A stretch of DNA of 64,000 bases from Zygnema cylindricum (Eukaryota > Streptophyta > Zygnematophyceae > Zygnematales > Zygnemataceae), in contig JBBHKE010003005.1 of assembly GCA_037447655.1 (NCBI GenBank), forward strand, positions 106,701 to 170,700. Reading direction: 5' to 3'. Positions 1 to 64,000 of this stretch are shown piece by piece. The notes below the pieces were generated by a model. The model did not search any database. It was not told the origin of the DNA and saw nothing but the letters and a program-made list of their open reading frames with translations. How positions within the stretch are numbered: the stretch's first letter is position 1; each line of letters begins with the position of its first letter. The translations under genes were made by a program, and so were the position numbers.

Positions 1-180
1 AAGAATCAGTAACGGTAATTGATAACAATGGATAATAATAATAACTACTTATTCGTATTTTATATAGATAAATGTAAACAAAGAAAAGAAATCGTTAGGA
101 GGAAAGTATTTAATATTGACGATGAATATTAAATAGTAAAAAATTAACTACAACAAAAAAAAAACATAGCTGCTAATCTT

Positions 181-406
181 TAGATAATAAATATGTTATA
201 AATAAAAAAAGAAACTTCATAGTTAATCATGAGTCATTAATGATTAGCATTAGTAAATCGTACAAATGGGTATTAACATTTATAATACGTAATTAAGAGT
301 TAATTGAAACATCATAGATAATAAATATATTATAAATAAAAAAAGAAACTTCATAGTTAACCATGAGTCATTAATGATTAGCATTAGTAAATCGTACAAA
401 TGGGTG
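181..406. repeat. Imperfect direct repeat, about 92 bp twice
   Basis: Positions 181-272 and 315-406 are nearly identical AT-rich segments 134 bp apart, differing at only a few bases. They lie in the probable intron upstream of the first visible LRR exon of copy A. No coding content is seen here. Confidence 0.85.
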
Positions 407-494
407 ATAATAAAAAACCATCAATGACAGTATTTAACCAGTCTGACTAAATGGGTTTTGGGAGATTTCTGGGTGGGAATAAGCGGCGTCACAG

Positions 495-566
495 ATTCTT
501 AGGTAGCAACAAGTTGAGTGGAAGCATTCCATCGTCCATCGTTCAACTGACATCCCTCCAATATTT
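495..566 (+). pseudogene. Copy A LRR exon 1 (72 nt)
   Basis: The exon lies between a GTCACAG acceptor and a GTAAGAA donor. It is 72 nt long with phase 2 at both ends and encodes one 24-residue repeat of the NKLSGSIPSSI type. It is open and by itself undamaged. Confidence 0.9.
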
Positions 567-1038
567 GTAAGAAACAAAAGAGAAAACACACATTTTCCAA
601 ATTTTAAATGTCTAACAAAACATTGTAAGACACATTTTGTAAAAATAGTAATAGGAAAAAACAAATATTTTTCTTTAAAAAGGTAATTTATTATGAATTT
701 TGAATAAGCATGGGCGGGCGGGGTTATAAGTAAAAACCAATTATGATCATAATATTTACGCAATAACGGATTGTACTAATTAGTAATTCATAAATACAAA
801 TAAACAAAATAAACCGATAATAAATTACTAATAAATATTGATGATAAATATCAATTAGTAAAAACGGATTTTAACGATTAAAAATTATAGTAACAAGTAG
901 TGCTACTTAATAATTCAACAATAGGCTTTAACTAATCACAAAACATAGATGTTAACCAAAATTCATCAGTAACTCTATGAAGCAAGATTGACAAAAGGAG
1001 TTTGAGAGGATTGTGGATGGGGATGCGAGTTGTCACAG

Positions 1039-1110
1039 AGATTTAGCTGACAACAAGTTGAGCGGAAGCATTCCATCATCCATCGGTCAACTGAAGTCTC
1101 TCCTAAAAAT
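1039..1110 (+). pseudogene. Copy A LRR exon 2 (72 nt)
   Basis: The exon lies between GTCACAG and GTGAGA. It is a 72-nt phase 2-2 exon encoding a repeat that starts LDLADNKLSG. It corresponds to the copy B exon at 19471-19542. Confidence 0.9.
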
Positions 1111-1762
1111 GTGAGAAATTTATAAGATAAAAATAAATTTTACAGCTTTGAAACATCCCTCAAAACATTGTAAAATAGATTTAGAGCAGATAATAAGAAA
1201 AATAAAATAGCTGCCCCCCTAGGTAGGGTTGTGGATAAGGGGTGGACGACGGTCAAGTGAAAGCTGGATATATTCTGGAAAAAATTATGAATAAAAACAA
1301 CTCGTATTGCAATCGATTTTAACTAATGTTGACAAATGATTCAGTTTAACAACATCACTAATTAGTTGCAAAATATAACAATAAATAAATAATAATAGCA
1401 ATAATTAAAATTAATGGGAATAGTCATTATTAAGAATTCGATAACTCTTAGAATTCCGCAGATCCGGAATTTGGCATGTCTTGAAAGGCAACCTTTTTCC
1501 AATTCAAGAAATATAGTAACAACTAACAAAAAGTAAAATCGACCGATAAAAAAGTATTTATAATACTGATGATAAATATAGAACACTAGAAATAAATCAC
1601 AACATTTATAAAAATAGCTAACAATGCTAGGCAATAATCAATTAGTGATATTTATTAAACTGGAAACACGTAAGTTAATAAAAATACATTAATAACAATA
1701 ATAAGCCAGTTTGAGTAACAAGAGTTTGGGAGGTTTGATGGTGGGGATGCGAGGTGTCACAG

Positions 1763-1834
1763 ACAACTATCTCACAACAAGTTGAGTGGAAGCATTCCAT
1801 CGTCCATCGGTCAAATAACATACCTCACTGACTT
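1763..1834 (+). pseudogene. Copy A LRR exon 3 (72 nt)
   Basis: The exon lies between GTCACAG and GTAAGA and encodes a repeat that starts LQLSHNKLSG. In copy B only the 3' tail of the equivalent exon remains, near 20066-20088. Confidence 0.9.
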
Positions 1835-2788
1835 GTAAGAAACATAAGGGAAATGTGCATTTCTACTTACTGGAGACATCCCTTGAAATATCGTACGATA
1901 CATCACCTATATACTAGATAGATAAATAATTTAATTCATAATAATAAAGTTAAAGCTGAAAAATGAAATAATTAAGATTGATAGTTTAAAAATTATGATC
2001 CTCATATGCGGGTGGAACGAAATGTGAACAAGGGTGAGGGCGGGAGTTTAATTAACTGAAATTTGTGTTTCAATTCTTTCTTGATTTTTTACTATAGTGC
2101 ATTAAGATGTTTGCTATTTGCTTTATTAATAATGCTTTAACATATTTTTCTAGTAATTAATGGTAATTTTTATTACTAATGAATGTTGTTGATTTCAAAC
2201 AATATTAACATTAATCTATTTACCATTTTTTTCAAAATCACACCATCTTATCACGCGGGCTCCAATTTCGCTGTACCAAGAGCAAAAAAAGAAATACACA
2301 AAATAATACCTTGTGAAATGGGCAAGTGTTATGTTGAATAACTAATAAAACATAGTTTTTAAGGATTTTCCATAATACGAAAATAGTATTTAAAAAAAAA
2401 ATCTGATATTAGAACATTGTATATAATGCTGTAAAACAAAAAAAATAATGTATTGTATCAGTATGCACAATTAGGCCTTTCTCATTTCTGCAATTGTGAT
2501 TTGCTTGTGGAAAATCAATCTGGTCAAAAAGCTAAACTTATTTATTTACTTTTACCAACAAAACGATAATTTTTTTATTCGTGTACGGCTCATAGGGAAT
2601 CGAAGCAGTTCTTCTGTTAGTAACAACTTCAAATCAATGGCGACACGTGTTTTTAGACCAATAAGCGCAATATTGGATAAAATTAACTAGTACGTGTTGT
2701 ATACATCATATCTTACATTTTTTTGTTGTGAACTTGCAACTGGCGTTGAGTATAAAACCTACGGGTTATGGGGGTGAGGATGTCACAG

Positions 2789-2860
2789 GGGGTTATCTTT
2801 CAACCAATTGAGTGGAAGCATTCCCTCGTCCATCGGTCAATTGAGATTTCTCACCTTTTT
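2789..2860 (+). pseudogene. Copy A LRR exon 4 (72 nt)
   Basis: The exon lies between GTCACAG and GTAAGA and encodes a repeat that starts LGLSFNQLSG. It is the counterpart of 20789-20860 in copy B. Confidence 0.9.
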
Positions 2861-3661
2861 GTAAGAATAATTTCGTTTGAATAGATGTGTTTTCTCGATA
2901 TTTATATACTAAATATTATACGAATAAAGTTTCAATTAAAGTGGGAGGGCCAAAAAAGGTGAGGCTGGTATGAGGGCTGGTAGATTTTTAAGCAATTAAA
3001 CATTAATTTTAAACAATTAAGTGATTTCAATATAGATTACCTTAGTTAACAAGCAAAATTTTAAAAATTTAAACTTGTGGGCTTGTATGTCATTGTAATC
3101 TGAGCAAACTAATATATGCTCCACGTTCGCTTCTTCTAATGAGGTCTTTCCCAACGCCTTATCCCTGGTTTTCCTCCTACCCCCACATTCCTCTTGCACT
3201 CACTTGTTCCTACCTCGCCCTCTCCCTCTCAAAATTTGAAAAAATGAATAACCCACTTAGTAGCTGAAAAAATAATTGTAAATTAAACACATTATGTAAA
3301 GTTATATTCTACTTGTGACACCGCATGTTTGTTAAAAATAAATCTTCACTTAAGTAAAATTTGAAAACGAGAAAAAATCAATTATAGGAGTAACATTATT
3401 GAATTCCATAAACAAAAAAAAGCATTGGAAGTGTGAGGAAGCCATATCAACAACTGCATTATTTTGTATATCTCATGATGGCGCTACAAGAAGGTTAGAG
3501 TGGGCTAGGAATCTATGTTATTTTATTCATTTATAACATCCTCTATATTGGTTTCAAAGTTTCACACGATGAAGGTCTAGTTCTCTTAACCATATGTTTC
3601 CATATCAGTGCCAAATGTTATGCTCTTGAATTTGACAATTTTCTCATATACCTTTGTACAG

Positions 3662-4017
3662 GTCATTGAGTGATAACCTTTTGAGTGGCTTAATTTCGTT
3701 CCCGCTGGATTCTTGGGCGTATATGCCTCAATTTGACTTCAGAAACAACTTTCTTTCCGGTTCTGCAATAGTGTATCAAAATACTTCAAATGTTTGCGAC
3801 GTGGTTATTGAGAACTGCTTCAATGTCAACAACCCATTGCTAAAAAAGTGTTTTTCAAAGGATAAAAGGAAAGCATCCCAGTGTTTGCAGTTTTGTAATG
3901 CTTCTCAACCAATGGGTGCATATGGCGACCACGGTATCTGTCCTGGACTGAATAAGTTTTGCAAATGCAATGCTGACTATTCCACGGGTATAAGTTTCAA
4001 CAACACATGCACTTTGA
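3662..4017 (+). pseudogene. Copy A last LRR plus EGF-like exon
   Basis: This 356-nt exon (phase 2 in, phase 1 out) starts after TGTACAG and ends at GTAAGTC. It encodes a last, degenerate LRR, then about 75 residues rich in Cys that end in an EGF-like segment. One Cys present in copy B (ACGGHG) is Tyr here (AYGDHG), so a disulfide would be lost. The exon is otherwise open. Confidence 0.85.
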
Positions 4018-4729
4018 GTAAGTCTCTCCACTGTCGACACTATCGACGCTAATTGATATGGTGTTTTCTTTTCGCTTATGTGGCCCTTCCCACACCCAAC
4101 TAAAAAAATTTGCGCCACCAATGTAACACTATATTCTAGGTACTTTGAAGTTTTGTTAACATGATGGATGCTTATCAACATGGAGTTTGTTTTTCATAAC
4201 GTCACACTTTCTATATTAATGGCAATGAATATGTAGACGAACCATAAAAAAAGTAGTTTATGTGAAATAATAGCTTTTTTGCCACAACAAGCCTCTAAAA
4301 GCAATCACAAAAAAACAGTGAATTGAAATTCAGTTTGTGCAAAGCGAAGTTAATGTATGGCTCAATATTTCTCGTTATTCTTTATTGCTTGAGTCAATGA
4401 CAACAATTTATTGAGTTTCCATTGCCTAAATTAGTGTTTTAAGATCATGTAGCAACTTTGCCGAAATTGTGTGATATGTCCACAAATATAGTTAATATTA
4501 AAAGAGCTGTAGTTTTTTTCAAATTGTAGAGCCATCATCTTTAGTTGCGTAAGATGTCTCTACATTGTTAAGTGATCGCGTTGTCTTGCAGTAATATTCC
4601 TTTTAAGTTAGTGGCTTATCGTTATCACCGATAACTTCTGAGGGATTGTAGGGACTGCTATGTACAAACACATGTTTTTACGATGCATGATTTAACCTTC
4701 GATTCCTATTTTTCTGATGCATTTTGCAG

Positions 4730-4915
4730 AAACACGTGGTTTGGGATTATTAACACCGCCCCAAACATTGTCCAACAAAACAAATCAATTTTTCCGTTAC
4801 GCGAGTTCATGGTTTTTGTATTCTAACGATAAAAAACCAACATGGATGGTGGCGACCTCATGGAATTTGACTGCTCAACAACCTAACAACAAAGTCGAAG
4901 ATCAATCTAGCTGCA
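4730..4915 (+). pseudogene. Copy A peptidase exon 1 (start of mature enzyme)
   Basis: The exon is 186 nt with phase 1 on both sides. It is open in the frame that joins the EGF-like exon to the catalytic exon and ends in VEDQSSC, the oxyanion-hole Gln region of papain enzymes. It is one nucleotide longer than its copy B equivalent: the run AACAAAACAAA here is AACAAACAAA in copy B. Copy A therefore preserves the consistent reading frame. Confidence 0.85.
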
Positions 4916-5115
4916 GTAAATGCCCAAAACTCATATAATTTTTTTTAATAAATGAAAAAATTTGGAATTTAACTTTTTGGGATTTTCTTGGCAAATGACC
5001 TTCCGTTCATGATTTTTATGGTCATTCGGGACTTATATAGCAAAACCACACTAAGCTAGCAGTTGACAACTTAAAATGGCTAATTTCTTTTTGTAATTGT
5101 TTTTGTGATGTGTAG

Positions 5116-5919
5116 ATACATGCTGGATCATTTCTGCTTTCACTGCCATTGAACATGCTTATTACATTGCAAACAAGGGAACACAACCTCTCCTTGACCT
5201 TCTAGCCGAATAAATGCTTAATTGCTCTAACTTTACCTGCGTTAGAGGAGGTTGGCCGGGCGAAGCTTTTGATTAGTAAATGTTACGATTCATTGAAAGA
5301 ATCGTACGCACCCACAATCGGTTCGATTTCGCGAAAGAAAAACTGTACTTTCTAGAATGAATCGAAAGTACTTTGACGTACGATTTCGAGAAAGTACTAT
5401 GTATGTTTCGCGAAATATATTTGTTGTTTTCGTTTCGCGTCTAGATTTTCGTACGTCTAATATAGTACGATAGTACTTCTAGCTTTGTCTAGTACTTTCG
5501 TTTTGGTTTGTCGTTTTGCTATGTTTCAGCCCTTAGTGAAATTTAGAGTATTCTAGCTTAATCTGCGGACAGGTGGCAGTTTTCTCGAGGCTTCTTGGCG
5601 GCGCACGCTCACACGTGTCACGCCATGGCTGGGATTGTATTTAAGGGATACCATGACTGTGTGTTAATTAATCAATGAGAAATTGGAGGATTATATGGAG
5701 TAATAGAAGAGAAGCAAATTTGTAATTTCGGATATTTAATAATATGAGAAATTTCCGAAATGTTTCTTCAATGTTGATTTAATGTTTTATAATCTGAATG
5801 CTTCTGCTGCTATAAGTGCTTGTAAGTGAGCTCAGAGTTTTTTATCGATCCTTTCAGCAAACACATGTCTTTTATCATCACAAAATTTCGCGAAGGAAAG
5901 TACTTGCAAATTGGTCAAT
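5116..5919 (+). pseudogene. Copy A catalytic-Cys exon, split by an LTR
   Basis: The exon starts after GTGTAG with codons for NTCWIISAFTAIEHAYYIAN, so the active-site Cys (5121-5123) is retained. A TAA interrupts it at 5211-5213 and a TAG at 5274-5276. A solo LTR occupies 5281-5856. Homology to copy B resumes at 5857 and runs to the GTAAGTC donor at 5920. Confidence 0.9.
5281..5856 (+). mobile_element. Putative solo LTR inside copy A
   Basis: This 576-bp segment is absent from the matching exon of copy B. It starts with TG and ends with CA, and is flanked by GTAAA (5276-5280) and GCAAA (5857-5861), a 5-bp target duplication with one mismatch. A TATA-like TGTATTTAAGG lies near 5635. It has no coding content. 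Orientation is a guess from the TATA-like box. A short non-autonomous element is the alternative. Confidence 0.7.
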
Positions 5920-6370
5920 GTAAGTCAATGCTTATGCCTTTTAAATATCCTCATTCGTGTTCTTTCTTCTGTCTTTTTCAATTTTAAAGGTTTCTTTTTA
6001 TGTAGTTTTCCCTCTTTTTCCTAATTTTTTTTAATGCTTAAATGAGAAATTTCGAGCCTATATAATTTATGATAATGGTTCCAAATATCCTCCACGTACT
6101 CCGTGTCTACTCTTTTTTTTCTGTAATGACTTTGAATCTTTTCTGTTTTTTCGCATACCTGGTTCACCCTACTTGCTCACTTTTCTTCAACTTTTAATTA
6201 TGTTCCCTGTCGTTACTTTTTTTAGATTCTTCATGTACTTCTAGGACATTATATTCATGGTCTGATTTTTTCAACTCTTAAATTTTGTACCCTGAGATTT
6301 CTTTTTGAAAATTATTCTTATCACTTTACTGTTTAACCTTTGTGGTAAGATGTTTTTGATGTTTTTGCAG

Positions 6371-6514
6371 ATATTTAACAGAATACAAATTTTATCATAT
6401 CATAGAACTCGAATGAATGGCAGGAGTGGCCTCTTATTGGCACTTCAACAGCAGCCAGCTGTGGTGGCTATCAAGGCCAGCTCTTATGCTTTCAACAATT
6501 ATAATCCTAAATTA
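6371..6514 (+). pseudogene. Copy A peptidase exon 3
   Basis: The exon is 144 nt, phase 0, between TTTTGCAG and GTGAGC. It encodes the papain segment with GLLLALQQQPAVVAI, before the catalytic His. It is open and collinear with 23427-23570 in copy B. Confidence 0.85.
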
Positions 6515-6757
6515 GTGAGCACCTGTACCAAGTTTTAAGTTTTATACAATCTTCAAATGCCGTTTGGAAATATTTCAACGGTGTGAAACCAAATTGAAAT
6601 TGTTGCCACAAACTATTATAAATGTTGTTTGGATCACTAGGCTATCCTCAAGTTTATTATGTCATATTTCATAGGATCATTGTGCGCATTTATACAACTA
6701 ATTTCACATGGTACACAAATCTTTGTTGTAACACGCACGTGTTTGGGATTGGTGTAG

Positions 6758-6977
6758 GGTGTCTTTGATGACGAGATTTGTTTCTCAAACAGGGAAGACA
6801 ATGCGGTGCTAATCGTTTATTACGATTTGACAGCGGAGACTTCATATTAGCTCTTTCAAAATTCATGGGGAGTCAATTGGGGGGATAAAGGATACATGCG
6901 TCTTAAAATATCAAGTGGTTATGGGATTTGCGGAATCAATACCCAACCAGCTATCATAACAATCATGAAGCCCAAAA
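6758..6977 (+). pseudogene. Copy A His/Asn exon, inactivated
   Basis: The 220-nt exon has GT at its 3' donor. The codon aligned with the catalytic His of copy B reads AAT (Asn, 6800-6802). The Gly of the following VGY motif is Tyr. A Trp codon is TAG (6848-6850). The NSWG motif with the catalytic Asn is still present downstream. Confidence 0.9.
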
Positions 6978-7202
6978 GTAAGTTTGATAAAAGACCTATA
7001 TTTTGCGCGAATTTTGTGTGACTCAAAAGATGATATGTAAGAGCAGTTGGTTATCGTCAAAAATGCCAGTTTTTGAATTAAATAAAATATCATAGAATGA
7101 GATTGATATCTTAGAAAGTACCATCACTGGATGAATTTTGGGTGAAGTTAACGTGCAGAAATTTACCCTTTTTTTTTTTTTTTTTCTTCTCGGACATTTC
7201 AA

Positions 7203-7385
7203 ATGGTGACCTGTGCAACGTAAGAAATTTTGCACAGGTACAATATAATGCTACTATTGGTCTTAGAAGCATGAACCGATGTGGCAATGGTTTATGTACT
7301 TCAAACAACAAAACATATTCTTGTAAATGTATGGATCAATTTGTAGCCGTTCACAACACAGACGGAACACAAACTTGCGCTCCAG
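7203..7385 (+). pseudogene. Copy A EGF-like exon with lost acceptor
   Basis: This 183-nt segment matches 24237-24419 of copy B and encodes an EGF-like domain (RCGNGLC ... CKCMDQF ... TCAP). The acceptor that reads TTTCAG in copy B reads TTTCAA here, so normal splicing into it should fail. A 20-nt T run lies just upstream. The donor GTGAG is intact. Confidence 0.8.
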
Positions 7386-8344
7386 GTGAGAAACATTTTA
7401 TATTTTTACTTTGTTATCATGCATGCTGAATTTTATGTGTAACTACTTTTTTTTTTTACATTCTAAGATTTCAATGGGCAAGACTGAATAAACGCCAGAG
7501 TACAGAATGTGTGCGCGCATTGGTGTATACGTCTTGTTTCAAAAGCATCTGTCAAAATGTTTGAAATTCAGCATGTGTTTTGGTGGATTTGAAAACGCAT
7601 ATCCTTTGTTTTGGTTTATTTGGTAATGTAATACCCCAAAATGCACGTTGTTTACCGGAAATGATTGTATTGTTGATATTGGAACACAATCTAAAGGTCG
7701 CGTTAACTCAAGAATAATCCTCCATATCCCATAAAGCTCTTATGCTAGATCAATCACCTTTTAGTTTTTTGGCCGCATGGACTTTTGCATTTTTGCCGGC
7801 GTTTTTATTTGTTCATGTTGCTGCTTTAAACATGTAACATATGAATATGATTTCTATAATCACAGGATGTTAAATAGACCCTCAGAAATCGCATAGTCGA
7901 TTAAAACTGGTAAACGTTTAGCATTCGATTGCATTAGTTAAAGAAACATTTCATTTCCCAATTTTATTGCAAAGGCTAATCGGATGTGGTGACTATAGTT
8001 TTGAATTTATATGTTTATTTTGGACTTTCAAGCATGTTATGGACAACTACGATTTCTATATAACCCATAAAAACACTTGAAATTGGAATATGTAAGTATG
8101 TCTTAAAAAATATAAATTTTGTGTGGAATACCAACATTTGCTAAATCTTTTAGTATCTTTTTTTTAGCATGTTCTAGATGAAATCCACAAACTTTGAGCA
8201 TGGAAAAAGGTGATGGTTCAGGTTTGAACAAAACTAATATTTGTGGATTTCACTGTGAAACTTCGCTGTCGCTGAATCTAAATGATTGACCTTCGCAGTT
8301 TTCTTTTCTATAAATCAAGGTCTGCGAGTTTTTGGTGTAAAATG
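7386..8344. other. Decayed intron of copy A, then unassigned DNA
   Basis: Up to about 7830 the sequence aligns with the copy B intron at 24420-24860. After that the homology stops. No EGF or LysM exon is visible before the copia fragment starts near 8345, so the 3' part of copy A was lost at this junction. Confidence 0.6.
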
Positions 8345-8455
8345 AAGGAATATAATATTATAGTAGCTGATATGATGACAAAACCAGTGCCTTCTCCCAA
8401 GTTAAAATATTGTAGAGAAAAGTGTGGATTAAAACTGAAATTAAAATTGGACTAG
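8345..8455 (+). pseudogene. C0: 3' end of copia RNase H
   Basis: The last codons of a Ty1/copia polyprotein (MTKPVPSPK, then CREKCGLKLKL) end in TAG. The same ending occurs at the 3' ends of the pol genes at 39378 and 53266. Only about 110 bp of pol remains. A polypurine AATAAGGGGAG follows, next to the LTR. Confidence 0.85.
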
Positions 8456-8468
8456 AAAATAAGGGGAG

Positions 8469-9462
8469 TGCTGAAATTATTAGTTTTATATGGTATTTTT
8501 TAGGTCTAAATTTAGTACAAATAGAAAAAGGAAAAAGGCGGACAGCCTGCCTCCACCTCCTCTCTCTACCCACCATACATGTCGTAGTTACTGAGGGATA
8601 GAGAGGGTGGCTAAGCCATGGCTGTCCCAGCTTAAGCAGGTAGGGCTAAAGAGTGACTTATGTCACACTCACCAAAAAGTTGAGTCCGGCAAGACTTGAA
8701 CCTCTGACCGATAGAGCGCGGCGTAGCCGTTAGCTCTAACTAGTCTGTCGTAGAAGTCCGTTAGGATACATTAGGTTTGATTATTATAAACCATGATTCC
8801 AATTAACGGGATGACGAACAGAAGAACATAAAACCAATGTTATATAGTGCGAACATTATCTCGCACGAAAACAAATGAATCGGACATTTGTTTTGACAGC
8901 AGAAATTTAATGTCGGATTTAAATCCGACGGCGTATATCACTGCCAAGATTGTGGAATGGTCGCTTTGGCGTTTATCGACGTGGCATGATGTGGCGCCAC
9001 GCGGAGGGATGACATTTGGTCGCAATAATTCCGGCAAACATAAGGACAAGTTAAAAGTGGACACGCGTCCACTCAATGGTGTTGCCGTACATAGGCCGTA
9101 CAGAAAGTACATCGACCATAGTACTTTCCTGTACCCTACAGTGATCTGATTGGTTTGTACTTCAGTAGATAGGGGTAGTGAGAGGGATTTCAGACTTACA
9201 CAATTTGATAGATAGGTACCTCTCTCCCTTTGAGAGTTTGTATAAACTTGGCATTTTTGCCGACTCAAAACTTATCGGCTGGTTAGCCGTTTTCAGTGAC
9301 TCTTTTTGCTACGGACTTAACAAAGTCTAGGTTGCACAAGGGTGCAGTCAAATTGTCAGTTTGCCTTCTCGGGCAGCAGTGGTTGTGGCTTGAAGTGAGT
9401 TAGGTAAATACTATCTAGAGGCTTCCTGTATTCTGTAGTCCAATGGAGGACACAAAATTGCA
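8469..9462 (+). repeat. C0: copia LTR (994 bp)
   Basis: It starts TGCTGAAATTATTA right after the polypurine tract and ends with an ATGGAGG...TTGCA tail, the same ending as the other LTRs of this family. Open frames on both strands within it are shadows. The rest of the element is missing. Confidence 0.85.
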
Positions 9463-11191
9463 ACAGTGACTATTTTGGTTGCGCAAAGTCACTTTCATCA
9501 CTTTGTAAAAAATTGTACGTTTGCACTACATAATGGTACAAATAAAGTACTGTTGAGTACAAATTTGATGGTCAATCGGTTGGACAACTTTGACTTTCAA
9601 AATATTGTTTCAACCGTTTAAAATTTCGCCGCGCTTGCGGACGTTGACCGTCATAATAAAATTAGCAATTCACACGGCCGGCAAATGCTTACGGTAACAA
9701 AACTGTAGCAACGACATGTAAATAAAAGTGTTGCAGACAGTCACTTTTTTTCTTTACGTGAGCTTCATGTTGAGAGCACTTAGGGTGGACTTCCATTATC
9801 GAAAAAGTGGGGTTTTTTACTGAAGGCTGTACCCTTTCGTTCAAATTCGTAAAGAAATTTTTTTTTTTCAAAGAAAACAACATTACAGAAAAATTGCCCA
9901 AGGTTGTAAGCGTAAATTAGGACTGTTGGATTTTATTTCACTTTTTATCCATTACGCCACGTCACTAACCCTACAGTTTTCTAAGACTGTGCACAGTGAG
10001 GATAATTTTTGAATACAGAACGTGCAAAAATAGGCTGCATGGAAAAGGTAAAAAGAATCCACAATGAGCGCGCGCGTATGTACGTTCACGTCGCCTGGGC
10101 CATGTGCCTTCCGCTAGGGTGGCTGCGAATTCGCCAAAATTATCCCGTCACGCTCCCACCATCAAAGTTTGCCGCCGCCTTTTTGTCGTTGCGTTTTGAA
10201 ATTTTTGTTAGTACATTTAATGCCCTCTGTACGAGTCATTAATTACCTCCGTTGGTACAGATATTATCTCCGCCGGTACAGATATTACCTCCGCTCGTAC
10301 ATATATTGCGTTCTGACATTGCATTCGAATATTCTTTCAAGATTTTAACATTGAATATTAACCTACGTGTTACCAACCAGAATGAGCCACGCAAGTTTAC
10401 AGACGCGACCTAATGGAAGGCATGCCCTTCGGTAAAATTTTCCGTACAATTACTGGGACGCCTAATGAAAGTCCACCCTTAGCCGCAAAATTGAAATTTA
10501 ATTGTCTAAGCGTTACATTGAACTTATACGCAAATTGAAACGAAACCTTTTTAAACTAAACTTAACTATTGTATGTTTTGTACATATATATGAAAACGCA
10601 TGAAATAAAATTTTATTAGTCAATGTAAGAATGTTGATTCGTAGATAGTGTGGCTCGATTTCGTTGCGCGTGACGACGCACATTTTTTTCATCTAATTTC
10701 AATTGATATTTTTACACCGGTTCGTTTTATTATAGTGTACAAAGTTTATTTCGTTTCGTGCGTTTTAATATTTCCGTACATGACTTTTAGTACTTCAGTT
10801 TAAAGAGGTTTCGTTTCACTTTGCGTCTTAGTTCAATGTAACTCTTAGACGATTCAATTTCAATTTTGCGGCTATGTGCTCCACCGTGGAGCTCACGTAA
10901 AGACAAAAAGTGATTGTTTGCAACACTTTTATTTACATGTGGTTGCCGCAGTTTTGTTAGCGTAAACGTTCGCCGGCCGTGTGAATTGCTAATTTTATTC
11001 TGACGATCGACGTCCGCAAGCGCGGCAAAATTTTAAACGGTTGAAACAATATTTTGAAAGTCAAAGTTGTCCAACCGATTGACCGTCAAATTTGTACTCA
11101 ACGATACTTTGTTTGTACCATTATGTACTTCAAACGTAGAAATTTTGACAAAGTGACGTAAGTGACTGCGCGCAACCAAAACAGTCACTGT
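9463..11191. mobile_element. DNA transposon-like element with 305-bp terminal inverted repeats
   Basis: Positions 9463-9766 and 10887-11191 are inverted copies of one another at about 90% identity by eye. Both start ACAGTGACT at the outer ends. The 1.1-kb interior has no recognisable transposase, so this is probably a non-autonomous element. Long inverted repeats without transposase resemble Mutator-like or foldback elements. I could not find a clear target duplication, because the left tip abuts the C0 LTR exactly. Confidence 0.8.
10242..10308. repeat. Short tandem repeat, about 23 bp x 3
   Basis: Three degenerate units of the type ATTACCTCCGNNGGTACAGAT lie side by side inside the inverted-repeat element. 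Confidence 0.75.
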
Positions 11192-11646
11192 CATGATTAA
11201 TTCCCTTTGTAAAATCAAATTTTTTCAAAAACCAGACGAACAGAAGCCAAATAGAGTAAACATACAAATCTGTCAAACTGCCGCCATGTAGTGCCACTAT
11301 CTTTTGAAATCTCTAATGGACATTTTGAAAGGGTATTGGAGCGTGGAACCCAAGTTAAATCGCCCTTAAATTATAAACAATCAAGCAAATATCGGGAATT
11401 CTTCCTGAAATTGGGGGGAAGGTGGTCCGCGGCGCGTCCGGGAATAATTTGTACAGTTGAGTGTACGGGCCGTACATTTATCTGTACGGGCCGTACAGTT
11501 ATCGCTGAAAGTTATCGATATGGTGTTATTGCCGATAAACAGCCGATAACACCAATGTCGATATATTGTGCCAATATATTGATTATCGGCAAACCTGAAA
11601 AAGGCCCTTATAGGTTATAGGTAAATACTTGCCGATACACAACACT
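11192..11646. other. No gene seen
   Basis: The stretch is rich in GTAC, CGTAC and GCCGATAA-type words, including two CTGTACGGGCCGTACA-like palindromic units near 11460-11500. No exon or known repeat is recognised. Confidence 0.5.
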
Positions 11647-11843
11647 ACACCGCCCATCGTTATTAGTGTTAAATAAAAATAAGTGTAAATGCGAAATAAT
11701 AATTAATAATACTAGTTTAGTGCAAGGTGACGTGGCTGATTTTTGGTTCATTTCCTTAAATAATGTTGTTAACATTCTTTTGTGATTTTTGGCCAAAAAA
11801 TGTCGCGACAGAATATATTAACACTAATAACGATGGGCGGTGT
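11647..11843. repeat. 197-bp hairpin element with 24-bp perfect inverted ends
   Basis: The sequence at 11647-11670 (ACACCGCCCATCG...) returns as its exact reverse complement at about 11820-11843. ACT flanks both ends, a possible 3-bp target duplication. It is small, non-coding and AT-rich inside, which fits a MITE. Confidence 0.7.
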
Positions 11844-11977
11844 ACTTAATACACATTGGGATAATCAAAAACCACGTACGGAGAATCCGTGGTACTGTAG
11901 AATACAAATAAAGTTCGGTAAGTTACAATCATAGTTCAAAAGTAGGCGTTTCAATTGTAGGCCTTTTGTCGGCGCCT

Positions 11978-12164
11978 TTATTGTAAGTTGTGTTATGGGC
12001 TTTTCATGTGTTCTTCTTCAGTCGCTACTTTGATCAGCGACCCCCCGATCGTCCAAATCTGACGATAGTTTTATCGTAAGTTGTATTATGAGCTTTTCAT
12101 ACGATCTTCTTAGATCGCTACTTTGATCAGAGACCGTCCGATCGTCCAAATCTGACGGTTTAAA
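11978..12164. repeat. Tandem duplication, about 93-bp period
   Basis: Two imperfect copies start at 11978 and 12071. They share GTAAGTTGT, GAGCTTTTCAT-like words and GATCGTCCAAATCTGACG. No coding frame is recognised. Confidence 0.8.
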
Positions 12165-12269
12165 TAAATAAAACCTCAAAACTCACAGAAAAATAATGTC
12201 CGATGTTTTTCAAAATTTAGACAGGACGTTTAATTCTCTATCGATCGATGCGCAACTCAACCCTGTTAC

Positions 12270-12698
12270 TAGTGTTGGGTATCGAGGACCCATTGCCGAT
12301 ATTCGATATATATCGAATTTCATGTACCCGATATTCGATATATCGCTTCGATATATCGAATTTCAAATTATCGCGATATATTGCCGATATATCGCCAATA
12401 TATCGTATCGACGATATATCGAATATGAAAATTTTAAATTTTTTTTTCAAACCCCCCCCCCCCCCCCCCCCCACTGAGCGCTCAGTGGGGGGGGGGGGGG
12501 GGGGGGGGGCAAAAAACCCGTACGATTTTTCGTACGGTTTTCCGTACTCTGCCTGTACGGACACGAAATTTTTGCGATATATATCGCGATAATTTATGTT
12601 GGTCTCGGTATGATATATCGAGGATCCTGCTCGATCGATATTCGATATATCGAATATCGAGATTATCGCGATATGAATCTACCCGATACCCAACACTA
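12270..12698. mobile_element. hAT-like MITE, 429 bp, with perfect 8-bp target duplication
   Basis: The element starts TAGTGTTGGGTATCG and ends CGATACCCAACACTA, so the inverted ends match for 15 bp. CCTGTTAC flanks it on both sides (12262-12269 and 12699-12706). An 8-bp duplication and TAGTG termini are typical of the hAT superfamily. The interior is dense in GATATATCGA-like palindromes and contains a C/G hairpin. It has no transposase. Open frames across it are shadows. Confidence 0.9.
12452..12509. repeat. C21/G23 palindrome around ACTGAGCGCTCAGT
   Basis: A run of 21 C, then the perfect palindrome ACTGAGCGCTCAGT, then 23 G sits in the middle of the MITE. The whole unit is self-complementary. 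Run lengths may vary between reads. Confidence 0.9.
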
Positions 12699-12829
12699 CC
12701 TGTTACTATTTTTTTTCATTTTGTGACCAATACAATATGGGTCTTAACGTCATATTGTATGTTTTGCGTACAATAGGCATATTGTATGGGCCTACTTTGA
12801 ACTTTTGAACTATGGTTACAATTACATTA

Positions 12830-13957
12830 GGCCGTACCCTTCATCTTTTTTTCCCACCGACACGAAATTAAAGTCGCGGCAGTCGTGCCGTGTAAAATGG
12901 TCCTACACCACGTCAGGTAACACTTGTCCTTCGTCCGATGAAAATGACCCACCGGAGGTCATGTATCCGATTCGTCCGCGGTCATTTTGCCGAAATTGAT
13001 GAGTCGTCCATTTCATAATTTTTGGTTTTGGTCGGTGGTTAGTACATTATTGTACGATTCACATGTAAATTGTACGTTCCAGCCCTGCCAATAAACATAT
13101 CGTATGTTTCGGCCTGCCAATAAATGCATTGTACGTTTAGATCCTAACAATAATGTACTGTACGTGGCAGCTCTTCAATCAAATGCCTAGTACTGTAGGT
13201 TCCGGTCAATAATTCGTTGTACGGTCCATAACTGAACATAAATTATAAAATTTGATAAGTGATTCCGCAGAAAGCGCACTAAATGATCGCCGTCCAATCG
13301 GCAATCCAACGGTCGCCCTAGCTCAAGGCGCCACGCGTACCGTAAGCGCCAGCTGTCATCGACACGTTGACCTTACTGTCGCCATTAGGTCACGAGGCGG
13401 CGCAAAGCTTTTCGACGACTCTGACGACGCCTCAAATTGCTTCGCAGCTTTGTGCCACACTTCGAATACAAAGAAACAGTTTGCGCCGAGTCGTATCCTT
13501 CATCGTTTCGGAGAACATAACTTCTTGACTCAAAACTGCCACGTGGCCTTTGCCAAGAAAGTTTTGATTTTTTTGTCGTGGCGAGTGTGTAACCATGGCT
13601 GCCACCGGATTGTTATCGACAGTCCTGATCTTGACGTGCCACTTGGCACTCGTAATCGGAACTTACAGTATAACCATGGCAGCTTCTGACAGTAGGTTTT
13701 CCCCTCTTTACCCTTCCTTTTCGCCCTTTTCGGTCTGTTGTCCATGCCTTCACACGTGCGAAGCATGCATCTGATTGGTTCCTCTGCCTTGTCTGTCCGT
13801 ACGGCTGCTGCAGAGGCGGCTCTAGAGGCGGTGAAGGCGGCGATAACGACAAAGAACATTCCCGAAATCAAATGCGGATGGCCTTTCTACTGCGACGATT
13901 CCGGTCGCGTCACCCAACTGTGAGCGACTATCCCTGCGTGCACACTCTGCCGTATCC
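12830..13957. other. No recognised gene; degenerate repeats
   Basis: Open frames at 13252-13689 (+) and 13530-13871 (-) have no recognisable domains and overlap on both strands, so I do not call them genes. Positions 13055-13215 hold degenerate units of roughly 40-50 bp with recurring TGTACGTT and CCAATAA words. Confidence 0.5.
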
Positions 13958-14153
13958 ACTGAATCCCGCACTGAATCCCGCACTGAATCCCGTAGTGGAT
14001 CCCGCACTGAATCCCGCACTGAATCAGGCACTGAATCCCGCACTGAATCCCGTAGTGGATCCCACACTGAATCCCGCACTGAATCCCGCACTGAATCCCG
14101 TAGTGGATCCTGTAGTGGATCCCACACTGAATTCCGCACTGAATCAGGCACTG
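13958..14153. repeat. 12-bp minisatellite, about 16 units
   Basis: Units are CACTGAATCCCG, with variants TAGTGGATCCCG and CACTGAATCAGG. Because the period is a multiple of three, several frames stay open and give repeats such as NPAL and NPVVDP. I regard that as a by-product, not a gene. Confidence 0.95.
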
Positions 14154-14158
14154 GTGCA

Positions 14159-15929
14159 TGGGTGGGAGGGGTGTAGAAGGGTGGGGAGGGGAGGGGGGGG
14201 AGAGGGAGGAGGGAAATGGAGGTGGGGGAAACAACGAATGTTGAATCGCGCTAGAGAAACTGGGTGGGGGAGGGAGGAGAGAGAAGGAGGGAGAAAGGGC
14301 GAAGTGGAAAATTTATGGGGGGAGGGCGATGGGAGGGAGGGCGAAATGGGGAAGTGCAAAATTATGAAAGAGGGGAAAGGGAAGGGAGGTGGAGGTGGAG
14401 GGAGGAGGAAGGGAGAGGAAGGGGAGGGAGTTGAAAGGTGGGGAGGAGGAAAATTGTGATTTTGTTAGGAGAGGGAGTGGGGAAGAGGAGGGGGAGGGTG
14501 AAGGAAGTGGAAACGATAATGAAAAATAAGGTTAGGGGAGGAAGGGAAGAGTTAGAGGAAGGGAGGAGATAATAACGTATCGCGTTAGGGGAGGGAGGGT
14601 GTGAATGGGGCATCTCGAGCTGAGAGGGGGGGGAGGGTGTAGGAGAAGGAGGGAGAGAGAAGAGAGGTTTGAAGAGAACGAGGGAAGAAAGGGAGAGGAA
14701 GGTTGAGAGGAAGCGGGGATACATGTTAGGAGCGGGAGGGGGAAAGAGAAAGCAGGGAGAGAGTGGAAAGAATGTCGGATTTATGTAGGAGATGGGAGGG
14801 GTAGGGAGGGGGAAGGGATGGGGGAGAGGAAGAGGGAATTTATAAGAAGAGGGAGGGAGAGGGGAGGGAAAGCGGAAGAGGGAGGGGAGTGGGGGAAAGG
14901 TAAGGGGAGGGAAAGATGTGGCTGTCTTTATGTTTCCCATTAGGAGTAGGAGAGAGTGGGGGGGGAAGGAAGTGGGGAATAAGTGAAATTTTTAAAACAG
15001 GGAAGGCGAAGGGAGTGGGAAGGGAGGGAGAGAATGAAGGATAGGCGGGAAAATAAAAAGCGGGGGAAGAGTAAAGGACTTCGTGAGGAGAGGGAGGGAT
15101 GGGTCGTAAAGGAAGAGGGAGAGAAAGGGAGAGGGAGTAAAAGATTGAGGGATTTTGTTAGAAGAGTGACGGGGACAGGTGGGGGGCGGGAAATGACTTA
15201 TTTGTGAGTAGAGGGAGAGTATAGGTGGAGGGAGAGGAGAGAAAGGAAAGGTAGAGGAGAGGAAAGGTGGAGGGAGTGGAGGGAGAGGAAAGTTGGAGGA
15301 AGAGGGAGATGAAAGGTGGAGGGAGGGCAGGGAGAGGAAAGTTGGAGGGAGGGGAGGGAGAGGAAATTTGGAGGGAGAGGGAGAGGAAATTTGGAGGGAG
15401 AGGAGGGAGAGGAAAGTTGGAGGGAGAGGAGGGAGAAGGAAGCGAGGATTGAACTGAATGTGGAATGTCATTAGGAGACGGAGGAAGGAAAATGGAAGGG
15501 GAGTGAGAGGGAAAGGGTGAGGGAGGGAAAGAATGCTTGATCGTGTTAGGATTTGCGTGGAGGGGGTGGGCCAGGACGAGGGGGAAGGGGGAGGAGAGGG
15601 AAGGTGGGGGGGGGGTGGAAGAAAATGTTGTTTGTCTTTAGGAGAGGGAGAGGACTGGGGGGAAGGATTGAAGGGAGGATTTTATTTGCAGAGAATGAGG
15701 CAACTTGTTTGGTAATGGAGAGTGGGGAAGGCGAGGGATGCTGGGGGAGGCTACGAACGGGGAAGAGGGAGGGGATGTGAACTAGGGACATTGTTAAGAT
15801 TAAGATGGGAAGTAGTGGAAAAGGAGGGGAAGGGTGGGGGAGGATTGAGAGAATGAGGTAACTTGTTAAAAGATGATACACTAGAGGGAGGGGAAGGAGG
15901 GAAAGGAAACGGTGGGTCTAGGGAAGAGG
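14159..15929. repeat. Polypurine (G/A) satellite-like tract, 1.8 kb
   Basis: The plus strand is almost all G and A (GGGAGGGAGAGG words), with short pyrimidine-containing islands such as GTTAGGAGA, GAATGTTGAATC and ATTAGGAG returning at irregular spacing. Long open frames on both strands (Pro/Ser-rich on minus, Gly/Glu/Arg-rich on plus) result from composition only. Confidence 0.9.
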
Positions 15930-15954
15930 CATTCAATGATATACGCATCTGAAG

Positions 15955-16165
15955 GGGAGCACTAAAATTCGCACTAAATTAGTACTAATTTGCGCACATA
16001 AACCTGCAATTGCATCCACACTGAAAATCACAGGATGAATTTCGCACAAAAGTTTGTACATCATCCGCAGTGAAATTCGAATTGAATCTAGCACTAAATA
16101 TCGCACTGAATTTCGCACTGAAATCTACACAAGACCCACTTTGAAATTAGCACGAAAGTTTACCG
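15955..16165. repeat. Degenerate relative of the 12-bp minisatellite
   Basis: Words such as CGCACTGAATTTCGCACTGAAAT and GCACTAAAT recur. They resemble the CACTGAATCCCG unit at 13958-14153 but are strongly diverged. Confidence 0.55.
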
Positions 16166-16362
16166 AATTTGGATTCGACTCTCTTTTATGCGCTTTGATT
16201 TTTTCCCTTTTTCTTTTTTTCTTCTCTTTCCTTTTAACTTCCCCCCACGGACTCCCCTAACCGCGAAATAAAAAAGGAAGGAGAGGGAGAGTGTGAAGAT
16301 GGAATAGAAAGTTTGGTTTATTGACAAATGTGGGGAGAGGGGTGGGGGGGGGAGGAGTGTAG

Positions 16363-16434
16363 TGAACTATCGGATCAAAGTCGGGAGGGGATCATTGCTC
16401 CGGAGATTGGCAACCTCACACAACTAAGAATCTT
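16363..16434 (+). CDS. Copy B LRR exon 1
   Basis: The 72-nt exon lies between GTGTAG and GTGAGT, phase 2-2. It encodes a repeat ending IAPEIGNLTQLRIL, closer to the standard plant LRR consensus than the later repeats. It is the first exon I can see. Earlier exons, including a signal peptide, would lie upstream of the repeat-rich block. Confidence 0.8.
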
Positions 16435-19400
16435 GTGAGTGTAGATTGAGAGAGGAAATGCATCTCACATGAAAAGTTCTTATGATACGAATAATGTTGC
16501 TTGTGTCGGTGACCAATTTCTAAAAGAGATGGAAAATGTTAACAATAATTGTATCCCTTTGTAGGTGGTAACGATTGAGGAGGTATGCAAAATGGTGGAG
16601 GGACTGGGGGTGAAAGGGAAAAGGTTTACACTAAGAAATTAAATGAGAGTAAATGATGGTTACTTGAGGATTTTGAAACATTGGAAAATTGAATACAAAA
16701 TTATTGTTGGTTAGATTGGAAATATATGGTGTTTTTCAAGAAATCCTTTTTGATAAGCAAGAATTCCGTATTCAAGGGGTGATTCAATCTTTGAAGGGGT
16801 GCATTGGTGGCTTTGAGGCGATCACCACTTCAATAAATAACCACTATAAAAAATAATATATTGACAGAAAAGCAATGTATTCTAAAGGTAAATTTATATT
16901 TTGGTTTATTTATTTATAGTTGTTTGATTATGGAAAGTAGTGGGATAAAACGAGGGTGATTTTGGATAAGTAGAAAAAAATCATTTTGAAAATCTTACTT
17001 TTTGATTTGTGCAAGTACAGTATTGGCTAAGTACATGTACATTGTGTTTACCAAGAATGTTATTATTATTAAAATCCAATAATTTTTATAGTAAAGACAT
17101 TCGGAGGTTTGGGATGGGCATGCGAGGTGTCACAGATATCTAGGTTATAACAAGTTGAGTGGAAGCATTCCGTCGTCCATCGGTCGATTAACATCCCTCG
17201 AATACTTGTAAGTCAAGCTATCGAAATATGATCTACCAAGTGAATTTGTTACTAAGCTTGATACCTTAAATAGTATTTCCTATAGTAAACGGTCGAGGAA
17301 GCATTTTAAGCAAGTGAAAGCATAATATTATAAGTCTAATAAATAATATCCTCAAGGAATATTCTAAACAAAAATATACTAAAATTATTTTCGATAATTA
17401 TTTGTAATAATTCCAATTAATAAGAATGGAAGGAAATGATAAAAATAATTAATAGCTAATATTATAAAAATAATTATCAACTATCAGTAAACATAAATAA
17501 TAGTTTATCTAAATGATCAAAAAAGTTAAAAATGGTGATTGTAGATATAATTTTTTATATTTAAAAAAAAATTAATAATAACAGAGGTTAATAATTCTTG
17601 TTTATAACAATTAATTTTATAATGGTAAATTAAAGGCTAACAGTCTATTATAAAAATAATGCATACTAATGATAAATAATACATACTAATGATAAATAAT
17701 ACTTATTACTAACAATACGAGTTCATGAATAACAATATATAGTAATGGTAACAAAATATTAATAATGATAGGTCTCAATGAAGGCAGTGGGAGGTTTGTG
17801 GGTGCGGTTTCCCGTTGTCACAGATGGTTGGATTTAACAACTTATGATTAATTTATAACAACTACTTACATTCAATCAAGCGTGAAATAATTATTTAGCG
17901 AAAATATAACTAATAACAAACTTCATAATAGATAACAAATTGTTTTACTTAAGTTTGGGAGGTTTCGGGGTGGGGATGCGAGGTGTCACAGAGATATAGC
18001 TAGCAATCAGTTGAGTGGAGGCATTCCATCGTCCATCGGTCAACTAAAATCCCTCCAAACATTGTAAGAAATATATAAGAAACAAATTTTACAGCTTTGA
18101 AACATCCGTCGAAACATTGTAAGACATTTTTTGTAAAGGATAATAATCCAAAAAATAAGAACGATCCTTTAAAAAATATTGTCTATTTTATGGGGTAGAC
18201 CGTGAGAAAGGGTGGTAATAAGCACGTGAAAAGTAGTTATGATCATAGCATATTATTATTAAAAAATGAAACAAATAATGTACATCTAATTTTCATTAAT
18301 ATATACAAATGAAGAAAATATTTTATAATATTAACAATAATTTAAATTGTAAAAAAAAATAAAATAACGGTGATAAGTAAATTTGATTGAAAAGAATCAG
18401 TAATAATTATTGATTGTAGTAATAACTATTTATTAATAAATAGTTATTATTAGTAACTTATTGTCATGAATATAAATAAGTAATATAAGCTGATAAAAAT
18501 TAAGTAATTAATAGTGATGATGAATATGTAATAGTAAAAATTAACTACAATTGAAAATAACACTAACTGTCAACCTTGATCAATAATCAATGATACACGA
18601 TTAATAATTAGTAATTGACAAATCATAAATAATAAATTATAATTCATAACCAGCCATTTAGCAAAAAAGATTAATGTTAAATAATCTTACAAAATGGATA
18701 GTAAAACTAACAATATTCAACATGTTTGACTAAAAGGGGTTTGGGAGGTTTGTGGGTGGGGATGCGAGGTGTCACAGATATTTATCTCAAAACAAGTTGA
18801 ATGGAAGTATTCCATCGTCCATCGGTCAAATGACATCTCTCAAATACTTGTAAGAAATTAATGAGAAATACACATTTTCCAAATTTGAAACGTCCCACTA
18901 AACATTGTAAGACATATTTTGCAATAAATAGTAATAGAAAAAAACAAAACTGTTCCCTTCAACAATATTAATTATTATAAATTGTGGATGGGCAGGGGCG
19001 GGAGAAAAAAGAAACTAGTTATGATCATTTCGATTTAATATTAAAAATAAATTGACAAAAACAACAGATACAACAACTAATTATATTGATGTTGACAAAT
19101 GATTTAAAATAATTAGATAAATTAACATTAAACTATAAATAATAACAAAGAATAAATGATAATGGTAATTTTTAGAATCAATAAAATCAATCAGTAGTAA
19201 AAACCGATCATAATAATTAGTAATTTATGAACATAAATAAATAAAAATAAACTGATAATAAAATACTAATAAATACTGAAGATAAATATTTATTACTAAA
19301 AACTGATTTTAACAATAAAAAATAACTAGTGATGCTAATTAATAAGTTAAAAGTTGATAATAACTAATCATAAAACATAGATGATAGCAAAAATTCATTA

Positions 19401-22400
19401 GTAACTTTAATAAGCCTGTTTGAGTAAAAGGAGTTTAGAGGATTGCGGATGGGGATGGGGGTTTCCACAGATATTTGTGGAGCAACCAGTTGAGTGGAAG
19501 CATTCCATCGTCCATCGGTCAAATGACATCCCTCAATACCTTGTAATAAATATAGGAGAACACATTTTACAAATTAGTAACACCCCGCAAAAAATTGCTG
19601 GACAAATTTTGTAGTAGATAATAATAAAAAAAAACCATAATTGATTTATTAACAATAATTTGTTTATCCCCTAGATTAGGGTTGTGGAGGGGGGGATGGA
19701 CAGCAGTCAAGTAAAAACTGGTTATGATCATAACAAGTCTATATAATTTAAAAATGATATAACAACTATCATTACAATTATTTTGATAATTTAAAAATAT
19801 CAATAACTAATTACAAATAAAAACAAAAAAAATGATAATAGCAATAAGTAAAATTAATAGAAATAATCAGTAATAATAATTGATGATTATTAGAACTCCG
19901 CAAAATCAAGATTTGGCATGTCTTGAAGGGCAATCTCGATCATAATAATTATTAAGTTATGAACATAAATAAATAAAAATAAAATGATAAAAAAATACTA
20001 ATAAATATTGACGATTAATATTTATTAGTAAAAACTAATTTTAACAATAAAAAATAACAAAATAATCTGACATTCCTCCGATACTTGTAAGAAGTATAAA
20101 AAAAAATAAAAAAAAACATCCCTTGAAAACCTGTAAAAAACATCACATAACAAAAAAAAAATTAAAAAAACAAAAAAGAAAACTTTTTAGCTAATAAATA
20201 AATAAAGAGAGGGGGGGGGGGGGGGGGTTGAAGAAATGAAATGGGGGATTGAGGTAATGAAATTTCCGTTCGAACAAGTATTGTTTTTTTTAATATAATT
20301 GCATTATAATGGATGTTAACTGTGTATTGTTGAATACCTAAAAATATGAGAAAACCCGTTTTTTATGATTTTTTAATCATAGAAAAGTAATAAAAAAAAA
20401 ACAGCTTATGTTACAACTGAGTATAAATAATTTTGAGAAGTTAAAAAATTTAACAAAATCAGTATGAGGAATTAGGCAATTTTGATTTCCTTGTAGTTTT
20501 CTAGTGGAAAATCAATTTGGTAAAAAAACTAAGATTGATTGATTCAATTGGACCAAAAAGTTGATAATTTATATTCCTTTTAAGGTTGAGGGAGGATAGG
20601 AGTAGCTTTTGTGTTAGTAACAACTGAAATTAAATGAAAAAAACAAGTGTTTTTACACACACAAGCCCAATGTTGGATAAAATAGACGTTAATGCGTTGA
20701 AAAAATATCATACTTTACATTTGTTTATTGTGAACTTGCATCTCGATTTAGTAAAAAGTACCTAAGAATGGGGGTGAGGATGTCACAGAATTTTATCTGG
20801 CAACCGGCTGATTGGAAGCATTCCGCCGTCCATCGGTCAATTGAGATTTCTCCTGACATTGTAAGAAGTATTTCGTTCGAATAGATGTAGTTTCTCGATA
20901 TTTAGAACCTGAATATTAAATGATTAAAGTTTCAATCAAGATTCCGTAAGGTTATAATTTACTGGTGACACCACATGCTTGGGGAAAAAAGTTACAAAAA
21001 AATATTTCCACTCAAGTAAAATTTGAAAACGTGAGAAAGTCAGCTATAAGAGTAATAATAATGAAGTGCATAAATAAAAAAGTACTGGAAATGTGTGGAA
21101 AGCATAAAAACAACTGCATTATTATCTACTTCTCAAAGATGGTGCTACAAGAAGGTTCAGAGTAGGCTAGGAGTCTATGTTATTTTTTTCTTTTATAAAA
21201 TGTTGTATGTCGGTTCCAAAGTTTCACACCATGAAGATTTAGTTCTCGTAACCATATGTTTCCATATCAGTTCCAAAATTTCACCACACGGAGTTTTGTC
21301 AAATGTAGTGTAGCTTGAATCTAATAATTTTCTCATTATGCCTTTGTGCAGGAATTTGGGTGATAATCTTTTGAGTAGCTTGATTGCGTTCCCGTTGGAT
21401 TCTTGGGCATCTATGCCTTATTTTAACTTTAGTAACAACTTTATTTCCGGTTCTACAGTAGTGTATCAAGATACCCCAAATGTTTGCACCGCAATCAGTG
21501 GGAACTGCTTCAATGTCGATGACCCCTTGCTGAAAAATTGTTCTCCAAAGGTGCAAAGGAACCAATCCCTATGTTTGCAGTTCTGTGATGCTTCTCAGTC
21601 AATGGGTGCGTGTGGGGGCCACGGCACCTGTCCTGGACTGAATAAATCTTGCATATGCGATGCCGACTATTCCACGGATATAAATTTCAACAACACATGC
21701 ACTTTCAGTAAGTCTCTACAACACTATCCACGCTAATTGATATGTTGTTTTTGCTTATATGGCCCTTCTCACACCCAATTTAAAAAAAAATCGTAACAAA
21801 TGTAACAGCATGTTTTGGATATAGTGAAGTTTCGTCAACATGATATATACTAATCAATATGGAATTTGTTTTTTATAACGTCGTATTTTATAAATTTATG
21901 GCAATATATGTGTAGACGAGCCAGAAAAAACTATTTTATGTGTTATATTAGCTTCCTTGTCATAACAAGCCTCTCAACGCAATCACAACTAGTGATTTGA
22001 AACTCAACGTGTGTGAGGCCAAATTAATGTATGGCTCAATAATGCCTTTTTCTTACAAACGCTTGAGTTAGTGATAGAATTTCATCGAGTTGCGTTGCCT
22101 CAACCATAAATAATTGCTTTGCTGAAATTGTGTGATGTCCCAAATTTATGCGACAGTTAAATTTTTTTAATTGTTTGTTGTTTTCAATGTGTAGAGCCAT
22201 TATCTTTAGTTGCCTAAGGTTTATGCGTTGTTAAGCGATCACATTGTCATGAACTAAATTCCTTCCAAGTTAGTGGCTCATCGTAACCACAAAGAAGTTT
22301 TGAGGTATTGTCGAGGCAACGATGTGTAAACATGCTTTTTGCATGAATTAAAATTCGATTCTATTTCTTCTGATGAATTGTGCAGAATCACGTGGTTTGG

Positions 22401-25400
22401 GATTATTAACACCGCCTCAAACATTGTCCAACAAACAAATCAATTTTTCCGTTACGCAAGTTCTGGATATTTGTATTCTAAGGATAAGAAACCAACATGG
22501 CTGGTGGCGACCTCATGGAATTGGACTGCTCAACTACCTAGCAGCAAAGTCAAGGATCAATCTAGCTGCAGTAAATACCCAAAACTCCGTGAATTTAATT
22601 TACTTCAAAGAAAAAATGTGAAATTTATTCTTTTCTGGTTTTTCTCTGCAAATGACCTTGCATTCATCTGTTTTATGTCTATTAGCACACTAATGTTGCA
22701 AAACAACACTGCTATTGTTTGACAATTCGGAATGGTTAATTTCTTTTGTAACTTTTTTTGCGATGTGTAGATACATGCTGGATCATTTCTGCTTTCACTG
22801 CTATTGAACATGCTTATTACATTGCAAACGCGGGAACACAACCTCTCCCTGAATTTCCAGCGGGGCAAATGCTTAATTGCTCAAAAATTAACTGTGCTAG
22901 AGGAGGTTGGCCGAACGAAGCTTTTGATTACGCAGCAAACACAGGTCTTTTAACATCAAAAAGTTTCACGAATGACAGTACCTGCAAATTGGTCAATGTA
23001 AGTCAATGTTTATGTTTTCCAAATTTCCTCTTTCATGTTCTTTCTCCTGTCTCCTTCAATTTTGAGGGTTTCCTTGTATGTATTTTTCTCTCGCTTTCCT
23101 TTTTTTTCTTCAGTGTTTAAATGAGATATCTTGCGACCACATGATTTATGTCTATGCTTCTAAACATCTTCCACGTACTCCGTGTCTACTCTCTTTTTTC
23201 TTTATTGCTCTTTATGATCTTTCACATAATTGGTTTTCCCTATCTGCTCACTTTTCTTCAGCGTTTAATTTCTGTGCCCTGTAATTACTTTTTTTTTTAT
23301 TCTTCAAGTAATTCTAAAGCATTTAATCCATTTTTTCAACGCTTAAATTAAGTACCCTGTGATTACTTTTTGAAAATTCTTCGCATCCTTATACAACATA
23401 ACATTCGTGGTCTGACGATTTTGCAGAAATTAAACGGAATACAAATTTTATCGTATGATAGGATTCGAATGAATGGCTGGAGTGGCCTCTTACTGGCACT
23501 TCAACAGCAGCCATCTGTGGTGGCTATCGAGGCCAGCTCCTATGCTTTCGTCAATTACAACCCTGAATTAGTGAGCACTTGTACCAAGTTTTAAGTTTTT
23601 TACAATCTACCGTTTGGGAAATTCTAACGATGGGAAACCAACTTGAAATCGTTGCTGCAAAATATATTAGCTGCGGTTAGAGTTATTGGGCTATCCTTAG
23701 ATGTTCAATGTATCAAATTTTATGGGACTGTTGTGTGCAATTTCTAGTAGCTAATTTCACATGGTACCCAATTACTGGTTCTAACACGCATGTGATTGGG
23801 ATTGGTGCAGGGTGTCTTTGATGACGAGACTTGCTTCTCAAATGGGGTGGACCATGCGGTGTTAGTCGTTGGTTATGATTTGACAGCTGAGACGCCATAT
23901 TGGCTCATTCAAAATTCATGGGGAACCACTTGGGGTGATAAAGGATACATCCGTCGTAAAATATCAAGTGGTTATGGGATTTGCGGAATCAATACTCAAC
24001 CAGCTATCATACCAATAATAATGCCCAAAGGCAAGTTCGGTAAAAGACGTATATTCTGCTCAAATTTTTTGTGACTCAAAAAGGATATGTAGGAGCAGCT
24101 GGCTATCTTCATAGATGCTAGTTTGTGAATTAGATGAATTATCATAATGTGGGATCGATATATACCGTGAGTTAGTGAAGTCAACGTGCTGATCTGTACG
24201 CTTTTTTTAATATTTTTTCCTTTTGGGACATTTCAGCTGGTGATCTCTGCAACGTCAAAATTTTTGCACAAATACAACAGAATGCTTCTATTGGTCCTGG
24301 AAGCATGAACCCATGTGGCAATGGTTTATGTACTTCAAACAGCAAATCATATACCTGTAAATGTATGGATCAGTTTGTAGCTGTGAAAAACACGGACGGA
24401 ACACAAACTTGCGCTCCAGGTGAGAAACATTTTGTATTTTTAGACTTTGTTTTCAAGCATGTTGAAATTCTTTGTTTTGTAACTAAAATGAAATGTTTTT
24501 ACATTCTAAGATTTTTTTCAATGGGCAAGACTGATTAAAAACCATATAGTACGGAATGTGTGTGCACATTGGTGTATATGTCCAGTTTTAAAAGCATCGG
24601 CTAAAATGTTTGAAATTCTGCATATATTTTGGTGGATTTGGAAACGCATTTGTTCTTCTTTTTTGGTTTTTTTGGTTATACAGTACCGCACAATGCACGT
24701 TGTTTATTGGAAATGATTGCACTGTTGATAGTGGAACACAATCTAAAGGTCACGCTAACTCATGAACAATCCTCCATATTCCATATAGCTCTTTTTCCAG
24801 ATCGATCACCCTTTAGTTTTTTGGTGGCGTGGACTTGCTTTGTTTAAAACGTAACTTGTCAATTGTATTCAAGTGGTTCAAGATTTTAAATGGCCTCGAC
24901 TCTTTTTTTGTTTTGTCTAGCCTCTCCATGTACCTTCACATCGCGCAATCCTTGTGGAATGGGAACTTGCGTGGACTCTAAGGACAAACCGGGAACATAC
25001 GCCTGCGTTTGTTTGATTGGATATGCCGCCGATGATTCAGACGGTTCTCTCTCATGTGTTCCAGGTGGGTTCTGTTTACATTCGTCTTATTGCACGAATT
25101 TGCTTAGAAATTTGAATCAAATACGAGTGTGATCATTTACCTATTCATTCATCTCTAAGTAGAGAACCAAATTCGATCAAAATTTGTACAGATCCAACCC
25201 ATGAGGGCACAAAGTTCCAGTGCAGATACTTTAAAAGTCTTGCGACATTTATGATTTCGAAACATTATATGAATTAAGTTTAATCGGGGGTTCAACACCA
25301 ATGTACATTTCACAAACTCTGTTCCTTCAATATATCACATAATTTATTGAGCTAAGGAAATCCGTAAGCAAAGTCATATATACATACATCCATGTCGATA

Positions 25401-27337
25401 CACGTTGTTAAAAATGATATTGAAGAAACATTTCATATGTTTAATCAATGCCACATGTAAAACCATAACGTAAATTTGTAGCAATGCTAACGTGAAACAC
25501 TTTCTTGGTAATTAAAAGGGTATTGTAAGTTTTTGTTGATGTCCACCAATGTTTTCACTTCAACCTTGTTTTTCTCTTCATGGTTTATTTTTTTTCCAGC
25601 CGCCGCTATGGTAGGGGCAAAGGAATATGTTGTGCCAGTTGGTGGATCTATTTCTTGCTCGACTATCTTCACCACATATGGCATCTCACAACAAAGCTTT
25701 CTAGGACAAAACAAGGTTTTATTTCTATCACTTTTAATGCCCTGTTGTTTGGCGTATTTGCAGTCAAACCCTTGGTTTTGCTCTTCAATGAATGGAGCAA
25801 TCATCATACTGTTTTGGAAAGGAAGGGTGTGATGGCAAGGGCCCTTCTTTTGCATACATGTATGGTATAATGTTGGCCTAATACCATTAGGGACATGCAT
25901 TTGGGTTGAGCTCCAGAACTTGAATTGCAGCCAGCTTCTCCCAAAAGGAGCCAAAGTTAATGTAACCAACTCCATAGAATGTTCCCTAATTTATTCAGCG
26001 GAAGAGGTAAGCTTACGTTCTTGTGAACCATTCAAGTTTTTTTTATTCAATTTGATTTACACGGGCTTGGATATTTCGAGCTTTTATGCAACCCTTTTTT
26101 TCTTGCTAGAGTGATTTGAGCTATTGGCCCCATTATTATGGTCTTCTAGAATAGCAATTCCATTTGAGTACTTAATTACTGTAAATAGCTGATCAATGCA
26201 AAATCGGGCTTTCCAGGGCGATACATGTGATTCCATAAAGTTTACATTACAACTCAAGCATAACTTCGACCTCGATGGCCCAGATTCTCCAAATCCGAGC
26301 TTGAACTGCTCAAATTTGAAACCATACCAACAGGTGGTTTTCGAATACCTTAACCCTACATTTCAAAATATGGATAGATGAATGGACATAAATAGAAAGT
26401 GCGATGTAATTTCCCTTAATTTCGGACGAGTTTGTATACTCTTGTGTTAACATCGTCATGTCGCTTAGACTTCCTAAATTACTAAACTTGTTGCTGTATG
26501 CGTTTGGAAATAAATCCATTTTTGTAGATATGCATTTCAAAGGGAGATGTACCATTTCGTGGACCCTGTACCCGTCCATACAGCATTAAGCGGGGGGAAA
26601 CGTGCCCAACTATTATTCGTGAATACATGGATGGAAACGCGACAAAATTTTATTCCCTAAACCCTGGTGTGTACTGTGGTCGTATCCTGGAATATTCTCA
26701 CAATGACAATACCTTTCAGCAAGAGGTGAGAATAATTCCAATACATTAACATTCATCCGACTTTTTAATGTCCAATCCATAACAAATATCCGTTCTTTCA
26801 ACACGTACAAATTTCATTAATTGCCTTTTGAATACTGGCTGACACACGGTTTTCCTCATTCATACTTGCGATTTGTATGTGTATTAGATACTATCGTTCG
26901 TGATTAGGCATGACAGATTAGTATTATGGATGCAAGAATAATGTGGTCTTGGCAATCTCTTTATCTCTTAATATCTTTAAATATTTAGGCCTTTGTGGTT
27001 GCCATCTATCTTTAAAATAGGGTTTGTAATTTCTACTACAGAATAATGTTCACAATGGGTGTTGTATCTCTCGTGCCTCCAGGTTTGCTTAGACAGTGTA
27101 GACCTTGGAGGTGCAATAGCAGGATGCAGCGGGACAGCGGTCACATTGGCAACCTCACACAATTGTGCCATTTTGAGCACCAATTACTTCAAAGATGATC
27201 CTAAGACAAAAATAAAACCTGCATCCTTTCTCACTTTAAATAAGTTCGCATGTCAAAACTCTGCACTTAACACTATTCGTGCAAAGGCCAAAAGAGCCAG
27301 TGTAACTCCCAAAATTTGTACTCCAAAACTGAGATGA
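16363..27337 (+). CDS. Copy B: LRR - EGF - papain-like cysteine peptidase - EGF x2 - LysM gene (5' incomplete)
   Basis: Exons visible: 16363-16434, 17136-17207, 17992-18063, 18778-18849, 19471-19542, 20789-20860, 21352-21707, 22386-22570, 22771-22997, 23427-23570, 23811-24030, 24237-24419, 24921-25064, 25600-25715, 25917-26006, 26217-26333, 26528-26725 and 27083-27337 (stop TGA). Together they encode about 890 residues. Introns are GT-AG except one GC-AG (24031). Exon phases agree throughout except at 22386-22570, which is 185 nt against 186 in copy A and so shifts the frame. The protein would be secreted or on the cell surface, with LRRs for recognition, a C1A protease, disulfide-rich EGF modules and a LysM tail for chitin- or peptidoglycan-like glycans. 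No start codon, signal peptide or promoter was located. Either this is a recently broken gene or the deletion is a sequence error. Function is inferred from domains only. Confidence 0.85.
17136..17207 (+). CDS. Copy B LRR exon 2
   Basis: The 72-nt exon lies between GTCACAG and GTAAGT and encodes LYLGYNKLSGSIPSSI and the rest of one repeat. Confidence 0.9.
17824..17860 (+). pseudogene. Copy B LRR exon relic
   Basis: A conserved G-rich intron end and GTCACAG are followed by only a few LRR-like codons (about TGGTTGGATTTAACAACTT) before homology is lost. There is no donor. Skipping it leaves the frame intact because LRR exons are 72 nt. Confidence 0.5.
17992..18063 (+). CDS. Copy B LRR exon 3
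   Basis: The 72-nt exon lies between GTCACAG and GTAAGA. The repeat starts LDIASNQLSGGIPSSI. Confidence 0.9.
18778..18849 (+). CDS. Copy B LRR exon 4
   Basis: The 72-nt exon lies between GTCACAG and GTAAGA. The repeat starts LYLSQNKLNGSIPSSI. It is the counterpart of copy A 495-566. Confidence 0.9.
19471..19542 (+). CDS. Copy B LRR exon 5
   Basis: The 72-nt exon lies between TTCCACAG and a weaker donor GTAATA. The repeat starts LYLWSNQLSGSIPSSI. Confidence 0.85.
20066..20088 (+). pseudogene. Copy B relic of a deleted LRR exon
   Basis: Only the exon tail CTGACATTCCTCCGATACTT followed by GTAAGAAG remains. The equivalent in copy A (1763-1834) is complete, so copy B lost one repeat by an internal deletion. 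Confidence 0.6.
20789..20860 (+). CDS. Copy B LRR exon 6
   Basis: The 72-nt exon lies between GTCACAG and GTAAGA. The repeat starts LILSGNRLIGSIPPSI. Confidence 0.9.
21352..21707 (+). CDS. Copy B last LRR and EGF-like exon
   Basis: The exon is 356 nt between TTGTGCAG and GTAAGTC. A closing LRR (LNLGDNLLSSLIAFPLDSW) leads into about 80 Cys-rich residues. These end in an EGF-like pattern CGGHGTC ... CICDADYS ... C. This links the LRR domain to the peptidase. Confidence 0.85.
22386..22570 (+). CDS. Copy B peptidase exon 1, with 1-nt deletion
   Basis: The exon is 185 nt. Its 3' two thirds encode the start of the mature peptidase, ending SKVKDQSSC, with the oxyanion-hole Gln at 22558-22560, in frame with the next exon. 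Its 5' third is in frame with the previous exon. The two frames differ because one A is missing in the AACAAACAAAT stretch near 22430-22440 relative to copy A. No alternative acceptor in the exon restores the frame. Confidence 0.8.
22771..22997 (+). CDS. Copy B catalytic Cys exon
   Basis: The exon is 227 nt between GTGTAG and GTAAGTC. It starts with NTCWIISAFTAIEHAYYIAN, matching the papain CWAFS motif. The nucleophile Cys codon is 22776-22778. The LNCS ... CARGGWPNEAFDY segment corresponds to the papain DC ... GCNGG region. Confidence 0.9.
23427..23570 (+). CDS. Copy B peptidase exon 3
   Basis: The exon is 144 nt, phase 0-0, between TTTTGCAG and GTGAGC. It contains GLLLALQQQPSVVAIEASSY, the conserved QPVSVAI-type strand of C1A peptidases. 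Confidence 0.85.
23811..24030 (+). CDS. Copy B catalytic His and Asn exon
   Basis: The exon is 220 nt. VDHAVLVVGYD contains the catalytic His (23853-23855) and IQNSWGTTWGDKGYI the catalytic Asn (23913-23915). The domain ends with GICGINTQPAIIP. The donor is GCAAGT after AAG, where copy A has GTAAGT. Confidence 0.9.
24237..24419 (+). CDS. Copy B EGF-like domain 1 after the peptidase
   Basis: The exon is 183 nt, phase 1-1, between TTTCAG and GTGAG. Six Cys in an EGF-like layout: NPCGNGLC, CKC, TCAP. Confidence 0.85.
24921..25064 (+). CDS. Copy B EGF-like domain 2
   Basis: The exon is 144 nt, phase 1-1, between TTGTCTAG and GTGGGT. It has the pattern PCTFTSRNPCGMGTC, YACVC, LSCVP. It is absent from copy A. 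Confidence 0.85.
25600..25715 (+). CDS. Copy B LysM 1, first part
   Basis: After TTTTCCAG the exon encodes KEYVVPVGGSISCSTIF, then TYGISQQSFLGQNK, a LysM-like pattern. The donor GTTTTATT is weak, so the 3' boundary is the least certain in the gene. Confidence 0.6.
25917..26006 (+). CDS. Copy B LysM 1 end and start of LysM 2
   Basis: The exon is 90 nt, phase 0-0, between CTCCAG and GTAAGC. NLNCSQLLPKGAKVNV closes LysM 1. ECSLIYSAEE opens LysM 2. Confidence 0.65.
26217..26333 (+). CDS. Copy B LysM 2
   Basis: The exon is 117 nt, phase 0-0. GDTCDSIK near the start and NPSLNCSNLKPYQQ at the end are classical LysM signatures (GDTC..I, NP.LNC..L..GQ). Confidence 0.85.
26528..26725 (+). CDS. Copy B LysM 3
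   Basis: The exon is 198 nt, phase 0-0, between TTTGTAG and GTGAGA. It closes LysM 2 with ICI and then encodes YSIKRGETCPTIIREYM, then FYSLNPGVYC, a clear LysM. Confidence 0.85.
27083..27337 (+). CDS. Copy B last exon: end of LysM 3 and a probable LysM 4
   Basis: The exon is 255 nt, phase 0, and ends in TGA. VCLD closes LysM 3. HNCAILSTNYF, then FLTLNKFACQN and VTPKICTP look like a degenerate fourth LysM. The C-terminus is basic. Confidence 0.8.
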   Translation, partial: VCLDSVDLGGAIAGCSGTAVTLATSHNCAILSTNYFKDDPKTKIKPASFLTLNKFACQNSALNTIRAKAKRASVTPKICTPKLR

Positions 27338-28487
27338 GAGAGTATACGGCAAGCTTAGGTCAAATGTGACAAAAAGAAAATTGACTTCTTCCAGATTCTG
27401 TTGAAAGATGTTCTTTAAAGGTACTTTTTAGTTTTCTAGTCACGTATTTTTTTGCCAACTTGGGTACCTTATCTACTTCAAGCAAGACATTTTGCTGAAA
27501 AGTTGTAAGAGTACTTTTATTACTTCTTCATAGTTTTGTAGTGGATGACGCTTTTGCGAATTCCAATATCTTACTAACTTCAGTATGAATTCGTAAAACA
27601 GTTTTGTAGAGGTCTAAAATTGATTTTACAACCGCTTTGTAATTTGAGTCACTTGTAATTTTTTGAATATCGGTACCATAATTCTTTGAAGTATGAATGT
27701 TAAGGCCAATATTGATGATTATATGACTTATTATTGCTTCCGCATAATTTTTGAGTGATTACCTCTATGCGAATTGGATTTCTTGTTTTACTTTTAGAAG
27801 GAAAGTATAAATCATTGCTAAGACTTCAAGGCTTATTTAATAGCTACTTCATAATTTTTGAGTCACTTCCGCATTTGCAATTTTTATTTCCTTATTCATT
27901 TCAAGCATAAATATGTAGAACAATGATAAAAAAATTGAAGTCTTTTTCATTGCTTCTTATAGTTTTCCACAAAATGTTGTATGTTGTATGCCAGATTTAT
28001 AAAAGTATACCTAGCGTATCTTCAGTACATAATGATAAATAGTATTAAATAAAATAAATGATAAAAATTAATAACTAACAATAAAAAAATTGAAACAATG
28101 ATTAATAATATGAAATAACGTTCAATGAAAATAACAAAAAATACATATACAAATAACACTGTGGAAATAGTGATTGAAAAACATTCATGAACAAATAGTA
28201 ATAAAAAATAATATTTATTCCATTATCTGAAAGTGTAAAGATAGAAAAAAATGATAATTCAAAAAAGGGATTTCTTAGAGGATCTAAAGAATACAAGTCC
28301 ATAGATAGTTTTTTCCATTTAAAAATTTAGAAAATGTAGATGGGAGGGAAAGGGTGGATAAAACGCGTCGAAGAAAAAGATCAGTCATCAGGCAAATCGA
28401 AAAACAAAGCATGATAATGGCAGCTCCAGACGGGACTCGAAATCCGGAAGGAAATTAATCATGAGATCAGGATTAAGCGTCATCTCA
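27338..28487. other. 3' flank of copy B, AT-rich
   Basis: No exon is recognised. From about 28000 the sequence becomes AT-rich with AATAATAAA-type words like the LRR introns, but no LRR exon follows. A segment near 28395-28470 contains a minus-strand GATTTCGAGTCCC that resembles a Pol III B box. Confidence 0.5.
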
Positions 28488-28488
28488 A

Positions 28489-28560
28489 GGAGAGGGGAGA
28501 GAGAGAGAAGCGAGAGAAGAGAGAGAGAGAGAGAAGCGAGAGAAGAGAGAGAAGCGAGAG

Positions 28561-28591
<31 letters not shown>

Positions 28592-28609
28592 GGGGAGGAA
28601 GGGGCGGAA
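28489..28609. repeat. GA microsatellite
   Basis: GAGAGA runs, with GAAGCGAGAGAAGAG units recurring three times. Confidence 0.95.
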
Positions 28610-30914
28610 GTGAACAATCTTTTCCTTCTATTTTATCTTTTTTTCTTGTTTTTATGGTTATTTCTCTTATTCTTGTCATTTTCCTCCCATTAGCCTTTTC
28701 CCTCCTACTTTGTCCTTCTCCAATTTTTACTCTTTCCAATTCCTGTCATTTGTCTCCTATTTGTCTTTTTCCTCCTACTTCAATCTTTTTCATCCTTTTT
28801 TTGTCCTCCTCTTCTTGTCCCCTACCCCTCACTCTCCCCACAAATACTCTCCTCTCTAACTACGTAGCATTCTCTAACCAAAGAAACATTACTTTTCACT
28901 ACGTAACATTTTCGTGCAAATGTGCACTGGAATCGAAACGCGACTTCACACGAAAGCGGGTCACAAATTTCACACGCAAAAATCCCTACGAAATTGCATA
29001 AAGTGACGATGACGTTTCGTACCAAAAAATTGTATGAAACCAACCATCACGCGTACCATACGACTAGATGATTTATTAGAAGTTTATAAAATGTACACCA
29101 TAATTCCGCTACTAATTTTACTGTTAACCCGCTACAACGAACACTCATTTGTTATTTTGACCTCGTGTTGTCGCCTAAATACCCCAATCGCTATAATTTT
29201 TTTATATACAACAAAAAAATTGTGCGGTTTTTTTGCCGACGTCTACCAAATTCACAACTCGATATTCCAAACTCTTAAATACCAATTTATAAACAAGTTC
29301 TATCCCTTATTAATGTTACTGTAGTGGAGTTTGTTATCTAACGTGTTTCCACCCATTTTCGCGTCTCTCTAGCTCATCTTCAAACTTCTATACAAATCAC
29401 CTCGCGAGTTGATTTTAATTAAAGTTTCGTGATATGAGTGAATAGGCAGACCCCTAACACGCATCGGAGGTTTTAGACAATTTTTTTGCACTGAGTACAA
29501 TAAAAAAACCCACTGCACATTTACAACCTGTGTATACGCTTTTCCGTGAATCTTTTTCCATACAGGGGCCGTGGAGGGGTCTCGATCAACTGACACCATT
29601 TCGTCAAAAACAAAGTCCATGAAGACGTCTCTTTCTCCCTCCCTCTACCATACCCATGTCTATGTCAATAATGGTATCAATTAAAAGATCTCTCAAACAT
29701 ATTACTTTTGACCATCATTGGGAGTATTTTGATGCCAAATAGAGTGAGAAAGGACAAAAAAACAAAATTAGGAAACCATGGCATAAAGTTTTTGAATTAG
29801 TGATGTCGACACTTTCATAATTGAGCTTGACATAAAAATGTGAAAAACCCTAAACTTCTACAATGTCATAAGAAACTACTATATAGTAGATGCCAACAGC
29901 CGTCGCAATTTTGTAAAAGTCATCCATTATTGTAAGTTTTGTAGTCATCTACAATCGTCACGTATTACCCCCACGTCGACATCTGTCACAATTTAAAATA
30001 ACGATTCTATTGTGTTACATCCGAACGCTTTGAAGGTAGTACAAAATATCTTCGCTAAAACACAAAGTAATAAGACTAAGGGTGGTGCCTCTCCATGTAC
30101 TTGAAACTTAGCAAACTCACTTTGTTTTTTAGCGCAAATTTGGCAGACCCAGTTTCAGCTATCTCTATGTGTAACAACGAAATTGCTACTTAAGGGTGTG
30201 ATGATTATATATGTCAACAATGCTCGTAACGGCTAACAACGTCTAACAATCTGTGATGATGCACATGAAACTGCTTGCGACGTCGCATGTCTTTCCGTTA
30301 CATTGTAGATGTAGCGCCTTGTACTCAGCGTTGTTTCACGGAAGAAGAAGATTATCTTTGCCTTTGCGTCTTTTGTTCGATCGACAAAAAATTGGCATCG
30401 AAATCTTGAGACTTTTGCAAAAATAAACATGTACGGGACAAAAACAGACAAAAAAAAACAAATCATGTACTTCTTTTCTTTGAATGAACTCAAACAGACA
30501 AAACATAACAAATAATGTACCTTTCGCCGTTGCTTCAATTTGTTTGAAATTTTTTGGAAAAATTTACACATGCAAATACGTGTTCCTATTTGCTTTTCCA
30601 AAATAATTTGTTTTAAAACACAATCGCCCCTATATTTTAAAGAAAAAATTGAAGATGAGGTTTTTGCATGGTCATGGGTCAAAGAACACAAGATGTCAAC
30701 ATGTAGTACATCCTAAATTCAATCATGAAGCAAAATATACTTCTCTTTTTTTATAGTTTTTTGTAAGGTTGAAACTTACATGGTACGTCACTAAGTTTTA
30801 TAGGAAAACGACAAGAAAAAACCCTTACGTTAGCACATGGAGACGCACTCTAAGTTTTGGTTACATAGGAAAGTGCCTGAAGTATCAAGCGCAAATATGC
30901 GCACAAATCAAACA
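28610..30914. other. No gene seen
   Basis: The first 250 bp are pyrimidine-rich. The longest open frame (30233-30691, minus, 152 codons) has no recognisable domain and biased composition, so I do not call it a gene. Confidence 0.5.
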
Positions 30915-30919
30915 ACAAA

Positions 30920-31972
30920 TGTAGAAATTAATGGTTATTTGTTAGTATTTTCTAGGTCTAAAATGAAAGGCAAAAAAGAAGCCAAGGCAGTCTGCTTCTA
31001 ACTCCTCTCTTCAGCTCCCACACTTGTCGCAGTCACTGAAAGTAAAAGAGGAAGCTAAAGCCATGGCTGCCTATGCTACTTAAAGAGATAGAGAGACAAG
31101 TGGTAGATTTTGGTAAATTTACCAAAATATACTTGACGAACCCAAGATTTGATCCTTCTCCCTGTCGTTCATCAATTCCGAGTAGTCGATAACTTTATCC
31201 TATAGTCTAGTATCGGTGCTGAGACATATAGGGTTTGACAAATATTTAAACTATAATGCGTGAACAAATATATTTAACTATAACTATAGACATCGCGCAT
31301 GGATACAGTTTTGTAAAGTACGAAGTACAGTACGAATACGCAACGGATCTCGCGCATTTTTTCCGACAGCGAAACAAATATCACGCAACGATTTTTGACG
31401 GCTACGATTAAAAACCGATTTTGATAGGACGGCTGCAAACAACGCCGAGATCGCGGAATAAGATTTTGGCGGTTTTCGGTCACCGCCACATCAATCAACA
31501 CGTGGCACGACAACATTGGATTACGGCATCTCCGAGGATTTCACGACCAAATCCAAATATAACATGTGTCGGTTAGTTGGCCATGTGGTACAATGGCCGT
31601 ACAAAAAGTATATATGCACCTGTACCTTTCTATACGATATAGTATTTTGATTGGTGCCGTACTTCAATAGATAGTGTTTTAGTGAGAGATAGGACTTAGG
31701 AAAATTAGGAAGATAGTACCCTTTCTCCCACAAAGCCTATGAACAAAAGGTCAAGTTTGACCCTTCAAAACTTACTGCTCAAGGGAGCAAATTCATAGAT
31801 TATTTTTGCTATCGACTCAAGGGAGTCTTGCCTTCACAAGGGTGAAAGTGGTCAGAGTTTTTGTCTGCCAAGGTGGTAGTTATTCTTGATGAAACACAAA
31901 GGAGTCACGGTAATCGTAGAGGCTTCTTGCAAGCTATCTTTTCTGAGGACCTATGGAGGTCTCAAAGTTGCA
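30920..31972 (+). repeat. C1 5' LTR (1053 bp)
   Basis: It starts TGTAGAAATTAATGG and ends with the gag start region ATGGAGGTCTCAAAGTTGCA. The right boundary is fixed by comparison with the C2 3' LTR, where the target duplication follows this CA. Confidence 0.9.
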
Positions 31973-32293
31973 GGTTATAAGCTCACCCTCTAGGGTGCCC
32001 ATCTTCAATGTAACCGGCTTCATAGACTGGGAAAGTATGATGACAGAAGCTCTATGTGAGAAATGGTTTTGGGAAATAGTGAGTGGACATGTGGGGCGTC
32101 CATCAAGTCTTGGCATCCCTCTAGGGTTTGGAGAAGGCAAATTCAACAGGGAAGCAAATCCATCTCCAACAAAGGAGACAAACGAAGGGGTGGTGGTGGA
32201 CAAAAGAAAGGAGAAGGAGATGACCACACCAATAGCAAGTGGTTCGGCATTCATGTCACCTATTCCGAGGAACGAGGAGAATGATATTGATGT
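31953..32293 (+). pseudogene. C1 gag, 5' part
   Basis: Gag starts at an ATG inside the 5' LTR and continues through the primer-binding site. The protein begins MEVSKLQVISSPSRVP. It is cut after EENDID by the LTR-B insertion. Reading frames that run into the insertion are not real. Confidence 0.85.
31973..31987 (+). other. C1 primer-binding site (mutated)
   Basis: GGTTATAAGCTCACC differs at three positions from the C2 site GGTTATGGGCCCACC, which matches the anticodon arm of initiator tRNA-Met. Confidence 0.75.
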
Positions 32294-33936
32294 TGTCATG
32301 CCGCATTGTGTCGGGACATGTATTTTGTTTATTTGTAGGAATATTACGGGTCGAGGCTACACTAATTCCGGTTGTGTTAAAATCATGCTTGAATGCAGGA
32401 TTTGTTGTGTACTTACTCGAAAAGACGTCGGGTATTCCGCTGGTGACACGGAGATACATATTTGCGTGCGCGATTTGAAGGTGCACGATTCGAATGGCGT
32501 ACGCGGATATCGTTTGGAGGTCGTACGAAACAAGATGAACGAACCCCCACGATATTACATTTGTACTTTTATTTTCGCCTTTATTTTCACTTCAGTTGGA
32601 GTTTCGCGATGTACGAATCGCGTGTACGCAGAGCGTTTGTTGGCGCTTCGATTTTTGGTTCACATTGAAGTCGTGAACCCATGTAGGTTCACGCATACAT
32701 GTAGTTAGGAAGGGTTTTAATCCGCGGATTGTGAATTTTGTAACGTAGGCATATGGTCCTGGTCGCTTATTGGCCAGAACCCAAACTAGTCACAAATTGT
32801 ACAGTGAAATACTCTCACATGATTGGTTAGTTAGCAAATGTCAGAAAGTAGTACTTTGGTTATTTCGTTAGTACTTAGACGATTGCGTTAGGTTCGTACT
32901 CTCATAATTTGAGAGTACAGGAATTGGTCAAAGAGGACTTAGATCTTTTTGTATTTTTCCCTTGTCTTTTTCCTTAGTCAAATTGTCAGTTTTTTCCCTG
33001 CTAGGCTTTTTCTGCCTTAGTTTTTTCAACGCTTAGCTTTTCTCTTTCCTTATTATACTTTTATTGTAAGCCCTACAAGTTAATTCACTCGGTTTCGCCC
33101 AGAGTCCGCACGATTTCCCTTCAACAACCTCTTTTAGTTTGGATTCTGCCGACTTTCTCAGGCTGTTTCTAAACCTTTGTGGATGCCTTCTCTGAATTAG
33201 TGTTTGACATTTTGTTGTCTAATTTCTGTGGCTTTTGTTGGAGTTCGCTGGTGGTTTGTTATAATCTGGTTATCTCGGATTCTCTACCATTTTCCATTGC
33301 TTGCTTCCCGTTATCATTTTCTGCATTTGGTTATTAGTGTGTCAAAATCTGGTTTTCTCGGATTTCGTGCAGATTTTTAACGTTGTTTTCTTGTATTTTC
33401 TTGTAACTATTTTTACTCGTTTGTTAGAATTCGGTAATCTCGGATTGTTTACGTATTTTCAGTGCTTATTTTCTTGTTGTAATATTCTCCAATCAGCGTG
33501 CTAAGATCTGGTTATCTCGGATTCACTGCAGATTTTTAATGTTGTTTTCTTGCATTTTTCTGGTTTGTTTTCTTTATTTAAAATCCTAGACCTAACTCTA
33601 GTAAGGAATACGCCCAGACCGTGGAGCCTAGTGGCTACCCATCGGCTTAGTTGAATAAATGGAACTCTCTCTCGGCTTCCCACTCACCTTTCACCTTTTA
33701 TCCTTTCCACCTATTATCTCATTTAATAAATGGAACTCTCTCACGGCTTCCCACTCACCTTTCACCTTTTATCCTTTCCACCTATTATCTCATTTTTACA
33801 TTGTCATATTCATTTTACCTTTGTATTATTATTCTTTTTGCTTCGGGATGTGCTTTGTTGTTGTATATTCTACGTTTTCTACTCGCCAGCTAGTAAGGTT
33901 GCATGTTTCTTGGTTTGATTAGACACATGCACAACA
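32294..33936 (+). repeat. Solo LTR of family LTR-B (1.64 kb) in C1 gag
   Basis: The segment starts TGTCATGCC and ends near GCACAACA, a mutated GCATGACA. It interrupts gag between codons for EENDID and the following AKDFNKMA. The flanks GATGT and AATGC suggest a decayed 5-bp duplication of GATGC. The same sequence occurs reversed at 45921-47315 and 51828-53162. It contains about four diverged 82-bp units with TCTGGTTATCTCGGATT (33263-33560) and a 71-bp tandem duplication (33654-33796). Confidence 0.8.
33654..33796. repeat. 71-bp tandem duplication inside LTR-B
   Basis: Two copies beginning AATAAATGGAACTCTCTC lie 71 bp apart and differ at very few positions. Confidence 0.95.
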
Positions 33937-33996
33937 ATGCCAAGGACTTTAACAAAATGGCGGCAAAGCACTTCATTCTTCGTCTTCTTACTAAAG
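33937..33996 (+). pseudogene. C1 gag, middle fragment
   Basis: Gag sequence resumes (AKDFNKMAAKHFILRLLTK) and is cut again by C2. It continues at 40444 with GLASPHLQVERASDLW. Confidence 0.85.
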
Positions 33997-35043
33997 TGTA
34001 GAAATTAATGGTTTTAAAGTATTTTCTAGGTCTGAATAGAAATAAAGAAGCCGAGGCAGTCTACCTCTAACTTCTCTCTCCAACTCTCAAACTTGTCGCA
34101 GTCAATAAGAAATTGAAGAGCAAGCTAGAGCCATGGCTACCTAGGCTATCCTGAGGTTTACGGGAAATTTATATTAGTTAGAGGATTATTTACTAAAAGG
34201 TATGTGCCAGCCACAGGATTTTATCCTAGTACCTGCCGGCCGACAGATAGTAGATAGCCGGTAGCCTTAGCCGTTAAGTCTAGAAGTAGTCTTACGCACT
34301 ATATAGTACGATAATTAATTAAACATTATTTCGTAGGATAAATCATTTAACTATAAAAGTTAACAGGATACATAGATTTGGTATGTAAAAGTACGAATTG
34401 CGGTACGGATAAGAAATCAATACCGCGCATTGATTTAGTAAGTCAAACAAATACCGCGCATGTATTTATTACGGCCACGATCAAATGCGAGTTTAATCGG
34501 ACGGCCGGAATTAGCGCCGAGATCGCGGAAGGAGAATTCGACGGTTTGTGGGCATCGCCACATCGGATGACACGTGGCAATGTTACATTGGAGAGCGGCA
34601 TCTCCGAGGATTAAAGGAGCGAATTCGGACATACCACGTGTGGACATTTAGGCCATGTTGTACAGTGTCCGTACATAAAGTACACCGGCAGCTGTTTTTT
34701 TGCGTACGGAACTGTAATCTGATTGGTTCCGTACATCAGTAGATAGAGTCTGTGAGAGAGATAGGACTTAGAAAAATTAGAAGATAGGACCCTCTCTTTT
34801 ACAGAGCTTCTGTACAAAAGGTCAACTTTGACCCTCCATAACTTACAGCTCAGGGGAGCAAATTCAGAGAATCTTTTTGCTATCGACTCAGCGGAGTCTT
34901 GCCTTCATAGGGGTGCAGCTGGTCAGAGTTTTTGTATGCCGGGGTGGCAGTTATTTTTGCTGAAACACAAAGGGGTCAGGATAATCCTAGAGGCTTCTTG
35001 GACGTTGTCCACTCTGAGGACTTATGGAGGTCTCAGAGTTTAA
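33997..35043 (+). repeat. C2 5' LTR (1047 bp)
   Basis: It starts TGTAGAAATTAATGG and ends GAGTTTAA where the 3' LTR has GAGTTTCA. The gag ATG (35024-35026) lies within it. Confidence 0.9.
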
Positions 35044-35740
35044 GGTTATGGGCCCACCCTCTAGGGTTTCAATCTTTAAAAGAACTAGCTTCATATACTG
35101 GGAAAGTATGATGATAGGAGCTCTATGCGAAAAAAGGTTTTGGGGGATAGTGAGTGGACGGTTGGGGCGTCCATCAAGTCTTCGAATTCCTCTAGGGTTT
35201 GGAGGAAGCAGATTCATCAAGAAAGAGGATCCACCTTCAACAGAGGAAACAAAAGAAGGAGAGGTGGTGGACAAAGGAAAGGATAAGGACACGACCACAC
35301 CAATAGCAATTGGTTCGGCATTCATGTCACCTATTCCGAGGAACGAGGAGAATGATACTAAAACTTGGGACTTCAACAATATGGCGACAAAGCACTTCAT
35401 CCTACGCCATCTCACTCAAGGACTTGCATGTCCTCATTTGCAGGTAGAAAGAGCATCCGATCTTTGGATGGCTCTCATAGAGATGTACCGAAGTGGTACG
35501 ATTCAGCAACAACAGTTGGCTGATCAGAAAGTTAAGGAGTATGTATACAAAAGGGGAAATATGTTGGATTTTTGCAATGAGCTTGCTACACTCTTCATGG
35601 AGCTAGAGAGTGCGGGAAAAGATTTTAGTGAAAAAGAAAAGGTTAACTGTTTACTGATGAAGTTACCTGATGAGTTTGAGAACATAGTCAACCGTGTGCA
35701 GGACTTGCTGACTCAAGGTGGATATGGAACTCAGTGGTAG
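35024..35740 (+). pseudogene. C2 gag
   Basis: The 238-codon frame begins MEVSEFKVMGPPSRV and contains copia Gag sequence (FILRHLTQGLACPHLQVERA, LMKLPDEFENIVNRVQ). Compared with C1 and C3 it lacks one base near 35707, so the frame ends early and gag continues in another frame from 35734. Confidence 0.85.
35044..35058 (+). other. C2 primer-binding site
   Basis: GGTTATGGGCCCACC directly follows the 5' LTR. It is the reverse complement of GGUGGGCCCAUAACC, the anticodon arm of plant initiator tRNA-Met as I recall that sequence. The same bases encode VMGPP in gag. Confidence 0.8.
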
Positions 35741-36327
35741 GGATGATTCTCGTTCGAGAGAATACGATTGAGATCCGAAGGGGAGGAAAGAGTGGCCAAG
35801 CCTTGGCAACAGCGATTGATAGAAGGAACAAGGATTCCCGAAAACCGGTCGAAAACTATGGGGGTAGGGAGCAAAAAAAACAGGCCGACGAGTTTGAACC
35901 AAGGGCTCCCAAAGGTTTATGTCATTTTTGTAAGAAACCGTGGCACTATATGGCAGAGTGCACTAAGCTAACCGAGCTTCGGTTAAAGGAGGGGCAGACT
36001 GGTGGTACCCCGATGGGAAAAAAAAAGGCCCTTGTCACACAGGTACTTGAGGCGGAATCCGAGGACGAGGACGATGAGCTCTTTTTGGATGAGGAGTTGG
36101 AGGTAAAAAATGAGGTCGAAATTCCACGAAGGCAGAAATGTGCTTACGGTGGATTCAAAGGTGAAGCAGTTTGGATTATACATTCAGGTGCCTCCATGCA
36201 CATGTGTAAGGATAGGCACTTGTTCACTAAGATAAGAAAGATTCCCACCGTAGAGATAGAGTACGAGGATGGGAGGATAGTCACCACTACTCTTGTAGGA
36301 TCGGTAGATTTCAAAGTGTTAGTATAA
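35734..36327 (+). pseudogene. C2 gag C-terminus, zinc knuckle and protease
   Basis: The CCHC knuckle CHFCKKPWHYMAEC is followed by an acidic linker and the retropepsin site. The site reads WIIHSGASMHM instead of WIIDSGASMHM: the catalytic Asp is His (CAT, 36181-36183). A TAA ends the frame at about 36325, inside the domain. Confidence 0.9.
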
Positions 36328-36566
36328 GGAAAGACATCCATATTAACATTCTCCGATGTATTTTTAATTCTGGAGCCGAACAGAAACCTTATCTCTACAT
36401 CTGTATTAGATGATAAGGGTTTTTTTACTAGCACAAGGGAAGGAGTCTTTCCTGCTAGTTTTGAGGAGGATGTCTATTTCATTGCTGAGAAAGGTAGCCA
36501 TGGGATGTTTAGGCTGCTATTAAGTAATGAAACAAGAAACTTTATTATGCTGGTGTTCATGATATT

Positions 36567-37127
36567 ATGATGTGGCATAAGAGGCTTGGGCATGTAAATC
36601 TAGATAAGTTAAGAGAGATGAAAAAGATGGGAGTGGTGGAAGGGATTCAGTTCAGTGAGAGTGATGATATAAGTGATTGTAGTGGATGTGCTCAAGGTAA
36701 AGCACACAGGTTACCCTTTCCTAAAACAGCCACCTATAAGGGAGAAAATATTCTAGATCTAGTACACACAGATATTTGGGGACCGGCTAAAGTGCCCTCA
36801 CCGGGGGGGAAGAGATTTATGATGACTATAACTGATGATTGGTCTCGGTATTCCCGGGTGTATTTTTTGAAAAACAAGTCAGAAGCTCAGGATTGTTTTA
36901 GACAATATAAAGCGTGGAGCGAAAAACTCCATGAAACTCCAATCAAGAGAATAAGGAGTGACAATGGTGGAGAGTATACTTCTAACCAGTTTGAGGATTT
37001 TCTGAGAGAAGATGGGGTCCAACACCAAAAGACAGTTCCAGAAAACCCGGAACAGAATGGGGTAGCAGAAAGGTTAAATAGAACACTAAGTGATAGTGCT
37101 AGAAGTATGTTGTGGATAAAAAGATAG
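36567..37127 (+). pseudogene. C2 integrase
   Basis: The HHCC zinc-binding motif (WHKRLGH ... CSGCAQGK) and the core with D (LVHTDIWGP), D (RSDNGGEYTS) and E (NGVAERLNRT) are all present. A frameshift ends the frame after ARSMLWIKR. The remaining integrase C-terminus continues in other frames to about 37420. Confidence 0.9.
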
Positions 37128-37422
37128 GAAAAAGGTTTTGGGCAGAAGCAATGAACTATGCTTATTACCTCAAAAATAGAGTTCTTACTTCAGCTTTAAA
37201 GATCAAACACCTTATGAGAGATGGACAGGCCGGAAACCAGACATATCCCACTTAAAGGTTTTTGGCAGTCAAGTATTCAGTCTAGATACAGATCGGTCTA
37301 ATTAGAAGCTAGATCTTAAAGGAAAACCGGGATACTTATTAGGATATGATGAAGATGTTAAAGGATATAGAGTTTGTGATCTAAAATGGGAAGATATAAT
37401 CTTAGTAAAACATCTAGTAGTT

Positions 37423-37830
37423 ATGGATGAAGGAAAGTTTGTGGATCCCTTCAAATATACGAAGTCAGTAAAAATCAGATTTGAGTCAGAAAATTCTGAT
37501 GACTTTGAGCTTCGTAATTATCCAGGTTTAAGAGACGATGACATTCTTGCAGGTACAAATCAGACCGGGAAGGACTCAGCTGTGGAAACTTCTGTGACAA
37601 CTCTACCCGAAGCGATAGACGTGGTGGAAATTGATTCGGAATCAAGGGATAGGGGAGAAGCAGAGTTTGTTCGAAAGAATCCACGAGAACCATCTATTCC
37701 GGCCTCAGATTTTGAGGGGGGAAGGAGAAGTAGCAAAAGACTGCAAGAAAAACAGGTTAATAACAAGGTAACTAAACTATCTCATGAAGATGAACCTCAA
37801 ACTTATGGAGAGGCGATGACTTGTCCATAA
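37423..37830 (+). pseudogene. C2 integrase - reverse transcriptase linker
   Basis: The linker is acidic and ends GGRRSSKRLQEKQVNNKV. A stop follows MTCP where other copies continue into reverse transcriptase. Confidence 0.8.
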
Positions 37831-37863
37831 AGAAACCGGTGGAAGACAGCCATCAATGAGGAG

Positions 37864-38694
37864 ATGGCCTCAATTATGGCAACCGATACTTGGGAGCTGG
37901 TGGATTGTCCACCTAACCGAAAACCAATCGGTTGTAAGTGGGTTTTTAAATTAAAACTGAACCTAGATAACATAATCCAGCGCTACAAGGCCCGACTAGT
38001 GGCAAAGGGATTTACACAAAAGGAGGGAATTGACTACGAGGAAACCTTTGCCCCGGTGGTCAGATTTCCCTCCGTCTGTATACTTCTCAGCCTGGAAGCA
38101 TCGGAAGACATGGAAGTGCACCAAATGGACATCAAAACAACCTTTTTGCATGGAGAATTGGAAGAGGAGATCTTCATGCGACAACCCGAAGGGTTTGTGG
38201 GGGAAAGAGAGGAGAGTAAGGTATGTCGGCTGATTAAATCTCTTTATGGTTTGAAACAGGCGCCTCGACAGTGCAATAAGAAGCTTGATGAGTTTCTTAC
38301 CGGTCTGGGATATATCCGGATCAGCTCAGATCACTCAATCTATATTTTCGAAGATAAAGAAGGTTTTATATTTATTGCAATTTGTGTTGATGGTTTGCTT
38401 GTTTTAAGTAAATCAATGGAAAAAATTAATAAACTGAAAACCGATCTTAAGGGGAGATTTCAAATGAAGGATATGGGGGAAGCAAAATATATTTTGGGGA
38501 TTCAAGTAGAGAGAGACCGAAAAAGAATAATTTTAAGATTGACTAAAAAGGAAGCAATAGGGAACATGCTGGAAAATTTTCAAATGGATAAAGCTAATAG
38601 TTGTACAACTTCAATGGAGTTTAAGAAGGGAAGTGAGGGGAGTGAGGAAGAAGGAGTCATAGTCTTAGATGAGGAATTATCTCTTGAAGAATAG
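37864..38694 (+). pseudogene. C2 reverse transcriptase
   Basis: The frame has copia RT motifs CKWVFKLKLN, KARLVAKGFTQKEGIDYEET, QMDIKTTFLHGELEE and SLYGLKQAPRQ. The catalytic motif reads CVDG (38383-38394) in place of YVDD, so the polymerase should be dead. Confidence 0.9.
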
Positions 38695-38700
38695 AAGTTC

Positions 38701-39378
38701 ATGCAGACTATTCCTTATAGACAAGTAGTAGGAAGTCTAATCTATTTTATGAATTGTACCCGGCCGGATTTAGCTACATTTATAGGAGTGCTGAGTAGAA
38801 GTCTAAATGCTCCCACTAAGAGGGATTGGGAGGCAGCTAAGAGAGTCCTTAGATACTTGATAGGAACTAGGGATCTATGGTTGCATTTGGGTGGGGAGAA
38901 TACTAACATCACTACTTGGATTGATTCCAATTATGGTGATGCTCCGATGAGGAGATGCACTTCTGGATATGTATTATATGTGGGTGATGGGGCTTGCTCT
39001 TGGAGTAGCAAACAGCAAAAGGTTATTGCTCAGTCCACCATGGAGGCTGAGTATATGGCCTCTTGCTCTACTGTAAAAGAATTGATGTGGGTCAAGTCTT
39101 TGCTTGGTGAGCTTGGTCATCTTAAGATTGGTGTTCAGAAAATATTTTGTGATAATGAGGCAGCAATTGCTATTTCTGCCAATCCTAAACATCATTTTAA
39201 AGCTAAACATATGGACATTAGACTCAGCTTTGTTAGAGAGAAAGTAGAAAATAAAATAATCAGTTTAGAGTACCGACCAGATAGTGAGATGGTAGCAGAT
39301 ATGATGACCAAATCTGTGCCTTCCCCTAAGCTAATTTTCTGCAGGGAGAAGTGTGGTCTTAAATTAAAGATTGACTAG
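38701..39378 (+). pseudogene. C2 RNase H
   Basis: The frame runs from MQTIPYRQVVGSLIYFMNCT to the natural TAG after CGLKLKID. It contains the copia RNase H signatures QKVIAQSTMEAEYMA and IFCDNEAAIAI. It is intact for this domain. The polypurine AAAAAAAGGGGAG precedes the 3' LTR. Confidence 0.9.
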
Positions 39379-39391
39379 AAAAAAAGGGGAG

Positions 39392-40438
39392 TGTTGAAAT
39401 TAATTATTTTAAAGTATTTTCTAGGTCTGAATAGATATAAAGAAGCCGAGGCAGTCTACCTCTAACTTCTCTCTCCAACTCTCAAACTTGTCGCAGTCAC
39501 TGAGAAATTGAAGAGGAAGCTAGAGCCATGGCTACCTAGGCTATCATGAGGTTTACGGGAAATTTATATTAGTTAGGGGATTATTTACTAAAAGGTATGT
39601 GCCGGCCAGAGGATTTGATCCTAGTACCTGCCGGCCGACAGATAGTAGATAGCCGGTAGCCTTAGCCATTAAGTCTAGAAGTAGTCTTACGCACTATATA
39701 GGACGATAATTAATTAAACATTAATTCGTAGGATAAATCATTTAACTATAATAGTTAACGAGATACATAGATCTGGTATGTAAAAGTACGAATTGCGGTA
39801 CAGATAAGAAAACAATACCGCACATTGATTTAGTAAGCGAAACAAATATCGCGCATGTATTTATTACGGCTACGATCAAATGCGAGTTTAATCGGACGGC
39901 CGGAATTAGCGCAGAGATCGCGGAAGAAGAATTCGGCGGTTTATGAGCATTGCCACATCGGATGACACGTGGCGATGTTACATTGGAGCGCGGCATTTCC
40001 GAGGATTAAAGGAGCGAATCCGGACATACCACGTGTGGACATTTAGGCCATGTCGTACAGTGTCCGTACGTAAAGTACAACGGCAGCTGTACTTTTGCGT
40101 ACGGAATTGTAATCTGATTGGTGCCGTACATGAGTAGATAGAGTCTGTGAGAGAGATAGGACTAAGAAAAATTAGAAGATAGGACCCTCTCTCCCAGAGA
40201 GCTTCTGTACAAAAGGTCAACTTTGAGCCTCCATAACTTACTGCTCAGGGGAGCAAATTAAGAGATTCTTTTTGCTATCGACTCAGGGGAGTCTTGCCTT
40301 CACAGGGGTGCAGGTGGTCAGAGTTTTTGTCTGCCAGGGTGGCAGTTATTTTTGCTGAAACAGAAAGGGGTCAGGATTATCCTAGAGGCTTCTTGGAAGT
40401 TGTCCACTCTGAGGACTTATGGAGGTCTCAGAGTTTCA
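39392..40438 (+). repeat. C2 3' LTR (1047 bp)
   Basis: It begins TGTTGAAATTAATT and ends ATGGAGGTCTCAGAGTTTCA, immediately followed by the target duplication TAAAG. This fixes the LTR end downstream of the gag ATG. Confidence 0.95.
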
Positions 40439-40443
40439 TAAAG

Positions 40444-43400
40444 GGCTTGCATCTCCTCATTTGCAGGTAGAGAGGGCATCCGATCTCTGGGTGGATCTCA
40501 TAGACATGTACCGAAGTGGTACGATTTAGCAACAACAGTTGGCTGATCAAAAAATTAAGGAGTATGTATACAAAGGGGGGAAGATGTTCGATTTTTGCAA
40601 TGAGCTTGCTACACTTTTCATTGAACTAAAGAGTGCTGGAAAAGTATTTAGTGGAAAGGAAAAGGTTAACTATTTACTGATAAAGTTAACCGATGAGTTT
40701 GAGAATATAGTCAAACGTGTGCAGAACTTGGCAGACTCAAGGTGGATATAGAACTTTGTGGTAGAGATGACTCTCGTTTGGGAGAATACGATTGAGATTG
40801 AAGGGGAGGAAAGAGTGGGCAAGCCTTGGCAGTTGGGACAGATTGGAGGAACAAGGATTCTTGGAAACCGGTCGGAAATTACAGAAGGGGGGGGCAGAAA
40901 AATCAGACCGAGGAGTTCGGACCAAAGGCTCCCAAGGGTTTGTGCCATTTTTGTAAGAAACTAGGGCACTATATGGCGTAGTGCACTAAGCTAATCAAAC
41001 TTCGATTAAAGAAACGGTAGATCGGTGGACCTCTAAGAAGAAAGAAAAAGGCTCTTGTGACTGAGGTACAGAAGGAGGAATCTGAGGACAATGACGGTGA
41101 GCTCTGGCTAGATGAGGAGATAGAGGCAAAGAACGAGGTCAAAATTCCTCGAAAGCAGAAGTGTGCTTTTGGAGGTTTGAAAGGAGAAGGAGGTTAGATT
41201 GTGGATTCTGGTGCCTCCATGCACATGTGTAAGGATAAACACCTGTTCACTAAGATGAGAAAGATTCCCACCGTAGAGATAAAGTATGGGAATAAGAGGG
41301 TTGTCACTACTACTATGATAGGATCGGTAGATCTGAGAGTTTTAGTGGAGGGAAACACATCCATAGTGACATTCTCTGATGTGTTGTTTATTCCAGAGTT
41401 AAACAAAAACATCATCTCAACGTCTGTGTTAGATGATAAGGGTTTTGAGACTAGCCTCGAAAGGGAACCTTTACTGCTAGCTTTAAGGAGGAAGTTTATT
41501 TCACAGCTGAAAAAGGTAGCCAATGCATGTTTAGGCTGATTTTGAGTAATAAAAAGAAGAAACTTTACTATGCTGGTGTTCATGATATTATGTTGTGGCA
41601 TAAGAGGCTTTGACATGTGCAATTAGATAAGTTGAAAGAAATGAAAAAGATGGGAATTGTGGAAGGAATTCAATTCAGAGAAAGTGAAAACCTAAGTGAC
41701 TCTAGTGGTTGTGCTCAAGGTAAAGCACAAAGATTACCCTTCCCAAAAGAAGCCACTTACAATGGCGAAAGAGTGTTAGACTTGGTACATACTGATATTT
41801 GTGGACCGCCCAGAGTGCCCTCACCCGGTGATAAAAGGTTTATGATGAAAATCAGTGACGATTAGTCTTGATACTCTAGAGTGTATTTTTTGAAAAATAA
41901 ATCAGAGGCCCCACAACTTTTAAGGAATATAAGGCATCGAGTGAGAAACTCCATGAAACCCCTATTAACAAAGTAAGGAGTGTTAATGGGGGAGAGTATA
42001 CCTCCAATCAGTTTGAGGATTTTATGAGAGAAGATGAAGTGAAACACCAAAAAAAAAAGTTCCTGAAATGTGGAGCAAAATAGTGTAGCCGAGAGGTTAA
42101 ATAGAACTCTAAGTGATAGTGCTAGGAGAATGCTCTTGATAAGAAAATAGGAAGGAGATTTTGGGCCGAAGCTATGAACGATGCAAATTATCTCTAAAAT
42201 AGAGTTCTTACCTTGGCAATAAAAGGCCAAACTCCTTATGAGAGATGGACCGGCCGAAAACCAGATATTTCACACTTAAAGGATTTCTGTAGTCAAGTAC
42301 TTAGCCTAGGCACAGATTGGTCAAATTGGAAGTTGGATCCAAAAGGAAAACCACAATATCTACTAGGATATGATGAAAATGTAATAGGATATAGAGTCTA
42401 TGATCTCAAGAGAGAAGATATAATCCTATTAAAGTATCTATTAGTCATGGATGAAGGGAAATTTATAGATCCCTTTAAGCATAAAAGGATAGTCAAAATC
42501 AGATTTGGGTCAAATTTTTTTGATGACTCTGAGCTTCCTAACTATCCAGATTTTCGAGAAGATGGTGATCTTCCAGGAACAAATAAAACCGAGGAGGACA
42601 CAACCGTGGAACCCCTAGTGCCAACTCCAACCGAAACGGAAGACGTGGTGGAAATAGACCCGGAATCGAGGGATACAGGAGAAGCCAAAATTATTCGAAA
42701 GAATCCACGAGAGCCATCCATTCCGGCATCAGAGTTTGAGGGTGGAAGGAGAAGCAGCAAAAGACTGCAAGAGAATTAAGTTAACAACAAGGTAACCAAA
42801 GTTTCTCATCCCGATGAACCCCGCACTTATGGTGAGGCAATAGAATGTCCTGAGAGGAACCGGTGGAAGTCAGCCATTAATGAGGAGATGGCTTCGATTA
42901 TGGCAGCAAATACGTGGGAGTTGTTGGACTCTCCCCTTAATAGGAAGCCAATCGGGTGTAAGTGGGAATTCAAATTCAAACTCAACCCGGATAACACCAT
43001 TGAGCACTACAAGGCTCGGTTAGTGGCGAAAGGATTCACCTAAAAAGAGGGAATTGACTACAACGAAACTTTTGCTCTCGTCGTCAGGTTTCCCTCTCTT
43101 CGGATACTTCTCACTATGGCGGCAGCAGAAGACATGGAAGTGCATCATATGGACATCAAGAAAGCCTTCCTACATGGAGAGTTGGAAGAGAAAAATTTTT
43201 ATGCGACAGCCCGAAAGATTTGTGGAGCAAGGGGAGGAGAGCAAGGTATGTCGATTGATCAAATCTTTGTATGGGCTGAAACAGGCGCCTCGACAATGGA
43301 AAAAAAAGCTCGATGAGTTTCTTACATGTTTAGGATACATTCGGATCAGCTCATATCACTCAATTTATTTGTTTCAAGATGAGGAAGGAATTATTTTTAT

Positions 43401-44392
43401 TGGAATTTATGTTGATAATTTGCTTGTTTTAAGTAAATCTATGGATAAAATAAATAGGTTGAAAAATGATCAAAAAGGAAGATTTGAGATAAAAGATATG
43501 GGAGAAGCAAGGTATATTTTGGGATTTCAGGCAGAGAGAGAAAGAGATAGAAAGATAATAACATTAACTCAAAAGGAGGCCATTGGAAACATTTTAGAAA
43601 AATTTCAAATGGACAAGGCTAATAGTTGTACCACTTCTATGGAAATAAAGAAAGGAAGTGAGGGGAGTGTCGAAAAGGGAGTTATATTCTTAGATGATGA
43701 GGTAGACCCCGAAGAGAAAAGATTTATGCCGACCATCCCTTATAGACAAGTAGTGGGCAGCCTAATATATTTCATGAATTTTACCCTTCCGGACATAGCA
43801 GTAGCAGTAGGAGTACTAAAAAGGAGTCTGAATGCTCCCACTAAGAAAGATTAGGAGGCAGCTAAGAGAGTACTTAGATATCTCATATGGACTAGAGATC
43901 TATGGTTGCATTTGGGTGGGAACAATACTAACATCAGCACTTGGAGTGATGCCAGCAATGCCGATGCTCTTATAAGGAGATGCACGTCTAGATATGTATT
44001 GTATGTGGGTGATGGGGCTTGCTGCTGGAGCAGCAACCAAAAAAAAGGTCCCTGCCCAGTCCACCATGAGTACATGGCCTCTTGCTCTACTCTAAAGAAT
44101 TAATGTGGGTCAAGTCTTTGCTTGGTGAGCTTGGTCAACTTAAGAGTGGTGTGCAGAAATTTTGTTGTGATAATCAAGCAGCGATCGATATTGCTGCAAA
44201 TCCTAAACATCATTTTAAAGCCAAACACATGGACATTTGACTCAGTTTTGTTAGAGAGAAGGTAAAAAATAAAATTATCAATTTAGAGTACAAACCAGGT
44301 AGCTTGATGGTAGCAAATATGATGACCAAACTTGTGCCTTCCCTTAAGCTAATTTTTGCCAGTAGAAGTGTGGTATGGAATGAAATAGTGAC
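40444..44392 (+). pseudogene. C1 gag-pol remainder, degenerate
   Basis: Gag resumes with GLASPHLQVERASDLW. Protease DSGASMHM lies near 41203 but a TAG replaces its Trp. Integrase motifs lie at 41590-42150, with a TGA just after KRL at 41612. Reverse transcriptase spans about 42890-43840 with YVDN (43408-43419) instead of YVDD. RNase H lies at about 43860-44392. Stops and frameshifts are scattered throughout, more than in C2, as expected if C1 is the older insertion. Confidence 0.9.
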
Positions 44393-44407
44393 TAGAAATA
44401 AGGGGAG

Positions 44408-45459
44408 TGTAGAAATTAATGGTTATTTGTTAGTATTTTCTAGGTCTAAAATGAAAGGTAGGAAAAAAGCCGAGGCAATCTGCTTCTAGCTCCTCTCTGC
44501 AGCTCCCACATTTGTCGTAGTGACTGAAAGTTGAAGAGGAAGCAAGAGCCATGGCTGCTTATGCTGCTTAAAGAGATAGAGAGACATGTGATACATTTTG
44601 GTAGATTTACCAAAATATACTTGAAGGACCCAGGATTTGATCCTAGTACCTACCGTCCGTCAATTCAGGGTAGTCGGTAGCTTTATCCTATAGTCTAGGA
44701 TCGGTGATGAGACGTATAGGGTTTAACAAATATTTAAACAGTAACGCGTGAACAAATTCATTTAACTGTAACTATAGACATTGCACGTGGATATAGTTTT
44801 GTAAAGAACGAAGTAGAGTACGAATATCGAACGGATATCGCGCATTTTGTTCCTACAACAAAACAAATATCGGCAACAATTTATGATGGCTACGATTAAA
44901 ACCGGTTTTAATCGGACGACTGCAAAGGACGCCGAGATCGCGGAATAGGATTTTGGCGGTTTTCTGTCACCGCCACATTGATCGACACATGGCACGATAA
45001 CATTCGATTACAGCATCTCCATGGATTTCATGAACAAATCCAATATATGACATGTGTCAGTTAGTTCGCCATGTCCTACAATGGCAGTACAAAAAGTACA
45101 TCAACACTTGTAACTTTTTGTACGATACAATATTTTGATTGGTGTCGTATTTCAAGAGATAGTGTTTTAGGGAGAGAGAGGACTTAAGAAATTTGGAAGA
45201 TAGGACCCTCTCTCCCAAAGAGCCTATGTACAAAAGGTCAAATTTGACCCTCCATAACTTACTGCTCAAGGGAGCAAATTCAGAGATTTTTTTTGCTATC
45301 GACTCAAGGGAGTCTTGCCTTCACAAAGGTGAATGTGGTCAGAGTTTTGGTATGCCACGGTGGCAATTACTCTTGCTGAAACACAAAGGGGTCAGGGTTA
45401 TCCTAGAGGCTTTTTGCAAACTCTCCTTTCTGATGACGTATGGAGGTCTCAGAGTTGCA
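44408..45459 (+). repeat. C1 3' LTR (1052 bp)
   Basis: It begins TGTAGAAATTAATGGTTATTTG like the C1 5' LTR and ends GAGTTGCA. The target duplication ACAAA follows. Confidence 0.9.
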
Positions 45460-45464
45460 ACAAA

Positions 45465-45920
45465 CGTACAAAGAGTTAAATTAAATAGAGAATGAAATCT
45501 TCTCGAAACATCATAGTTATCCGTACAAAATAAAATAAAAAGTATGCAAACTTCAACTAGAAAACTCCACGACAACACGCAATATAATTTGCCACACAAA
45601 ATGTACGCCGCGACTGAAACAATAATTTCCACATTGAACGGCAAATAGAATTGTGCGTCCCGTTGCTAAACATCGTTGTTAATCGCGGGCTCCTGATTTT
45701 TTGATGAAACATAACTTGACCTTTAAAGAACCAACAAGAATAATACCTAAGTCAGAGATCGTAGTAGTCAAAAATATATAATTTATTTTCTCAAAATTTG
45801 AGTACGCACAACCCGACCAGGTTATGACACGCTCCTAAATTGTTACCCGTTACCCGAAATGTGTTTACGAAATAAAGAGCTAAACGAACCTGGATTTATA
45901 GCGACTACCCGTACCCGCCT
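45465..45920. other. Unassigned DNA between C1 and the LTR-B block
   Basis: No repeat or gene is recognised. This is the only stretch between 30.9 kb and the right end that I cannot assign to a retroelement, apart from 47316-47520. Confidence 0.5.
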
Positions 45921-47315
45921 TGTCATGCATGTGTCTAATTTAACCAACAAGCATGCAACCCAACCACATGTGTAGCAGAAAAGGTGGAATAGACAACGAG
46001 CAATGCAAATCCCAAAGCAAAAAGAATTATAATACAAATCAAAAATAAATATCACAATGTGAAAATGAAATAGCAGGTGGAAAATATAAAAGGTGGAAGG
46101 TGAGTGGGAAGCCGAGATAGATCCATTCATCTACTAAGCCAATGGGTAGCCATTAGGCTCCACGGTTTAGGCGTATTCCTTACAGGAGTTAGGTCTAGGA
46201 TTTCGAATAAAGACAACAAAACCAAAAAAATGCAAGAAGACAACAATAAAATTCTGCGGAGAATCCGAGATAACTAGATCCAAGAACGCTGATTAGAGAA
46301 AATTACAACAAGAAAAAAAGCAATGAAAATATGTAGAAAATCCGAAATAATGGAATTCTAACAAACAAGTAAAATTAGCAACAAGAAAATACAAGAAAGC
46401 AACGTTAAAAATCTGCATAGAATTCGGGAAAACCGGATTTTGACACACTAATAACCAATTGCAGAAAATGATAATAGAAAACAAACAATTGGAAGCTATA
46501 AAGAATCCGAGATAACCAGATTCTAATAAACCACAAGCAAACTCCAATCGAGGCACCAGAAATTAGACAACAAAAAGTCCAACTACAAGTCACAAAATGC
46601 ATACACAAGGATTTAGAAATAGCTTCAGAAAGTAGGCAGAATCCACACTAAAAGAGGTTGTTGAAGGGAAACCGTGCGGACTCCGGCCGAAACCGAGTGA
46701 ATTAACTTGTACGGCTTACAATGAAAGTTTAATGAGGAAAGAGAAAAGCTAAACTCTCAAAAAAACTAAGGCAGAAAAAGCCTTACAGGGAAAAAATTGA
46801 CAATTTGAATATGGAAAAAGACAAGGGGAAATGACAGAAAGATCTAAGTATTCTTCGACCAATTCCTGTACTCTCAAATTATGAGAGTACAAAACTAACA
46901 CAATCGCCTAAGTACTAACGAAATAGCCAAAGTACTAATTCGTGACATTTGCTAACTAACCTATCATGTGAGAGTATTTCATTTTACAATTTGTGACTAG
47001 TTTCGGTTTTGGCCAATAAGCGACCTGAAACATATGCCTACGTTACAAAATTCGCAATCTGCGGATTAAAACCCTTCCTAACTACATGTATGCGTGAACC
47101 TACAGGGGTTCACAACTTCAATGTGAACCAAAAATCGAAGCGCCAAGAAACGCTTTGTGTACACATGATTCGTACATCGCAAAATTCCAACTGAAGTGAA
47201 AGTAAAAGCAAAAAAAAAAGTACAAATGTAATATCGCGGAGGTTCTTTCATCTTGATTTGTACGACCTCCAAACTATATCCGCGTACGGCATTCGAATCG
47301 TGCACCTTCAAATCC
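45921..47315 (-). repeat. LTR-B copy, 5'-truncated
   Basis: This is the reverse complement of most of 32294-33936. Its 3' end (45921) has the intact terminal GCATGACA on the minus strand. About 185 bp of the LTR start are missing; homology stops at about 47315. Confidence 0.85.
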
Positions 47316-47520
47316 TGTACCTACGCACAGCGCACTAAGGTATTATTGCACTGGGCAGCGTGCGTGGCGTCACGTCACAATAACCAACGATATAAAATTA
47401 GTGACGGGAAAAAGTGCGTGAAACTAAACCCACGTGCAAACAAAATCATGCTTGCGTGCCAAAATCGGCGTGCTTGAGAAAACTTGCGTGCTGCAGGAAA
47501 ATCGATGCCGCGACTAACTA
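47316..47520. other. Unassigned 200 bp between LTR-B parts
   Basis: Rich in GTGCGTG-like words. No similarity to other parts of the window is recognised. Confidence 0.4.
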
Positions 47521-47720
47521 ATGCCATAGGGCGTTACATTTGTGGCATTTTACAACCCTAACCACACGTAATGGCAGAAAAGGGGAAAAAACGACAGTCA
47601 GAGTCCCGAGGAAAGAGATTATAATACAGTAAAAGAATATGACAATGTGAAAATGTAATAACAAGTGGAAAAGATAGAAGGTGGAAGGTGAGTGGGAAGC
47701 CGAGAGAGATCCATTGATCC
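47521..47720 (-). repeat. LTR-B 3' segment (diverged)
   Basis: It matches 45970-46135, the last part of LTR-B, and ends abruptly at GATCCATTGATC where a run of nine C begins. Its outer end differs from the other LTR-B copies, so it may belong to a subfamily. Confidence 0.7.
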
Positions 47721-48088
47721 CCCCCCCAAGCTCCTTAGCCTGCGGAGGAGCTGGCCAACACAATCGGAAGCCCGCGAAGACGCGCATTGGAAGTCTCCTT
47801 AGTAATGAGTAGGTCCTACGAAAAATCTTGCAAAATATGTGAAGCACCCATCTTGGCATGCTCCTTAATAGCCATGTAATCTACAACCTGTGAACTCAAC
47901 ATCCCATTAGAGGACATCTTGACAATCTTGAGAATGCATGGAGAGATGTTAGTATCAAATGTGGTTATACCAGCATAAGACGGAAGTGCTCTCGCTGAAT
48001 GAGCCATGATAGGCAAGGGCTTCCACGCCAAAATAAAAGGAAGACAAATCTTCCGCTCCGAAAACTGATTAGGTCTGTAAGAGAATGT

Positions 48089-48382
48089 CTAGTCATGCAT
48101 ATCTACACCGCCACCGACCCGAAATATAACGTCTTGGCCAACCAAACATTCGTAATGGCTACACTTAGTTATTAGTGCATGTGAGGAAATTTCATAAAAT
48201 TCAGTTTCGATTTCAGTTTGAAACCCAAATACAAGGGGGTCCTTAGTGATTCCAAGGACAAGCTCAGTAGTGCCAGCTAAAGTTAGTAAACGTGTGGTTG
48301 TGGGCTGCAGCTTGTCTGCCGTGAGACGAAGCGTCAACGCAAATCCGGATCCTAGAATTACGGGTTTGCCTTTAGTGTCCAT
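48089..48382 (-). pseudogene. Retropepsin-like segment
   Basis: The 97-codon frame contains LGSGFALTLRL in the place of the usual DSGS/DTG site and a downstream HYECLVGQDVIF segment typical of retroelement aspartic proteases. The catalytic Asp appears lost (LGSG). A further frame (48031-47816) follows with no known domain. Confidence 0.6.
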
Positions 48383-48972
48383 GTGAGGGAGGGAAGGTGC
48401 GACACCATTGACTGTGAATGAATGTCGACTGTTATCAAAAAAGTTGATCTGGGGATCTAATGTACGACGTTCGTCCGCTGAAATTGGCTGGACTGCTGAC
48501 AGATTGGGATTCTGCTACAACGCGCGTAAAATAGCGACTGGAGTTACCCCACCCAAAGTAGGAGAAACCTTGGGCACGTCCTCGATCATATAAGATAAGA
48601 TGCTTAACCGTTCCTTGACGCGATTAGCATCTTCGATTGTACTATCCAAGATTGTTAGTGCTTCAGCTACAATAGCCAAAGCCGTTATCGGAAGAGGGGA
48701 GAGAGTTTTTTTCTCGAAAGATAGTGGAATTTGAGAATTTGTTACTTTTCCAACTCGATTATGATCTGCCAAGCCTTGGTCAAACGTGGCTGCTCATTGT
48801 TTGACGGTAAAATCCTGAAGGGTTCAACCGGCCAACGTCGCCATATGAACGACCGTTCGGGCCATTCTTATAAACTGTGGCTTCATTTCCGCCATGAAGG
48901 CAGCAAACTGTTCCTTCATCATAACAGCCATAGTAGCTTACAGCTCTATCTTTTCTCTCTCTCTACGAGAAA

Positions 48973-49239
48973 TTATAGGAGGAGCATATTCTTTCTCCGT
49001 TTCCTTAGGCGGAGTACCCGGCTTGGCGAACGGGCGAGAATACCCCTATTCTTGATTTGATTCTGATATGAGAACTCTAGGTTTCTATTATGGCATTGAT
49101 GGGCATAATGTCCCATTTGGTGATAGTGAGTGCATGTGGCCGTCTTATCTGGACACATGCGAGCCTCATGCCCTGTTTCCTTGCAACGAAAACATAATCT
49201 CTTTCCATGGTTAAACGGTGGAGCTCCTATGGAAGGCAC
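48973..49239 (-). pseudogene. Gag zinc knuckles
   Basis: CFRCKETGHEARMC is a canonical CCHC knuckle. A second knuckle follows with its second Cys replaced by Tyr (CTHYHQMGHYAHQC). Confidence 0.85.
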
Positions 49240-49452
49240 CTTCTGAAGCCTATTGTTGGGCCATGGGTTGCTTGGTGGGGGAAGTGGGGAAGCAACTTGA
49301 GATCAATCATGAGCTTCCCACCAACACGACTGCATCTCATATTGAACCACATATTGGGCGGCTTGGTCAAAGGAAAATTTCAAGCCGTATATCTGCGTAA
49401 GATGACTTTGGATAAATTGTTTTGAGTGATCACGAAACTGTCCAACAAATTT

Positions 49453-50204
49453 TTAAACAGCTTCCGCATCGGATATTAAGTTCGGTAAGGCTTCCCGTAG
49501 CGTCTCCATACAAGCACGTAAAGCGGGGGCGGTTTCACCCGGTTGACGTTCGAAGTTCATCAGTTCTTTCACTAGATATGGATTTTGCATTTGATACTCC
49601 GCTTCTAAGAGATCGAACATGACAGAAAAGGGATCTCGCAACGGAATCATCATCCCTGATCGTGCGGGACAGTAGCACGTGGAGCCACTGCATATTGCCG
49701 AGGAATTTACGCGACAGCAGGAACTAGGACATTACCTTGGGCATCCAAGACCTCGGGAAAAGCGGCCTGAAACAGGACATCCGCTTGTCCTATGACCTCT
49801 GGTGTGCCAGCGAAAAGAGGGGAAAATTCTGTCATCGTGAGTATACTATTATACTTGTGGGGATATAGGGTTAGAGCCAAACCTCTGAGGTACCGACCAA
49901 GGAGAGAGAATGCTACACGAAGATCAAATCGATCTTGATAGCGAAATGCCATATCGCGCATTTCGGTATCATACAACCTACAGAAATGAGATAAGAACAT
50001 TGTATCCTTCATCCCTGAAAAGCAAAATAACATTTTGCTCATAGGGCCCTCCGAGGAGGAAGCCATGTCACTGACCAGCGTGTACGCAGGTGGGACAAAA
50101 ATTAGACCAGGAGAGGACCAAAAGGAGAGGGAACCTGAGTCGAATCCCGCGAGTCTCGAGTCTCTGGTTTCCTCTACAGATAGCGTAGAGGAGACGGTGG
50201 ACAA
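49453..50204 (-). pseudogene. Gag-like frames of the LTR-B-associated element
   Basis: Two frames (50204-49707 and 49653-49453) include FRYQDRFDLRVAFSLLGRYL and MNFERQPGETAPALRACM, which look like retrotransposon Gag (capsid) sequence. A frameshift or stop separates them. Confidence 0.65.
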
Positions 50205-51827
50205 AGAAGAGACTGACGTGAGTCCGGAACGGACAGAGGATGTTCTCGATATTGGAACCGAAGTTTTAGGAAAATTAGATATACTTGCTAGATCGATTTG
50301 GTCTACATGTGATGGGCGAAAAGCTACACCACTACGAGTAGACCCGGAACGGAAATTAAAATTGTTCTAATCGGTGGGCATAAAACGAAGAGGGAAACAA
50401 CGACGAGATAATGAACACGATCTATACGAAATGCAACAAGTGAGCAACCAAGCCACACACAACAATCAAACCAATAAGTCTTTATCAAGGCAACGATGAC
50501 TAGATCTTCCAAAAAGCCGTGTTACCGAAACCTTCTACCCTGCAAACAAGTGGGCAAGGCCGGAGGGCCAAATCTATAAAGGCAGAAAAATTGATATCTA
50601 AGCACCCACAGGTGCAGATCTATAGCAACACAAACAGAGAGACAACTATCCAAGGCCACCAACGGCCATATCTAAGCTGTAAAATCCACTCCATGCAATC
50701 ACGAAAACAGAAGGCCACTCACGGCCAGATTACAAACAAAGAAAGCTGGGAAATGCAAGTGCTCAATACAATTGGGTCCAACAAAACCCAATCCACGCAC
50801 GAACCCTCTAAACGGTCAACCAACTATCTTAACACGCTCCTGCGCCCACAGGGCATCGTAATACTTACAGAACACCTTTAATAATCTGGTGATTATCAAA
50901 GGTGAGCAGCAGCTGGTCGCCGCAGCTGGGGCTTTGCAACGCCAAAGTGTGAATCTGCTCCACAATCCGCTCCCAAAGTTTCCTCCAAAAAGAGTCTTCT
51001 CCAAATGTCCTCAGGATAGTGTGGGCCTCCACACAATTTCCAAATAATCGTGTGAAACACCACGGCTTAACAATGCAAATTACGAACCAAAACTGAAAGC
51101 GAATCCAAAATGTGAAGCCACGGAGATCTCCGTATGGTGCGAGACCGGGAAAGGAAGACTAAAAGTATCGGAAAAGATAGTATAAGTCACAAAGCAAGTT
51201 AGAATCAGGTTAGCGGCATCCCAAACCCGAATTCGGCAGACTAACCCTAAAATCTGCAACTAAACCCTAAAATCTGCCACAAATTTAGACCTAAAAAACC
51301 TAAAATAGAGTGGCAGCAAGGTGGGCAACAGAAGTAAGATAGAGGGAAAACACCAAAAAACTGAATTGAAAAAAACAAACAAAAGTCTTTTCAAGGTACA
51401 AATTTTAGATATATATCAATTTTTATAATTTTTCTTTCAAAGGAAAAACTGAAAAAGAAACTACAAGTGGAGAAGAGGTAGGATTAAAACTGATGGAAAG
51501 ATAAAACCGGATCAGAAGGAAAAAACTATATTAAAAATACGTGCAAGAAAATTTAGAAATGGAAAGAAATGGATTTTATATGGTAAATAATGTATTTATA
51601 TATTTTTCTTTTTAAATTTCTCACGCCAAACTGAGAATGAAAACTGAAAATAAAAGGTAAATTGGATTGGAAATGGAAAAGACAAAACCAAGAACAAAAA
51701 CTGAAAATGAAAGATAATATTTTTTTTTTCAACAAAAACTGAAAATGAAATATTACAATTTTTTTGATTTTTCCAAACACAAAACAAGAGAGAGGAGAAT
51801 GATAATTTGAGAGTACAGGAATACTAA
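50205..51827 (-). other. Leader region of the gag-protease block
   Basis: No coding domain is seen. The A-rich and T-rich stretches at 51370-51780 are low complexity. Open frames here do not resemble proteins. Confidence 0.5.
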
Positions 51828-53162
51828 GCCGATGGGTAGCCACTAGGCTCCACGGTCTGGGCGTATTCCTTACAGGAGTTAGATCTAGGATTGCAAATAA
51901 ATAAAAATAGCAACCGAAGCCGAAAACAATAAATAGCAAATTGTAAAGAATTCGAAATAACCGAATTCGAACAAAGCAATAATTATAACAATAAGCAACA
52001 AAATAGCAAACAATGAGAAAACAAATAAGTAAAACTAGCACGAGGGAAATACCAGAAAGCAGCGATAAAAATTTGCACAGAATTCGAGATAATCGGATTC
52101 CAACACACTAAAAACCAATCGCAAAAAATAACGATAGAAAACCAAGCAATGGAAACAAGGAAAATGTGTAGAGAATCCGAGATAACCGGATTCTAGCAAC
52201 CCACAAATAAACTTCAACAAAGGCAACATAAATTACACGATAGCAAATCAAACCCTAATTCACAGAATGCATCCACAAGGGTCTAGAAATAGTCTGGGAA
52301 AGTCTGCAGAATCCACACTAAAAAAGGTTGTTAAAGGGAAACCGTGCGGACTCCAGCCGAAACCGAGTGAATTAAATTGTAGGGCTTACATGGAAAGTAT
52401 AATAGAGAAAAGAGAAAGACTAGGCGCTTAACTAACCAAGGCAGAAAAAGCCTTGCAGAAAAACACTGACAATTTGACTAAGGGAAAAGACAAGGGAAAA
52501 AGACAAGAAAATGTAAGTCCTTTTCGATCAATTCCTGTACTCTCAAATTATGAGAGTACGAACCTAACGCAATCGTCTAAGTACTAACGAAATAACCAAA
52601 GTACTACTTTTTGACATCTGCTAACTAGCCAATCATGTGAGAGTATTTCACTGTACAATTTGTGACAAGTTTGGGTTCTGGCCAATAAGCGACCAGGACC
52701 ATATGCCTACGTTACAAAATTCACAATCCGCGGATTAAAACCCTTCCTAACTACATGTATGCGTGAACCTACATGGGTTCACGACTTCAATGTGAACCAA
52801 AAATCGAAGCGCCAACAAACGCTCCGCGTACACGCGGTTCGTACATCGCGAAATTCCAACTTAAGTGAAAGTACATGCGAAAATAAAAGTACAAATGTAA
52901 TATCGTGGAGGTTCGTTCATCTTGTATCGTACGACCTCCAAACGATATCCGCGTACACCATTCGAATCGTGCACCTTCAAATCGCGCACGAAAATATGTA
53001 TCTCTGTGTCACCAGCGGAATTCCCAACGTCTCTTCGAAGTAAGTACACAATAAATCCTGCATTCAAGCATGATTTTAACACAACCAGAATTAGTGTAGC
53101 CTCAACCCGTAATATTCCTACAAATAAACAAAATACATGTCTCGACACAATGCGGCATGACA
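51828..53162 (-). repeat. LTR-B copy, 3'-truncated, inside the C3 3' LTR
   Basis: On the minus strand it begins TGTCATGCC at 53162, immediately after copia LTR sequence ...GACGGGCAACC. It matches 32294-33650 and stops where the gag-protease block begins. Confidence 0.9.
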
Positions 53163-53265
53163 GGTTGCCCGTCAATTCTCACTGACTACGAAAGGGAGAG
53201 TTGCAGTATCATTTAAAAAAAAGATATAATATAAAATATCACTTTTCAACACTCCCCTTAACTTT

Positions 53266-53571
53266 CTAGTCTAACTTTTCCTTCAGTCCACACTTCTCCC
53301 TACAAAATGTTAATTTGGGAGAAGGAACTGGCTTAGTCATCATATCTGCTACCATCTCTCCATTCGGTGTATGTTCCAAACTAATTATTTTATTCTCAAC
53401 TTTCTCACTAACAAAGCTCAAATGAATATCCATATGCTTTGGTTTAAAGTGATGCTTAGGATTTGCTGCAATTGCTATCGTAGCTTGATTGTCACAAAAT
53501 ATCTTTTGCACTCCACTCTTCATATATCCCAGTTCTTGAAGCAAAGATTTCACCCACATCAATTCTTTCAC
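53266..53571 (-). pseudogene. C3 RNase H, C-terminal part
   Basis: It contains KSLLQELGYMKSGVQKIFCDNQATIAI and ends at the natural stop after CGLKEKLD. It is separated from the upstream part by TAA after MEAEYMAS. Confidence 0.9.
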
Positions 53572-53577
53572 AGCTGA

Positions 53578-53907
53578 TTAAGAGGCCATATACTCAGCCT
53601 CCATGGTGGACTGAGCAATCACCTTTTGTTGCTTGCTGCTCCAACAGCAAGCCCTATTCCCAACAAACAACACATACCCAGAAGTACACCTTCTCATCAG
53701 AGCATCCCCATAACTGGCATCACTCCAAGTGGTGATGTCAGTATTATCCCCTCCCAAATGCAACCACAAATCTCTTGTTCCTATCAAGTACCGCATGACC
53801 CTTTTGGCTGCTTCCCAATCTTTCTTCCTATGATCATTCAGACTCCTACTTAATACTCCCACAGCTGCTGCAATATCAGGACGAGTACAGTTCATAAAAT
53901 AGAACAA
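53578..53907 (-). pseudogene. C3 RNase H, N-terminal part
   Basis: FYFMNCTRPDIAAAVGVLSRSLN leads to QKVIAQSTMEAEYMAS. The Cys-Ser codons of other copies are TAA-TCA here. Confidence 0.9.
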
Positions 53908-54848
53908 ACTACCGACAACCTGTCTAACTCATTATCCAAGATCAAGACTCCCTCTTCTGAGCTCCCCTCATTACCCTTCTTTAAGTCCATGGGAGTCGTA
54001 CAACTATTTGCTTTATCCATCTGAAATTTTTCAAGCATATTCCCTATTGCTTCCTTTTGAGTTAGTCTAATTGTTTTCTTCTCTCTATCTCTTTCCATCT
54101 GAATTCCCAAAATGTACTTTGCCTCTCCCAAGTCCTTCATTTCAAATCTACTCTTTAGATCCTTTTTCAGCCTATTAATTTTCACCATTGATTTACTCAA
54201 AACAAGCAAATCATCCACATAGATAGCAATGAAAATTATACCTTCCTCATCCTCAAATAGATAGATGGAATGATCCGAACTGATTCGGATATATCCCAAA
54301 CTCGTCAAAAACTCGTCCAACTTCTTGTTCCATTGACGTGGAGCTTGCTTTAGTCCATAAAGAGACTTTATCAATCTGCACACCTTACTTTCTTCTCCCT
54401 TTTCAACAAATCCTTCCGGCTGTCGCATGAAGATCTCTTCTTCTAATTCCCCGTGTAAGAAAGCGGTTTTGATGTCCATCTGGTGCACTTCCATGTCTTC
54501 CGCTGCCGCTAAACTAAGTAGAATCCGGACGGAGGGAAATCTAACAACCGGAGCGAAGGTCTCCTCATAATCGATTCCCTCCTTTTGTGTGAACCCCTTT
54601 GCCACTAATCTGGCTTTGTATCGCTCAATGGTGTTATCGGGATTGAGTTTCAACTTAAATACCCACTTACATCCTATCGGCTTTCTGTCCGAAGGACAAT
54701 CCACCAACTCCCATGTGTTTGCTTCCATAATGGAAGCCATCTCATCATTAATGGCTGTCACCCATCTACTACTTTCCGGACTATTAATTGCCTCTGAGTA
54801 AGTCTGGGGTTCGCTAAAATGTGACATCTTAGTTACCTTGTTGTTCAC
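53892..54848 (-). pseudogene. C3 reverse transcriptase
   Basis: The 318-codon frame has all the usual copia RT blocks, including an intact YVDD (54210-54221). It ends DNELDRLSVVCSIL because about 45-50 bp, including the IPYRQVVGS segment, are missing at the join to RNase H. Confidence 0.9.
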
Positions 54849-54857
54849 TTGCCTCTC

Positions 54858-57614
54858 TTAAAGTCTCTTGCTACTTCTCCTTCCTCCCTCAAACTCTGAT
54901 GCTGAGATGGAGGGTAATCTCGGATTTCTCCGAATGACTTCATCTTCTCCCCTATCCGTGGAGTCCATCTCCGGACGTTCATCGTCTGTTTCTTGTCTTT
55001 CCTCGGGTTGAATTGGAAGTAGTGTCTCTAAGAGAGGATCACTCTCGATCAGATTTTTCTCTTCCTCTGTAAGGTCAGGCCGAACCGGAGTTCGGTTAGA
55101 AGAATCTGAATCTAACTCAATTTCTGATTCAATTCTAATTTTGACCGGTTTAGTGTACTTAAAGGGATCTATGGACTTTCCTTTGTCCATAACTACCAAG
55201 TGTTTTTCTAGAATTATGTCTTCTCTTCCGAGATCATAAACTCTATACCCCTTTACATTTTCATCATACCCAAGTAAGTATCCCGGCTTTCCGCTAGCAT
55301 CTAACTTCCAATCAGATTTTTCTGTGTTTAGACTAAACACTTGACTTCCAAACACCTTTAAGTGTGAAATATCAGGTTTTCTCCCGGTCCATCTTTCATA
55401 AGGTGTTTGGCCTTTTATGGCCGAGGTAAGGACTCTATTTTTGAGATAGTTAGCACAATTCATAGCCTCTACCCAAAAACGTTTCCTTATCTTTTTATCT
55501 GTCAATGTACTACGAGCACTATCACTTAATGTCCGATTTAGTCTCTCGGTTACACCGTTTTGTTCTAGATTTTTTGGGACAGTTTTTTGGTGTTGAACCC
55601 CTTCCTCTTTCAAGTAATCCTCAAACTCATTAGAAGTGAATTCCCCCCCATTATCACTTCTCACTCTCTTTATATGTGTCTCATGAAGCTTTTCACTCCA
55701 AGCTTTATACTCCTTAAAATAAGCCAAAGCCTCAGATTTGTTTTTCAAGAAGTATACTCTAGAGTATCTAGACCAATCATCAGTGATAGTAAGCATAAAT
55801 CTTTTCCCTCCAACTGATGGCACCTTGGTCGGTCCCCATATGTCAGTGTGAACCAAATCTAAAACCTTTTCACCCTTATATGTTACGGCTTTTGGAAAAG
55901 GCAATCTGTGGGCTTTTCCTTGAGCACACCCACTACAATCATCCAAAGTCTCATTATCTCCAAAGTGTATGCCCTCAACTACACCCATTTTTTTCATTTC
56001 TTTCAATCTATCTAGATGCACATGTCCCAATCTTTTATGCCACATCATCAAATCACTTACACCAGCATAGTAAACTCCCGTCTTTCCATTACTCAAATTT
56101 AGCCTAAACATTCCTTGGCTACCCTTTTCAGCTGTGAAGTACACTTCATCCTCATAGCTAGCAACAAAGACTCCCTTTTTAGTACTAGTCTCAAAACCCT
56201 TATCATCTAAGACCGACGTAGAGATAAGATTCTTGTTCAACTCTGGGATAAAAAGAACATCAGAGAAAGTGACTATGGATGCCTTTCCATCAACTAAGAC
56301 TCTCAGATCCACAGATCCCACTAAATTAGTGGTGACTATTCTCCCATCCCCGTACTCTATCTCTACAGTAGGGATCTTTCTCATTTTGGTAAACAATGGT
56401 TTTTCTCTACACATATGCATAGAGGCTCCTGAATCAATAATCCATCCTTCTTCTGGAGCTTCTCTTACTCCACCGAAAGCACACTTTTGCCTCCTTGGAA
56501 TCTCTAACTCACCTTTCACCTCCAGCTCCTCGTTGAGAAGGAGTTGTCCATCGTCCTCATCGGAGTCCTCTCCGATGACTTGTGTTGCCACAAATGTCTT
56601 CTTTTTCTTTGCGGCTGGTTTTCCGGCATGTTCCTTCTTCAATCTCAGCTCTGTCAATTTAGTACACTCTGCCATGTAATGTCCCGGCTTCTTACAGAAG
56701 TGACAAAGCCCTTTCGGAGGCCTCGATCCAAATCCTTCCGATTGATTTCCTCTTCCTCTTCCACCAAAGTTTCCATAAGGTTTCTTGGAATCATTGTCTC
56801 CCCAATTAGTTCCTGCAACCAACGACTGAACACTCTTTCCTCCTCTGCGAATCTCATTTGTGTTTTCCCGAACCAAAATCATTCCCACAACATAGTTCCA
56901 GATCCATCGATGATCTGGCAACTCCTGAACCCTGTTAACAATGTTTTCATAATCATCTGGGAGTTTCATCAACAAAGTATTCACCTTCTCTTTCTCGGTC
57001 TCCCTTTTCCCTGCACTCTCCAACTCTATAAATAACCCGGCCAAATCATTACAAAAATCTAACATCTTTCCCCCTTTGTACACATATGTTAGTACCTTTT
57101 GACTTGCCAGCTTCTGCTGTTGAATCGTACCACTTTTGTAAATGCTGACAAGAGCCTCCCACAACTTGTTCGCCCTATCCACATGAAGATGAGGTGTAGC
57201 CACTGCTTGGGTGAGACGCCCGAGAATAAAATGAGTCGCCACGATATTGTTGAAATCCCAGATTACACTATCATTTGCCTCGATTTTCTGAACATCTGCT
57301 GCCAAAACCAATCCAGTAGGCATCGGTGTGAGTTTCTCCTTCCCCTTCTCCTTCCCTATGTCCGACACGATGCTTTCTCCAACATCCTCTTCCACCTCTG
57401 CCCCCACAATTCCTCCTGTGAATCGAGATCCTTCAAATCTTGGTGGAACTCCCAATTTTGCGGATGGCCGACGTACACGACCACTCACAATGCCCCATAG
57501 TCGTTTTTCAACCAGTGCACCCCTTATCATGGTTTCCCAATAAATGAACCCTATTCCATTAAAAATGGGCACCCTAGAGGGTGGGCCCACAACCTGAAAT
57601 TCTGTGACCTCCAT
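54858..57614 (-). CDS. C3 Gag - protease - integrase polyprotein (918 codons)
   Basis: Starts MEVTEFQVVGPPSRVP inside the LTR. Gag runs to about residue 300. A CCHC knuckle CHFCKKPGHYMAEC lies at about 304-317. Protease WIIDSGASMHM has the catalytic Asp near 394. The integrase zinc domain (WHKRLGH ... CSGCAQGK) spans about 524-567. The catalytic core has D near 591 and 654 and E near 690. The integrase C-terminal and linker region ends with GGRRSSKRL. The next codon, CAA in other copies, is TAA, which cuts off reverse transcriptase and RNase H. Gag, protease and integrase could still be made; replication would need polymerase in trans. Confidence 0.9.
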   Translation of the reverse strand: MEVTEFQVVGPPSRVPIFNGIGFIYWETMIRGALVEKRLWGIVSGRVRRPSAKLGVPPRFEGSRFTGGIVGAEVEEDVGESIVSDIGKEKGKEKLTPMPTGLVLAADVQKIEANDSVIWDFNNIVATHFILGRLTQAVATPHLHVDRANKLWEALVSIYKSGTIQQQKLASQKVLTYVYKGGKMLDFCNDLAGLFIELESAGKRETEKEKVNTLLMKLPDDYENIVNRVQELPDHRWIWNYVVGMILVRENTNEIRRGGKSVQSLVAGTNWGDNDSKKPYGNFGGRGRGNQSEGFGSRPPKGLCHFCKKPGHYMAECTKLTELRLKKEHAGKPAAKKKKTFVATQVIGEDSDEDDGQLLLNEELEVKGELEIPRRQKCAFGGVREAPEEGWIIDSGASMHMCREKPLFTKMRKIPTVEIEYGDGRIVTTNLVGSVDLRVLVDGKASIVTFSDVLFIPELNKNLISTSVLDDKGFETSTKKGVFVASYEDEVYFTAEKGSQGMFRLNLSNGKTGVYYAGVSDLMMWHKRLGHVHLDRLKEMKKMGVVEGIHFGDNETLDDCSGCAQGKAHRLPFPKAVTYKGEKVLDLVHTDIWGPTKVPSVGGKRFMLTITDDWSRYSRVYFLKNKSEALAYFKEYKAWSEKLHETHIKRVRSDNGGEFTSNEFEDYLKEEGVQHQKTVPKNLEQNGVTERLNRTLSDSARSTLTDKKIRKRFWVEAMNCANYLKNRVLTSAIKGQTPYERWTGRKPDISHLKVFGSQVFSLNTEKSDWKLDASGKPGYLLGYDENVKGYRVYDLGREDIILEKHLVVMDKGKSIDPFKYTKPVKIRIESEIELDSDSSNRTPVRPDLTEEEKNLIESDPLLETLLPIQPEERQETDDERPEMDSTDRGEDEVIRRNPRLPSISASEFEGGRRSSKRL
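57580..57594 (-). other. C3 primer-binding site
   Basis: On the minus strand it reads GGTTGTGGGCCCACC, one base different from C2, directly after the LTR end TTTCA. Confidence 0.8.
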
Positions 57615-58734
57615 TGGTCCACAAAATGTCCAGCTTATATGAAGCCTCTAGGATAATATTTGCAGTTTTGACTTTGGCAATGAATAAATGCCACCCTGGC
57701 ACGCAAAAACTCTGACCGACTACACCCCTGTGTAGCCTGGAATCCTCGTGTCCGCAGCAAAAAGAATCACTGAATTTGCTCACCTGAGCATTAAGTTATG
57801 GCTGTTCAAAGACATCATATTTATACAGATGGCCTCTGGGAGAGAGGACTTTCAAAATTTTGTCTAAGTCCTGAAAACCTCACTAATAGCTACTCTGAAC
57901 CAATCAAAATAAAGTACTCTAATTGTTGTACATACATAGTACACCAGCCGCCGTACTTTATGTACGGATATATTCGGCACCACTCACGTTCTGCCACGTG
58001 GCTAATAGGTCAACGTCATTCTGTCCCTTTTCTCTTCCGACATCCTATAGGATGATGCCACGTGTCATTTCCTCCCATTTCGCCGAACTGCTCATAGATA
58101 ACTGTTCCGACATACCGACACTCACGCTTGCCGTCCGTTCTTTTTCGGCGATCAATTTCACGCGTTCGATCTGACGGCGCGCCGAATAAATGTTGACCGT
58201 TGAAAATCACGTTAATATTCCGTATTGACCGTTTGAAATTCCTTCTTCCTTTGGGAGCCGTCGATCGCGACATTTAATTTCGTCCGTCGAAATCAAATAT
58301 TTGTTTCATTTATTTCGTGCGGTATTGCATTTCGTGCGGTACTACATTTCGTGCGGTACCACACGTTTCATGTTTCGTTTCGTTACGTAAGTCGTTACAA
58401 GGAATATGTCGCTTTGTCATATTTAAATACTTACCAAATACATTGCGTGTAACGTTTCATCAATACCTAACGGATAAGGCGTGAAACAATTGTACGGCCT
58501 TCGTCCAGAGGTTACAGGATCAAATCCTGTCTGGGTAACGTAGCTTTTGCATGAGCCTTGTCTTCTGCCTATCGTCTTATCTGCCTGAGGCAGCCATGGT
58601 TGCCCGTCAATTCTCATCGTCTCATGTGCCTGAGGCAGCCTATGGTTGGCCGTCAATTCTCACTGACTACGACAAGGGAGAGTTACAGGATCCTTTAAAT
58701 AAAAATAGAATATAAAAAATCACTTTTCAACGGT
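57595..58734 (-). repeat. C3 5' LTR (1140 bp)
   Basis: On the minus strand it starts CGTTGAAAAGTGAT (first base mutated from T) and ends GAATTTCA after the gag ATG. Near 58590-58670 it holds two copies of GCCGTCAATTCTCA-type sequence about 45 bp apart. Confidence 0.9.
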
Positions 58735-59065
58735 TCCCACCCAAATGAAACCATAGATCCCTAGTCTCTATGAGATATCTAAGGACTCTCTTAGCTGCCT
58801 CATAATCTTTCTTAGTGGGAGCATTCAAACTCCTACTTAATACTCTTACTGCTGCGGCTAAGTCCACACGGGTACAATTCATGAAATATATTATGTTGCC
58901 CATTACTTGTCTATAAGGGATGGTCTGCATAAATCTTTTCTCTTCCAGCCCTACCTCATCATCTAAAATTATATCTCCCTCTTCCACACTCCCCTCACTT
59001 CCATTCTTTAATTCCATATGAGTGGTACAACTATTAGCCTTGTCCATTTGGAATTTTTCTAACAT
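58735..59065 (-). pseudogene. C4 end of reverse transcriptase and start of RNase H
   Basis: The frame starts in RT (MLEKFQMDKANSCTT), includes IPYRQVMGNIIYFMNCTR and DLWFHLGGN, and is cut by the C3 insertion. Confidence 0.85.
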
Positions 59066-59089
59066 ATTTATAATGGCCTCTTTTTGAGT

Positions 59090-59760
59090 TAATCATATAA
59101 TTTTTCTATCTTTGTCTCTCTCTACCTGAATTCCAAAAGGTACCTTGCTTCTCCCATATCCTTCATCTCAAATCTTCCTTTTAGATCATTTTTAATTTTT
59201 TTATTTTATCTATAGATTTACTTAAAATAAAGAAATCATCAACATAAATTGCAATAAAAAAATTCTTTCCTCATCCTCAAACAAATAAATTGAGTGATCT
59301 AAGTTGATCCGAATATATCCCAAACTTGTAAGAAACTCATCGAGCTTCTTGTTCCATTGTCGGGGCGCGTGTTTCAACCCATACAAATATTTGATCAATC
59401 GGCATACCTTGCATTCCTCCCTTTGCTCCACAAATCTTTCGGGCCGTCGCATAAATAATTCCTCTTCCAACTCTCCATGTAGAATGACCATCTAGATGTC
59501 CATCTGATGCACTTCCATGTCTTATGTTGCCGCCATACTGAGAAGTATCAAAACCGAAGGAAACCTGACGACCGGAGCAAAAGTCTCCTAGTAGTCAATT
59601 CCCTCTTTTTGGGTAAATCCCTTCGCCACTAACCGAGCCTTGTAGAGCTCAATGGTGTTTTCCCGGTTGAGTTAAATACCCACTTACACCCAATTGTCTC
59701 CCTATTAGGAGGACAATCCATCAATTCCTATGTATTGGCCGCCATAATTGAGGCCATCTC
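59090..59760 (-). pseudogene. C4 reverse transcriptase, broken
   Basis: The best frame (59491-59222) contains SLYGLKHAPRQWNKKL-like sequence. A frameshift in a T run places YVDD in another frame, but the YVDD codons themselves are present near 59237-59248. Upstream RT sequence has stops. Confidence 0.8.
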
Positions 59761-59845
59761 CTCATTAATGGCTGTATTCCACCGGTTTCTCTCAGGACAA
59801 GTCATTGCATCAATATAAGTTTGAGGCTTATCAAGGTGAGAGAGT

Positions 59846-60440
59846 TTGGTTACCTTATTGTTAACTTGCCTCTCTTACAGTTTTTTGCTGCTTCTTCTTC
59901 CTCCCTCAAACTTGGTTGCCGGAATAGATGGCTCTCTTGAATTTTTTCGAACAGTTTCTACTTCTCCCCTATCCTTTAATTCCGGGTCGATTTCCACCAC
60001 GTCTTCCGCTTCGATTAGAGTTAATACTAGGGGTTTCACATTTGGGTCCTCCTCGATCTGATCTCTGCCTACAAGATCATCATCTTGTTAAAATCTTGGA
60101 TAGTTAGGAAGCTCAAAGTCATCAGAATTTTTTGACTCAAATCTGATTTTGATTGTCTTTGTATGCTTAAAGGGATCTATAGATTTTCCTTCATCTATAA
60201 CCACTAGATGCTTCACTAGGATAATATCCTCTCTTTTGAGATCATAGACTCTATATCCATTTACATCTTCATCATATCCTAGTAGGTATCCTGGTTTTTC
60301 TTTTGGGTCTAACTTCCAGTTTGATGGATCTGTGTCTAAACTGAACACTTAACTACCGAAAAACTTTAATTCTGAAATATCTGGTTAACTGCCTGTCCAT
60401 CTCTCATAGGGGGTTTAGCCTTTTACTGCTGAAGTAAGAA
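59846..60440 (-). pseudogene. C4 integrase C-terminus and linker
   Basis: The frame at 60348-60088 reads KLDPKEKPGYLLGYDEDVNGYRVYDLKRED, as in other copies. Flanking linker sequence contains stops. Confidence 0.75.
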
Positions 60441-60636
60441 CTGTATTCTTGAGATAATTTGCACAATTCAGTGCTTGGCCCAAAACTTCATTCATATCTT
60501 TTTATCTGACAACATACTCCTAGCACTATCACTCAGTGTTTTATTTAATCTTTCAGCAACACCAAGGATTTTTATGAACTATCTTTTGGTGTTGCACTCC
60601 ATCTTCTCTCAGAAAATCCTCAAATTGGTTAGAGGT

Positions 60637-61339
60637 TTACTCTCCACCATTGTCACTCCTTACTCTCTTGATTGAGGTTTCATGGAGCTTTTCACTCCAT
60701 GCTTTATATTGTTTAAAACATTCCTGTGCCTCTGACTTATTTTTCAAAAAATACACCCTGGAATACCAAGACCAATCATCAGTGATAGTCATCATAAATC
60801 TCTTCCCCTCGGGTGATGGCACTTTTGCTGGCCCCCAAAAATTTGAGTGTACTAAATCTAGAATCTTTTCTCCCTTATAGGTGGCAATTTTTGGGGAGGG
60901 TAACCTGTGTGCAATACCTTGAACACATCCACTACAATCACTTAGATTCTCACGGAGTTTCATACTTGTTTTTAAAACCATAAACCTTGGAATACCGAGA
61001 CCAATCATCAATGATAGTCATCATAAATCTCTTCCCCCCAGGTGAGGGCACTTTGGCCGGTCCCCAAATATCTGTGTGTACTAAATCTAGAATTTTTTCT
61101 CCCTTATAGGTGGTTGTTTTGGGAAAGGGCAATCTGTGTGCTTTACCTTGAGCACATCCACTACAATCACTTAAATTTTCACTCTCACCGAACTGAATCC
61201 CTTTCACCACTCCCATCTTTTTCATCTCTTTTAACTTATCTAGATTCACATGCCCAAGCCTCTTATGCCACAACATTGTATCATGAATACTAGCATAATA
61301 AAGTTTCTTCTTTTCATTGCTTAAAATCAGCCTAAACAT
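60637..61339 (-). pseudogene. C4 integrase with internal tandem duplication
   Basis: The zinc domain WHKRLGHVNLDKLKEMKK ... CSGCAQGK and the TDIWGP segment (61339-60950) are followed by a second, diverged copy of CSGCVQGIAHRL ... WGPAKVPSP (61011-60637). The duplicated stretch is about 197 bp with a 229-bp period. Confidence 0.9.
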
Positions 61340-61434
61340 CCGTTGGCTACCTTTTTCAGCAGTAAAATAAACTTCCTCCTCAAAACTAGGAGTAAAGACT
61401 CCTTTCTTAGTGCTAGTATCAAAACCTTTATCAT

Positions 61435-62040
61435 CTAAAACAGACGTAGAGATGAGGTTTTTTTTAGCTCCGGAATAAACAATACATCGGAGAATGTAAC
61501 TATGGATGTCTTTCCTTCTACTAACACTTTTAGATCAATCGATCCTACAAGAGTAGTAGTGACTATCCTCCCATCCCCGTACTCTATCTCTACGGTATGA
61601 ATCTTTTTTATCTTAGTGAACATGTGTTTATCTTTACACATGTGCATGAATGCACCTGAGTCTACAATCTAGCCTGCTTCACCTTTCAATCCACTGACAG
61701 CACATTTTTACTTTCGTTGAAATTCAACCTCGCTTTTTGCTTCCAACTCCTCATCCAATAGGAGTTCATCGTCCTCGTCCTCAGATTCCGCCTTATGTAC
61801 CTGTGTCACAATGACCTTTTTCTTTCCTCTCGGGGGTCCACCGGGCTGCCCCTCTTTTAAGTGCAGCTTGGATAACTTAGTGCTTTTAGCCATATAGTGC
61901 CCTGGTTTCAAACAAAAATGGCACAAACCCTTGGAAGTCCTTGGTCCGAACTCCTCGGTCTGATTTTTTTGCCCCTCCCCTCGATAATTTCCAACCTGTT
62001 TCCTAAAATCTTTGTTCCTCCAATCGGTCCCAGCTGCCAA
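61435..62040 (-). pseudogene. C4 zinc knuckle and protease
   Basis: The knuckle reads CHFCLKPGHYMAKS with the last Cys changed to Ser. The protease site IVDSGAFMHM keeps its Asp but is preceded by TAG in place of Trp. Confidence 0.85.
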
Positions 62041-62277
62041 AGCTTACCCACTCTTTCCTCCCCTTTGGATCTCAATTGTATTCTCTCGAACGAGAATCAT
62101 CCATACCATTGAATTCCAAATCCACCTTGAGTCTGCCAAGTCCTGCACACGGTTGACTATGTTCTCGAACTCATCGGGTAACTTCATAAGTGAACAATTA
62201 ACCTTTTCTTATTCACTAAACACTTTTCCAGCTCTCTCTAGTTCCATAAAAAGTGTAGCAAGCTCATTGCAAATATC

Positions 62278-62820
62278 CTACATCTTCCCCCATTTGGATG
62301 CATACTCTTTAATTTCCTGATCAGCCAACTGTTGTTGCTGAATCGTACCACTCCGGTACATCTCTATGAGATCCACCCAAAGATCAGATGGCCTCTCTAC
62401 CCGCAAATGGGGAGATGGAAGCCTTTTAGTAAGATGGCGCAAGATGAAGTGCTTAGCTGTCATATTGTTGTAGTCCTAGGTATCGATATCATTCTCCTCG
62501 TTCCTCGGAATAGGTGACAAGAATGCCGAACCTGTTGCTATTGGTGTGACTGTCTCCTTCCCGTTTCCTTTAATCACCACCTCTCTTTCCTTTGTCTCCT
62601 CCGTTGAAGATAAATTTGCATCTCTAGTGAATCTGCCTCCTGTAAACCCTGGAGGTATCCCAAGACTTGATGGAGGCCACACCCGTCCACTCACTATTCC
62701 CCAAAGCCGTTTCTCAAATAGAGCTTCTGGCATCATACTTTCCCAATATATGAAGCCAGCTCCATTGAATTTGGGCACCCTAAAGGGTGGGCCCATAACT
62801 TGCAATTCTGAGACCTCCAT
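62278..62820 (-). pseudogene. C4 gag
   Basis: Starts MEVSELQVMGPPFRVP inside the LTR. A TAG interrupts it after NDIDT; a second frame (62463-62278) continues. Confidence 0.85.
62786..62800 (-). other. C4 primer-binding site
   Basis: On the minus strand it reads AGTTATGGGCCCACC, one base different from C2, directly after the LTR end TTGCA. Confidence 0.8.
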
Positions 62821-63832
62821 AGGACCCTAGAGTAGGCAGCTCACACGAAGCCTTTAGGAAAACCCTGACACCTTTGTGTTTCAGCAAGAATAACTACCAC
62901 CTTGGCAAACAAAAACTCTAACCTCCTTCACCACTATGAAGGCAAGACCTCCTTGAGTCGATAGCAAAAAAAATCTCTGAATTTTCTCCCCTGAGCAGTA
63001 AGTTATGAAGGGTCAAAGTTGACCTTTTGTACAGAAGCTATTTGGGAGAGAGGGTCCAATCTATCAAATTTTTCTAAGTCCTATCTCACTCTTAAACTCT
63101 ATCTTCGAAGTACGACACCAATCATAATACTATATCGTAGACATAGGTACAGGTGCCGGTGTACTTTCTGTACGGCCATTGTACGACATTGTCAACAAGT
63201 CGACATATGTTATTTTTGAATTCGTTCCAGTATTCCCCGGAGATGACGTATTCCAATATGGTTGAGCCACGTGTCAATTGATGTGACGTTGACCGAAATC
63301 TGCCGAAAACATATTTCGCGATCTCGGCATGCTTTGCGTCTGTCCGATTAAACCGGATTTCAATCGTAACCGTCATAAATACTTGCGCGATATTTATTTT
63401 GCCTTCGAAACAAAGTGCGCGGTATCTGTTCCGGATGTTCCGTTCGCCGTACATTACAAACTGTATCTATTTCCAAATATCCAGTTAAATGAAAAAGCCT
63501 ACGTGTACATAATTATGTTATTATCAAACCCTATATCGTATAACCTTGATCATAGTCTAATTGGCTAAGGCTACCGGCTACTAGCGGCTCTGACGGACGA
63601 CAAGTACCAGGTTGAAATTTTGGTTCGTCAATATCTATTTTGGTAATTCTACCATTTTAATGTCTTTTCCTCTCTGGATAGCATAGGCGGCATGGCTCTA
63701 TCTCCCTCTCCAACTTTCAGTAACTGCTACAAGTGTAGCAGTTGGAGAGAGGAGTTAGAGGCAGACTGCCTCTGCTTCTTTTTTGCATTTTACAAAACCT
63801 AGAAAATACTAAAATAGCCTTAAATTTCGACA
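62801..63832 (-). repeat. C4 5' LTR (1032 bp)
   Basis: On the minus strand it starts TGTCGAAATTTAAGG and ends GAATTGCA. Sequence to its right belongs to another element. Confidence 0.9.
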
Positions 63833-64000
63833 TAACTCTTGCAAAAAACTCTTTTAACCATAAAACTTCCTTGATTGTTGCTGTCTCAACCATGTACTCT
63901 GCCTCCATCATAGAAAGCGCGACAATTTTTTGGCTTTTGCTTTTCAAGCATATGCTCCTAACGGCGAGATGTAAATCTAAGACCTCCATAGGTCCTCAAA
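63833..64000 (-). pseudogene. C5: RNase H fragment of a different copia family
   Basis: The minus strand encodes QKIVALSMMEAEYMVETATIKEVLWLK, a copia RNase H signature that differs clearly from the QKVIAQSTMEAEYMA of C1-C4. C4 is inserted in it. The element continues beyond the window. Confidence 0.85.

What the first reader, a model, noticed from the sequence alone, without database searches (positions are those of the whole stretch)
16363..27337. Chimeric gene: LRRs, papain-like cysteine peptidase, EGF-like domains and LysM motifs in one protein
Consistent splice phases join LRR exons to a C1A peptidase with CWIISA, VDHAVLVVGY and NSWG motifs, then two EGF-like exons and three or four LysM-like motifs. 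LRR and LysM are both recognition modules in plants, the first often for peptides and the second for chitin- or peptidoglycan-like glycans. A secreted protease carrying both would be a soluble sensor-effector or a cell-wall-anchored protease. I know LRR kinases, LysM kinases and papain-like defence proteases, but no family with this order.
Basis: partly seen in the sequence, partly recalled or inferred. Interest (0 to 1): 0.93.

Follow-up and report, generated by a model that had tools for sequence, protein, structure and literature searches.

The report
Algal protease fused to recognition domains
This plant-like genome carries a large family of genes, one of them in this window, that join a receptor-type leucine-rich repeat, a papain-type protease and sugar-binding LysM motifs in one apparently secreted protein, which looks like a targeted defence or cell-surface protease.

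Summary
A 20-exon model (13595-27337, starting upstream of the stated interval) gives a signal-like N-terminus, LRRs, a Cys-rich LRR cap, a papain-like C1A domain, two EGF-like exons and LysM motifs. Phases agree at each junction; one base is slipped inside exon 10, so this copy is recently damaged or misassembled. The join is real: C1505 repeats the order from LRR to LysM, 767/881 residues identical. Genome-wide, 85 of 142 C1A loci have the LRR-cap exon upstream and/or LysM downstream on the same strand within 8 kb, 31 both, none on the wrong side. The usual inhibitory propeptide (I29) was found at three places, none with a detected LRR cap or LysM. Three of ten distant loci have Ser for the catalytic Cys. 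C1A+LysM is published for non-vascular plants or algae (PMC6362431); LRR+C1A was not found in the papers searched. Best reading: soluble, secreted, recognition-directed proteases in a birth-and-death family. No transcripts, organism name or cross-species protein search were available.

The parts
13595..13691 (+). Exon 1: start codon and hydrophobic signal-like N-terminus (MAATGLLSTVLILTCHLALVIG...)
   Evidence: GT donor, phase 1; highest hydrophobicity of the protein; no paralogue support
13814..13919 (+). Exon 2: LRR N-terminal cap-like segment (C..GWPFYC)
   Evidence: AG/GT ends, phase 1 to 2, runs in frame into the first LRR exon; assigned by eye, no Pfam hit, no paralogue support
16363..16434 (+). 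Exon 3: LRR, 72 nt
   Evidence: partly aligned at C1505
17136..17207 (+). Exon 4: LRR, 72 nt
   Evidence: reciprocal intron-flank match to C1505
17992..18063 (+). Exon 5: LRR, 72 nt
18778..18849 (+). Exon 6: LRR, 72 nt
19471..19542 (+). Exon 7: LRR, 72 nt
20789..20860 (+). Exon 8: LRR, 72 nt
21352..21707 (+).
   Evidence: 356 nt in window, C1505, C1662 and upstream copy; dN/dS 0.38 vs C1505; Cys count
22386..22570 (+). Exon 10: linker and start of the papain-like domain (SWNW...KVKDQSSC); the reading frame slips by one base inside this exon
22771..22997 (+). Exon 11: catalytic Cys exon (CNTCWIISA)
23427..23570 (+). Exon 12: C1A domain, middle
23811..24030 (+). Exon 13: catalytic His (VDHAVLVVGY) and Asn (QNSWG); GC-AG intron follows
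24237..24419 (+). Exon 14: EGF-like
   Evidence: Pfam EGF-type hits below cut-off; dN/dS of exons 14-15 0.13
24921..25064 (+). Exon 15: EGF-like
   Evidence: below cut-off
25600..25715 (+). Exon 16: LysM-like motif 1, first part
   Evidence: motif by eye
25911..26006 (+). Exon 17: LysM-like motif 1, second part (weak acceptor)
   Evidence: same exon in C1505
26217..26333 (+). Exon 18: LysM-like motif 2 (GDTCDSI)
   Evidence: motif by eye
26528..26725 (+). Exon 19: LysM motif 3 (YSIKRGETCPTI)
   Evidence: Pfam LysM above cut-off (C1505)
27083..27337 (+). Exon 20: C-terminal Cys-containing segment and stop codon
   Evidence: matched at many loci
495..7784 (+). Degenerate upstream copy of the same gene (LRR exons, CAP exon 3662-4017, C1A exons, first EGF exon); two in-frame stops in the aligned part, 579-nt insertion about 5276-5854, LysM part not found

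Best explanation
The window holds one copy, out of frame in one exon, of a large multigene family of a plant-type eukaryote. The gene encodes a soluble, apparently secreted protein: signal-like N-terminus, LRR N-cap-like part, plant-type LRRs, Cys-rich cap, papain-like C1A domain with its catalytic residues, two EGF-like spacers and LysM motifs. SHOWN from sequence: order and phases, expansion, dN/dS below 1 outside the LRR repeats between close copies, no recognisable I29 propeptide in the proteins scanned, variation concentrated on the exposed LRR strand, Cys-to-Ser in some distant copies, and different lesions in the close copies examined. INFERRED: the LRR face binds a protein or glycan target, LysM docks the protein to GlcNAc-type polymers of a microbial surface or of the cell's own wall or mucilage, and the peptidase cuts what is brought to it: a recognition-directed extracellular protease, most likely for defence against microbes. 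Birth and death of copies, a gene-conversion-like tract and Ser-type copies fit an arms race.
For: Pfam domains; phase-consistent model; C1505: 767/881 identical, no frame slip, one stop in the last exon, 16 of 18 aligned exons with exactly the window's length (the first is only partly aligned, exon 10 is one base longer). C2493 and C1321 show LRR-CAP-C1A-EGF-LysM at about 40% identity (210/504 and 208/517 over C1A to LysM). 142 merged C1A loci: 56 with CAP upstream, 60 with LysM downstream, 31 both, 85 either; 0 wrong side, opposite strand 0 and 1, chance 0.24 and 0.14. dN/dS window vs C1505: CAP 0.38, C1A exons 11-13 0.26, EGF 0.13, LysM 0.45, C-terminus 0.78. I29 at 3 places only. Exposed LRR positions pN 0.449, pS 0.351; rest 0.071, 0.196 (8 repeat pairs). 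No strongly hydrophobic stretch after the N-terminus.
Against: No transcript or peptide data. The window copy, the upstream copy, C1505, C1662 and C1052 (3-kb piece) each show lesions of different kinds (frame slip; stops and insertion; stop in last exon; lost splice acceptor; slips and stops), so expression of this locus is uncertain. Function is inferred from domain types; glycan binding, LRR ligand and proteolysis are untested. EGF calls are below Pfam cut-off and only one LysM motif passes, narrowly. Exons 1-2 have no paralogue support. At seven of ten distant loci no LRR-cap was found within about 10 kb upstream, so part of the family may lack the LRR. 57 of 142 C1A loci show neither neighbour in the capped lists. 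Diversification could reflect mating or self-recognition.
Confidence: 0.5

Rival explanations
1. Separate neighbouring genes (LRR receptor-like, protease, LysM protein) duplicated together as a block, so the fusion is only apparent.
For: No transcript was available; distances of 1.6-7.7 kb between parts would allow neighbours. The CAP-to-C1A junction is not cleanly resolved by my aligner in the distant copies.
Against: Split codons match at the junctions; junction introns are short (CAP to exon 10 678 nt, exon 13 to 14 206 nt, exon 15 to 16 535 nt; coordinates); same exon structure at C1505; C1A-EGF, EGF-EGF and EGF-LysM junctions split a codon at the same place in C2493, C1321 and C139 at about 40% identity.
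Confidence: 0.05
2. Gamete or mating recognition: a polymorphic secreted protease family that processes partner-cell coat or mucilage proteins in sexual reproduction.
For: Paralogue-specific LRR faces, likely secretion, lesions showing turnover; reproductive proteins often evolve this way (general knowledge).
Against: No expression data; LysM is better known for chitin or peptidoglycan (general knowledge); 56 to 85 loci is many for mating.
Confidence: 0.2
3. Housekeeping wall or mucilage remodelling: LysM and LRR dock the protease to the cell's own extracellular matrix.
For: Other LRR-CAP genes in this genome carry proline-rich, extensin-like tails (C456, C837); low dN/dS of EGF and C1A parts.
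Against: Does not easily explain the number of loci, the lesions, Cys-to-Ser copies or variation on the exposed LRR strand.
Confidence: 0.2
4. A dead family: most copies are pseudogenes carried by a repeat-rich genome, with no present function.
For: Lesions in window, upstream, C1505, C1662 and C1052 copies; copia-type elements nearby.
Against: dN/dS 0.28-0.35 overall outside LRR repeats; 142 of 150 listed CAP matches have no inner stop; C1380, C1662 and C1505 pieces are open from exon 10 to 14; C2493 and C1321 show no stop or slip in the aligned part (the aligner is lenient).
Confidence: 0.08

Closest known systems
C1A peptidase + LysM proteins (Van Holle and Van Damme 2019, PMC6362431; section 12 part 1 and search passages read)
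   Same: C1A domain associated with LysM domains in one protein; said not to be retained in vascular plants
   Different: The species with this pair are not named in what I read; no LRR or EGF part is described with it and no expansion is mentioned there
Plant papain-like cysteine proteases (FBSB, ficin, papain and others in the PDB)
   Same: C1A domain with Gln, Cys, His and Asn; best PDB match FBSB (6yce) at 1.6e-30
   Different: Those have an I29 propeptide and no LRR or LysM (general knowledge); here no I29 is recognised
Plant LRR receptor-like proteins (general knowledge)
   Same: Signal-like N-terminus, N-cap-like part, LxxLxLxxNxLSGxIP repeats on 72-nt phase-2 exons, Cys-rich cap
   Different: No transmembrane-like stretch; a protease and LysM follow the LRR
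Tomato Cf-2 (LRR-RLP) guarding the secreted papain-like protease RCR3 (recalled, from no call)
   Same: An extracellular LRR working with a papain-like protease that is a pathogen target
   Different: There two separate proteins; here one polypeptide, with LysM added
LRR plus proline-rich proteins of the same genome (C456, C837)
   Same: Same kind of LRR plus Cys-rich cap module
   Different: Proline-rich linker and a second LRR instead of the protease

Membership tests
Peptidase family C1A (papain) | Peptidase_C1 profile above cut-off | tested here: met
   140.5 bits, cut-off 20.7, 1.1e-40
Peptidase family C1A (papain) | Catalytic Gln, Cys, His, Asn | tested here: met
   Present in the window copy. 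Catalytic Cys in 16 of 17 further exons fetched; among ten distant loci 7 Cys, 3 Ser; Gln and His in 10 of 10, Asn in 9 of 10, the miss (C1245) lying where its last exon did not align
Peptidase family C1A (papain) | I29 inhibitory propeptide | tested here: not met
   No I29 in Pfam scans; 43 residues between CAP exon and mature-like start; three I29 places in the genome, near C1A loci C1970, C547 and C1311, none with a detected CAP or LysM
Plant LRR receptor-like protein | Plant-type extracellular LRRs | tested here: met
   LRR_1 80.7 bits, cut-off 20.6; six 72-nt exons
Plant LRR receptor-like protein | Membrane anchor | tested here: not met
   No 19-residue window of 1.6 or more after the N-terminus (hydropathy only, no dedicated predictor)
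LysM protein | LysM profile above cut-off | tested here: met
   21.8-22.8 bits, cut-off 20.9, one motif; the call counts no separate stretch for it; 25.3 at C1505 and 28.0 at C1321
LysM protein | Binds chitin- or peptidoglycan-type glycans | not testable with these tools
   needs protein
EGF-like | EGF profile above cut-off | tested here: inconclusive
   17.5-19.6 bits, cut-off 21.5; Cys pattern by eye

The most novel reading that the evidence does not exclude
An extracellular integrated guard or decoy: the LRR and the papain-like protease that in flowering plants act as separate receptor and guarded target (Cf-2 and RCR3, recalled) are here fused in one secreted protein, with LysM as a third, glycan-reading part. 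Protease domains, including Cys-to-Ser copies, would serve partly as bait for pathogen protease inhibitors, and at least 56 loci with the LRR cap, with LRR faces that differ between copies, would be a repertoire of soluble sensors in an alga related to land plants.
Probability: 0.12. Interest if true: 0.93.

Novelty: new variant of a known kind. Interest (0 to 1): 0.75.

Why it matters
If expressed, it is a large family, not described in the papers searched here, of soluble proteins that join the two main plant recognition modules, LRR and LysM, to a protease without a recognisable built-in inhibitor. It would show that algae related to land plants use a repertoire of recognition-directed extracellular proteases, and it makes testable whether LRR-protease partnerships of plant immunity have fused counterparts.

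Tried and rejected
(f) Viral contigs: 4 pattern matches, none a relative. Rfam and tRNA: none in the window. NCBIfam with the C1A part: none.

Led nowhere: protein database switched off, so cross-species distribution is untested; the LRR genome search stayed unanswered in eight tries. Organism not identified: plant-type LRRs and a 352.8-Mb genome suggest a streptophyte alga; Zygnematophyceae (Closterium or Zygnema) is a guess. Genome lists show only about the best 150 rows, so counts are lower bounds: of the 57 C1A loci with neither neighbour, six lie in stretches fetched and all six have EGF or LysM exons downstream (C1245, C139, C1983 twice, C2201, C2493). My spliced aligner can hide stops behind invented introns; 'no stop, no slip' is lenient. 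Structure prediction was not run; the only fold was of the 579-nt insertion.
Full report
WHAT IS THERE. Reading splice sites by hand and checking in a script, I find 20 exons from 13595 to 27337 on the + strand, with GT-AG introns (one GC-AG) and matching phases at the junctions. Exon 1 gives a hydrophobic N-terminus; no other 19-residue window of the protein reaches 1.6 on the hydropathy scale. Exon 2 looks like an LRR N-cap (by eye). These two exons rest on the window alone: the C1505 alignment begins at residue 77. Six 72-nt exons each carry one LRR. Exon 9 (356 nt, 'CAP') carries the last LRR, a cap and a Cys-rich EGF-like stretch. Exons 10-13 are papain-like, 14-15 EGF-like, 16-19 LysM-like, 20 a C-terminal segment. 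Pfam supports LRR_1 (80.7 bits), Peptidase_C1 (140.5) and one LysM (21.8-22.8, cut-off 20.9); EGF stays below cut-off; I29 is absent. The nearest solved structures are FBSB and ficins, with the catalytic residues aligned.

ONE LESION IN THIS COPY. Inside exon 10 the frame slips by one base: exons 1-9 read in one frame and the papain-like half in another. Paralogues read through this place in one frame, so it is a recent lesion or an assembly error; I cannot tell which. The copy at about 495-7784 is older and degenerate, with two in-frame stops in the aligned part, a 579-nt insertion and no LysM part found. C1505 has one stop in its last exon. C1662 has lost the splice acceptor before exon 10. 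A piece of C1052 has slips and stops.

ONE GENE, NOT NEIGHBOURS. C1505 aligns over 18 exons, 767 of 881 residues identical; 16 of the 18 have exactly the window's length, exon 10 is one base longer, the first is only partly aligned. It has two LRR exons more than the window copy, so repeat number varies. C1662 gives 733 of 854, with a 144-base gap and a poorly aligned LRR part. Between window and C1505, dN/dS is 0.35 over 679 codons: CAP 0.38, C1A exons 11-13 0.26, EGF 0.13, LysM 0.45, C-terminus 0.78; LRR exons and exons 1, 2 and 10 were not in this count. Against C1662 it is 0.28, with LysM exons 16-19 identical. Of ten more distant loci fetched, 10 have EGF exons after C1A, 7 have LysM by tblastn, 3 have CAP and 2 have LRR hits; two more (both at C209) have LysM by Pfam. 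C2493 and C1321 show the full order, 210/504 and 208/517 identical over C1A to LysM. In these and C139 the C1A-EGF, EGF-EGF and EGF-LysM junctions split a codon at the same place; the CAP-C1A junction is not cleanly resolved there by my aligner.

GENOME-WIDE. Searches gave 150 matches (303 candidates) for Peptidase_C1, 171 (479) for this C1A, 164 (460) for this LysM part and 150 (418) for CAP; the listed rows, about 150 each, were used. Merged, the C1A hits make 142 loci, conventional ones included. Within 8 kb on the same strand, 56 have CAP upstream, 47 LysM downstream, 31 both, 72 either; no CAP lies downstream and no LysM upstream; on the opposite strand 0 and 1; chance expectation is 0.24 and 0.14. 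Adding Pfam LysM hits (24 loci, 13 downstream of C1A, 0 upstream, 11 elsewhere) gives 60 with LysM and 85 with either. 57 have neither, including all three loci near an I29 hit (C1970, C547, C1311); six others of the 57 were fetched and do have EGF or LysM exons. CAP also occurs with no C1A found within 12 kb at 89 of 150 CAP loci, and 32 of 85 LysM loci have no C1A upstream; two CAP proteins continue with a proline-rich stretch and a second LRR. So an LRR-cap module used elsewhere in this genome was probably joined to a C1A-EGF-LysM gene; loci without a detected CAP (both C209, both C1983, C2201, C2338; also C1245) may show the older state. That order of events is inference.

NO USUAL PROPEPTIDE. 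I29 was found at three places: C1970 and C547, next to C1A exons, and C1311, about 4 kb from one. The window gene has 43 residues between CAP and the mature-like start, too few for a usual I29 region. The loci without LRR also show no I29 hit, so its loss may be older than the LRR. I29 split by introns could be missed; the first look had only three candidates.

ACTIVE AND INACTIVE COPIES. Of 17 further catalytic-Cys exons fetched, 16 keep Cys; C39:121900 does not align there. Of ten distant loci, 7 keep Cys; C2493, C1321 and C139 have Ser, with Gln, His and Asn kept. They may be pseudo-enzymes, decoys or slow serine-type enzymes.

LRR FACE. In 18 LRR exons of the window (both copies), C1505 and C1662, variation sits at the exposed strand positions (entropy 2.35-2.93 bits at positions 1, 3, 4, 22, 23; 0-1.41 elsewhere). 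For eight repeat pairs matched by intron flanks, pN and pS are 0.449 and 0.351 at those positions, 0.071 and 0.196 elsewhere. This suggests relaxed or diversifying change on the binding face; the sample is small, and three pairs involve the degenerate copy.

WHAT IS KNOWN. PMC11096116, PMC10407611, PMC11289646 and PMC10834447 were searched for terms only; the passages shown held no LRR+C1A protein. Seven full-text searches listed no paper that, by title and abstract start, describes LRR+C1A+LysM; most subscription papers are not held.

JUDGEMENT. Architecture and family: about 0.95 sure as one gene. Function: about 0.5 for a secreted recognition-directed protease, mainly defence; mating and wall remodelling remain open.

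Noticed in passing
window 25200-27000 vs C1662: Nine 200-nt blocks of exons and introns are practically identical to C1662 while blocks on either side are mostly 76-95% alike: a gene-conversion tract or assembly effect.
   Followed up: partly
window 30000-64000: Copia-type retroelement fragments on both strands, including a 929-aa open frame at 54861-57647 (-) (identified by eye).
   Followed up: no
window 5276-5854: 579-nt insertion inside the catalytic-Cys exon of the upstream degenerate copy; possibly a small mobile element.
   Followed up: no
window 12450-12510 and 13960-16000: A long C-run/G-run inverted repeat, a CACTGAATCCCG-type tandem repeat and a strongly G/A-rich stretch (GC skew 0.74); the latter two lie inside intron 2 of the gene model.
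   Followed up: no
C456:68366-70591 (-), C837: LRR plus Cys-rich cap followed by a proline-rich linker and a second LRR: the same cap module with another tail.
   Followed up: partly
C2259:80238-81945: LysM exons of a further family copy on the same contig, upstream of the window: the family is partly clustered.
   Followed up: no
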